Origin: Thunnus maccoyii | Taxonomy: Eukaryota > Chordata > Actinopteri > Scombriformes > Scombridae | Reading direction: 5' to 3' | Length of the DNA stretch: 64,000 nucleotides | Assembly (NCBI RefSeq): GCF_910596095.1 | Contig: NC_056555.1 | Location: 12,702,001 to 12,766,000 of the forward strand | Shown: piece by piece, positions 1 through 64,000 of the stretch | How the letters are laid out: the number at the start of each line of letters is the position of its first letter | Position numbering within the stretch: position 1 is the first letter of the stretch | Notes under the pieces: generated by a model | The model's database searches: none | What the model was told of the DNA's origin: nothing | What the model saw: the letters and a program-made list of their open reading frames with translations, nothing else | Translations under genes and position numbers: made by a program

Positions 1-599
1 GAAGCAAAATCGTATTGTCAATATTATATGTATATTGTGATACTATTTGTCAGTATTGTAAAATATATATATTGGTACATCTTATTGGTGTTGGCATAAC
101 AGTTGAAGAAAGTGTGAGTGTTTCCTTGAGGTCCCATTTAATAGAACATAATAGCAGCAAACAGCTCAACTTCTGGCAGATGAGAAGTTAACTTAACATG
201 GACAACAGTGGGCTTGATAAAAGGCCTCCATTCTTGCTCTTTCAAGCACAACACTTGGACTTAATTACTCACAGAGATCTCAGGGCAGAACAGAGATCAC
301 ACATTCAGGGAGAACATTGTCAGGTCACCCCCGACCTTTGTTGTTCAAAGGGACACAGCTTCACTGACAAGGGATTTGATGCTTTTTTTTCCATGTCCCG
401 TTTGATTGCACAAATGATAATAGCATCAATAAAATGTTTTAGTGGTTAAATTTGTAATAATAAAAATTGTATTTGTCCCAAATGGTTGTCATGCACTATC
501 GAGAGCAAGGCTTTTGAATTAGATGCTGTTATGCTGTAACGCCTTTTTATTGGACATTTAATTTTGTTCTAAATCAAACAATATGTTGCAGTCTCCTCA

Positions 600-1120
600 A
601 ACTAAAAACAATGGATGATATACTACATCTTCTTTCTCCAGAGGAATTACAACACTATAAATGTGGATTTTCAAATTTCTAAAATACAGGAACATTTTGA
701 CAGAGAGAGAGAAACACTAAATTATAGCAAAGCAAAAATGGGAGGAAGAATTGGAAATTGTGATTGGCAATGATCAATAGGAGGACTCAAAACAATTGCT
801 TTACACATGGAGAGAATATGCTTACATACAGATATAGTTGGGGTTTTTTTTACACCATATAAATATTCTAAATATTATTTGTCTACATCTTCTAAATGCT
901 GGGCAGAAAGTGAAGAAATATATGCAAACTTCAAACACATATTTTGGTCATGTGAAAGGTTAAAATCATATTGAATTGGTGTCAAAAGGGAAATAGAATG
1001 TATTATGAACATTTCTATGTAATTGACATTAGAGGCAAACAGGAAGCCCAAGTTTAGACAAATGGGAAGAATAGCGGAGCAAATTAAGAATGTGAAGAAA
1101 ATCACATATAAAATCTGAGG
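600..1120 (+). mobile_element. degraded L1-type LINE fragment (ORF2 C-terminal part)
   Basis: Around 895-975 one plus-strand frame reads like the Cys/His-containing C-terminal segment of L1-clade ORF2 proteins: a Cys-Trp start, then a His-Ile-Phe-Trp-Ser-Cys motif (HIFWSC). Upstream, 730-850 reads as a Trp/Glu-rich stretch of the kind that precedes it. Stops and frame changes occur throughout, so the copy is dead. The assignment rests on one motif and general resemblance; the boundaries are approximate. Confidence 0.45.
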
Positions 1121-1245
1121 CGATATTTACTGTTGTGAAACAAGATGGCTGTGCTACATAAAATGAAATCATAGAGGGAATGGACGAAATTAATGTGTAC
1201 AGGTGTGTGTGTGTATTTGTGTGTTATTGCAGTTTTATGTTTAGA

Positions 1246-2101
1246 TCCAGTGGTGTAAAGTAACTTGTACTTGTACTTTACTTGAGTATTTCCATTTGGT
1301 GCTACTTTATACCTCCACTCCACTACATTTCAGAGGGAAATATTATACTTTCTAATCCACTACATTTATTTGACAGTTTTAATTACTTTTCAGATGAAGA
1401 TTTGATACAATGGATAATATAACAAGCTTTTAAAATACAACACATTATTAAAGATGAAATCAGTGGTTTTCAACCTTTTTGGCTTTTTGGCTTCTGACAT
1501 CTTACAAAAAGCAGTGTGTAGTCGGGGTCACATTTCAGATGTCTATGAGTTGTTAACAGCTCCACCAAATAGTGATTTTTCCCTCTAATCTTCTCACATG
1601 GTTTCATTTCAATAAATGTTCAAATGATCCAATATTTCACCAAAAATCAAAGATTAGAGAAAAAAAATCCCCAAGCTGAAAACAGATTTGTGTATCAGAA
1701 CTTTATTTTTTCTTCTATCCTCTCCCATTAATCATCTCATGACCCCTCAGATTTATCTGGAGACCCTTTGGAGGGGCCCGACCCCTAGGTAGGGAACCAC
1801 TGGACTAAATTACCTAACTGTATATAAAGTAGTTGAAACTAGCTCCACCTCCAGCAGCTACAACAGCAACATGCTGCTTACACACTGATGCTTCAGTATT
1901 AATAATCTAATTATGTCATATATAATAATATATCAGTCAGAGGGACCAAACCACCACTTTTACTGCAAAACTTTATTTTGCTGCTAATATTGCTGTATTT
2001 TTTTCATGCAGGACTTTTATTTGTAATGGTGTATTTTTACATTTCTGTATTGGTACTTTTACTTCAGTAAAGGATCTGAGTACTTCTTCTACCTCTGTTC
2101 A
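1246..2101. mobile_element. TIR element family A, copy 1 (interrupted)
   Basis: This is the first of three copies in the window (also 9490-9997 and 45795-46335). The copies share the left segment with a doubled 'acttgtactttacttgagta' core, an internal 'ttcagagggaaatatt' stretch, and a right end rich in 'acttctt(c/t)(c/t)acc'. The ends are roughly inverted: cagtggtg(g/t)aa at the left, and the complement of cttcttccaccactg at the right. It has no coding capacity and looks like a non-autonomous DNA transposon common in fish. This copy is longer because another element sits at 1461-1802. Confidence 0.65.
1461..1802. mobile_element. hAT-like MITE nested in element A
   Basis: The element begins cagtggttttcaacc and ends gggaaccactg, giving imperfect terminal inverted repeats. 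It is flanked by 8-bp near-repeats, gatgaaat at 1453-1460 and gactaaat at 1803-1810 (6 of 8 match). An 8-bp duplication is the hAT-superfamily signature. There is no ORF. A related half-copy (a 'gacccctta/cagattta' segment followed by a 'gttgggaaacactg' end) is visible near 38280-38345 in an ints13 intron. Confidence 0.65.
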
Positions 2102-2389
2102 GGTCTGCATGCTTTCTTGTGTAGAGGAATGTCTCGTCTGTCTTTCCTGAGGCATTCATGTAAATGCTTACTGGGCTTTATTTATTGATTGGTATGTATT
2201 AGTTTCCACTATTTAGGCTTACAAACCCATATGATTAATGAATTTAATTAAAGAAACAAAAAATGTAACAGAAACAGAAAATGTAATTATGAGTACCATT
2301 TAAAGATTATATATAAACACTAAATCATAACATCATGATTCAAACAGATGTTTCTGTGGTGTCTGTTCAGACGACTTTTATTTTACATG

Positions 2390-2592
2390 CTCACTTCCGC
2401 CGGAAGTACTCAGACTTTTGTTTTGGAAAGCCGTTACAGAGCGGCCGCCATTATTCTTCCTGGCTTGACGGTCGGGAGAAAGACGGTTAAACACTTTTTA
2501 ACATAATATTTCCGGGTAAACTGCAGCCTTCTCAGCCGGTTTGTGCCGTCGGGCGATTGTCTCATGAATTAGCGACACACCGTGCGGACAGA
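2390..2592 (+). promoter_or_regulatory. CpG-rich promoter and 5' UTR of the TINF2_N/zinc-finger gene 1
   Basis: GC and CpG content rise sharply here against an AT-rich flank. The 15-base palindrome acttccgccggaagt at 2393-2407 holds two head-to-head ETS/GABP cores (CCGGAAGT). A YY1-type GCCGCCATT occurs at 2444-2452. No TATA box is seen. The combination is typical of housekeeping, CpG-island promoters. The start codon at 2593 follows the GC-rich leader. The transcription start is inferred, not observed. Confidence 0.6.
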
Positions 2593-5500
2593 ATGGAGAA
2601 ACGGTCCGACAATGCGGGTAGGTTGCTAAGCTAGCGCTAGCAAGCTAACAGTAGCTGCCGCCGAGAGAAAGGTGGTGAGAAAATAAGATGCAATGACATC
2701 CATCTGTTGCTCAGAACAGACTGTTTGCATTCAGCCGCGGACCAACATGCAGATATCCTAGTCTGTTCAGCTATTTTGAGGAATGTTTAGTAGCTTGCTA
2801 GCTGTCGAACTTCAGCAGGCTGTTTCAAATTAAATAATCGTTGTCGGCCACTGTGTCGTGTAATATCAGCTATCACAACTCCTTTGAATATTACGCTGCC
2901 CATAAGATCTACCTAAAGTTTGAATTTTGCAGTCGGTCGCAGTTTGGCGCTTATTCTCTTCACGACCGCACATGCACGCGCATACTGTGCACACATTAGA
3001 CCCTCTGCAGTTTATCTGCAGTTATCAAAGTGAGTCGTTTGCACTGCAGCGCCCCCCACAGCAGCTGCACACACCTTCAAAACCAGGCTTATATACAGTG
3101 ACATTAAACACACATTTTACAAACCCAAGGGACATCATCATCGCTGCTTAGACTGGTGGAATAAGTATTCGGATGCTTTACTGAAATGTGTACTATGCAG
3201 GATTTCCTAAGAAACAATATATAGACTCATACAAAAGTAATCCCTCCCAAACATCACTTATGACCCACTGGAACTGTGTGGTGGTGTATGTACCTGCAGG
3301 GACCCTTCCCTCTGCCTGTATTTTCTTTTTACTTTGCAGTGGGTGTGTTGCCCCCAGCCAATAACAGCGCGCAAAGTGAGGGGTTGGGATTCGTAGCGTA
3401 TCGACCGGGTTACATCGCTGTGTCTGTCTCTCTCCTCTGCTCCGCTCTGCTCTCTGTCTCTGTGTCATGGATATATAAAGAGCTGCAGGTCTGTGTGTCT
3501 GCTTGACCGAGGGCTTGGCTGAACTACACATGCACAGAGCAGAGAGGCCACAGCAGACAGGATGAAGCTCTTCATGCACACAAAACTCAGCAATGCAGCA
3601 CCTTCCGACAGGGTTGTGCGGAGGTGTGGGCGTGTTTATTTGTGTTTTAGAACGTAACCACCATGAAACAATGAGAAAATAATGTTTTATTTATCTGATT
3701 CACGGCTTTGTTCTCATCAGTGCCGCCCGCGCTCTTCATTCACTCTCTAGCTCACTCAACCACCGCTTCTCTCTCTCTCTCTCTCTCTCTCCCCCTCTCT
3801 AGTTGAGCCGGGGAGGAGGAGCCAATTTTGAATGCTGTGTGTTTACAAACACTGACAGTACAAAAGTTGAAACAATTGAAACATATATATGTACATATAT
3901 ATGAATAGAAATATTAAATGGATAGGATATATGTCCTTAATGGGTATATGTGTCTATGCTGCCTTCATAGTTAAGTTGAGAACTGGCAAAGGGTATGAAA
4001 AAGTGAATTCTGGCTAATGAGAGTCTAAAAAGACATTCATCACTCAATTTAGAGAAAGCATACCAACAGATGAAGGAAAATGTAATAATTGATCAGTGAC
4101 ATTAAAGACTTGTCTACATGAAACCTGGCCAGCGTCCTCTAACGATAGAGGTATTTCTATATTTTCATGCATGCTAACAGACTGGCTTTATGTTGTGTTT
4201 TGTGCAGGTGTTAGAGGTGGCCTTCCCCTGGCCTCCCTCCGCTTGATGGCGTCCCCTCTGCAGCTGACATACTCGTACATATGGCAGGTCATACGGCAGA
4301 GAAACGTGAAGCAGTATGGGAAGGTGGAGGAGTTTGTGACCATGGTGACGCAGACTGTTCCTGAACTCATGAATTTCAAGCAGACTGCCCAGCTCGTCTT
4401 GGGGTTGAGGGCAAGGGTGAGAGTTTGCTTTCATCTATTGTGTATGTGTCTGTGTCAAAGAGTAGAACTTAATTTAATAGGTAGATAACATAAGTAAACC
4501 TTAAGAACCCTCCAGCTATCAGACAGTTTCTTTAGGTACCACATACCTGATGCTGTTTGCTCTCCAGGCTACTAAAATGCATGGCATGACTTATTAAACA
4601 TCAAAGTGCTCTTGCCACACAGCGTTGATGAACTCCACATGTTCCTTATTACAAATCACACACACATCAAGAACAAAAAGAGCATTTGTCATCATAGCTT
4701 TACTCCCTTTGTCTTTCCATGTGGTTGCAGGCCTTGTTCCATTGTAGATTTTGTGCTTTCAAAATTGTCATCTTTGTTTTTTGCATGATTTTTCTCATGA
4801 CTATAATTTCTGTCTTTTCTTGCACTAGATCATTTTGGATTTGCTCCACAACGAGGGACCACCAGATTCCCGGGCTATTCAGACTCTCATAAATAAGTTG
4901 AAAGTCTCTGCATCTTCAGGGGTAAGAATGTGAAAATTTTCTTCTGATACGTACACAGTTGCTTGTGTTTATATTTATCGAGCAGATTTGAGCTTTAAAT
5001 TAAGCAACTTAATTTATGAATTAAACCTGAGTTAATTTCTGTGTTACAGAAGGACTCTGAAGTGGATAAATCTCAAACTAACTTCATGGTGCTGGTCCAG
5101 AATCTGCTGAAAAATCCGACTGAGAGGAAGCGTTTCTTCAAGGTATCCACATCTGTCCACATGCTAATATAATATAAACATGTACACACACACACACACA
5201 CACCACACTGTTAATACTCAGCTAGATGGAGTTGACCTGCATTGCATCTTGCAACATGTCAGTTTTTTCAACCACTTTGACTCTTTTTCACACCAACCTG
5301 TTGCTACTTCAATCCAAAGAGAGTGTTTATTCATCAAAAGTGTTGAAGTCTCCCACATCTTATGTTAAAAACTGAAGGGGGATGTTGTTTTTCATTTATT
5401 TATTCTCATGACAGCTATTTCAGTCGTATGTACAGACCTACATGTAGAGATACAGTGCATTGAATTCATAAAACTCTCCTTTTGACCAAAGTTAAACACA

Positions 5501-8343
5501 ATTCTAAGGTCACAGTACTGTTAATTTCACACACACAAATCTCTCTCTGCAGGAAGTGTTCCCTGTTCAGTATGGCACAAAGTTCGATACAGCGCTTCAG
5601 GCTCTGACCGCGGGCCTGGTGTGCAAGCTGGAGCAACTTCTTCCTGTTCCCAATCTCTCCCAGGTACGCACATGTACGCTAGTTGTTTGCATTTAGTTTG
5701 GGGCAGTCACAGCAGGGTAGGCTAGTGGTTGGAAACAGGAACTATCTTTCATCTGGATCAGTGGAAAAACATGCTTGAGCAAGGAGCAGAGTTCCTCTCA
5801 GCTCCATGGGTGTCTAGTAGTTGCACTTTATTGACTGGCCAAATAGGTAATCAATAACACACATTAGAGTATCTGGGCATTTTCAGAGTGCCTGCAAGAG
5901 TGAATTCCAAACTTTTCCAGACATCTTTAATCCACGTTTGAATGTTGCATCAAACCAACCATCTGATATTGGACTGTGAAGATACAAAAAACATGATCTG
6001 ACCTGAAACATGCACAGCAAACTTATTCATTATTTTTATTTCCTACTTCTAAATCTCAGCTTGGTGCCATGATCTCATCGGAGCCCAGTGTCCTGGAAGC
6101 ATGCGGAGGCTTCATCCCTGAACCCGGCGACCTGAAGACTCTCCTCCTGCACCAGCAGTCCAAGGGAATCCTCAGTGGGAAAGGTATACTTGAGTTTGTT
6201 TGTATGAACATATGATGAAACCCAGACAGATAAGACATGTTGATTATGTAGATGTGCAAAACAACTCTTAAAGGAAAGGAAGAAAGTGATAGATACATCA
6301 GAGAATTGATAGATCAAATAATAGCAGCCCTACACTACAGCTATATGTCACTTCAGTTTACCTTTCCCTGCCTTAATAATTGTTATTAGATTAGTAGAAC
6401 ACAAATAAAATGCAAGCCTTTAGAAGAGAGGATAAGGGATGCTACTTAATACTTCTGCAATATGTTGTATTACATGACTTTTCATGAGAGGTTTGCTGTG
6501 GTTTCACTCAATAATAAAGTTTTATACTTGTATTGTCAGCTTTTAATTAACTTGAAAGTGTTTTGTGATAACATAGACAGGCAGACATGTATACAGAGAG
6601 ATACATTTGTTGAGTAAATCATTGAAAGAAATTAACAAAGACGTCTTAATCTGTGCAGCAACCATCTCATCTTCGGTGGGCGACTGTGTGCTCTCTTCAC
6701 TTGCCTTCCGGCCCAAAGCAGTAGAACCACCACCACCACCCCCAGAATCACCAAAGCGTTTAGAGGTCAGCCTCCAGGACACAAGCCCTGCTTCCCTCAG
6801 TGACACCGAAGACTTGGGAATGATGTCAGATGACTCTGACAGCCCAGCAGTCCCTGCCAGTGTACCACAGGGGAGAGCGCAACACAGTGATAAAACAGAC
6901 GATGGGGGTGCTGCCAAGGAAACAAGTGTCACAACAACAGCTCCTTCGGACAATCTGGTGCAGGAGAAGAGCTCTACACAGGAGCAGTCCGCCACGAGAA
7001 GGGAGGAAGGAGTACCACCACCAGCACCACCGGAGAAACCGGACCAACAGCGGCTGCCCTTGAAATCAATCCCTTTCAAGGTAGTGCAAGTGCCGATCAA
7101 AACCGCTCCCACCTTACAGAATGCAGGTAGCACAGGAACAAAAGACAGCCAAAAGCCCACGACTCAGCGAGTCACACTGCATCAATGGGTGTCACAGATT
7201 GCCACTAATTCACTCTCGCTCCCTGCCTTGCCACCACTCCCTCCAGCCAGGCTGAGTGTGGACGATGACATGAAGCCAAGCATCAGAAGAAAAAAGCAAA
7301 TTAGGCCTCCAGCTGACAGGTTTACATGTGCCGTGTGCGATAAGACCTTCCCTTATCAGTCGAAGCTAATGGACCACGAGCGCATCCATACAGGAGAGAA
7401 GCCTTTCGTGTGCACGGCATGCAACAAGAGTTTCCGAACACAGGCGTTTCTCAACAACCACCTGAAGACCCACAGCACAGCGCGACCTTACGCTTGTGGC
7501 CAGTGCGGCAAGTGTTTCACCAAGTTACAGAGCTTGTCAAAGCACATGCTCGCTCACAGCGGCCAAAAGCCCTTCTACTGCAACGTCTGCAACAAGGGTT
7601 TCACGCAGTCCACCTACTTCAAAAGACACATGGAGTGCCACACGAGCCAGATGACGTTTCCCTGCAAGCACTGCAACAAAATCTTCCCAACGGCTTTCAA
7701 GCTGTTAAACCACGAGCGCTGGCACACCAGGGATCGCCCTCACATGTGCGAGCGTTGTGGGAAGAGATTCCTCGTCCCCAGCTTGTTGAAGCGGCACATG
7801 GGCTATCACATTGGCGACCGTCAGTATCTCTGCTCCCAGTGCGGAAAGACCTTCGTCTATTTGTCTGACCTGAAGAGGCACCAGCAAGACCACGTGCCCA
7901 AAGCAAAGATCCCATGCCCTGTTTGCCAAAAGAAATTCTCCAGCAAGTACTGCCTGAGGGTTCACCTGAGGATCCACACCAGAGAAAGACCCTACCGGTG
8001 CTCTATCTGTGAAAAGACCTTCACTCAAGTCGGGAACCTGAAAGTTCACATCAGGCTACACACCAACGAGCGCCCTTTCAGCTGCGATGTGTGCGGGAAG
8101 ACCTACAAGCTGGCGTCCCATCTGAACGTCCACAAAAGGACTCATACGTGCAAGAAGCCCTGGACGTGCGACACGTGTGGGAAGGGATTCTCCGTCCCCG
8201 GCCTTCTGAAGAAGCATGAGCAGTTGCATACGAGGGAAGCTAACCCTGACTTCTCCGGCAAACGGAGATACAGGGGTAAGCACAAGAAGCACTCCCTCAA
8301 GAGGAAGTATGATGAGGAAGACGAAGGTAGCGATGATTATTAA
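2593..8343 (+). CDS. TINF2_N-domain, 11-finger C2H2 zinc-finger protein (gene 1)
   Basis: Exons: 2593-2617, 4208-4416, 4829-4921, 5050-5142, 5553-5663, 6060-6174 (alternative end 6184), 6659-8343; about 776 residues. Residues 15-200 (exons 2-6) resemble the N-terminal domain of human TIN2: LRLM...WQV(I/V), a tyrosine-rich KQYGKVEEF helix and LGLRA(R/K) match TIN2's LRF...WQVV, HFPRVLEF and MGLKAK. This TRFH-like fold binds TPP1 and TRF2 in TIN2. Residues about 200-435 are low-complexity, Pro- and Ser-rich and partly acidic. Eleven C2H2 fingers occupy about 437-745, followed by a basic then acidic tail. No TIN2-like FxLxP TRF1-binding motif was seen. A nuclear DNA-binding role is inferred; any telomere link is a hypothesis. 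The exon 6 donor is uncertain: the better-looking donor at 6185 breaks the frame, while the weak one at 6175 keeps it. Poly(A) signal AATAAA is at 8622. Confidence 0.88.
3766..3790. repeat. (CT)n microsatellite
   Basis: About 12 CT units lie in intron 1 of the TINF2_N/zinc-finger gene 1. The neighbouring 2.9-3.6 kb of this intron is CpG-containing, with many short chance ORFs but no splice-bounded coding exon. Confidence 0.85.
5183..5203. repeat. (AC)n microsatellite
   Basis: A short run of alternating A and C in intron 4 of gene 1. Confidence 0.8.
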
Positions 8344-8650
8344 CCAAAGAAACATATTTTGTAATCAATAGGGATGCTCTGATCACTGATTTAATATAAC
8401 CTAAATCCTCCCTATCCGGAAAGCTACCGCATAAGAGACCCTTTGAATGTGCAACCATGTCATTTTCAAAGTTTGACTTGCTACCTTGTGGCAGTGACGA
8501 TTAGGTGGGGCTGGGTAGTTAGTTTTTCAGTGATGGTAGGATCATTTTTTTCTGATCATCGAAGAGTCACAATTTGAGTTATAATGGGTATCACTACCCA
8601 ACCAGCTGGACGATGTCTCCAAATAAAGTCCACTGTTTTACTGTATATCA
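8344..8650 (+). other. 3' UTR and poly(A) signal of gene 1
   Basis: The stop codon ends at 8343. A canonical AATAAA at 8622-8627 suits cleavage near 8640-8650. From there to about 9490 the DNA is AT-rich, with no exon-like frame. A further AATAAA-like run near 9316 could serve a longer transcript. Confidence 0.6.
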
Positions 8651-9489
8651 GTGCTGTTTTTCATGTAATTAGGTGATGTGACAAAAAAGACTTAATGTAA
8701 CTAAGTTACCCTGAGCTGTCACATTTTGAGAAATATAAGATAGCAATGTTGTGTTTTGAACATTTTCTGATCTATTTTGAAATTGTCAATGGTTAGTAAT
8801 CTTTTTCATTCCTAAAACATGTGATGGGTCCTGAAAGTTGAAAAAATATATTTTCCCAAAGGTAATGCTTTTTCAAGAGGCTACCTTTACTATATCCAAC
8901 ATTTTAAAAATGGGCATCATGTAAACAGCATTTCAACGCATGTGACTGTGGAATATATCTCTGCTTTGTAATTAAATGTTCAATGTAGTGTCATTAGCAA
9001 ACATTTAACTTTGTATGTAACCATGCACTGTAAACATTACAGCTACTCTGCTTTTGTTTAAGAGTGAAAATAGTCTGATTTATGTTTATTAGGATTTAAT
9101 TTTTTCCATCAGTGAATGTAGTTATAGATGCTCTAATGGAGTTGAATTAACATTAAGAATTAAGTTTAGTTTTGGCACTATAAAAATTTAACATTATGCA
9201 AATGTGTGATAAGTTGTCCTGTGAATTACCTTTCCCTTTGCTTATCCTGTTATCAGCAGCCATGTATATAACCCATCAGGTAACATTTTCATTGTTTTGT
9301 TGTTTTATAGAAAAAAATAAATACTCATTGCAAAGAACTGTCTTGTTGCTTTGTTACTGCACCAAACCATCTATCATGAGCCCTGAAATGGGACCTAGAT
9401 AGTTTATGTTTAACTTAGAAACATTAGTTCAAGGAAACAAAAGCTATCAGTGCTCAAAAGCGCCATTGATTGACCGTTTTGAAGCCATA

Positions 9490-9997
9490 AACAGCAGTAG
9501 TGGAAAGTAAGTATATTACTCAAGTACTGTACTTTGTACTGTACTTGTACTTTACCTGAGTATTTCCATTTGATGCTACTTTATACTTCCACTCCACCAC
9601 ATTTCAGAGGGAAATATTGTACTTTCTACTCCACGACATTTAATTGACAGCTTTAGTTACATTTAATATGAAGATTTGACACAATGGATAATATAACAAG
9701 CTTTTAAAATACAACACATTGTTAACTAACTCCACCTCCAGCAGCTACAACAGTAACGTGCTGCTTACACATCGCTTCGGTATTAATAATCTAATGATGT
9801 CATATATAATATCAGTCAGAGGGACCAAACCACTACTTTTAGTGCAATACTTTAACTACATTTTGCTGATAATACTTATTTATTTTTACCTAGGTAGGAT
9901 TTTTCATGCAGGACTTTTACTTGTAACTGAGTATTTTTATATTTATGTATTGGTGCGTTTACATTAGCAAAGGATTTGAATACTTCTTCCACCACTG
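9490..9997. mobile_element. TIR element family A, copy 2 (uninterrupted)
   Basis: This is the simplest copy of the family also seen at 1246-2101 and 45795-46335. It starts near cagtagtggaaagtaa and ends cttcttccaccactgg, giving inverted ends. Its uninterrupted middle, where 'aacaagcttttaaaatacaa' is followed shortly by 'ctccacctccagcagc', shows what copy 1 looked like before the nested insertion. It has no coding content. Confidence 0.7.
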
Positions 9998-10189
9998 GTA
10001 AAAAAGTAGACTTTTTTTTCCTTCCTTCCTTTCCGTACGTTTCTCATGACTCATCGGCTTTATTGATGTATTTAACGCTAACGGCTTTCGTCTTGTCTAA
10101 AAGTAGGGTATATTTTATGAGACCAGAAGGTAAAAGCACATTTCCACTGGCTCGTTATGGCACGCATTTGCCTCACGCACGGCACGTCT

Positions 10190-10395
10190 TAACCGCAGGC
10201 TCCGCCCTCAGCCGAGCCGTAACTAGGTAACGGTCACCTGACTGGCTCAAATATTGTGTCGTCATCCAAGCGGCAGCAAAGAAGGAGCGCCATTTTGAAA
10301 AAAACAAAACAAAAACAAAAACAGCCAAACCTTCCACCATTCACCCTCCTCTTGTTAGTTGTTGTGAGTTTGAGGAGAAAAGAAGAGAAAAGAGC
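10190..10395 (+). promoter_or_regulatory. promoter and 5' UTR of gene 2
   Basis: A local rise in CpG content at 10130-10300 follows AT-rich repeats. A YY1-like GCGCCATTTTG lies at 10287-10297, and a poly-A/CAAAA tract follows. The ATG at 10396 opens the first Myb/SANT-like exon. The start site is inferred from composition and from the position of the first coding exon. Confidence 0.45.
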
Positions 10396-13300
10396 ATGGA
10401 GCCACCATCAAAGTGGTCTTATGTAGAAACTCAGGCACTCATTGCGGTGTGGTCAGAGGAGAAAATCCAGCGTGACCTGCAGGAATCACTCAGAAATGAG
10501 AAGGTGTTCAGGGAAGTGTCAGGTCGACTGGCTGCAATGGGGATGTATCACTCTGCGAAACAGTGCAGAGAGAAGATAAAGAAGCTGAAACAAGATTATA
10601 GGAAAATAAAAAGAAACAGAAGTGAGGCAACTGGGAAGATCTTCAAGTGGTATGATGCTTTGGATGCTATCATGAATAAAAGAGCAGCTACTGCAGACAA
10701 CACAGAGCAACAGTCAGCCACCATGATACTCGAATTCCTAGTAACAGACGTGGGAACAGGTACGTTCAATTTGTTATTGTTGCAGAAGAGTCCAAGTCTC
10801 TCCAATAAACACTACAAATAGCTGCAAGACAACATTGAATAAGGAGATTTCATCTAATCGTTGAGTCAACTTTTCAATTACACTCTGTAGATTTTATTTC
10901 TCAATCTAAGTGTTGCCAGGAATTAAATTCTAGTGAAGAAATTACAAAACCTTTTTCAAGATTCAACAGGTTTTATTGTCACATGCACAGCAGCACAGCA
11001 GTATATAATAAAATGAGAGAGAAATCTACAAATATACATTATATTGCACATTGGTGTGCAGGTGCGGTATTGCATATAAGTAGTAAATAGATAAATAAGT
11101 TAATTGCACATAAGTGATGGGTAAAAAATACTTCTGAAAAAAATTTAAATACTGTGTATTGGGGAAGAGAGTGTGTGTACGAGAGGAAGAGAGAGAGACT
11201 TTCAACCGTAGATTGTATTTTAACCTACTTTTCAATAACATGTTGCAAAAAAGTAGTATAGGTTTTAAAAATTATACTGAAATTAGCCAGTGTTTATAAA
11301 TGTAGAATGTAACTCCTCAGGTAGCTAAAAATCCACAAATTCTCAGAAAAATGACTGACTTCAGACTTCCTGAGACTTGATCTCAGGGTCCTCTATGGTT
11401 GCAACAGCCCTGGTTACAGATGAGTTTTTGTAAAAGAAATATGTACGCAGTCTTGTGAAGCTGTTATTAAACACAGGCCAATTGTCAGGTATTACTAATT
11501 AATGGGAAAAGGCATAACTAGAATAGTTGCTAGAAAATGTTCTTTTTTGTCACTCCATTAGTTATGAAAAATGTAATTATTTTCACTTGTGTTATCTCAT
11601 TTTGAGTATTGTTCAGTCACACGGTCTGCTTACCTTGCAAGGCAGCTGGATTCGCGAGATCAGACATCACAAGATCACCCGAGAATCTATCTTGTCAGGC
11701 TTTGAGTTATCAGCGTCCTATGAGGGTTCTTGATCACGCAAATCTAGCTGCCTCGCAAAGTAAGATGGTGATAGACAGATGGTTCATCCAATCACCTGCC
11801 AAGTATTTTTTGAAAGTGCCTGCCCTTTTCCAAACAGTTTTCAAGGACGACTTCTCAGATGGTTCTGTGTAACAAACCATCAGGTCAGGTTCATGGTCTG
11901 CTGCAAATAAGAAAGACCTTAACGGACTTCAGTCAGTCCAGAACAAGGCTGCAAGATTAGTTCTAAGATGTCCGTACGACACCAGCAGTACTGAAACAGA
12001 CTGTCCTGGTTCCCAGTAGAAGTTAGACTTCATTAGGGCATATTAATATTTATAAAGAAAGTAATATTATTAGGTACGCCCATTCATTTTTGGACCAACT
12101 GCAATATCCAGACCGATACATAATTACTCCACGTTTCTTAAATAACTGCAATTTAGTAACTCCTTGTCCTGGTTTATTCTGTTTTTTAATAAGATACTCC
12201 TATATGTATCCTGTTTTTATGATGTATTTTGAAGGTGTGGACCCCAGGAAGACTAGCAGCTGCTGTGGTGGAAGGTAATGGGGATCCAAATAAATAAACA
12301 AATAAATGAATAAACAAATGACTGAAAAACAATCTGAATCACCTCCAATTTTTATAATTGCCAGGTACAGAGTACAAAAAAAACATTAATATCTCATAAG
12401 AAAAGGAGATGTTACAAGACTTGGCTACTTGGCATATTTTCATCTGCAGTCCCTGGGCAAAAAAAGTACAAATACTACAAAATACAGTTGTACAATGAGT
12501 CTTACATTTTCTGTAGTGCATAGACAACCACACACACAACAACTGTCATCTGCTTAATGTAAATTATCGTAGTTATAGAACAAAACATTGGAATCACTGT
12601 GTTGCATGCAGATGCATAAAAATATAAATATAAGGATAGACTTGACGTGTCAAATTAGGGTTGACAGGACTGGTTTCTTCAAAATCAAGCATTTTTGTTC
12701 AGCAGTATTAAAAATAATGTCATTGTAACATCCTCTGCCTGTACAGATTAATAGCATCTGTCCATTTTGTCTTGCAGATTTACCCACTACAATAGACCTT
12801 CCTGGTAGCTGCACCCTCATACCCTGCCCTACAGCACCCATCCCAACACCCTTCCTCACAGAGCACCCAGTAGATACAAGTTCCTCCTCCGTTCAACCAG
12901 AAGATGCTGACGCTCCCTCTTCAAGCACCCCAGTGACCCCCAATACAGTGCAAACTTCAGTCAAAGGCATGCATGTTAATCCACTAAAACACTGCCTCTA
13001 AAAATGTACCGAGTTTAGCTTCTTCCATTTCATGACTTGATAAATTATGATCTGTTGCTTTCCCAGATCACACAACCTTGTGCCGTTGGTCAAAAAGAGA
13101 AGTCCAAGCATTGTTGACACTTTGGGCAAATCCTGCCATCCAAAAAGAACTCCTCCTCAACATGAGGAATGAAAATGTTTACACCCGCCTCAGTGAAAAA
13201 CTAGCTTCGCTTGGATACAACAAAGCGCCAAAGAAATGCAGGGAGAAAATCAAAAAACTGAAGCAGGAGTACAAGAGGATCATGAACGCTAATCACAGGA

Positions 13301-16300
13301 GTCGAAGCAACAGCATCCGTACAAGTGTATGGTTTGCCATCATGGATGATGTGCTCAGTTCCCAGGCTGCTGCAGCAGCAGGAGCAGCATGTTCACCAAC
13401 AACAGAGCCCTCACTGCCCACTCTGTCGCACTCCAGCTTGGATGTGAACACTGATGGTAAGCAGAAATTCAAACCAGGAACCATTCAGATGCTGGTTTTT
13501 AATAGTGTCAACCAAAGTTTCTTTTATATTGTGCGCATGTGAAAGTTTTCATTTATGCAATTTCAAACAACCTACAGCAGGTGCTGCTAGAGAACATATA
13601 AGCTGGTCCACTGGGAAGTTGAGGATGTAGTGGTGCTTTAGACAAACAGCAGTTGCAGGAACAGAAACTTTCTATGTACAAAAAGGAGAAATATTTGACT
13701 GGGAGCCTCAGCTCCCAGCTTATGTTATTGGACCACAATAGTAAAAATATTGAACATGGCCAGGGTGAATTTAATAACTGGAATTTGATAACTCTCTCTG
13801 TGTTTGGACTTTTTTAAGCCTTGGAACTCATTGTTGTTGATATAAAGTTGACTAAGGTTACCTTTTCTGGTAAATTCTCATTTATTCAAAGTAGCTAGAA
13901 TGCAGCTCTAAATAAGTGTTAACTATATTTTCTTTTTATAGTTGTTATTGATGTTTTAAGTTGTTGCTCTATTTAAATTTGGCATGTTGCGTAGTTATGT
14001 TGCTTTCTTGTCTTGATCTGATTAAAAAAAGATTCAGTCATTAAATGAATGAATAAAGAGCTGTATTGTAGAACCCCTGTCTGCAATAATAATAATAATC
14101 ATTATGATTATACTTTTTAAATTTAATCTCCTTCATTTTATTTTGCTTTTTTAAACTTTCACAGATGAAACCCAGTGGTTGCCTGATGAAGTCCAAGTGC
14201 TGATGACTCTCTGGGCACAAGCAAACATTCAGAAACAGCTTCTCACCCCAGCAACAAACAAAAAAGTCTTCACTTACCTCAGCAATGAGCTCACTTTTGT
14301 GGGTTTTAACAAGACAGCAGATCAGTGCAGGCTTAAAGTGGATAGCCTCAAACAGGAGTACAAAAAAATCAAAGAAGTGGAACCATACAAGGATGTTAAA
14401 AGTGACTGGTTTGCTATTTTGGATGGTGTCCTTAGCCCTGATGGAGAGGCATCTACAGAGATGGATTCATTTGCAGTGCTGACACAATTTAAATCTCCAG
14501 AAGATGTGTATATAGATAGTAAGTTGTTTCAAACCTCGTAATATCTAAAGACTATAATGTAGAAGACATTCATAATTAGGGAGCATAAGCTGATAGAATG
14601 ATTATCTGCATCTATTGAGAGTTGTCTCTGTATTAAATAAGTTAAATTGCTTTCAACAGATACATTGCGGGCTGTTTGGACATCAGATGAAGTCAAAATA
14701 CTGCTCACCCGATGGGCAGAGGAGAATGTCCAGGAGCAGCTTCGATCGACTCAAAGAAACGAGAGAGTGTTCGCTCAGCTGAGCTCAGAGCTCGCCACTC
14801 AGGGTTTCGATAAGACCACCAGCCAATGCAAGTCAAAGATAAGACTGCTGAAGAAAAAGTATAAAATCACGAAGGAACAGAAGGACTCTAAGAAGCAAAA
14901 AAGCAGATGGTTTGTTATAATGGATAAAGTCCTTGGTGGTCACAAGCGAGATGCTGAGACCAAGCAAGCAGCTGAGGACACTGATTCAGGCGTTGCACCT
15001 CTGCAGACATCGCAGTATGACATCTCTGAAGCAGCAGATGACTTAGGTAAAATAAGATGATGTTTTTTGTACTTTACAACTTACAGTAACTGCAATATGT
15101 GATCTTTTTTTGTGTTATTTTGTTATAAATTCTGGTAATATTTATAAATTGCAAGGCTGCAGGGAAACATTTTGTACTAAATCCCCAAAGGGTGACAGAC
15201 AGTGATTGAATGTTTTAATGCAATTGCAGTACCAAAGGCAGAAAAACAAACAGATTTGAGTTAATTCAGTCCCAAAATCAAGTCAGAGCTTCCAACATTC
15301 TTATATAAGAACATCTACGAAGTAAGGAGCCTGGAATTTGGTCTGTCAGGTAGTGTGTGTTGCACTTCAACAAGCTCCATAAGTAAAATGCTAGATTGAG
15401 GTAGGATATTTATTAGTGGTAAGTTTATGGTATAAGGTTATATATGATTTGTTCTGAATTGTGTTATTTTATGTGGAAGAGTTTGATGACTAATCCTTTT
15501 TTCTTTTTGCCTTTTTTTTTTCTAACCTCATTTGCAGGCGGTCGCTTGTCCTTGTCGTCATTGTGTCTCCTGGTTCCAACCTTGCGTCTGATGTGTGCCT
15601 TTGCGTGGCAAGTGGTCCAGTGTTGTAATGTGGCACATTATGGAAAGGTGGAGGAGCTGGTCAGAATGATGACTGAGCTGGCTCCAGAGTTGCTGACTCC
15701 CAGAGAGAAAGTGCAAGTCCTGCTCAGGCTAAGGGCAAGGGTAAGACACATTAAAGCGTATTTTTGTTTAACTTCCATTATTTTTCTCACTAGATTTATC
15801 TTTATATAGTAAATGTTGTTTTTTAAGCATCAGTGGAGTGGATTTCTAACAAAAGCTAACCTACATCTGAAGTGTATTTGATTCAAATTCAGCAACAAAA
15901 TAATGAAGTTGATCCTTTTTGATGTAGCATTACAGCTGTACAGAAGCTACATCCTTAAATTTGATCTCAGAACATACAAAAACAAAATCGAGGCAACCAA
16001 AAATAATTTACCAAGCACTTCCAACAAAGTGTTACTTATGGTGTTTTTTTTTTCAGCGTGTGCTGAAGCTGTGTTGCAGTGAGAGCACAGCTAACCTGAT
16101 GAATATCCAGCCCCACATGGAGGTCATTCAAAACCTCAAAATAGGCTCCAACTGTGGTCAGGAGGTATGTCTGCAGGTGTGGTGAAGAACTGAGCTGAAA
16201 CAGAGCTGTGGAGTGGTGTGTTGATTCTCAGTTTGGTCTGCATTGTTGCCATCCGTTTCACATTGTGTTGTTTGATTTACTGTAAATATTTCTTAATGAG

Positions 16301-19300
16301 GATTTAAAATGAAATATAACTTAAATGAACAAATTAGATGGCTCTGCTGCTGTCTGCCAAAAAACTCAACTATTTAGTCATTTTAACATATTTTACAAAG
16401 AGGGACATGCAGAATAAAGAAACACATCACTGGTGTTAAAAAGAACATACTTACAAAGGTCACTGATCTTATTGGACTTAAAAAAGAAACAAAGAAATAG
16501 CAAAATCAACATGGTTGATAACGTACTGATAACTGCTTAGAACTTGGAGTTTGTTGGTTTTTTTTCTGTGCTCACAAGCAAAGCTGAAATTTGAGTTGAT
16601 CTTATTTCACCTCTGTATTTCTCTATTTTTATACAGTCTATGGTATTTCTTAATGTATTTTATTGTCACCCTTAGCACCCCAGCAAGGCTTTAGCTGTGC
16701 ACAGTGGACAATGAACTGATGTTCTGTTGTCATGTGGCAGGACAAGCTCCTCTGTTGTCCCTACAGGAGAAAGAAGGGAAAGGTTGCTGAACCTTTTGAG
16801 GTCAAAGGCAGACTCTTCAAAGTCTAAATTAAGTAGCATTCCTCAATTAACCCTCTTAGTGCTTTAGAGAGCATTGAGGACATCCTCCATGGATCTCCAC
16901 CTCACTTTGCCCGAGGCAATGATCTTCTCCCCTCTGACGCTTAGGAAGGCCCCATGTTGTCTTTATGACTGCACTTAATAGGAGGTCTTTGATTTTTGCC
17001 TGCCTCCTTTATTCCCGTGGGTTTTCGGTCAGAGCAGATTTCTCCTTGATGTTTAATTGATGTTTCCGTGCATCTGCTTTTCTCTCTTCTGATGCAGAAA
17101 GAGACAATATTGTCAAGCCATTTGAGGGTTTTTGAGTTGTGCCATTTTCACAGATTCTAATTTAATTTCCTGTGTTATTGAATGTCCAAAACTCAGGAGC
17201 ACACATGCTCCTCACTCATCACTACAATGGATCCCTGGTTTAGTCAAATCAGCTGGCAAAAAGTCACATCAAACATAATGGAGAATATGGAGGAATGGTG
17301 CATTTTTGGCACACACCGAATGACCGATTGAGGGTTTAATATTATACTAACATGTACCAAATCCCAGAAGTTGTCTTTCATGTCTACCTCTGGTTATATG
17401 TCACATGACCCTTGCTCTGGTCAGTGTATCGAAGCATCACAGTCAGAAGCAAAGAGCTGAGGTTGATGACACTAGAAAAAAACTAGTCCACGTTTCAACC
17501 AATATGTTTATTTTTATCTTGTTTGTTTTGATACCAAATATTAGGAATTGGAGGAGTTGGAAAATTCAAAGACAAACTTTGTGGAGGTTGTTCATTCCTT
17601 GCTCGAGGACCCAGAGGAGAGAACTGTGTTTTTCAAGGTCAGATATTCTTTACACACTTAATGAGTATCTGTTAAAGGGTTGTTTGCATGTTTTGATATA
17701 ATTAATAGTTTTGTAAGTAATATTGAGATAGAGATAATCAGTCAAGAGAGTGGACATATGACAGTGAAACGTTTTTCTTTCGTAATGTGAACAAGTACAC
17801 CAACCAGCTGTGTGTGCAACGTGCACATGTGATGATTCACATTCCTTTTTTCCTCAGGAGGTCTTCCCCATCCACTACGGCCAACAACATGAAGCCACAT
17901 TGCATTCATTAGTGTGGAAATTCATCTCCAGATTGGATCATCTATTGCCTGTACTGGATATTAAACAGGTGTGCACAGTTTTAAATATTAAACAGAAGAC
18001 TACAATTACTACTATATTTACTTCACGATCCTTTATCTTATTAAGCCTTGGTAGACAGCTGCTCACGGAAATGTTTGAAAATCATGTATACAATAATTTC
18101 AAAGCAAATTCTGCACAATAGGGTTTGGTCAAATTAACTGTTACCTACTGTGAGCAACATAGTGAATAAAGAACTAGGAAATGATGAATCATATTGCGTA
18201 AACATGGTCATGCCGTTGTCTTTGCAGTACATGCTCATTATCTGCTTACACTTTTCAGACTGCAGAGTGGCTCAGTACTGACCCGTCTGTCATGGAAGAA
18301 TGTGGACAACTGGTTTTGGAACCTGATCAGCTGAAGGCCCTGCTGCATGTCCACCATCAACAGTCAGGAAACACAAACAAATGTAAGTCATCTGCTACAG
18401 TGTGTAAGGAAAACAAAAAATAAACTAAATAAACTGCCTGCCCTATGGCCTTCTAAACCATCAAGCAGTTTTTAAGAGACATAATGTGAATGTTATTTGG
18501 AACATTCACTGACTTCATTAATGAGTTTCTGTGCATTTTTCTGCAAAGTAATTTAAATTAAAAACATGCTTGATGTTCCAGTGATTGTGAGAGAAGTTGT
18601 GAGAACACAACAAGTTTGGACGCAATAAAACTTTTTAGAAAAAAAAGTTGATCCACTTTTTTGTATTTTCTTTTTTCTGCATTTTAATTCTAACCACATA
18701 ATTCCAAATCTAACCAGATTCACGATTCGGATGGTGATATCAAAACATGTCATGAGCTTAATAAACATGACCAAATTTTTAAGGTAGTGGTTGAAAAATA
18801 TTCTGACTGTGGGGAAAAAAGGTCTGAAAAAAGTGCCGGAATCTACAATGAAATTTGAACAACACAAGTGCTACAGTATGCACCCCAAAAAAGTGGTAAG
18901 TCCATTGAGTTGTATGATGAGTTGTTTGGCACTGGTTCGGCTGTTCTCGCTATAGCTTTATTCTTTAGCTATAGCATGTAATGTTAGCTAACGTGCACAG
19001 AAATTTCTGAATATATAAATTATATTCTTTCCCTTATGTATTTAGAAGGACCTTAATTATTGTATTAATCAATTTATCCTCAAGTACACACCGTGAAACT
19101 AAAAGACCCACATTGAGTAAAATTAGTTGTCTCTTTGTATTATATGTACATCTCACAATATCATGAATGTTTGCACTTATGATGTTTTTTTTTTCTCCTC
19201 ACAGGCAGCTCTGACACTCAGAATATGTTTTTGCCAAGGCTGTCTGTTTCTCACAAAGCAAACCCAAAACAACTCTTTCAGGAGCAAATCAGCTCAAACT

Positions 19301-20549
19301 CAAGTGAATGCATGAGATCTGGCTCGCAACAGGAAATTTTTGCAGGTGACGAAGATGAAGGACCTTTTTATTGTAGTGAGGAGGAGGAGCCCATTGAAGA
19401 AAACAGTACTGATCACAAACCAGCTGTGGAGGACTGCGGCAACGGAAGTGAAGACCTGAAGTTGAAAGATGAACAAAGTGATGACCTAACAACTGTAAAC
19501 TGCTGCGGTATGGCACTCCATATTCATTTGTTTACATATCTGTTGTAATTTTACAAGGATGGGAATTCACAGATTGAAAGAAATTGATGAAATTAGAATT
19601 TGTAGTCATTCCATACTATATTGCTGTTAAAAGATTAAACTTCTGCTGCATTTCACTTAAACTGAATCCCCTCATCATCTTATGTCTTTCAGAGTCACAC
19701 AGTTGTACACCTTTAAGACTGCAGACCTGCTCTTTGTGTCCCTACTCTGACAGAGAGATGTCAGGTCTTCTGCAGCACATCAGAAAGGTGCATATGATCC
19801 AGGAACCCCACCAACCTCGCTCTAAAGATCCCAGGATAGACAGCGTCCCTCAACAAGTCAACAGAGAAAAGTGCTCTCCAGAGATGAAGAGCACAACAAA
19901 CACTTGCGACTTCTGCGGGAAAGTCTTTAAGGATCTTTCAACCCGGAACAGCCACAGAAAAACACACACTCTGCCTTTCCACTGTGACATTTGCGAGAAG
20001 AAGTACTCCTCCAAGTGGTCCCTGAACGTGCACCGTCTGACTCACACCGGCGAGACGCCATATTTGTGTTCGCACTGTGGCAGGGGATTCAGGTCTTCAT
20101 ACAGCCTTGGGATGCACGTTCGCATTCACACAGGTGACCGGCGCTACAAATGTCACATTTGCGGGAAGACTTCGATCCAGCACCTGGCGAGACACATGCG
20201 GATGCACAAAGGGGAAAAGAACTATCTGTGTACAGAGTGCGGAAAGGCTTTTCTCTCCTCTGGGGAGTTAAGGCTACACATGAGGTTTCACACAGGAGAG
20301 CGGCCTTACACATGCAAACACTGCGGGAGAGGTTTCATTGCAAAGTGCCTGCTAACAGTTCATATGCGCCAACATACAGGAGAGAGTCCTTACAGGTGTT
20401 CTTTGTGTCCGAAATCCTTTCACACTTTGAGAGCGCAGAAAAGGCACGTGAAGATACACTCTAACAAAAAGTCTTTCCAGTGTTTGAAGTGCGGTAAAAT
20501 ATTCCGTCAAGAAGACACTTTTAAAATGCATGTTCAAACACACAAATGA
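10396..20549 (+). CDS. 4x Myb/SANT-like + TINF2_N + C2H2 zinc-finger protein (gene 2)
   Basis: Exons: 10396-10759, 12778-12966, 13067-13456, 14165-14518, 14660-15046, 15538-15740, 16057-16164, 17545-17637, 17858-17968, 18259-18382, 19205-19507, 19693-20549; in frame, about 1160 residues. Exons 1, 3, 4 and 5 each encode one Myb/SANT-like (Myb_DNA-bind_4 type) domain: a Trp start, a (N)xxVFxxL(S) helix, then Gly-Phe/Met-x-K/S-x(3)-QC(R/K), KIKxLKxxYK and a WF/Y(A/V)I(L/M)D end. Exon 2 is a Ser/Thr/Pro linker. Exons 6-10 encode TINF2_N, with exon lengths 93 and 111 identical to the matching exons of gene 1. Exon 11 is acidic. Exon 12 holds an atypical first finger and eight C2H2 fingers; the fourth is two residues short and lacks the core Phe. 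The inferred role is nuclear DNA binding with protein recruitment. Intron 2 needs a GC donor. Poly(A) AATAAA is at 20918. The architecture recalls mammalian ZSCAN20/29 with TINF2_N in place of SCAN. Confidence 0.88.
10958..11240. repeat. probable non-LTR retrotransposon tail
   Basis: In intron 1 of gene 2, a 'caagattcaacaggttttat' start followed by 'tgtcacatgcacagcagcac' resembles the repeated 3' tails of fish non-LTR elements inserted in antisense. The rest is AT-rich. No protein-coding motif is visible, so the class is a guess. Confidence 0.35.
11600..12315 (+). mobile_element. degenerate LINE 3' fragment
   Basis: One frame near 11885-11975 reads KDLNGLQSVQNKAARLVL, the segment just after the reverse-transcriptase domain in many LINEs. 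The segment at 12237-12315 (gtgtggaccccaggaagact ... ggggatcc followed by an AAATAAATAAA tail) is a typical fish LINE 3' end. Frames are broken, so the copy is inactive. It lies in intron 1 of gene 2, in the same orientation as the gene. Confidence 0.6.
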
Positions 20550-20945
20550 CAGTACTATGCAATGTTTGAATTTAAAAAGTTTTAAGCGATTGTATGTCAT
20601 TAACAACCAGTCTGGTTTAAGAAATATTTCTGTCTTATCTGTGATAAGCTGATATTGGCTGAAATCAGCTGTGCTAATATGTGAAACAGCCTTTAATCTC
20701 TATGGCCCAGTAATGGAGTTGAGGAATATCAGCGTGCATGGTTTATGTTGTTGTAATTGTGGAAGATAGGTTGCTAAAAAAATACAGTTACTGTTTTAAT
20801 GTATGAAGACCATCTCAGTCAATGCTACCCTTCCAAACACATTGTAATTTGGTGCACAGACAATCTTAAGTTTTTGTGTGAGCCACAGATGTTTTACCTG
20901 GAAGTGTTTATTACTGAATAAAAATAATTGTATTAAAATTGACAA
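20550..20945 (+). other. 3' UTR and poly(A) signal of gene 2
   Basis: The TGA stop is at 20547-20549. A canonical AATAAA at 20918-20923 is the first good signal. From about 20945 to 21400 I see no exon-like frame. Confidence 0.55.
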
Positions 20946-21399
20946 AGACAAATTAAAACTTGAAAAAAGACTTTCTTTTATTCTGAGAACCTGAGTGAGT
21001 GCCAACCTTGAAAGGTCAGTTCACCAAAATCACACACATACACACACAAAAAGAAACATTTTCTCTCTTACCTCTTGTGCAGATGGTGGGTTTTATTTTC
21101 CATGGTTTTGAGAAATCCGTCTCTAAGATTTCTGCCTCAACTCAACAAAGACTATGGAGATGAATAGAATTTCATTTGTCACAGCTTTGAAAGCATTATC
21201 ATTGGATTAGCCACCTACATCGCCATTATCATCCATTTTCAACAGTATTACTTTTTTACCAGAGTGTGTAAGTAAGTGGAAAAAACTTTTTTTTTGTTGA
21301 TTTAGTGAACCAAATAACCTCGTGGAACAACTGGGTACAGAATCTGAAGATAGAAATAGAAGTAGATAGTGTTTTTAATTTTGGAATAAAGGAAATTAA

Positions 21400-22441
21400 T
21401 ATACTCCTCACTGTGTACTATACGAAAAAGGAGACTTTTGTTGTGATGAGCATGATGGCAGTGTGAAAGGGGATCAAGCAGAATCGATGACCGTCCTCTT
21501 GTATCTCGTTTCTCTTGTATCTTGTCCCACGGCAGGGGCAGCCATGAGGGAGTCCCAACTGGGGTTCCCAAACCAGAGCTCGCAAGAGTAGTGACAACAC
21601 AAAGCCAGATCATGCTCCATAGTGGTTCACCCACTGGGATAAGAAGAAGGTGCATTTCACTTGGGGAGTCAGCATTGAATACAAGATATCTGCACTAACG
21701 ATCCAGAACAGGTTAACAGAGGTGGTTGTTATGGCCAGGCCCGCTCCCATCAGTCTGCACAGGAAGACTGATACCTTAACCACCACAAAAATATTTTTTT
21801 CTGATGTCTGAAAGATAGGAAATTATTTTATAAGCATTTTTTAATTATTTACAGTAAAGGTTAAATATGAAAATACGCCTGAGAAGTTCCAGCAAGAATC
21901 ATCTATCCATTCCTCCCTTATTTGTTCCCATTTATCCTTCAGTGGGTCGTGGGCGGAACTGGAGCCAATCACAACTGACATTGGGCTAGAGGTGGTGTAC
22001 ACCCTAGAGAGGTTGCCAGTCGATCACAGGGCTCACACATAGACAAGACTACCAATAGACAACGATTCATCAATTTAGTCGCATTTAGCCTAACCTGCAT
22101 GTCTTGGGAATGATCTGAGCACCCAGTAAAAAGCCTTCCTAGTCTTTTCATAAGCTTCTGGTGGCTAAACATTGTGACATGAATGTGTCAATGCCATGAG
22201 TAATGATAACGTGAGGTGTGACTCACTTGTTTGTAGATGATGTTCTTGAAGATATTTCGGTTCAGTTGGGAGGCCGCAGACAGAAGGACAGACTCAGCAG
22301 ATGACATCACAGCCGCAGCGAGTGCTCCCATATCAATCAGAGAGACATAAAAAGGGCAAAGATGCTGAAGAGCAATTGGCAAGAACATACCAATTTTGCC
22401 CTGTTGGCAGGGGCTGGGTGATCTGAAGGTGGTAGTACAGC
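21400..22441 (-). pseudogene. SLC5A7-like (high-affinity choline transporter) pseudogene remnant
   Basis: Two exon-like segments are seen on the minus strand. Segment 22441-22227 reads through LPIALQHLCPFYVS, then MGALAAAVMSSAES, RNIF and Lys-Gln before a GTGAGT donor. This matches the SLC5A7 region with LPIVLQYLCP, LGAVSAAVMSSADS and ARNIY. Segment 21807 to about 21415 follows a CTTTCAG acceptor and aligns with the next SLC5A7 part, including S(A/S)D(I/L)(L/V)Y and a Tyr-Gly-Ala block. Directly after that block is an in-frame TGA (21612-21610), and the remaining match drifts before a PFHTAIML stretch. The N-terminal half of the transporter was not found upstream. The simplest reading is a decayed paralogue; a sequencing error at the stop or a divergent live gene cannot be excluded. 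Confidence 0.65.
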
Positions 22442-24000
22442 CTGATGGTAGATAGTGTTAGCTAATGTACTGTATAACAGACATTACTTTTCTCTACTTG
22501 TGCTATTGTTATAATGTGTTAACATTTAACATTAGTCCATAACTGTCACTTGAGGCTACTGTGGCCACTGTTCAGCAAAAGTTACACAGGTTTTCTTTGT
22601 TAAAGTACATTGTCACAGTAAAGAATGTTTACTTTTATTTCTAAAGCTTCATTAACCAGAGTCAGTTTTCCACAGTGTTGTGCAAGATATCCAAAGCTAC
22701 GTGATGAAATTACACTATAAATTAATATTATATTTACATCAGACTGTCCACATAACTATATACAAATGTCACAAATGTGCCAACTAATAGCAGCATGCTC
22801 TCTGCATGTAGTGATGCTCAAAAAGCATTATTACTACAAATCTCTAGCAATGGCAGACATGCATATGCAGAACTATTCAGACAGACAGAAGAGTTGCAAT
22901 AATCTGCACAGTGGTGGTAAGTATTAATTTACTCTATATTTTATTTTAACAACATTTTTGAGCAGGACTGATCTAATTTAGCAATATTAATTTTACAAAA
23001 GTTTCAAAAAGCAGAATTTCTCAAGGCTTTCAAAGTTTTGATTAACATTCGTATATGACTGAAATAACTCGTAAATTTCCCCTCCCCAACTCTTTGAAGT
23101 TTTTCAGAGAAAAATGCAAGAGCAGGTAAAACCAGTTTCAAACTCACCTAGATCTTTGATTCCTCAGTCTGTTTTAGCCAGCCTCATGCTTCATCCACTC
23201 CAAAATCTTGCTGCTGCTGCTGGCTCACTCCCCTCCTCCTGACCTTCCTCAACCCAGTTTCCCACCATGTCATACACTAACCTTTACTGGCTCAGTCACA
23301 GTTTGTTCCAGTAGCCTTACTGATAATGAAGACAATAGATGTTACGAGGGTCCTTGACTTTCTTAATTGCTCAAACTAGGATTTGATTATTTGACTGCAC
23401 CTGTAACGTAAAGTACCACACTCCTTTTTTGGCAAAAAATAGTCAACCAAGTTTTTTTTCTTCAAACTTATATTTAAAACATATACCTCAAGAGCCCAGT
23501 TTTGTCACAGATTCTGCCAAATTTCACGTAGCCTCAGCAAATGTCTGGTTACAGCAAATCAAAAATTAATTTTATTCAATTATTTAATTTAAAACATTAA
23601 CTGATTAAAAACTAGACTGTATGTTTATAACTTAATCTTGGTTCGATCAAAACTAAAGTGTACAAGTTCTTATGGACTTTAAAATGGCAGATTTCTTTCA
23701 CTCTCATTTGTTCTCTCAGGTTTTGTGTCTGGTATGTTGCTGTATAAATTAATTCCTGTATTTTCTTTAAATTAACCATTGCTGCAGGCATTTATACATA
23801 AACATCAATGCATATGAAATTGAAAAACAAGTCTCGTTTTATGAAACTGCTGCTGGGATAGGATGAAATTACATCTTATTTTCTGTTACTGTATGAACCA
23901 ATTTGACATCTGTGGTTGACCCAGCTGACTGTTCCAAGAATGAAATCTAAACAAGGTGAGGGATAAACCTCAGCCATAAACTGCCAGCTGCAGACCTGGA
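22442..24000. other. intergenic, no supported feature
   Basis: AT-rich DNA with only short chance ORFs. I looked on the minus strand for upstream exons of the SLC5A7-like remnant (first transmembrane segments and the glycine-rich loop) and saw none. Confidence 0.5.
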
Positions 24001-24009
24001 TTGATTAGA

Positions 24010-24440
24010 TTCGATTTGATTCAATTAAATTCAGGTCAACTCAACTCAACTCAATTCAATTCAATTCAATTCAATTCAATGGGGCTTTATTGGCATGGGA
24101 AACAGACATTTACATTGCCAAAGCAAGTGTGAAATAAAAACAAAGAAATATGTACATATATAGAAGAATTGTGATTTTGCTGTTAGAAATATATATATAC
24201 ATATAAGTAAAGGTAAATGAATTAGAACCAGCTGGCTGAGGGAGCTTCTCTCTTGGGTCTCTCTGTAGGTGAGTTTTTTGTTGAGGATCATGTCAGGGTT
24301 ACTTTCTTTTAAGTGATTATAAAATTTAAATGCTCTCTTTTGATTTTTTTTAATTAGTGGGTATTGTCCTAATTCTGCTCTGCATGCATTCTTTGGAGTT
24401 TTCCATTGGATGCAGCGAATGGGAACTCACTGACATTGTG
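24010..24440. repeat. (CAATT)n array plus dispersed repeat tail
   Basis: 24033-24080 is a tandem of tcaac/tcaat pentamers. It runs straight into 'ggggctttattggcatggga' and 'acattgccaaagcaagtg', a repeat tail common in fish genomes that typically ends in such pentamers when read in reverse. The segment to about 24440 looks like the rest of the same non-LTR 3' UTR. No coding domain is seen. Confidence 0.55.
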
Positions 24441-25474
24441 AAACCTTACATCAGCTTTTTCATGGATGTTTGTGTTTATCTTTTGTTGAAACCTCTGCAT
24501 TGTTGTGTCTCTCATTTGTTGTGGCCACTGAACCAGGTCAAAACACCACTAAGACTTTCTGAACATACAACAACAAAAATCTGTGGTTTTAAAACTAAAC
24601 TCTGTCTCGCCAAGGAGGAGGCCTACCAAATTGGAAACATAATGCTGCCCAACCAGGGCAGAAACACGCTGACAAAAAAACATTACTCTCTGCCTCTCTG
24701 ATCTGATGTACCAAGAGACTGAAGTGAGATCAACCATCTGTGACCTCCTGTTGCAAAAGTCATTGATAGTCTCCGGTAGCATTTCAGGTATCCTAGTAAC
24801 CACTACTGTCTTGTAACTGGACCTCCAGCAACATATCAGCAGAAAACGAGCTCTGTTCATGACTGCTTTGAGGATCAGGTGTTACCCAGTTGTAAAGATA
24901 CACTGTTTGTTGATGGTGCTTCATTGTACATTGTTTGAAACATCACTGACTTGCTACATGGACATTTTGATCTTTTTAACCTCACTGGTGATTAACAGGA
25001 CATCAGAAACATTATGGGACTATTGGGTGCCTGGATGCAGAGCAGCACTGACAGTTTTTTCAATACAGTGTAATGGTAAGAAAGGACATAGACATTACTA
25101 ATGAGATGAAGAAGACTGGACAAAAGGAAACCCAATGGATTCTTTCAGCCTGCAAAAAATGTTCATTACTGCTAGATTGATGTGGTTGGCACAGATGACA
25201 CCAATGATTTACAATGCAGATGGGCACATTTTTCTTGGATTTTCCTGACTATCAGCCACATCAAGTGGCCTCATTCATGGCAAGAATAATGGAGGCATGG
25301 AAAACATTTTGTCAACCAATATCTATACAAAAATGACATTCTGGAAACTTTTGCTTCAGAGAAACAGCTTTTCTTTGTTTAGGATTTAATAACCTTCAAA
25401 TATAGGTAAATAGACACAATGAAAGAGAATAACAAGGGTGGTATACCTTGAGTTCTGTCCCGTAGTAACAGGAC

Positions 25475-28400
25475 ATGGATGACCTTCCAGTCAGGCACCC
25501 TGCTCCATTTAACCAAAACAGCACCTTGCCATGTAAAGCCCTGACCTTCTACCTCAAACTATTTCTGTTGCTGTGGAATGTGATGCACAATCAAAGTTTA
25601 ATGCAACATTGTCCTATAAGGACAGCACTTGGTGGGTTGCCCAACTTCACGTCTGAAGCAGGATGCCCTTTCTTTTTTAAGCTTCCCCTCCCTGCAACCC
25701 TGGGACACATGCAGCATTATCAGGTGAGCTGAGCATTTCTTAAAGATAATAAAACACAAATATTTTGGGCAAATATGTCTGCATAGTGGTACCATGAAAA
25801 AAATAGCATAGATGTAGAAAGAATTTAAAAGTAATGTATCACATTTTTAATTATTTTGTCAAACCTGGATTTTCTGTGATTGATGTGATTAAAGTGGCCA
25901 TACTGTGCTTTCTGTGATTTTCCCTCATTCAAAGAAGTTAACCCAAAGAGAAAAAAAACTCCAATGCCCTGAAAGCCTTGTTCTTGACTTGTGGCATGTT
26001 GACATCACCATATAATACATTTGAATTAACTAACTAACTATAGGTTTGACACACTCACAAACAATGAGAATGGTGTGTGACTGCTAGGGCAGCGTCTACA
26101 ATTAGTTTCTAACAAGAATAGGTGTCTACAGCCATGATAGCAGTTCTGTGGGGCTGCACTTAAGCACAGCAGTGCATTGAGCTAAATGCTAACAGATATT
26201 TGCATCCTTTCAATGCTGGGGAATGTTTTTACACACACAAAGGGTCATTATTTTTTTTAATTCAAACCACTAATGTCAGCTTTACTTCTCCTTCCAGCTA
26301 TCCCAGACTGATGGAGACGGTCCTTTGCCCCACTGGATGGTGTTTAGGCATCAGACTAGCAGTCTTGCTGGCTTGGCTCTGGCTGAAGATTGTGGGATAT
26401 ACCGGCTTAAGGTGTTTGTTACCAGTGAAGAGTGTGCTACCTACTTTTATCTGCACATCCTAAATGGAACAATGACTGACAAGGACCCAGCAAGGTAAGA
26501 GGACAGGAAATCCAGAGAAATGAAAGGTTCAAGAAGGTTCCTATGGGGGGGTACAAATAGTAGTAGTAGTAAACTGTATTTATATTTAATGAATATCACT
26601 GTTTTAATATCTTAATTTAGAGCAGAGTACTATAGGTCTAATATTTAGTAACCAAAATATGATCCAGCAAACAGCACATATCCATTTCCAATTCATCACC
26701 AATTAAAACTTAAAACTTAAACTACACAAGGACACAACAAAAAGAAGACGAAACAACCTGAACTACAACAACAAAACCAAGTGTTTAAAATTGTGTATTA
26801 GATGGGAATATAACAAGAGATCTAGATTATTACAGTTTCCAAATGAAATAATTATTCTATAATGTTAATATTATAATGTTAATTCCTGTGAAATAAATTA
26901 TATAATCCTTTCGCTAGTGAAAACTCTTGGTCTTGGAATTTGGATTTAACACGGTCTATCAAAAAAGCTCAGTTGTGATTGGTCTATTGGTAAATCCATT
27001 CAGTGATTAAACCAACATGAAGATATGTTGTGTGGGAGAGCAAGGAATTTTATCGTGTGGTGTCAGAGGTCCTTATATTGATACATTCAGGATGTATCAT
27101 CATGATACATCCATATCTCCATGGCTCTTTGTTAATACATGTACAGATGGGAGGTATGCTCAAATCTACACGTGTTGGTAAAATACTTGTAGATGTAAAA
27201 GTATGCAGGCATTGATTGTGCTAGAAAATAATGATCCACATTGTTTCAGATAAAAGGGGCCTCCAGAGATACTGTTTGATTGTCTTAGGACAGTTGAGGA
27301 CTGTAGAGGCATTTTCTTGACAGCTGCTGTTATGGTTCTGTTACAGTCTGGCTCTGTTCCTTAGTTGCCATTCTCCAGCAGTCCTTCAGAGGCCCTCAGA
27401 CTTTTCTCCCTTTTTATTTGGACTGGACTGAGTGGGGGAAAGTTGGTTTGAGTTGTGTCTTCAAAAGACAATCTTGCATGATGATGATTTGGGTTGCCTA
27501 TTTTGGTTGGTCTGTCTTTGTTTTCATTCCAGCCCAAACTCGCACAGCATATACTCTGTCTCAGTGATAAAGAGGATTGTGTGTGTGTTGAATGTGCTCT
27601 GGGTTACAAATTGTTTGAGATAACTGCATTTAAATGCAGTTATGGCAATTGCCATTTGTGTCTCTTTGTGTAGTGCTTGAGCTTGGTATTGTTTTTTCCT
27701 CTGAGTCCAGGGTTTTCTTTAGTTTTATCTCTGCCTTGCTTTGGTTTTATTCTTATCAGTTGGTAACCTCTTGTGTTCCTCATGTGTTCCTGTAGCCCTG
27801 CCCAGCCTGCTTTCCCCTGCGCACCTGTCCTGCATTAGCCTCGTCAGCCTTGCCCTGTGTTTTGCCTGCCACAGCCTCCTAATCACCTTGTTACCCAGTC
27901 ATCATGTTCCCTCCTTATTCTGGTCCCTGCTCACCCCAGCTGTGCCTTGTTTTGTGATGAGTCCACTGTATATATATACCTGTCTGTTCTCTTAGTTGTT
28001 TGTTAGATTGTCATTGTCTCTGGTGTTCGAGCTTGTCTATGTTTCCTGTTTCATGACAGCTTGTTACTTGTATCTTCTGTTACCTCACTGCTGAACTCGA
28101 AGTAAAGATCTTAAATCAGTAATTCTGCCTCAATCTCTGCATTTTAATCTACCTGCTCTGCTACCTGTGACAAACACTAAATCAGGCTGCAGAATTTGAC
28201 ATGAAATACAAGGGAATAAATATCTGTTGCACAGGACTTCTCTTGGAAATAGCTGTGATTAGTCCCCTGTGTATTCTCTTAGTTGTTTGTCAGATTGTCA
28301 TCAATGTTTCCAGTGTCCAGCTTGTTTGTGTTTCTTGTCTCATGCCAGCCTGTTACCTGAGCCCTCTGCAGATCTTTAGGACACCTGACATAATGCTCTC

Positions 28401-31400
28401 AAACAGGGCTTTGTGTTAATTGACAATAGACAAACAGAGAGACTGAAATACGTTGATATGTGTCACTGAGAATCCAGTTTCAGTGAAATGGCACTATTTG
28501 AGAATGCAAAACTGATAATGAATCAATGCTGACTATCTAGGGATTTCTTATTGGGATTTGTTGACAATAAAAAATACAGAATATCAACAGATGTATCCTC
28601 AAAGAAGGAATGAAAATATGATTTTGCTTTGCTCATGTCCAACAGGGATGCTTTGTCTTGCTCTAAGGGGAAGATGAGCATTTGGGCCAACCTTCTTCTT
28701 CAGCTAAACCCTGAGACTCTTGATGCCAGCCAGCGTATTAATTTAGTCACCACCATGTCCAACTACCTCCACCAGCCGCTGCAATTTGTCTATCTATTTT
28801 CAAGAAGAAAATCCTTCACACTACAGCAAGAAAAGCTCAGGGTTTGTAGGCAAGGTGGGTTTGCTGCGATACAAGATGCCATCGGGGATTTTGGTGAGCT
28901 TCTGTGGCCTGTCGGTTGTCAAGGAGAGGAACGACAGTCTGATTTGGCCAAGGTACTGGAACACAGTGTGAAGGCAGGGGTCTTGGCAAGGTGGCTGGGA
29001 GCTAATATTTTGGGATGGAGAGTGCTTTGTGCAGCCGCAGAAGTGCAACAAAAAGTAAAGAGGCAGCTGCAAAGGTCAAAATTTACACCCACTCCTAATA
29101 TGATTGTTCTACCTCCAACTCAGATGCAAGAGACTGTGAAACTTGAGCATTCACACACATATTCTCTTTCTTTGACTGAGCTGGAACCAAAGCTGTCAAC
29201 CCTCTCGATGCATATGAACCATGTAGAGGCAAAGCTGGAACCAACACACACAGAGGATTCACCTGAAAATACTTTCAGCAAAGAATTTTTACAGCAGCGC
29301 TCTGGCATGCAGGGGGATACTTTCTCAGATTTACCCACGAAGGTTATCTTGCTTACTTCTGAAGAGCATGCTTTTAATATGCAAATATATCCCTCTGACA
29401 TAAATCATAAGATGCCTATCACTATTTTAAAAACAAATAATATACAAGTACCCTCACCCTCCCCTTTCTCTATCAAGCAGACAATTTTGTATGTATACAG
29501 CAGGCAGCTAGCCCTCTTGGAGCGACAATTATTTACTGACGAAGATATTTGGACAAGTTTGCACATGTCAATCGGTGTGGAAAAAACAAACAGACTTGAA
29601 GAACTGACTGGCTGCAGTGAACAGACACTAGAATCCACATTAGATACATCACTGGTACCAAAATTATCTGTTAAATGCTCCTTACTGGAGTCTGCATTAC
29701 CTACAACTTCTTTGCTCAGCACAAGAAAACTTGAAAATCCTTCACTTAATTTGCCTACAACATTCAGGAATTTTGTTGATACCATGTTACTTGGGGAACC
29801 TTTGTCTGCCACCACTCTCTCAACATTGTTACCATCATCAAGGCCTCACAGTATTTACCCCTCATTGCCACTGACCTTAGCCACTTCCACGCTGACACAT
29901 GAGGCCGTCGACAGAGAATCGCTCGCCACTCGTCTGACCCTTCGACCTCATCAGAAGGAAACCCCCCTCTGGACTGGATCTTACAGAGCCAGTCACACTG
30001 ACTCAGAAAGTCAGTCCATACTGAGCTCACAGGGTAAGTCTGCTGCTGTTGACTTCTATATGACAATATGGGATTGTTCTGGGTGTTTAGTCATTCAAGT
30101 CATATGTTGTAATGACTTGACCTTGTCTGAAAGGGAGCTCAAAGCTGAATGGAGCTGAATGGATGAATGAATGGAAGAACATATGGGCTAATGTAGCGAT
30201 GGAAATATGAGAAGCATAGATGACTTGGAAAACAAATTACTATATCAGAGTTGTATGTTAGGGATCACATGAAGCGAGATATATATATATATATGTATAT
30301 GTCATAGAATTATGAATCAAGTGGAAGAAAACACAAAAGAAAAATCTGTTTAAACATTCTTTTGGCACTTGAGGGTCACATTACACTCACATACTATAAC
30401 AATTTTAAAAGAGTGCAGTGTGTAGAATTTAGTGGTATCTAGCGAACGTGGCAGAAATGGAACATAATATTCATAAGTATGTTTTAATTAGCGAACAATA
30501 ACCTGAAAATAAGAATCGTGTTTTTGTTAGCTTAGAATGAGCCCTTTATATCTACATTGGGAATGGGTTTTCCAAGGAGCCTGCCATGTTGTACCGCCAC
30601 ATTTCTAAAGTAGCCCAGAACAGACAAACCAAACACTGGCTCTAGAGAGGGTGAATGCGAGTTTCACAGCCACCGCAGGTTCCCCTACATGCTTGAAAAG
30701 GAGGGCTGAGGACGAGGGGTTGCAATCCATAGATAGAGAAACGTAGATACTTCATTGTCATTGCTGTTGGTTGCCACTATGCATCTGCAGACTTCACTAC
30801 AAAGTCAACTGTAACTTGTTTAATTCTGAACCAATTTTCATCAAATTTGGTTTGTTATAAACGTGAGAAATTGAACATGATGCTGGTTACTTGTTGGGAT
30901 TAGATTCAGTTACTGGGGGCAGATCTAATCAGCTCTATGGAATAAAATCAAGCACATCATGCTCTTGCTGCAAAAGCCACTGTAACCGTAGTTTGTCTAA
31001 AGACAATTTCTCCAGTCTGATAATGATCATTTTTATTTTATAGTTATCATCAGTCAATTATCAATTTTCCAAATGGTCTACTCTCCATGACCCTTGACTG
31101 TTGACCGCCCCAATATGGTGACCACGCAGATGCATGTCAAATCATGAATGCTGTATCTACATTTCTATATCTATGTTGCAATCTGCAACCTCACTGCTAA
31201 ATACCACTAAATCCTACACACTGGTAACTTACTAAAACAAAATGGGTCGCTAAGAGTTACTCGCCTATTTACACATCTAGCAGAAACATAGCAACAATAT
31301 CCTTTGGAGGTTGTGTTTCTGGCCATCTCATGGATGTAAATCCCATATTCACTCTCTTTTAGCTTTGTTTTGCTCTCCACCAACTCCTGAGGGAAACATC

Positions 31401-34400
31401 TGGCTCTTCAGATGCTAAATGCTGCAATATGTTCACCAGCTAGTTGGTGATTTTGTCTGTCTGCCCTTTGATGCTGGGAAAAGTGTGTATGGGTTTTTGG
31501 AGCTTTTTTGGCTGAAAAGAGCTGCCTGGAAGTGTTTGGAAATTACATCGATGAGACTGGTGAGACTGAACCAAAACAGTAATGTTGTGGGTCCAAACAA
31601 GGAGCTAAGAGATGCTTAACAGTTCTGTAGAATTGAGGGGAACTTATCAGGAGGAACTTATCTGTTGATTCATCACTTTGAGCCCCGTTTACATTACACA
31701 TAGTCATTTGATCCATTGTCAAAATAAAAATATTGAGTATAGCAGCTTTCAGTTTGGTGGTTGAATACAATGAATAGTTGGGATGGGATGATGGACAGTT
31801 TATGTGCATCCTATAACAATCCCATATATGATCATTTATTGCATTTATTAAAGTCATATTTTTCCATCATACATACTAACCAAGACCACAACACTGCCGA
31901 ACCAAGACTCTATAACCTCTCATCTGTTTTCCATCTACCTCCAACAGAGCATTATAATGATGCCCTGCTGAACTCCAGATTAAAGACAATACAGTCACCG
32001 CCATCATCAAACAAAATACTAATTACTCGACTGTCTCCAGATGTGTCACCAACCTCATATTTAATGACCAAGCAATTATCAACTCAGCACTCAGTCCAAC
32101 ATCTGTCCATAGCTCCATCTGCGATGAATCAGGATGTGATGTCTCAGCTAAATGAAACAATTAAAGACATGTCATTAACCTCATTAGCGGGTCAGCTGAC
32201 ATTGTCTGGAAAAGCCGAATTGGAGTCTTCGCTCTCTACGTCTCTGTTGGACAGTCTGAAGCCCTCAGTGACAACCTTTACGCCACCTTTACCTTCCAAG
32301 CTTGGCCTCTTAAGTGGACGACTTGAGACACCTAATATCACTGATCCTGTATTTAGTGAAGAGTCTCTAAAAGGATCATCATCTCTGATGCCACTGTTGC
32401 AGACTTTCTCCACATCTTTTCTTCCTGATATTGACATCTCCTCTTTGCAGTTTGCAGGCCAAGGTGTAACAGACTTACAGTCAAAATCAGGCGCACAATT
32501 GGGTTTTTTTCAAGATAAACTAACACAGACATTAAGTTCAGCCATTTCATTGGTTTCCCTATTACAAACATACCCCTGTTGGCCTCTGCAAATGAGCCTT
32601 CCTTTAACTGAAAGCCATCAAATCAGTTCAGACATATTAACATTGTTCAAAGACCATTCCTTTGAAGTAAAAACAACACAAAGTCTAGCATTGTACACAA
32701 TGTCCAAAGACAAGTCAACTCATGAGAAAATACAATTCATTCCATCAGTGCAACAAACACTCCTTCAGTCATTGCTGCTGAAGGAGTCACAGCAAACAAT
32801 CAGTGACTCTTTGATAACTTCCATTAATAAAGATTCATCAGTTGTCCAAACTACAAGTCAGCAGACACTAGGCCCCAGTATGACTGATCCAGTTCCACTT
32901 TCAATATGTAAGAGCACTGGACTAGTGAGTGAGGACCATTTTGATCCAACTGCTCCCTCTACTGCTCAGGAACCATACACTACATCCTCCATTCCTCAAA
33001 TGCAGAGTCTAGACCCTTCATTTCAATTTTATGACAACTCCGTGGCAAATGATCTTGTGTATGTCAGTGTTTGTAACCCACCATCTAGCAGTACCTACCC
33101 CAAGAACACAGTGGATAAAGTCCATGTCTTTTTGACAAGTTATTTGCAAGATGAGAAGTACTGGACTGCTTTTTCTTCACAGTTTTTAATGTTTGGCTCA
33201 AGTCGACAATTCTTTCCATCCCAGACTTTGGTGGAATATCTCTCACTGCATCCAACCAGCCTCCTCACAGAAATAAATCACAAGACAGATACTCAACAAG
33301 TGGATGTTTCGGACACTCATCCTCCTTTAGAGGGCAGTGGCTTCTCTGTAATAACACACACATCACTAGCACAGAGCACATCTGCCCTCAACGGAAATAG
33401 TTTCAGTTTAGAAAATTCTTTGTTTATCTGCCAATCATCTCCTAAAGACGACAGTGGGCCAATCACAGAAGGACTCCCTAGTCTGCAGATTCTAAGCACA
33501 TCTTATGGGATGTCAACCACATTGTTAACATCGGTACTGGCTATGGCCATTTCCTCATCTACAACCCAGAGCTCAGTCCAGCCATCACGCTCCTCAGCTT
33601 CTGTCTCAAGTAAGCAATCTCTCTCTGAACAAATTTGATTTTTATATAAAAAAAATGAATGAGTGAAAAAACATGCAAATTAATGGATGAATAAAATACT
33701 TTTTTGACTTCTTATAACTTTTTAATTGGTACTAAATAAAAACTGTTTTATAAACATAAAGACAACTGTACATCAGATCAGCTAGAAATTACTTTATTTG
33801 TACCTAATTTTAGTTTAGGTACAAATAAACACCCCACAGTATTTTTTTTTTCATAACTATGTGACTATATCCAAAATGTCAGTTTACTAGTATTTCATAT
33901 GGTAGTTTTAATAACTTCTCATTTTTATTTCTCATTTCAGGCTTTATGAATCTCCCCCCTAAGGTGTTACAGTCTATTCCAGCGTTGATGGCCACTGTTG
34001 GCTTTCCATTCCAATACTCAATCCCTCCAAAAACCTTTCTAGACCCAGAAGATGGTGAGGCGGATGCTCTTTCCCTGGAGTTGAGGTTGATTGACAGGCC
34101 TCCGGTCAGCGTTGGCTTCTGGTTGGCAATGGACGGTCTGGAGCTTCATGGTGTTCCTCTGGAGGTGGATCTGCGGTTTGCTCCTCAGCATCTCCTACTG
34201 GCTGCCAGAGACCGCCAGGGCCTGAGTACCTGGCTGCCTCTGACCCTGGATCTGCATCGCAGCCCTGTCCAACCCTGTCACATTTTCACCCTGACAGCAC
34301 AACGCAGCCTCCACTCTATCCTCCGTCACCGCCACAGGGTGGAACTCTTACTGAGAAAACTATCCAGCTTCTTCAACAGCTCTAGCACCCACCACCTTTC

Positions 34401-35130
34401 TATAATTTCCATGGTGCCTGGGTCCATCGTGGTGTCCTGGTACAACTACAGCTTGTGTGAGATGAGCCATGATAGGATAACACACTGTCATGTTGACAAA
34501 ATACAGAGAATGTGGTTGGCAATGAGCTCTGTGGATGGAAGAGTCAACCCTGGATTTAGAGAAGCAATGCTTCCAGAGTTCCCAATCACTAAAGTTGGAC
34601 ATGTGAGCTACAGACATGACTGTCTCTTTACTACTCCTACTTCGACATTTGGTGAGTTGACCCCTGCCGTCTACACTACACTGAATCCAGGCACCAACAC
34701 TTCTCTCAGTCCCACCTCCAATACCTGTGTCTCTGCACCTGCAGCTACAACTTCCACAGCACGACAAATAAACTCTTATCAATGGATGGCCGATATGTTT
34801 ACGGCTCTATTTGTTGTCTGCCTCCTCATCCTGATAGTCATCCTCATTGCCGCAGTTCTTTATTTCTGCAGAGGAAGGTCAAGGACAGTCGCTATTTGGC
34901 CCGTATGCAGGTTACTCTCAGTTCAAAGCAGGGATCTGAGAGCCATTAGACCAAGACTGCCTCCAGTTTTCCAACCTGAACTGCCCCCGCCACCACTTAG
35001 ACTGTGGATTAACATTTCACAAAGCGACGAAGGGCCGCTTCCTTCAGCCTGTGAGCAACAAAGGAAGACTCTTGATAAGGCACTACAGCCTCGACCTCCA
35101 CAAGATACTGGATACTTTTCAAGTATCTAA
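25475..35130 (+). CDS. dystroglycan-like transmembrane glycoprotein
   Basis: Exons: 25475-25723, 26298-26494, 28646-30033, 31948-33609, 33941-35130; junction phases agree and total 1561 residues. The first ATG is the least certain part; a hydrophobic stretch at residues about 22-36 could be the signal peptide. Order: cadherin-like domain (about 55-135, with a LPHW block like dystroglycan's LPSW); alpha-dystroglycan S6-like domain (about 155-275, with VGCQG and a GW(R/H) end); KVKR furin-type site (285-288); a TPTP motif (296-299), as at the first matriglycan site; a Ser/Thr-rich mucin-like region of roughly 850 residues; a second cadherin-like domain (about 1186-1280, FLDPEDGEAD); a SEA-like segment (about 1285-1395, with GSIVVSW as in dystroglycan's GSIVVEW); one transmembrane helix (1451-1475); and an 86-residue tail. 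Known dystroglycan links laminin to dystrophin. Here the autocleavage Gly-Ser is replaced by Gly-His (VGHVSYRHDC), no PPxY is present, and the tail ends SSI, PDZ-ligand-like. AATAAA is at 35335. Confidence 0.83.
27983..28360. repeat. imperfect local duplication (27983-28070 and 28270-28360)
   Basis: The two blocks share 'ttctcttagttgtttgt', then (t/c)agattgtcat, a 'ttgt(c/t)t(a/g)tgtttc(c/t)tgt' stretch and (t)catg(a/c)cag(c)ttgttac. They lie in intron 2 of the dystroglycan-like gene. The wider 27.3-28.2 kb, which ends in a tacctgtgaca sequence, could be a dispersed element or a solo LTR, but I could not define ends or a target duplication. Confidence 0.5.
30410..31213. mobile_element. TIR element family C (about 0.8 kb)
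   Basis: The left end reads gtgcagtgtgtagaatttag then tggtatctagcg. The right end, read on the minus strand, is taccagtgtgtaggatttag then tggtatttagcagtgaggtt, so the ends are inverted. The interior has no long ORF. It lies in intron 3 of the dystroglycan-like gene. A further copy of the end sequence (gtgtgtaggactcagtggca) is at 44886-44960. Confidence 0.65.
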
Positions 35131-35319
35131 CAAAAAAAGAAAAACTGTATTTAACCTGTATTGAAAAAGCATGATTTGTAAAGTGTAACAACACCTCAAT
35201 ATTCCAGTCCCACAGAAGTAAATGGTGTCAAATTGAGACATTTTAAACATGGAAAATGTGGAACGCATGTACACCAATCGTATTGGCATTCTGCGCTTTG
35301 CATTGATTCTCAAAATGTT

Positions 35320-35460
35320 TTCAAGCACCATCAAAATAAAAGCACTCTATTGACTCTGAGGGTTTTTGTCTTAGTTCAAGTTAAGGACACAAAAATTTCA
35401 AAATTCACTTCCACATTCAGTAAGATTTGTGCAGAGTTCTCTATTGACAGCTTTTATTGC
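35320..35460. terminator. convergent poly(A) sites of the dystroglycan-like gene and ints13
   Basis: The plus-strand AATAAA at 35335-35340 serves the dystroglycan-like gene. The minus-strand AATAAA, seen as tttatt at 35453-35458, serves ints13. Cleavage 10-25 bases after each signal would leave the two 3' ends less than about 100 bp apart. The signals are visible; the cleavage sites are inferred. Confidence 0.55.
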
Positions 35461-35652
35461 GTTACACAATATGTGAACAGCATAGCTACAAAATCATGGG
35501 TAAAAAAATTTATAAATTCCTCGTCAAGAGTTCACTGTCTATTTCATTTTGATGTCCTCGTTTTGGGGGTGTGAGTGACACCAAAGTCTGGAAAACACTG
35601 TGGTCCACAACCTCCTCCTTGGAAAAAGTGAAGTAATGCATCTGTGGAAACA

Positions 35653-38600
35653 TCATCTAGAGGCCTTGCCGTTTTCATGAACATCCATCCTGTAAACAGA
35701 CAAATTGTCAGGTAAGATGCATAACAAATGAAGCTCAACTGTGATCCTGTTTGAAATGTAAAGACACTTAAAAGCTTAGATGCAACACTTAAATGTACAT
35801 TTGATGTAAGAAGAATACCCATAAAGTGACAGATGATTCATATTTCACTTTTTTCTACAGGGATTTCCCACTACAAAGCTAATCATTACTTTAAATAACA
35901 CACCCATTTTCGTCTTTGAGGTGCTGATACAACTCGAACTTGTTGTTGACAGAGCTCACTCTTCCAACAAACTCTTGGTGTTTCCTGGAGTTGGCTGTCG
36001 TGATCCGATTGGTCCACATGGTGAGGAGCGAGACTGGACCTGCAAGAGAAAGTGAGACAAGGCATGAAAACATGCATAACAGATGCAGTAGGCCTTGACT
36101 GATGTCATCAGTTGGTATGCGCTCATATCCAGATACAATCAGCACTTTCAGATTCTTTAACATCATGATAAATAACCAGAGACACATACTTATGTTGTCT
36201 GTGTTAGTCTGCTGTTGTTAAGCAAAGAATGTGAAAAGAGCCTGAAGTGGAAGATTTTTCTCTGGCCAGTTTGACTGAAAACAGTCAGTCCAGAACCGAG
36301 CAGAGAAGCACAATGAGGGTTTGTACCTTTTGCTCTCTCAGGAGGCTGAACCTCTTCCGTGGACAAACGGGGTTTCTTGTTGAGGGGCTCTGGGGAGTCA
36401 GGGGAATCCTTGATCACCTCCGACTCCTGATCTTCTTTATCCAGCAAACCCTTTAGCCTTCAGGTTAAAATAAGACGGAGTAGTGTGAGAGAACATAAAA
36501 GTTGCATGGTGAGTTGCGTCCTAAAGCCAAAGAGTAGATTTTTTTGCAAATAAATTTAGCTAAGACAATCTATGGTGTTTAAAACCAGATAAATACTATA
36601 GACACCCAGACTGTACTTACCTCTCCGAATCCTGCCAGCTTTTGTCATCTGTGTCCTTGCTGCCATTTTTCTCTGTCCTGTCTTCCCTCTCCTCTCTCTT
36701 CCTCCCTCTCTTCTTCCTCTCCTCTTCCTCGGGAGGTTTGCTGCGGCAGGCGATAATGCAGTCCAGAACCCGCTGGTGTCTGTCAGTGGCTCCAGCATGA
36801 GTCTTCACTAATGTTTCCAGCTCATTCCACATTATACGGTACTGTTCATCTCTGGTGAGAACAACAATACAGAAACATTAGCAAAGCTTAAAAGCTTTTT
36901 TTTTTTTTTAAATACTGTTATATAAATATAAGAGTATTTATAATAAATACCTCTTGGGGCCTTTGCCTCTGGATCCCACAGTGGAGATAGGAAGAGGGTC
37001 GTTCTTCCTCTCCATGTCCACCAGGTTGTAGACGGTCTTCTGGCAGGTCAGAACGTCCTCCTCCGTCAGAGTCTCTTTTACTATCAGGTTAGCCAAAGGA
37101 ACCACCTAGTGGAGGAAAATAGGAAGATACAGACACAAAATTTAACAGAGAGGCATAGCAACATGGAAAGAAGTGAAGTCTAAATTCTTGCCAAAAAACC
37201 CAACAGGCAGATAATGTTAAATTCAGATGTTATCACCAGAGAACAACAAGCCAAATATTTTTGAGAAGAGTGGAAACTTTTCTTGTAAGATAGAAGTCTT
37301 TCTAAGAGTGGAAATCCAGCAGAAAAATCTGCATGCTGCTTACGGCCTGCATGTTGAAGATGGTGGTCTGGGAGATGATCATTGGCCAGTAACGTGTGTG
37401 CCGTTCGAGCTGAGCCTTAGCCCTCTCAGCTGGTAGTTTTCCTGAGGGATCATGGGACAACTCTGAAACAGGAGTCAGCCGGTTCTCCCTCATAAACTCA
37501 CCAAAGTCCTGGAGAGGACAAAACATAAAAATCAGTTACTATCAGAAGGTGCAAGTTTTAACACAGCTGGTGTGAGGTGAACGTACGGTGATGCGGTAGT
37601 CCGTCACTCGGCCTCCGCAGCCCTCGCTGATGGAGGGCGGGTCCTCCAGAGTGGAGCGGTTGCTGTTGAGCACATGCAGGAAGATCTCCCCTCCGTGGCT
37701 GCTGAGCATGTGGCTGATGACCTTTGACCCCGACTTCCTCGGCTGCTCCAGCAGCACTGATCGACCTGGTCAATCAATAAGCCAAACAAAAGGAAACTTT
37801 GGTGGTCACACACATACATTTACAAGTAAAACAGGTGACCTTTTAGACTACAACTCTTACTATCAGCAAGATATCACAGAATGAAAACTTCTGTCTCCAG
37901 GTTAATTTAATTTGAAAGGTGAAAATGATTAATTGGGTTTGTAATAGATGCGACATAAGCTTACCGTTAAGGAGAAAGTTTGTCAAACATGATGAGGGAC
38001 GACTGTTAACGTCCGTGGGGGAGATGCGATAGGCTCCTGTGCAGTAATGCAGTTCTGAAGCACAAAAACAAAAAAACCCCATACAACTAAGTAAGACCAA
38101 TGCTACACAACATATCCCTCATTCAATCTTCATAGCTGTGTAGGAATATTTTCCAAACAGGCTGAATACTGTATGTCTTTTATTATACAATAATTCACAA
38201 TAAAATCAGTACAAAATAAAGAAACATCTGAAAAAGTAATTTTGTGTAGCAAATGTTTTTCCCCCTGTCCAGTTAATTGTCTTATGACCCCTTAGATTTA
38301 TTGTGTGACCCCTTGAGGCTCCAGTGCCCATGTTGGGAAACACTGCCTTAGTTGACTGAACCCACCTATGCTGTTGGTTCGTGGAGTGCACCATTTCAGT
38401 GTAACAGTCTCTTTGAGTCCATTTTCTCGAGTGCTGGTGCCCGCCATATGCAAGTCTCCTGCACAACCCAAACATAACAATTTATTAACCACTTACATCA
38501 ATCAATTAATAAAAAATAATTTCAACCAAATATCCTGCTCCAATGTCTCATTTTTTAGTCTTCTTACAGGTGTACCCACCACTTTTAAAGAACTCCAGGT

Positions 38601-41600
38601 GAGCGTCTTTGTGATGCAGGAGCTCAACGTCATAATTGGCTGATGTGTTGGCGTGCTGCTCTTCCTGCCCGTCCGCAGAGACAATAACAAACACAGGTTA
38701 GCATGAACGTGAGCTCTTGAAACACGCAATCACATACACATGTGGGCACAAACACTGCTGATTTCATGTTCCAAAGGGTAAATGATAATGGACAAACTAA
38801 AAGGAAAATGTTCGCTCCCTGAGTGACTGAAGATTTTATCTATTCACATCAGAGACTACTGATTAATGTAAATGTCTTTAAATTCACACAATACTGAGCC
38901 TATGATTGTTTGACATAAATCATGGATTCCCAGTCTTAAAAAAAAAAGCTTCATATATTTTGGACTTGAGCCCAAAATGGGGCCTGGGAAACACTTTCAT
39001 CACAACTTTTTCTACACTTGGAAAAACAGCAGTATGATAACAGCTAAAGGTGGAATCATGTTGAAACATTTAAGGGATGGTAACGTTTAAAAACTAGTTA
39101 GCAAGACGGCACAATGGACAACACCAAGACACTAGAGGGGAAATGAGTAGGAGCTGGGGGGGGGGGGGGGGGGGACACAGACCTGGGGAAAGTTTGGGCT
39201 GCTCTTAAGGTGTACACACCTGATAGACACTGACAGTATTTAAGAAGAGGCCACGCTGGTCACAGATATTTGGACGTAAAACCAGTTGAATGCAACATTT
39301 ACTATATATTTAGCATTTTAGGCAAATCTACAGTGAAAAAAAAGTTGATTTTTCCCTGAATACTTTGATCTGTTTTTTTTTTTTTTTTTTTTACAAAATA
39401 TTGATTAAATGTAGATATTCAATAGATTCACTTTGTATAGATACTTGTTTCTTCTCTTATGTCAACTTAATTGGCAATAAATCTGATTTCACATTATGTA
39501 TTTAAAGAAAATAGACCCCAAACTCTGCATTCCCTGGTTGTCCACAAGAGACCAGAGTTGCCTGTCCTTTACTGTAGCCTGACCATCAAATCTGTAGACC
39601 AACTGTCACATCAAAATAAATGAATGATACTGTAAGCCTGAGTTGAAAATATAGACACTACATCTGCCCCTTCCTCACTTGCATGTGTGTGTGATAAGAG
39701 TACTAACCTGTTCGCAAACATTTAATGTGGGCTAGCAAAACAGAAAATACAGCATGAAACCAGCAGCAGGTTCACAGTCATATCAACATGCAGATGAGAT
39801 AAACAAAAAGATAAGAATGTAAAGATTTATGAGTTATTAAAGATGAAGAAGGGCTCACACAAAGAGATTAAGCAAACATAAAGAAAGGTGCGAGGGCTGT
39901 GAGAGAAAAGGGAAAATAACAAAACCATAAAAAGTAAGCCATCAATCAGGTAAAATGCTAGAGGGAGTGGTGCAATGCATGCTGCATATGACAGTTTTTA
40001 CTAGCAAGAGAAAAAATTTTTAAGTTAAGTTTATGTGGGTTAACACTTTAGTGAGGCATGTGCAAATACAGACTGAGGGGAAGAAAGTCTCTTACCTTCA
40101 TGGGGATGTTTGTTATGGTGGTGGAGGCCAAGTCGAAGTGCTGCTGGACCAGAATGTTTAGTTTGGTGGCGAGGTGCCTCCCCGCCCGAACACTGTGAAC
40201 TTCGCTGGTGAGCAGAGGAGAGATCTGAGACAACAAGAGATGGGTGCAGTGAGAAGCAACATCAAAGTTGTCACCTTTTCACCCAACAATGAGCTCCTGA
40301 ATCAGCCTTCCTTCTGGTTCATTTGTTTATACCGACCCAAATGATTCTGATTGTGTTCAGAAAGCTGAGCCCTGAGCTTCTCATTAGCACCCACCTCTTT
40401 TTTGGGTCGGTCAGACACCAGCGTGTCCTCACCCTGCGGGTAGATGTGCACTAGAACCAGCTCACACTGCTGGATGGCCATCAGCCTGAAACAAAGTTAG
40501 AAAATCTTTGGACCACTTTAGATAATATAAACACAAGCAGATTACACACACACACTGCAGATACCAAATGCAAAAACAAACTTTATATTAGGTCATGTGC
40601 ATCTTGGTATCAGATTTCAGTATGAGAGAATTATCAACCAAAATTGAAGCTAATCATCTATAAACTCATTCAATGACAATTTTCTTCACACATCGTCTGA
40701 TACTGACCTGTCTGAGCCTGCTGCCAGCTTGTTTTGTTCTAAAATGGTTTCCTGGATGCAGTCTTCCAACATTCGCACATGAGTATCACTGTATGATAAT
40801 CAAAAACAGAGCACTACATTAGCACAATATTCAATTACATATTGCATAACAATATGATTTGACTGGATTTATAATTCTTTTAAAAATCTCAACTATACAG
40901 AGAGTATAAAACACTGACAATACACAGCTGCACAGAGGCACATATTTACATACATTTACAAAGAGAGAATTTATAACTTCATGTTTTAGCTTTTGTACTT
41001 CCCATCATTAAGAATAGAATAGAATACAACTTTAATGTCCACCAATACAACAGCTCTTTGATAAATACTACATTTGTATGGTTTTTATGTGTTTCTGACA
41101 CAGTCTGAGAGGTGTTTGGGTGATTTTAAGGCTGTAGTTTGTAATGTTTTAGTATTGGATGGTATTATATTAAAAGGGATTTGGACAAAAGTGCTGGTTA
41201 TACTGATATTGGCAGAATCTATCAACATATGTCTGATGGCTCCTGTTGATTTCCCACCATGTTGATGAGTGTTTACCTTTTAGCATTGGTTAGGCAGATA
41301 ATACGACCCCTATTAGCGACCCTCTCAGCTGTGTCCATCAGAGCCGTGCGCCTCTCATGCTGCAACTCTGTGATCTTGCATAAAGACTCCACAGCGGCAA
41401 CCAGACCGTGAAGGATACTGCAGCACTCGGGGTCCTCACGTGGGTTGGGAGGCCCAACAGCTGCCAGAGCAGACATGAGCTGTCAGAGAGGAAAAAAAAC
41501 CACATAATCATATCGCAAGTCCTATTTCGAAGAAAACTTCTGCAAAAACGTGGTAACTGGAAATGTTGCAATTCATGAAAATGTTGCAAAATTGAGCTGC

Positions 41601-42148
41601 TGAAGACACTACAAATGCAGTTATAGTAAGATGGAATTATTCTTTTTCTGGTTTTAATGGGATTACCTCATGAGTGCTCTGGTCTTCCTGTCTCCAGCTA
41701 TTCAAGATGTGGAACTCTGAGTCACTCACGATGTAATTAACCTGTAAAACAAAGTGGTGGCAGAAAATGTTAATGGCAGTTTTTGAAACAGCTATCTGTC
41801 CTTTTACAACAGTGTCCAAATTTCACACTTATAGTTGTGTCATTTAAGTGGAACCAGCGGTGGAGAAACAGCTTGAGCAAATACATTTCAGCCTGAGTTA
41901 AAAACAAAAAACAAGAAGCTAACCACTTTGTCCTTTGGATAGATGTCGTAGAGGATCCGGCAGTACTCCATGGAGCACTCCACAGCACAGGTCCAGAGGG
42001 ATTTGGACACAGGGGCCAAAGGAATGACCCCTTGAGCTCGACTCTTCGTCAGCACATCACACTCCACCTGCTGACGACTAGACTCGGCCATGTAGGGACA
42101 GTGGTCCACCACAAAGACAGTCTTGTGAGGCACTCCAAACATCTTCAT
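35653..42148 (-). CDS. ints13: Integrator complex subunit 13 (Asunder)
   Basis: Sixteen coding exons, in transcript order: 42175-41924 (ATG 42148), 41741-41667, 41479-41277, 40788-40708, 40485-40395, 40224-40096, 38664-38580, 38458-38366, 38054-37965, 37765-37587, 37508-37344, 37105-36951, 36851-36621, 36457-36327, 36039-35904, 35689-35653; 701 residues against 706 in human. It matches human INTS13 nearly block for block: [56 protein letters not shown] and [13 protein letters not shown]. The N-terminal part is the VWA-like domain. Exon 13 has the basic KKRGRKREE nuclear-localisation stretch. The last two exons hold the conserved C-terminal motif ([11 protein letters not shown]) that contacts the Integrator cleavage module. 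Integrator processes snRNA 3' ends and attenuates RNA polymerase II; Asunder also affects dynein localisation in division. Splice sites look canonical. A non-coding first exon probably ends at 43696. No disruption was seen. Confidence 0.96.
39156..39174. repeat. G19 homopolymer
   Basis: Nineteen G in a row on the plus strand, so C19 in the ints13 pre-mRNA, within the long intron 38665-40095. The length may be unreliable in the assembly. Confidence 0.85.
39373..39392. repeat. T20 homopolymer
   Basis: Twenty T in a row about 200 bp from the G19 run, in the same ints13 intron; A20 in the transcript. It could be a retroposon tail, but no element was recognised beside it. Confidence 0.8.
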
Positions 42149-42246
42149 TTTGCAAATCTGCAACATGTGCCGGATCTGTAAGGCCAATGGAAAAACACAG
42201 CAGCGTTAAGCTTGGCGTACATCTGCCTTGCAGTAATCATAAAGTT

Positions 42247-43385
42247 TAGAGCTGCAACTAACAATTATTCTCCTTGTTGATTACTCTGTCAATTATTTTC
42301 TTGATTAATCAATTAGCTGTTTGGCTTATAACATTTTTAAAAACAGTGAAAAAGTGGCATTCACAATTTCTCAGAGCCCACAATGATGTCTTCAATTTGC
42401 GTGTTTTTCCCGACTGATGGTCCAAATCCTCAAGATTTTTAACTTACTGTCACATATGACAAAGAAAAGTAGAAAATTGTTACATTTGAGAAGCTGAAGC
42501 CAGAAAATATTTGGCATTTTTGGTTGAAATCTGCCAGAAATGATTATCAAGTTGCATAGTTGCAGATTAATTTGTGCTCTAATAGAATTTTCATTTTTGA
42601 ATGCTTCACTCGCCGGTAAAACTGCTGTCCTCCAAGCCGGTTAAAATCTGCTGTTCTCCATAGCCATAATCAGGGATGTAGCATCATCAATAATTAAATC
42701 AGTTTCACTGTTTTCCTTGGTGAGTGGAGTTGGTCTTGATTTAGGCTGGCAATGTAGACTAAAGTGAGTAAAATCAAATGTTAAAAAATAAAGTGAAGTG
42801 AATGAATGAATGGGAGTTTGTTTTATGTCTGGTCGTTCGCATGACCCTCCCTCTTGGGATTATTCAGACAGAATTTCTTACAGAAAAATATATTGGCCTG
42901 AGGTAGGTTTAAATGTACAAAATCAGCTCACATAAGATAAGACTTTATTGTCCCAGGCGGAAATTTTCCTTGGACACACAATGCTGCTTCTGTACAGCAC
43001 CAAATAATTCAACATTACCACACACCATACATCTCATAAATACCATGATAGAAAGTACAATAGTTACATGAAATTACTTTAATAAACTAAAAATCAATAA
43101 ATAGTCCAAATTCTGAGATCCTCAATAAAAGGTAAAACATCTGAGATCCTTCAGTGTATATATAATAAACAAGATGATCCCCAACAGTGAGATTCAAAGA
43201 AAGAAATAGTCCAAACAAACAAACAAATTGTTGGTCGGGACAAAAGTTGACATTTGAGGACGTCATCTTGCTCTTTGGGAAACTCTGGTCGGCTTTCTTT
43301 TTTAAATCATTTTATAGACCAAACAACTAATAGATTATTCGAAAAAAATCATCACCAGATTAATTGATAATGAAAGCAGCTCTAA
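42247..43385. mobile_element. TIR element family D with a retroposon-like tail inside
   Basis: The left end, agagctgcaactaacaatta with tcttgattaatcaattag and tgtttggctta, is matched in inverted form at 43310-43385 (ttatagaccaaacaactaat, then taattgataa and gcagctct). The element lies in the first intron of ints13. At 42935-43010, an 'ataagataagactttattgt' start followed by 'cccaggcggaaatttt' looks like the common fish non-LTR tail, so it is probably an insertion within the element. It has no ORF. Confidence 0.6.
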
Positions 43386-43689
43386 AACAAATATATACAA
43401 TCATAAGCAAAACACAAGTGAGACAAACTCGGTATTAAATATAGTATCTTTTAAACTGTACATCGTTATATTTGACAGCGATCATTACAAAGTCACGCGC
43501 GTTGTGTGTAATTTTATAACCACTGCAGTATTTCTCTTCCTTTTCACCACTACAGCAAAAACCTCAATGTTATCAAGACTTATTAGTTGCCGTGGTTGCT
43601 TTATTTTTAAGGATTAGGCCATCTGTATTGATACTCCGAAGCTGCCCTGTTTGACGTGTAAATATTGCGTCTTTGGAGAGTGGATATTA

Positions 43690-45472
43690 ACTCACCAGGA
43701 GAAAACCTTGTCAGCCGAACGATTCCCGGTCAGGAAATTAACGGAACCAGCTGAAAAACTGAGCTTCTGATAGTTAAACTAGCTGTCTGGCTGCCGAACA
43801 ACGGACCTGTTCAGTCTCAGGACATGTTAATCAGCAACTAGCTGCTAACGTAACATGAGCTACTACCAGCCGGAATTATGTCTGCTGTTTCACGTTTATT
43901 ACCAGCGACATATATACACATAATAGGACATTTAATGCTAAAGTGAATGTGTGAATAATAATTTCCTAACTATCTTGACGCCACAATGACTAATAACACA
44001 GACAATACTCTCGTTAGCCTTTGTAAGCTAGCGGGTTTGTTATTGGCGGAAATATGTCCAGTAGTGGTCCGTTACAGTTTTTCCTTCCCCAACTTATAGG
44101 CTGCACGGTTAAAATAGTTCCTTCTTGCCTCAATTGTGCTGTGACTAGGTCAGAAATCAAAACTTTTTTAAACCTGTTATTTACTATTTATTTCTGTGTC
44201 ATGCCAAACATTCTCATCCCACATGGGATTAAAAGACACCACTTTTTTTTCTTTACAAAACATGCATCTTCCGGTAATACAAATACAAGGGATATAAAAA
44301 CAAGGTATATATAAAGAAAAGAAACACAAACAAAAACAAAAAAACGAAACCAATACAAAATCAGGAATCCCAAATGAACTGTTCATAGAAAAGAAATTTT
44401 ACATAGCTACAGATTCTCTCGATAAAGGCTTTTTCTCTCTTCTCCCAGACTTTCTCCAAATAACTGGCTAATTTATATGTTTAATATGTAAACAGCCAAC
44501 TTAGTCTCTGTGCATCATCTATATTTACAAAATCAATATCTTTTTTTTTTTTTTAACTTACTGGACAAAGCATTGGGCAGTACAATGCCCGATGCCTTGT
44601 CCAAAAAGTCCTGATAATATATATATATATATATAATTTAGACAGCACATTGGGAAAATCCAAATTTTAGTAAAACACCAGATCTTAGCTGGGCCCATAG
44701 AGATCTTGCTTTTTAGACAAATTATCTACAACATAATTCTCAGTACTATAGTCAGTTTTTATCATGTTATAATAATACAGCAGCAGGGTTTTAAACTTTT
44801 AAAGATATTTTCGTGGTAATGCAATTGTCTACTGTCTGCCCAAAAATGATACAGTGTTTGGCTATGTTTGACTAAACCATCATAAAGGACCAGTGTGTAG
44901 GACTCAGTGGCATCTAATGGTGAGGTTGCAGTGAACCTACGGTGGTCGCGAAACTCGCAAAAAAACAAACAAACTAGAGTCTATAGGTCACCGTCACGGT
45001 CACTGGTTAAACCGAAACACCAGGAGCTACCCACTTGATTATATTTCATTTCTGCCAATAGACCCCCCCAAATCATACACACGTCCTTTAACCGAAAAAA
45101 GTAGGTCATAACTTAAAAACTATATATATATATATATTTCGACAATTCAAAGATACAAACTAATGTATGAGCTGCAAAGTTACTTTTTCACATAAAATAC
45201 ATACTACTAATATGTTCAACAACCAATGGGCGTAACTCGTTCTGGCAAATGTGGCTGAACAACATCACAACCCTCCTTCTTCTCCTCCTCCCACAACCCC
45301 ACCCGCTTCATTTCCATTTTCTCAAGTCACAACTTGACTAAACTTTATGCGGCGGATCGATGTTGAGACATCAAGCAAGAATGCACTGCACTGTAAAGCT
45401 GCAGTAATATACTGCAGGCTGCCGGTGAATCAAAAGTCTTTTCTGTCGGTGATGTGACCCTCGACTAGGACG
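43690..45472. promoter_or_regulatory. divergent intergenic region, ints13 / ano6 promoters
   Basis: On the minus strand, a GTGAGT donor (complement of 43690-43695) ends a likely non-coding ints13 first exon starting somewhere near 43800. On the plus strand, the ano6 leader lies before the ATG at 45473, in locally GC-richer DNA (45220-45472, with a CCAAT at 45222). The middle holds AT-rich filler, a (TA)n run at 44616-44634, a second (TA)n at 45121-45138 and a family C fragment at 44886-45080. Promoter positions are inferred from the first exons. Confidence 0.45.
44886..45080. repeat. family C repeat fragment
   Basis: It carries cagtgtgtaggactcagtgg, catctaatggtgaggttgca and a cctacggtggtcgcg segment, related to the ends of the element at 30410-31213. 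Confidence 0.5.
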
Positions 45473-48400
45473 ATGAGCGACAACGACATCCTCGAGATGG
45501 AGTCCTTGTCTGAGGCGGAGGACTTGGAGGGAGATACAGACGTTGGCATGATAGACGAGGAAGTCGGTGAGAGAGAGAAAGCTCTGCCCTATCTTTCGCA
45601 AGAGATTTGTTGTCTTGCGAGTGATTTTGTGTGGTATCATTGGGCACTGTCTGGATTTGATAGCAGCTGCCCATGTGAACTTTGAAATACTTCAGCTAGG
45701 CCACACTCAGCTCTGGGAATGATACTCGTGCATCTGTATTTTGTTAGTTTTGACAGCTTTAAAACTTTAAAACAACTTTTAAAGTTGCTTGAAAGCAGTA
45801 GTGGACCAGGGACATTTACTCAAATACTGTACTTACATACAGTTTTCAAGTACTTGTACTTTACTTGAGTATTTTCTGCTACATTACTATATTGCAGAAG
45901 CAAATACCGCACTTTTCACTGTATTACAATGCCAATCAAACGTTTGGACACACTTTCTCATTCAAGGGAATGGGAATTTGTGTCCAAACCTTTGACTGGT
46001 ACTTTATATTTATTTGAAAATTTGTGGATATAGATTTTATATACAACACATGCAGTCAGTTTATTAATTATGAAGCAGTTTTACAAATTAAACTAACCAG
46101 CAGTATGTAAAGTAGTTAAAACTAGCTCTACCTCAACCACAACAACATTAAAATGCTGCTTAAATATTGATAGGCCAATAATATGCCAGTAATGTGATAA
46201 TTAGAGGGCCATACTGCTGCCTGGGTACTAAATATACATTTTGTTGATAATAATTCTGTACTTGAATGCAACATTTTTGCTTTTGATAGACTATTTTTAC
46301 ACAGTGATGTTCTTACTTTTACTTCAGTAAAAGATCAGCTTGTAATAAATGGTTCAAGATTTCCCTGCTGAACACAAAAACAATAGTATCTGCAATTATT
46401 AAAAACGAATCCCCTTGTGCTGGCATCTTTAAAGGCTAGATTATGATATAGTAGGATTAAATAATTATATAAAAATTGAAGTTGCGTCTGTATAACATTC
46501 AAATCATGCTGTGTTTCCTCTGTAATTATTTTGTAGCAGTGGTGGCAGGGGGTCCTTTTTGGCATTTGTTCCTCATCCAACCCTGTTGGTCTTAGTGCTA
46601 TAAGTGGTTGCAGCACAATATTGTTCATATTTGGTTACTTGATCATGATTAAAGGGCTACTTCTACTCACTAAGCCTTATGCTTGTTTGTGTTTGTTGCT
46701 GTGGTGGTAATGTTCTTACTGTGGTGGTCCACCACGCTTATATGAATGTAGAGGAAACACTGTCATTCACACTGCGTTTGTTTAAAACTCGCATGGGTGT
46801 GGTGCAGACATTTTTAAGAGAGCACAAGCTCCCGCCACTGTGTCCACAATAAAAATAAACACAGATAAGAGATATCACCAGTGTAAGAGAAACCCCCAAA
46901 ACCGCTAAAACCTCAGTGTACTTCAGATGTCAGATGTTGCTCCTCGGAGAGGCTGGATCGTTGTCTAGAAATGATCCAATCTTTCCACTCTGTTGTCTTG
47001 CATTGCTTACATTCCTAACACTACAAATGAAACGGCAATCGGTGAGTAGAGTAGATGTGAAAATAGTCGGTGTTGGAAACCTACACCTACACTTACATTA
47101 TGTTTCAGTGTTTGTGCAGCTGTCAGCTTCCACTCTGGTATTTCATGGAAACGATTTCTCAATCTATAAGCCCCTTTTTGTCTGTCTCATCCACAATGAC
47201 ATGTCTTGTATGTCAGGCTTTTTTTTTTCTTTTTTTTTTTAACTCACAGCTCACTGAGAGACAAATGGTTCTTTTGGGTTAACTTTAAAATTTGTCAGTC
47301 ATGCACAATAAAAGGCCCTGACCATATGAAAATTAGCAATTTTCACACTGGATTATAAAGGAGATGTCAAAGTGCACTTTATTTAATGGATATTCCATTG
47401 TAATTAATTATTTATGTTCATACTTTGTTGCATCCTGTGTTGCTGTGTCAACAGTAGAAAAACACAGTAGACTGGCTGAAAGTTTACAGTTTGATTCAAC
47501 TTAGTGATGTGGAACATGAACACAATGGTATGTTCTCAGTCATGTGTGACATCTACCTAACATTGTCTTCATGGTGTTGGCGCAGTAAAGCTGATGCCTG
47601 TCATGTCTGACGGGGTTACTGCAGGTCAGTGGATATCAAGCAACAAGCTGAGTTTCTTAAAGATATATTCACTATCTGAGGGCTGACTCTGTTCATGGCA
47701 AAAACATGACAATCTTTGCCAATTTCTACCAAAAGTCGGAGAGCAAATGCTGTCAAATGCATTGGTGTTTGATTCAGAAAAGAATTTCCTGTCAGACGGG
47801 GAGAGGTGACATGTGGCTGTGGTTGGCATCAAACATGAAGAGAGTTTAAATGTTAGTCTGGAGGTCAAGCAAAATACTTATCTTATACCTTTATGCTGTA
47901 CAAAATTAAAAGAATGCATTTTTTCACAGTTGTTTCAGTTAAAGAATTATGTTTTTTTCTGTTTGTTTGGGCTGACTACTATTTCGTGTGTAGTTATGGT
48001 CCTCGAGAGAGGAAGTGAGTGCTGGGTGGGTGGGTGGGTTGTGACGCAAAAGCAGATTTTTTTTGTACAGGCAGCATATGGGCATAGACTCAACATGCCT
48101 TTCAAGAGACTCTTAGTTACTGACTCACTGTAGGCTACAGATGTTTTTTAATCGTGTTTCTTTTACCTTACATGTGATATTACAGTGTTGCTATAATTTA
48201 CACTGCAAGGGTTAAGTATTGACCTTGCAAAGGTCAAAGGTATGTATCTTTCCATCTAAAATACTAAAAAGCCAAACAGTTTCAGTAATACAGAGTCAGT
48301 TATAAATTAATCTGTATCAGAATGAAAGTAGCCTTAAGGCAGTGTCATTTAAGATTAGCGTTACAGGTTTGTCACTGGCACGTTATGTCAAAATACAGAG

Positions 48401-50526
48401 ACTTTTGTAAAAAAGCTTTGTAAGAGGGAAGGAAAATCCCACTTGATGAGCAGTGATTACACAGTTAGTTTCCTATGGTGTTACTATGGCCAGTGTTTTG
48501 AAAACATCTGTCTTGACTCAGTTCTCTCATCGTGCCCTGCTTTATATGGAAAGATCCCAGGATTTTCCATACTGGAAGTCATGTATTCTGTTTTGTAAGA
48601 AGTAGCAATACAGTTGCAATACAGTGATGTTCCATATAACAGAGCATACAGTAGTTTACACTATACAGTACATTCTGTAAGTGGATAGAGTGTTTACCAC
48701 ACAATAGTAGGTGGTGATCTATTTTTTTCTTTTTCCAGGGAGTAAAATAACATTGTGATGAGCAATTGTGTGCAAGCAACAACAGAAGGATGTTTTGGGA
48801 AACATGCTTGTTACAGGAAAGTCATTGGTTCAACCCCTGAGACTTTTTGGTAAATGAGTTACAGTCTGTTCTCTTTCAGTGAGTACTGCTGAGGCAGAAC
48901 CGTAATATTGTAATAATTACCCCTCACGGTCTACTGCAGCAGTAATATTCTGTAAAATACTTACAAAATACATCTTCCTTGGTTGCTATGGATTGACCTC
49001 TGCAGTTAGAGGTACAGATAATCGGTAACCATTTTTCTGGCCTCAAAAATCATTTCACTGTGATTGTACAATAACAATAGATTAGATGACAGCGTTGTCT
49101 AGATCATACGTGGTTAAATGTTGACACTTTTAGAAATTTCAGTTGTAGAAATCTTGTCATACCCTAAATTATAAGAACTTAAACCTCTGTTAGTCCATGT
49201 CTGTGTCTGAAACCACTCCCCATTTATTATATAGTGCACTATAGCAGATGGTAGAGTAAATGGTAAAGTAAACTTATAGTAAATGGTAAAATAAATTTAT
49301 ATAAAATGGTATAGTAAATGTATAGTGAATGGTAAAGTGTAAATGTATATGTACACTTATGTCATGAGTGTTTTCAGAGAAGGCACATGTTTGCATGTTT
49401 TGCACATTTAAGTTAAATGTCAGACACAGCTACCTTTAGTGACATTTAGGGGACTTCTAGTGGACACAGCAGCTGGGTTTGGACTGAACCACAGGTGCAG
49501 TTTAATTGCTCTTTCTGACAACACAGTAATGTGTGTAAGGGCCCATTGGACGTGGTTTAAACCCATCTTAAACCTTAAACTAGAACTAAGCTAATGACAG
49601 AGCAACAGCACCATACTTGACATTTGATAAAAGACGTTTTATAGTTGAACAATAGTCTTTATTTTCATAGTGTGTAAGATAACACAACATTTTCAAATTT
49701 ATATAATTTAAAATTCAAAAAGATTGCACTGCAGCTACTTATTTGTAATGTCTGCTGTATGTTTGCAGTGTTTGTTTTGTTATTTGATTAAATGTGTTAA
49801 TTTGTTTTGTTATATGTGAAATGTAGCATACGCCTTGGGACGCAAGGCAAATTTCATAAAAATAATCTGATTATAAAGTGAAATCAAATCAAAAATAATA
49901 ACTTAAATGAAAGCACAAAACTATATTAGATTAGAGTCAAATTTTCATATAAATGCTGCAAATAAAACATTCATTGTTGCAGTATACTGTGATACAATTT
50001 CCCATTGCATACCTGCCGATTTTTACTCTGATACCAATATCTATCCAATATAATAGCAGTGTGCCAATGTGTTGGTTTGGGTCTTTATCATGTATTTATT
50101 TTATGTGTTTGGTCTGTTGTTTTTTCTACAGTTTACCCTGAGGAGTTTTTACCAACATATCAAAGTATTAAAGAAGGATCAACAGTACCCAAAGCACAAC
50201 TGGTGAGTCAATATCATCTGTTGATGCCTTGCTCGCATACAATAAGACAAATCATTTGCACATGTATTTGCAAATATAATTTTTATGTAAACTGTAACTA
50301 TATTTGTGATGCAAAAGCATGAAATGAAAGAATGCACCCTTTCATTCTTAGTATTTCTTTAGCTAACAGAAAGCAGATATTGAAGTCACTGTACTATAAG
50401 ACAGTTTTCAAATCATTACACAAAACTCTGTGACATAAAATTGAAAAATATATAATCATGCAAGTAGTTACAGACATTTGCAGAAGTTGTTTTAATGTTT
50501 ATTGGTGTGACAAGTCTGACTGTGTG

Positions 50527-50560
<34 letters not shown>

Positions 50561-53500
50561 TGAAGGGCGGGAGTCATAATGTTTGTTGACTCTTCCCACT
50601 CCTGCATGACCCAGATCATAGATGAAATACGCTGCTTAAGGTCAGTATTTAGCAGCATTTCTGCACAGACTGTCCACACACAGGCTCCTGTCTCCTCTCA
50701 CCGTGCAACATGTATGACATTATGGAGGAAGAGGAGTACGAGTTTCAGGCCGCAGACTTACCTGACGAGCCTTGTTTTTGCCCGCAGGCAGAGTTCAATG
50801 ACAAACCAGACTCTTTATTCTTCAATGATGGTGTGAGGCGGATCGACTTCATCCTGGTCTACGAAGATGAGGACAAGAAGGACTTTGAGAAGAGGCACAC
50901 TTTCCAGCGGCGCAAGGTATTTTTCTCTTTTTCAGTGTTTTTGAGCTGGTGGTTCCCCTACTGCATATCATATTAAATCTGCATGTATTTTAAGTTTTAC
51001 AAATTGTGCTCACTTTAAACGTGATAGAAAGTAATCTTCACACAAAAGCAAGCATCTGTTTGGAGTTTTAAGTGTCATTTGGGACATTTTTTTCCTTCAT
51101 TAGACAGTGTACAGTAAAGAAATAACAGGAAATGAGGGACTGGAGAGGAGGGGGATGACATACAACAAAGGTCCACTGGTGGACTTGAACCACAGATTAC
51201 ATGGTCAGCAACCTAAATCCCAAGGCTACCAGAACACTGAAATGCCAATACATTATAATATGACAATTTGAACCTCACATTTTGAGTTTTCAGTCAAGCC
51301 TTAACGAACAACGCAGTGTGTCTATGCATAGAAATTATTGTTTTTAATTGTGGTTTTTGTGTAAACTTCAGCTTAAAGTCATGTTAGGTCAGTAATAGTT
51401 GATAGATGACTAAATGAAGATGCAGTAGTGAATCAAACACAACACAATAAAGTAGAATTGGTACTTTTTCACTATGTGGATAAAGAAAATATCCAGTCAC
51501 ATATGGTAAGTCTTGTGTGTTTTATTACACATGCCAACTGTATTGACTCTTGACTATTTGTCAAGGGAGTTTTTATTTGTATCAGAATGACAGTCTGCGA
51601 GTTTAAATTAATTACCCATGACAGTGTATGGTTAGCAGATAGTGCACAGAGGCTTAAATATTGCTTGACCTTTTAATTATGCAGGAAAGGGAGCAGCTGA
51701 TCATAAATTGTTTTTATAGTGCTGCCGCACTACTTCACAATGTACTTCACATTCATCCAACACCCTTTTTTATCTTTGAGTTGCTTAGTGCAGCTGCTGT
51801 TTTGGTTCCATGAGGGAAGGAAATAAGGGGCATTACTCCTTCACTTAGATGACCAAGTCTTTGCCAAGCAAATTCAAATCATATCAGTCTGGTCATAAGC
51901 CATCTTACCCAATCTTGAACTTCATCTAACCTTATTATCTTGCAACATTGTTTGGGTCCAGAAATCTGAAAACTCCTGAAAAATGTTTGTATAGTCGTAA
52001 GGATGTTGTGCTTTGTCATTCCTACTGTATTATTAATATTTAACATGCCACTTACTTTTTACATGTCACATATTTAAATATCAGGGATATGCAGGGATTG
52101 AAGTACACAAATGAAGGACAATAAGACATGAACTGTCATTGCCAGTTGTGTTGTTTGTTGCTATAATGGTCTTTCACAATAGGTTTACAGTGAGGTATGT
52201 GTAATATAATGCTTGCAAACACCGTAGATCCATACACCTTAAAGTCTGTTGCAATTATAACTCTCAAGTAGTTTGGAAGTTGAGACAGTGCTGTTATTAG
52301 TCAAAAATTATGAGTTGGTCTTTTAGGGAAGAAAACATTATCATTTCAGTTTCCTGGAAAAGCCCGGCTGAGTGAGCCGTTTCAAGTCAGAGCTCATGAG
52401 CTTCTTCCCCGCAGATCCACTGGGACTACGGCAATTCCTCTTTCATAATCATCACAAGCCAAACTAAATCCAGTGAAGGATGAGAAGTGTCATCACCAGG
52501 CACTCCTTTGTTTTTCTAGAGCCAAACGTGGTTCAAACAGGAATTGCAAAACCTTCTCAGAGTTTTTTCAGATCTGTTTTGCTCCTTAGATGGGTGTGGC
52601 TCAGTTCAGATAGTGTTAGCTGAACTGTGTGATGACTGACTTTTAATTATGTCATTGTGTTTGCCTAAGTTTTCATGCTCTTGCGGTATTTCTTGTGAAC
52701 AGAGTTGGATAAAACAAACAGCAAAGATATTGAGTTTTGCCTTGTCAATAGTTCCTTTGAAATTCATTTGAATGGGACTAACATAATAGGATTAAGTGAA
52801 AATGTATGCAGGTGACACAATTAAGTTTGTATTTATTCAGAAAGACTGGATTTCCTTGAATAAAAATGCTCCAAAACAGTCAAAATAACAAAACAAAAAG
52901 TTAGAAGGCAGTTGAAACAAGAAGTTTTAATGATTTTCATTAATTTTGGTGAGCTACTTTTTCTATTACTCGAATATTACTCATATGTTGCGCCAAAGTG
53001 CTCAGCTTTAACAGAAGCAGCATTAGTTTTCAGTAGTATTTCAGTGCTCTTTCTAATCTTTTTTGGTGTAGCTGTGCAGCATTTCTATGACAAAGAATAG
53101 TCGCAGATTTCAGTTCACTGTAAGGCAATATTGGATGATGTACCATCAACAAAGACCTGTCTAGTTACGTGCTCTAATTTGCTGGCAGAGTCTTCATGCA
53201 TGGCTACTATGTACAGTGTAAATAATGCTTATGTTATGGAAATGGAAAATAAAATAAAGGAGCACATAAAGGCTGTCAAGGTAAAAATTCTGTCACCTTC
53301 TTCATTAAGGCAAATAAACTAATCTTAATTAAAATGCTGTTTTGTGTACATTCATATGATTACCATGGGGAGTCCTTTGACAAATGATCACAGTGTTTAC
53401 ACTGCAGGCTGAGCATGTAAGTCCTGCCCTGCTTGACTTCAGTACACCCGGCACAGAAATTGAATCACAATGGCCAGTTAGGAGGAGAGAGCATGTACAC

Positions 53501-56500
53501 AAGAACCTGACTGAAACCATTTTCTGTGTTCTTCTGTGCAGAGACGGCGAGAGTACTTTGAGGCCAGCCTGATGAAGATGGGAATGGAGCTGGAGGCAAC
53601 ACGATCTGTAAGTGGACTGCACCAATTAAGTAATTAGATTTAGGTTAGGCTGCTTTCTCTCTAACTTACAATTACAATTTACAATTCACAATTTCATTTA
53701 GCAGACGCTTTTATCCAAAGCAATGTACGTCTGAGAGTTGATACAACACAAGCAGGGATCTAGTCAGGAGAGAATAACATGAGTAAGTGCCATAAAGCTA
53801 AGTTTGAGTCTGATAGGACGTAGGTGCCAACAGGCAGTGCAGAGAGGCAATGTATGTAGGGAAGTTTTTTTTTTTTCTTTTTCTCTTTTTTTTCAGTCCA
53901 TCAAGTGCAGAGGTGTTTGTGAAAGAGCTGGGTATTTAGTCTTTTCTTAGAGAGTTAGAGGGACTCTGTGGATTGAACAGAGTTTGGTAACTCGTTCCAC
54001 CACCAGAGAACTACAGATTAGAGGAGTCTAGCTAGCAACTTAGGGCCCTGTTGTGGTGGTGGTACCAGGCGCCTTTCATTGGCAAAGCGTAGTCAGCAGG
54101 AGGGAGCATAGACCTGAATGAAGGAATTAAGGTAGGCAGGAACTGTTTTAGTTACTGTTTTGTAAGCGATTGTCAGGGTTTTGAATTTGATGTGGGCAGC
54201 AACTGGGAGCCAGTGGAGCAATATGAAACAGCGGGGTAAAGTGCTGTTTTGGGCTAGTTAAAGACTAGAGGTGCTGCTGCGTTCTGGATCATCTGCAGGA
54301 GTTTTAACATACATGTGGGGAGGCCTGCCAGTATGGAGTTGCAGTAGTCAATGTGTGATATTACAATAGCCTGTACCAGGAGTTGTGCTGCTTGCTCAGA
54401 CAGGGAGGATCTGATCCTCCTGATGTTGTACAAGACAAATTGACATGACTGAGCAGCTGAGGCCACGTGAACCTTAAAAGGTAGTTGGTCATCAATCATG
54501 ACACTCAAGTTTCAGGCAGACTTGTGGGCATGAGTTGGGTTGATTGGAGCTGGATCCCGATGTCTTGTTGTATAGAGGGACTGGCTGGGATGACAAGGAG
54601 CTCGGTCTTAGAGAGGTTAAGTTGAAGTTGGTGTCCTTTCATCCATGCCGATATATTGGTGATGCATGACGAGATCCGAGCCGAGACTGTGTGGTCTTCC
54701 GGCGGGAACAACAGGAAGAGCTGGGTATTGTCAGCATAGCAGTGGTATGGGAAATCATGGGAGCGGATTATTGCGCCAAGTGAGGTGGTGTTTATTGAGA
54801 AGAGAAGGGGACCAAGCACTGACCCTTGAGGAACCCCTGTGGTTAGGCTTTGTGGTTTGGACACTTCTCCCCTCCAAGATACTCTAAAATATCTCCCTTA
54901 GAAGTAGGACATGAACCAGCGTAGGGCAGATCCTGAGATACCAAGCTCAGTGAGTGTGGAGAGGAGGATTTGGTGGTTAACCATGTCAAAGGCAGCTGAC
55001 AGATCTAGCAGCAATAGAGCTGAGGACTGACCAGTAGCTCTAGCTGAACATAGTGATTCCATAACTGACAGGAGTGCAGTCTCGGTAGAGTGCCCCCACT
55101 TAATGCCAGACTGATTTGAGTCATACAGGTAGTTCCCATAAAGGAATTCAGAGACTTGGTTAAAGACTGTGTTCTCAAGTATTTTTGATATGAAGGGCAG
55201 GAGTGAAACCAGTCTGTAGTTTTCAACCTGGGCTGGGTTTAATTTAGGATTTTTGGAGTAGTGGGGTGACTCGACCTTGCTTAAATTCATTGGGGAACAC
55301 ACCTGTTGAAAGTGAAGAGTTGATGATGTGTGTGACTGCGGGGATAAGTGCGGGGAAAATGGTCTGTAGAAGGTTGGATGGTATTGGGTCTAGTGGACAG
55401 GGAGTGGGACGAGAATCCAGCAGAAGTTTGGAGACTTCCTCCTCGGTCAAAGGGAAGAGGAACAGAGTGTGTCTGTAGCCTCATTGACAGGGAGTGAGGA
55501 AAATTCATTATGAAGACGCATGGTAGCCAAGACCTCATTGGAAAGTTGAGTTGGTTTGAAGGACCGGAATGTGTGGCGGAAGGAGACCGTTTGTGGAGGA
55601 ATATGAGGATGTTCTGGCAAGGTGATCATGAATTGAATAAAGAAGTGGTCAGCCAGATGAAGGGGGATGACAGATTTGCTGTGGAGCAGTTCCAAGTAAA
55701 CTAAACTCTCTTTGTGTTCTGCAGGTAGTTGATGAAAAATTGATGTTCGTCAAGGTCCACATGCCTTGGGACGTGTTGTGCACCTACGCTGAGGTCCTGC
55801 ACATCAAGGTTCCTATCCAACCCAATGACCTGTCCTCGCGCCCATCTCCATGGCGCTATTTCACCTGCATCACCAAGCACTTCTACCCCAACGAGGATCT
55901 GATCACCAAGGAGGCTGAGTTCTTCACTGCCCCCTTTGAGAAAGACCGCCTGGAGTACTTCTACATCAAGGACAAGGATGTCTTCTTCACTCCTGCCATG
56001 AGGAGTAGGATGGCAAGTTTACTCATGTTGTCACAGTCAGTTCAGGCTGAGTTCTTTTCTATCACTATCACCAGAGCAGCTCAAGAAAAGCCCCCTTGAC
56101 AAAAGTTATGTTATCTATAAAAAACTATTGATATATCATGTTATCGTATGATAAAATAAAGTATGTAAACAGATTAGTAGCATGTAGATAACTTGAGCAC
56201 AACAATATAACGCTCTTCTTCTTTTCCCAGGCATATTACATTCTGAGCCGTGCCCCCTATGAAATTCGTGGGAATATCAAGAAGTTTGGTATCACAAAAC
56301 TGCTGGATGGTTCAGTGTACAAAGCTGCCTACCCTCTCCATGATGTAAGTGAGGCTATTTGCTTCTAGTGATTCAGTTAACTGCATACCGTATATATCTT
56401 ATTTTCAGAGTGTTGCTGAAAAGCTGTAACAGCATTTCCAGTTCATTTCATATGGCTTAGATTATCAAACCTGTGTGTTTAGTAACACTAGATTTATGTC

Positions 56501-59500
56501 TTATTTAGTTTATTGCAGTCATACAGTATTTAGTATGGTTTTATGGACGTTTCAGTGCAGGTTCAATGTCAAGTCCAAAGAAGAGGGCTGCCCCAATGAG
56601 AGATTCCTCCTTTATGAAGAATGGGCTCATCCCAAAAGCTTCTACAAGATGCAACCACTTGACCTCATAAGGTGAACACAAGCTTTTACTTTCTGAATAC
56701 TTTATATATACAATAAAAAGCTCTGAGTGTTTGACTTCAGTGACATTCTCACTATGTTGGAGCAGCAATATAATTATTTTCACTGTGTGTCAGTAATTAT
56801 AGTTAAAGATTTTTTTTTCCACAGGCAGTATTATGGGGAGAAGATTGGCATTTACTTTGCCTGGTTGGGTTTCTACACAATAATGCTCACTCTGGCTGCT
56901 GTTGTGGGATTGGCTTGTTTCATTTATGGATACAAGTCTCAAGAAACCAGCACTTGGAGGTATGCATTTGTATACATGTTGAATGATGAACCTGAGAGAT
57001 CTTTTCTAATATATAGATAATGTTTAGATTAACCCAATATATACTGTATTTGAAGTTATTACATTAACTAATTATCATTATCTTAAATCAGTGTAGAGCA
57101 TGGAAGGTCATTATTAACCTTATAAATAAATAGTGACAGTAAAATCTTCACTCAAGGTCCACTTACTAGCTTTTTCTAGCGCTTCATACCATATCTCAGT
57201 CTTCGTCAGTCCCTCAGTTGTCGTGGAGATGGCTCACTTGTCACCACATCATGTGATTGAAGTTCTATAGTTAGGTCACATGATCACGACAACTGAGCAA
57301 ACTGCAATGGCTGATGAAGACCCTGATATGCGACTGAAAGCTCAAAAAGTGGAGCTTAAGGTGATTATTTTGTCAAATTAATTGATGTAGTTCAACTAGC
57401 AACATATTCTGAACTATTGTTTGTTTAAAAAAAGATACTATTTTTTACAACATATTGGTCATAAATCTACATTACACCTATTTACCCCTGTGCTGTGAAA
57501 CTTTTTTTATGAATTCTCCATTTTATACATTTCTCTCTGTCTTATCTCTGTTCTGTGTTTTAATGACTGTAGCAAAGAGGTGTGTGACCCTGAGATCGGA
57601 GGACAAATTGTGATGTGTCCACAGTGTGACAGGGAATGCAAATACTGGAGGTTAAACAGCACTTGTGAAGCTTCGAAAGTGAGTTGTATTTTATCTCAAC
57701 ATAATCTAAATTTGAAATATGTACTTCCAAGATAATGTTTTTCCATGTCATCTTCCGACTAATTCCAGGCAATATGCGCAAAATACAAAAGTAACTGAGG
57801 ATTATATATTTCTGTAAAAAGTTAACATTTTGTGAGTGGTGGGCCTCTAAATAGTCAATATATTATAATGTGATTTTTACCTTTATGTCAGCAAATACTG
57901 TCATGTATGTAGTTTTGGAGCAAAGCTTCCTGGTACATATATATATAATATAATATATTTTGGAGGCAAAAATCTTTTTATAATTTATGTCTTGAATTTC
58001 TGTCTAAGAGTATTACGCACGATGCATAAAAATGAAGTGAAGTTCTGACATATTTCTCTCAGGATCATCAGTTCCTACCGTTACAGGCTTTACATATTCA
58101 AATGTCTGTGGCTGATATTTTCAACAGTGGCACAGCAACAGTCCTGTTTTAAATTAATTTGCATGTAAGCACACTAGAACTGTGACAATTTTGACTTACA
58201 TGTTTCTCATGTTTTCTTTTTTAGAAACTGTGCATATTTGATAACTTTGGAACCCTGGTGTTTGCAGTTTTTATGTCAATCTGGGGTAAGTTGTACACCG
58301 TATCACCAGCTTAGAGAGAAGCTGTAACTGACTAACTATTTGAAATGTTTATTTTGTCCTCATCTCTGGTTCTATCAAAGGGAAAATATTCTATTTTAGA
58401 CACATTTTTTAGTGTTTATGGAGGAAGACGCAGACAATACAGTGTGCCTTTAACTTTTCCCTTCTTTCTCATAATGGCACTGCCTGTTTTTTCCTGCTCC
58501 TTTTCATTTCCTGGCTGTAGTAACTTTGTTCCTGGAGTTTTGGAAGCGCTACCAGGCAGAGCTGGAGTATGAGTGGGACACTGTGGAGTTTCTGGAGCAG
58601 GAAGAGCCACCTCGTCCAGAATATGAAGCCAAGTGTATCTATGAGAGGAAAAACCCTGTCACAGGGGTAAATTACACACACACACATGCATTTTTTTGTT
58701 TGCAGCTGATGTTCTATCCCATAGTGAAAGGCACTATATAGAGATGCTATGTCCAGACAAAGCATTTTAGGTCATACCATGATGTTGTATTTCACTGTGG
58801 TTTTTTTGTGATTTAGGTGAAAGAAAAAGTGCCATATACAGCCTGTGGACGATGTGTTCGGGTGTCAATAGGAATTGGTACAGTCTTATTCTGGGTAATG
58901 TCAATAAATTACATTTTTATTTCAATTCATTTTTTGGTAACTCTTAATTTTACGAGTCTGTAATTTCCTAGGAAGTTTTTAGACATAAATGTGTTGAGAA
59001 CCTCAATTTAAAGCAAAGTAAATATTAATTCATCACTCATTTATTATTGGAAACTCAATTCTCCATATATCTTGAGTTGTACACTTGCATGTAGAGACAT
59101 TTCACATTTTTGCATGTTTAGCTGAGCTGGTGTACAGTGACTAAATGACTAGAATGACTTAATTGGAAGTATTATAATTGAACACTGTCTCTATTTTCTC
59201 TGTAACTTGTACCAAATTAATAGTTCTTTTCAGGAAACTTCTTGGAAATTATTTGAAAATTATTCATGTCATTGCTCTGTTGTCTATAATAAAGGCTTAA
59301 AAATATCATTTTCAAAACATGCATTGTCTTCTAAATTACAAATTGCCTTTTATAGATACTGTTGATCGTGGCATCCATTGTGGCCATCACTGTGTACCGC
59401 CTGGCTGTGTTCTTTGCCTTCTCGGCAAAACTCAGAGCTCAGGATCTGAAGGAGCTGGAGCCGTTAAAGGAGTATGTGACGCCTCAGATGGCCACCTCTG

Positions 59501-62400
59501 TCACGGCCTCCCTCATCAGCTTTGTTGTCATCATGACCCTCAATATTCTCTATGAGCGGGTTGCCATCTGGATCACTGACTTTGGTGAGTTGTTGTATCC
59601 AATTTTCTATCTGAAGATTTATAGTCATAAAGAGATTCAGGTCAATTTAGAAAATGAATGACAGTGATTTACAGTAAATAAAGTATTGGAGACGTTATGC
59701 ATTGAAAACCTAATTTTAATCATAAATTCCACCTTTTCCTGACTTGATCATGGTATAATCCCAAATCTTTTCATATCTGACTCACAACAACAGAGCTTCC
59801 AAGGACCAAGACAGACTATGAGAACAGCTTGACCCTGAAGATGTTCCTTTTTCAGTTTGTCAACTATTACTCCTCTTGTTTCTACATCGCCTTTGCCAAA
59901 GGGAAAGCAGTTGGCTATCCTGGAGATCCTGTTTATCTCTTGGGAAAATACCGGAACGAGGAGGTACAGTGTGGGTTCATCCAGCGTCTATTGCATGTCT
60001 AATTACTTAACTTACCTTTTTGTCATTCTTGACTCTTGCTGTGTGTCTTGTTTCTGTAGTGTGATCCTGGTGGTTGTCTGATTGAGTTGACAACTCAGCT
60101 CGCTATCATCATGGGTGGAAAAGCCATCTGGAATAACATCCAAGAGGTCTTGCTACCGTAAGGAATCAGAATCTGAAAAGACATACTGTATATCAACTCT
60201 GCATTTTCATACAGATTCACTGTTATATGATGTTGTCCGTCCCTCTATAGGTGGGTGAAGAATTTGATTTTCCGCTATTGCACCCGTGTGGCCTCACAGG
60301 ACATGATTCCTCGTTGGGAGCAGGACTACCAGCTCCAGCCCGTTTCAAAACTAGGACTGTTCTATGAATATCTTGAGATGGGTAAGAAGAAAACGTCTCC
60401 TTCAGTCCCTCCCTCTGTCCTATTTATAGCAGCATAAATTGAGCCGGCTGCACCAGCTATTCGTATTTTCAAATCTAGTGTAATTACACGAAAGTGTTTA
60501 CTAAGTAGAGAATTATGTAGCACTAAATTGCAAAACAGGTTTTACCACACTCTTCCATTGAGGTTGGTTGTTAGCTAGCTAGCTAGCCAAGACATTCTTT
60601 TAAGTAATAAGTTACTAAGAATTTATGATGAAATGTACACACAAACTCAGAAATGGATTTACAAATAGCTTGTTGCAACCTGATCCTGGGCCGTCTTAAC
60701 TGTGCTTGTGGGGTTTTTTTAATACATGTATCTTGTCTCTCGCAGTCATCCAGTTTGGCTTTGTGACCCTGTTTGTGGCCTCCTTCCCTCTGGCTCCGGT
60801 TCTGGCTCTGGTCAACAACCTGTTTGAGATTCGAGTCGATGCTTGGAAAATCACCACTCAGTTTCGCCGCATGATGCCAGAGAAGGCCCAGGATATAGGG
60901 GCTTGGCAGCCTATTCTTCAAGGAATTGCCATCTTGGCTGTTGCAACAAATGCAAGTTACTTTTTACTCTGAGTTGCCAGATTACTAGCACAAAATCAAA
61001 TGTAATCTAATACAGCAGCCCTGCAGTAAATCCTAATTTTTGCAAAGCTTAAATGATCAGTTTCTGTCGACACTGTCATAGAGGTGTTCTTTTTTTGACA
61101 GATGTTTCTAATATTTTATCCACCCCAGAAGGAAGGATCTATTGCAAGGCTGTATCGAAGTAGACTGTACAAGGATACTTAATAAGCCAGTAGGGCAGTG
61201 TAGGCTCCTGTTTGAAATCATATGATCTCACACTGTTAGAATCTTAATTGCTTGCCAGACAGATTGAGCAAGTATGCTAAATTTGTCCCGACCCAGTTTG
61301 TGCAGAGGCTTATGCCAGAAACTATAAAAATGCTAATAAATAAATAAATAAATAAATAAAATAAATAAATAAAAAGGACAATATAAGATTCATATAGTTT
61401 CATTAGATCATCTGTTTTCTATATATTTAATTTTTGAACACATTGTTGACAGTAGCCATCAGTTTTCTGCCTTTCACACGTTTACTTTGTGTCTTTGTGT
61501 CTCAATAGGCCATGATCATTGCTTTTACATCAGACATGATTCCACGGTTGGTGTACTACTGGTCTTTCTCTGTGTACCCATATGGAGATCATGCTAGTAA
61601 CACCATGGAGGGATACATTAACAGCTCCCTATCTGTATTCAACATCAAAGATTTCTCCAACACTAGCAAACCCTTGAGCACACCTTACGATATCACCACC
61701 TGCAGGTACAAAATTCTGTGTATATTGTATTAAATTTTCTCTTGTTGGATTGTAAAGAAGAGAACACCATGGCCATGTGAATAATGTCTATTTGGGTGGG
61801 GGGTGGGGGTGGGGTATTTTGTATTTGAGTTTATTCATGTAAACTCCAAAAATGACCACAGTTAATGGTATGATGGCAACTTATGGACAAAATTTAACCA
61901 CGTTACTTGCAGATGCTTTCGAAAGAAAACAAAATCAGATGAAAACTTAAAACTTTTCTTTTTTTAGGTATCGAGATTTTCGTTATCCTCCCGGACACCC
62001 CAAGGAGTATGAGTACAATATGTACTACTGGCATGTGATTGCTGCCAAAATGGCTTTTATAATCGTTGTAGAGGTACGTATGAACATAACAGGAAATCAC
62101 ATTGACACTTAGACATTTCTTTTATTAAAACAGAAATTATTAAAACATATTAATGGAGAGGTCTTCTTCTTCTCCTCACAGCACATTGTTTACCTTACCA
62201 AGTTCATCCTGTCCTACGTGATCCCAGACGTCCCGTATGCTGTCAAAGAACAAATGAAACGGGAGAAATACTTGACCCAGGTTATCCTCCATGAAACTAA
62301 CCTCAAGCTGGTGACCAAACGTTTGAAACCAATTGATGACGAGACCTTCAAGCACGTGAAGGAGACAGTGTCAAAGGGAGAGATGGAGCTTGATTTCTAA
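45473..62400 (+). CDS. ano6: anoctamin-6 (TMEM16F) calcium-activated phospholipid scramblase
   Basis: Twenty exons: 45473-45566, 50132-50202, 50788-50916, 53542-53607, 55725-56012, 56231-56344, 56556-56671, 56825-56959, 57573-57678, 58225-58285, 58521-58666, 58817-58894, 59356-59584, 59794-59963, 60060-60157, 60251-60381, 60746-60951, 61509-61705, 61968-62073, 62182-62400; 919 residues against 910 in human ANO6. Long shared blocks ([55 protein letters not shown]) point to ANO6 rather than ANO5. The protein is a homodimeric plasma-membrane protein with about ten helices that exposes phosphatidylserine when calcium rises. The expected calcium ligands are present: N626 and E630 (NNIQE), E673 and E676 (EYLEM), E705 and D709 (EIRVD). 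The N-terminal 98 residues are acidic and least conserved. Introns 5 and 17 need GC donors (gcaagt at 56013 and 60952). A second start may exist at 50710. Confidence 0.95.
45795..46335. mobile_element. TIR element family A, copy 3, with nested Tc1-like MITE
   Basis: The start cagtagtggaccagggacat and the later tacttgtactttacttgagt and ttttacttcagtaaaagatc mark family A. Inside, about 45927-46002 has inverted ends, caatcaaacgtttggacaca and tgtgtccaaacctttgactg, flanked by TA-containing sequence. This is the usual small Tc1/mariner-type MITE of fish. The whole unit lies in intron 1 of ano6. Confidence 0.65.
46340..50130 (+). other. ano6 intron 1 remainder, no supported gene
   Basis: AT-rich intronic sequence with short chance ORFs (for example about 46916-47242 and 47813-48133). 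None has conserved motifs or sits between good splice sites in phase with ano6. A block of near-repeats (aaatggtaaagta/atagtaaatg) lies at 49255-49345. Confidence 0.5.
50526..50560. repeat. (GA)n microsatellite
   Basis: About 16 GA units with one interruption, 150 bp upstream of the possible alternative ano6 start at 50710. GA/CT tracts can act as promoter elements, but nothing here shows that. Confidence 0.8.
50710..50787 (+). CDS. ano6: possible alternative first coding exon of ano6
   Basis: An ATG at 50710 opens 26 codons (starting [13 protein letters not shown]) that run without a stop and in frame into exon 3 at 50788. The sequence before exon 3 (tttttgcccgcag) is also a good splice acceptor. 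So the segment is either an intron tail or, in transcripts started just upstream, the coding start of a shorter 890-residue isoform. Its acidic start resembles the MEEEE stretch in human ANO6 about as well as exons 1-2 do. The frame and motif are seen; the use of this start is inferred. Confidence 0.5.
50920..53535 (+). other. ano6 intron 3, no supported gene
   Basis: AT-rich intron. Two short plus-strand ORFs near 52912-53322 have low-complexity or hydrophobic content and no family resemblance. No repeat with clear ends was recognised. Confidence 0.5.
53665..55715 (-). mobile_element. L2-type LINE, 5'-truncated and inactive
   Basis: Antisense in ano6 intron 4. On the minus strand the order is: a pre-RT segment (55450-55250, DPIPSNLL); RT blocks at 55300-54900 ([29 protein letters not shown]); [12 protein letters not shown] and the catalytic region at 54840-54700; a thumb-like [10 protein letters not shown] segment; then [12 protein letters not shown] and MIQNAA at 54400-54260. 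The 3' tail near 53700 contains tttagcagacgcttttatcc and aaagcaatgtac, common to fish L2/SINE tails. The catalytic YADD reads YADN, and the ORF is split by frameshifts and stops. No endonuclease domain is present, so the copy is truncated and dead. Confidence 0.8.
57145..57375. repeat. foldback (hairpin) repeat in ano6 intron 8
   Basis: The left arm (tccacttactagctttttct, tcgtcagt, cagttgtcgtggagatg) is complementary to the right arm (atcacgacaactga, ctgatgaagacc, gctcaaaaagtgga). The loop region around 57240-57290 holds tcacatgatc-type palindromes. No ORF is seen. A similar single arm occurs at about 63290-63385. Confidence 0.55.
61334..61373. repeat. (AATA)n microsatellite
   Basis: About ten tetranucleotide units with one phase slip, in ano6 intron 17. 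Confidence 0.85.
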
Positions 62401-64000
62401 CATTAGACAAATACAGAAAGGCTCTTGTGAATTTCTGAAAATGTATGGAAGAAGAGATCAGACCTTTATTGGTCTGTTGCAAAACCAATGCTCACTCCTG
62501 ATACTGTATATATATGACTGTCCAGTTTTTTTCAGCATCTACCAACATCTGGTTTAATGTAGCAACCACTAAGAAAGAAGACGTTTCTTAAGGAAAAGAA
62601 GTTTCTTAAGGAGCTGATGGACAAAAAAGGAGAAACCACTGTTTTCTAGTCATCATCCCCATCCTCACACTCTGGACTCCCTCATTATGTTTGGATCTGC
62701 CCAGGCCAAATCATTTAAATGTAACAGGAACAATCCGTCTATTAACTTCAAAGGTGTCTTTTTTTCCAGTGAAACTAGGTGAAACTGATCAAGATGGATG
62801 TTGCATGTTGCAAGATGATGTTTTGAAGCAGACAGTGTAGAAACTAGGGGTGGGACAAACAATCAAAACAAGACTATATCACAATACATTTCCTAGTGAT
62901 ACTTGATCAACACATTGGCAAAAGGTGTACCTGTTTCGGTGTTAGGGTTTGAGTTTATATCATTTTATCAAATCTAAATCCAGTCTTGAATCTTAATCTG
63001 CTTAGATTTAGCTTTTGGCAATTTTATGCAACCAAAGTTGTAACTGTATGAAAATAACTTTAACATTGACATTAAGAAAATGAAACGTTAAGTAGACATG
63101 TTGCATATTTAGTTAAAAGACTAACTGAATGTTGTTGATTGATTTTTGCAACCTGTTGTGCATGTTAGAGATTATAAAAGCAAGGATGTCAACTCAGTGC
63201 CTTCCACCTTAATGCCTCAATGGAAATAACACAAATCATTTGTTGGATTGAGCATGCAATGGATGAAATCCTAACAGCTACTGAGTTTGCGTGTCAACAG
63301 ATCCATCTCCATGACAACTGAACAGACTGCTAAAGGCCGTGTGATGTGGTTGAAAGCTGTGGGAAAAGCTGGTAGACCTTGAATTGATTGTTTATTGAAA
63401 ACTATTAGTTGGATGTGTTCACCCTTACTGCCTTGTTTTACAATTTAGTGTGGCTACATCTGCCTGCAGCACTGGCAGCGTCAGTGTCTCATTCCGTCCA
63501 CTGGGCTTTAAGCTGGGGGCTCAAAGCTTTGACACACAGGTAACCAAGTGCCACTGCTGGGTGATTGTTTTAGTTAAATGCTGTCAAAATTTCAGTATTA
63601 TTAAATGCAAAAAAAATGCAAAACTTCTGAATGCAATGTTAATGATAATTGCATTTCTGTCACTAGAACTAAAGACCTGTACTGATCTGTCAAACAGCTC
63701 ACAATGTTACAAAAGGGAGTTGCATGCAATCAGAATAGACTAACCTTTTAACCACATATACTGACTAAATGTGCCTTAAGATGCTATAGGCTCTGTAAAC
63801 CTTGTGTTCTTCATTGTATTGTTCTGGTTTAGTCAATTCCGGAGGTGAATGTATTTGACAGTTTGAAACTGAAATCTGATACCATGTGAAAGGTTTAAAC
63901 TCCATAAGTTTACAAAATCATTACGCCAAATACAGTTCAGTTTAGCCTATATTTCTAATTAAATGAGTTGATTGCAGTTCTGTAAAGTGGTTTAGTTTAT
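62401..64000 (+). other. ano6 3' UTR and downstream flank
   Basis: The stop codon is at 62398-62400. I did not find an unambiguous AATAAA close behind it, so the 3' end is not placed. The segment 63290-63385 (catctccatgacaactgaac then ggttgaaagctgtgggaaaa) is related to one arm of the foldback repeat at 57145-57375. The ORF at 63450-63743 has no recognisable domain and is probably chance. Confidence 0.45.

Follow-up and report, generated by a model that had tools for sequence, protein, structure and literature searches.

KRAB and SCAN are lineage-specific N-terminal modules of zinc finger proteins, and ZSCAN20 and ZSCAN29 are vertebrate Myb_DNA-bind_4 proteins. The trihelix/Myb_DNA-bind_4 proteins also include plant GT-1 (PDB 2ebi), and TIN2 (TERF1-interacting nuclear factor 2; PDB 5xyf), a subunit of shelterin, carries the TINF2_N domain (PF14973). 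A further group of finger proteins with a lineage-specific N-terminal module, FiNZ, is described in Wells et al. (2023, PMC10547256). In the open-licence literature searched, we found no paper on the combination of Myb, TINF2_N, and C2H2 domains and no paper containing the term TINF2_N.

This combination was encoded by a gene (hereinafter referred to as the window gene) in a 64-kb stretch of the Thunnus maccoyii genome, which was analysed as a whole and is referred to as the window. The window gene had a full-profile TINF2_N domain in common with TIN2, but it differed from TIN2 in its four Myb domains and C2H2 array, in a K at the position of human E153, and in being farther from human TIN2 than another copy in the same genome (C22). 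Its Myb/SANT-like domains were of the same class as those of the trihelix proteins, although present in four copies and accompanied by TINF2_N in place of SCAN. In having a C2H2 frame after its TINF2_N exons, it resembled a TINF2_N-C2H2 family found at 15 of 18 loci, whereas Myb domains nearby were, among the matches listed, a feature of the window gene alone in this family. As in the KRAB, SCAN, and FiNZ families, a protein-interaction domain stands before a C2H2 array in multiple copies; here, in contrast, the module is a TIN2-type domain, the finger contacts in three duplicate pairs of the family showed a weak excess of divergence, and target repression is putative. The locus is probably one gene, encoding a nuclear DNA-binding protein that belongs to the multi-copy TINF2_N-C2H2 family. 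This protein is a predicted transcription or chromatin factor with DNA readers of two kinds, in which a TRFH-type docking domain has been re-used. That its Myb domains and fingers bind DNA is assumed from their families.

Twelve exons on the forward strand (10396-20549) joined into an open frame of 1160 amino acids without an internal stop. The final stop was the only one in the coding frame of the 12 exons, and the other two frames contained 0-12 stops per exon, all three frames being open in exon 8 (93 bases). A CpG-rich stretch directly 5' of exon 1 (9801..10395, + strand) is a likely promoter or 5' UTR, with observed/expected CpG ratios in 400-base windows of 0.96 (9801-10200) and 0.98 (10001-10400), at the 99th percentile of the 64-kb window. 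Exon 1 (10396..10759, +) contained the start codon in a Kozak-like context (agagcATGg) and the first Myb/SANT-like (trihelix) domain, and ended in a donor matching 6/7 consensus positions (cag/GTACGT). The second, third, and fourth Myb domains were encoded by exon 3 (13067..13456, +), exon 4 (14165..14518, +), and exon 5 (14660..15046, +; domain alone E 4.8e-18), all of phase 1-1. The earlier note had described four consecutive Myb exons; one domain per exon held true, but the exons were 1, 3, 4, and 5, with exon 2 (12778..12966, +) between them. Exon 2 encodes a Pro/Ser/Thr-rich linker that is probably optional and requires a GC donor (aag/GCATGC); because it is symmetric (1-1), it can be skipped with the frame intact.

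The TINF2_N domain was encoded by exons 6 (15538..15740, +), 7 (16057..16164, +), 8 (17545..17637, +), and 9 (17858..17968, +), the last of which encodes the K that stands in place of human E153. A fifth TIN2-type exon had been counted, but exon 10 (18259..18382, +) lay beyond the Pfam profile and formed a C-terminal extension of the TINF2_N region, with a similar exon at most paralogues. The C2H2 exon followed in frame, as had been stated, although an acidic linker exon (exon 11; 19205..19507, +) with a weak donor (3/7 consensus positions) stood before it. Exon 11 starts with a possible degenerate version of GDCILSSLSLPP, a motif present in some paralogues. Exon 12 (19693..20549, +) contained eight C2H2 motifs with regular spacing, one short motif besides, and the stop codon, and the first AATAAA 3' of it (20917..20922, +) is a likely poly(A) signal. 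No Rfam match at the gathering threshold was detected within the 64-kb window, and no repeats of 60 or more bases were detected in 20600-64000.

A profile search of the 1160-residue model, proposed in the earlier note, gave significant matches for both families named there. Myb_DNA-bind_4 matched in four stretches (whole-protein E 1.7e-64; 214.7 bits against a curated cut-off of 27). For TINF2_N (PF14973), where the cut-off is 29.4 bits, the match scored 147 bits (E 6.7e-43) and aligned profile positions 1-149 of 149 with residues 585-733. Several C2H2 families, including PF00096 and PF13465, were also matched, and the three domain classes attributed to one gene were indeed present in one open frame; the E-values of the domains exclude chance matches. 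The TINF2_N part further matched the solved human TIN2 chain 5xyf_A (E 9.5e-9). For the Myb profile, the nearest solved structure was that of plant GT-1 (2ebi; E 3.6e-7), and the other Myb-like families listed were weaker matches to GeBP-like, MADF, and Myb_DNA-bind_3. The TRF-type (telobox) Myb family, PF00249, had no match in the whole protein (Pfam, E up to 0.01) or in the fourth Myb domain (E up to 1). SCAN and KRAB were both absent from the 14 Pfam families of the window gene at E up to 0.01.

The junction between exons 5 and 6 bears on whether the model covers one gene or two. In the alternative with two adjacent genes, exons 1-5 would form a Myb-array gene and exons 6-12 an independently started TINF2_N-C2H2 gene, perhaps with occasional read-through from one into the other. 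Among the matches listed, 16 of the 18 TINF2_N loci had no Myb nearby, and the TINF2_N-C2H2 part evidently can stand alone. In addition, the frame of exon 6 was open upstream from 15423 and included in-frame ATGs, so that translation may begin within intron 5 without splicing; read-through of exon 5 would meet a stop (15058-15060) after a few codons. Intron 5 (15047..15537, +; 491 bases), however, contained neither AATAAA nor ATTAAA, its CpG ratio was 0.08, and no spliced alternative first coding exon (ATG to phase-1 donor) exceeded 2/7 donor positions. The highest CpG ratio of 9401-21200 adjoined exon 1 on its 5' side. Exon 5 ended in a GT donor of the phase needed by exon 6. The acceptor of exon 6, the first TINF2_N exon, was of phase 1, as at other TINF2_N loci, and had a good pyrimidine tract. 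An AG at the phase-1 position was seen by eye in 18/18 first TINF2_N exons, which indicates an upstream coding exon, and in the window gene exon 5 supplies that phase; the other family members might have a short, overlooked coding first exon before TINF2_N, which would suit two genes. Another in-frame TIN-Myb gene in the same genome (C23) also speaks against a division. CpG content, poly(A) signals, and splice phases thus favour one gene, and we regard two genes as unlikely.

TINF2_N was found at 18 loci in the Thunnus maccoyii genome, and a C2H2 frame lay downstream of it at 15 of these. A neighbouring family member within the window (4207..8340, +) consisted of TINF2_N exons and then an 11-finger C2H2 frame, with no Myb match upstream within the window; the window gene is located between this member and a dystroglycan-like gene. 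The genome contained at least 77 Myb matches, taken as best candidates, and counts from that list are lower bounds; among the matches listed, Myb adjoined two of the 18 TINF2_N loci, before TINF2_N in the window gene and after it at C23:12.988 Mb. With a C2H2 frame at 15/18 loci and a second TIN-Myb gene, TINF2_N seems to serve DNA-binding proteins as an N-terminal module, much as SCAN or KRAB does. This agrees with one of the two roles put forward in the earlier note, a transcription factor with the TIN2 fold as a module like SCAN.

Seventeen copies of the domain were compared, the locus at which the first TINF2_N exon alone was recovered (L009) being left out and missing exons being filled with X in three rows (C23_5.758, C20_24.4015, and C24_1.2). 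By phmmer, the copy nearest to human TIN2 was that of C22 (63.6 bits), which is without fingers and probably represents the true tinf2. Five exons matching those of the window gene in phase were findable in it too, although this agreement is partly built in, the paralogue exon search having demanded the phases of the window gene. The window gene ranked 14th of the 17 against the human TIN2 piece (35.9 bits), in a ranking in which the three rows with missing exons score lower and two of them stand below the window gene. It was also the most derived copy, with 12/47 family-conserved columns changed. An identity of the window gene as the TIN2 orthologue was rejected on this rank, these changed columns, and the K at E153.

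The same 12/47 columns, the highest share of departures in the family, together with the one non-canonical donor of exon 2, would fit a decaying or non-functional copy, in which a fusion by local rearrangement had kept its domains intact merely through youth or weak constraint. Against this, the frame ran through 1160 codons without a stop. Myb domains 1-3 must be old, because they are just 28-41% identical to the fourth, yet four of four match the profile where stops or frameshifts would be expected without selection. We therefore rate decay as the least probable of the readings considered, with a very slight chance of being correct.

The second TIN-Myb gene (L012-L013; C23:12987960-13002074) had TINF2_N in frame with Myb_DNA-bind_4 domains, as in the window gene, but in the reversed order. 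An intron splits its first Myb domain, the others looking alike by eye, and no C2H2 frame was found within the stretch searched. In a tree of 26 of 31 Myb matches, some of them hand-trimmed and drawn from the at least 77 in the genome, its domains formed no group with their counterparts in the window gene. The TINF2_N domains of the two genes were joined in 0/200 bootstrap trees; a single origin was not rejected by the AU test (p 0.25), 12 of 15 inner branches were left open, and the TINF2_N domain of the window gene had its highest identity (44%) to the C23 copy. Order, introns, and Myb grouping suggest independent origins of the two genes.

A telomere or shelterin role had also been put forward for the window gene. 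Such a telomeric or subtelomeric factor would still bind TPP1 and TRF2 through TINF2_N, with the Myb domains and fingers targeting telomeric or subtelomeric DNA. TINF2_N is a bona fide TIN2-family domain of the TRFH type, and the position of human F152 was still aromatic. Part of the interface may persist in the family, as E or D was found at the E153 position in 11 of the 16 other copies (12 of 17 in the count over all copies), most of which are not TIN2; a non-acidic residue was found in the window gene and four other copies. In human TIN2, E153A abolished the binding of TPP1 and TRF2 (PMC8262337). This position was K in the window gene and in C12_17.05, whereas the probable tinf2 (C22) had E there. 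The human A15 and F152 positions were M and W in the window gene and V and W in the probable tinf2; since W at F152 and the loss of A15 are found even in tinf2, the case for lost shelterin binding depends mostly on a single residue and on how far the domain has diverged overall. The TRF-binding motif FxLxP, searched for as [FY]xLxP, was absent from the 1160-residue model, though also from the 3.1 kb searched at the probable tinf2, and the motif was therefore dropped as a discriminating test. The trihelix-like Myb domains without a TRF-type match, the K at E153, the most derived TINF2_N among 17 copies, and a separate probable tinf2 in the same genome make a telomere role very unlikely, and the proposal was not supported.

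We return to the preferred reading, a transcription or chromatin factor encoded by a single gene. An ancestral tinf2 copy would have given rise to a family with a TRFH-type docking or oligomerisation module before C2H2 fingers. In the window gene, phase 1-1 Myb exons would then have come to precede the phase-1 TINF2_N exon and multiplied. The protein may bind a composite DNA site via its Myb domains and zinc fingers, and its TINF2_N domain may recruit a partner, probably not TPP1 or TRF2, by which transcription or chromatin would be altered at the bound site. If so, a domain known for its part in holding shelterin together is used a second time, at the N-terminus of DNA-binding proteins in fish, and one copy of this module gained four Myb domains. 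The direct question is then what the TIN2 domain recruits away from telomeres. The family would also provide natural variants of the TIN2 domain, some of which have the acidic residue that contacts TPP1/TRF2 and some of which lack it, so that the evolution of the interface could be studied, and most TINF2_N matches in the Thunnus maccoyii genome should not be taken for TIN2.

More tentatively, and with somewhat less than an even chance for the following points taken jointly, the TRFH-type domain of TIN2 may have been captured in this fish lineage as a general recruitment module, at about 16 loci with C2H2 or Myb. It might work like KRAB or SCAN with a shelterin fold, as a parallel gene-regulatory system made from a telomere component. 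As the most elaborate member, the window gene would then combine DNA readers of two classes, and the link between TIN and Myb would have arisen more than once.

An arms race of finger contacts, as in KRAB-like repression of transposable elements, was set aside, given that the signal was weak and came from three duplicate pairs of the family, none of which was the window gene. Identical residues at contact versus other finger positions in these pairs were 33/36 versus 108/117, 20/44 versus 85/143, and 10/36 versus 50/117, with one-sided Fisher p values for faster contact divergence of 0.57, 0.072, and 0.078 (pooled 0.032).

Joined, the 12 exons of the gene at 10396..20549 (+) formed an open frame of 3483 bases encoding 1160 amino acids with no internal stop. 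Pfam matched the protein to Myb_DNA-bind_4 in four stretches, to the complete 149-position TINF2_N profile (residues 585-733) and to several C2H2 families, and in a phmmer search against PDB it matched human TIN2 (5xyf_A) at 9.5e-9. The combination of Myb, TINF2_N and C2H2 domains in one frame, with the two profile matches expected in the earlier note, was thus confirmed. The four Myb exons described there were also found, not consecutively but as exons 1, 3, 4 and 5; a linker (exon 2) separates the first from the second. Exon 2 required a GC donor, and the frame stayed open when this exon was skipped.

Exons 2-5 started and ended in phase 1, and exon 6 also started in phase 1. By eye, an AG was present at the phase-1 position in all 18 TINF2_N first exons listed for the genome, suggesting that the TINF2_N part is normally preceded by a coding exon. 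A separate gene beginning at exon 6 was disfavored by the 491 bases separating exons 5 and 6, which contained neither AATAAA nor ATTAAA, had a CpG o/e of 0.08, and offered, as the strongest candidate for another spliced first coding exon, one whose donor matched 2 of 7 consensus positions. An unspliced start within intron 5 is possible, as the exon 6 frame was open back to 15423 and included in-frame ATGs. The donors of the gene model matched 3-6 of 7 positions. The maximum CpG o/e of 9401-21200 (0.98; 99th percentile of the window) was located immediately upstream of exon 1; values reached 0.75 in exon 12, and an AATAAA was found at 20917, downstream of the stop. On balance, the sequence supports exons 1-12 as one predicted gene.

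A search of the 782 Mb genome, in which the window lies at C23:12702001-12766000, detected the TINF2_N first exon at no fewer than 18 loci, out of at least 35 matches (best candidates). Acceptable candidates for all five TINF2_N-region exons were recovered at 14 of the 18 listed loci by a script that demanded the exon phases of the window gene; only exon A was recovered at L009, and three other loci each lacked one or two exons. Within the fetched stretches, a frame with at least two C2H2 motifs was present downstream of TINF2_N at 15 of the 18, including the degraded L009 copy with three motifs. The exceptions were L012, with Myb domains in their place, L015 on C22, and L026, where a single finger-like piece was seen by eye. 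A second TINF2_N-C2H2 gene with 11 fingers was identified directly upstream of the window gene (4207-8340, +). Six of the 18 listed loci, including both genes joining TINF2_N with Myb domains, were clustered within ~282 kb (C23:12.706-12.988 Mb).

L015 (C22:15371541 region) is probably the true tinf2, because it was closest to human TIN2 in sequence (63.6 bits vs 35.9 for the window gene, which ranked 14th of 17 copies; 1e-17 against 5xyf_A), had no finger frame within the fetched stretch, and had a C-terminal part that appeared basic by eye. A short GDCILSSLSLPP-like motif, possibly a docking motif, was found in the exon after TINF2_N in tinf2 and several paralogues and looked degraded in the window gene; it was located with a self-made pattern and is suggestive at most. 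A long frame in the adjoining stretch L016 is presumably homeobox/HOMEZ-like.

Myb_DNA-bind_4 had at least 77 genome matches (best candidates), and those near TINF2_N fell in two loci. The second, ~265 kb from the window gene (L012-L013; C23:12987960-13002074), showed the reverse order, with seven Myb matches downstream of TINF2_N. Its TINF2_N exons, linker exons and first Myb domain (two exons) were open in frame, and no C2H2 frame was found in the searched stretch. The fourth Myb of this array, close to which CpG o/e was 0.81, may be the start of a separate gene; one Myb domain per protein was thus shown in frame and up to seven are possible. When 26 Myb domains were placed in a tree, in which 5 of 23 inner branches were well supported, the four domains of the window gene clustered with one C9 domain (93/83), and the seven L012-L013 domains fell outside this cluster without clear branching order among themselves. 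None of 200 bootstrap trees paired the TINF2_N domain of the window gene with that of L012-L013, but the AU test did not reject such a pairing (p 0.25). Since order, introns and Myb groups differ, two separate events are suggested.

PMC8262337 reports that TPP1 and TRF2 binding is lost in human TIN2 F152A, E153A and A15R, and in our alignment A15, F152, E153 and K160 landed on the letters named there. The E153 position was K in the window gene and likewise in another copy, C12_17.05, G in the gene at 4207-8340, E in the probable tinf2, and E or D in 12 of 17 fish copies; the F152 position was W in both the window gene and the probable tinf2. Of 47 columns shared by 85% or more of the remaining copies, 12 were changed in the window gene, more than in any other of the 17 rows (range elsewhere, 1 to 8). 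The Myb profile of the window gene matched trihelix GT-1, and no TRF-type Myb family was among the Pfam families matched by the protein or by its fourth Myb domain. In a pull-down of TTAGGG binders from 16 vertebrates, eight finger proteins were named, to none of which a TIN2 domain is ascribed in the available text (PMC5309834). Together, these features make shelterin recruitment by this TINF2_N domain unlikely, and the telomere role, one of two options in the earlier note, is disfavored by K at E153, the changed conserved columns and the trihelix rather than TRF-type Myb.

Like one known kind of finger protein, the window gene combines an N-terminal module with a C2H2 array; here the module is a TIN2 domain, with an added Myb array. 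As families, trihelix Myb domains and C2H2 arrays are DNA binders. TRFH-type domains are docking sites for short peptides, and those of TRF1/TRF2 form dimers as well (PMC7617103). Most likely, the protein would read a composite DNA site through its Myb domains and fingers and recruit a partner by way of the altered TINF2_N domain, acting on transcription or chromatin. The family might repress transposons as KRAB proteins do; in three of its duplicate pairs, contact residues had diverged only a little more quickly than the other finger positions (pooled p 0.032; no single pair below 0.05). Among the matches listed in open-licence literature, no account was found that links TINF2_N with fingers or with Myb domains; such fish architectures may well already be in domain databases.

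Elsewhere in the window, long frames resembling a dystroglycan-like protein (28614-35130, +), a LINE reverse-transcriptase fragment (54898-55389, -) and an anoctamin-like exon (55671-56099, +) were recognized by eye.
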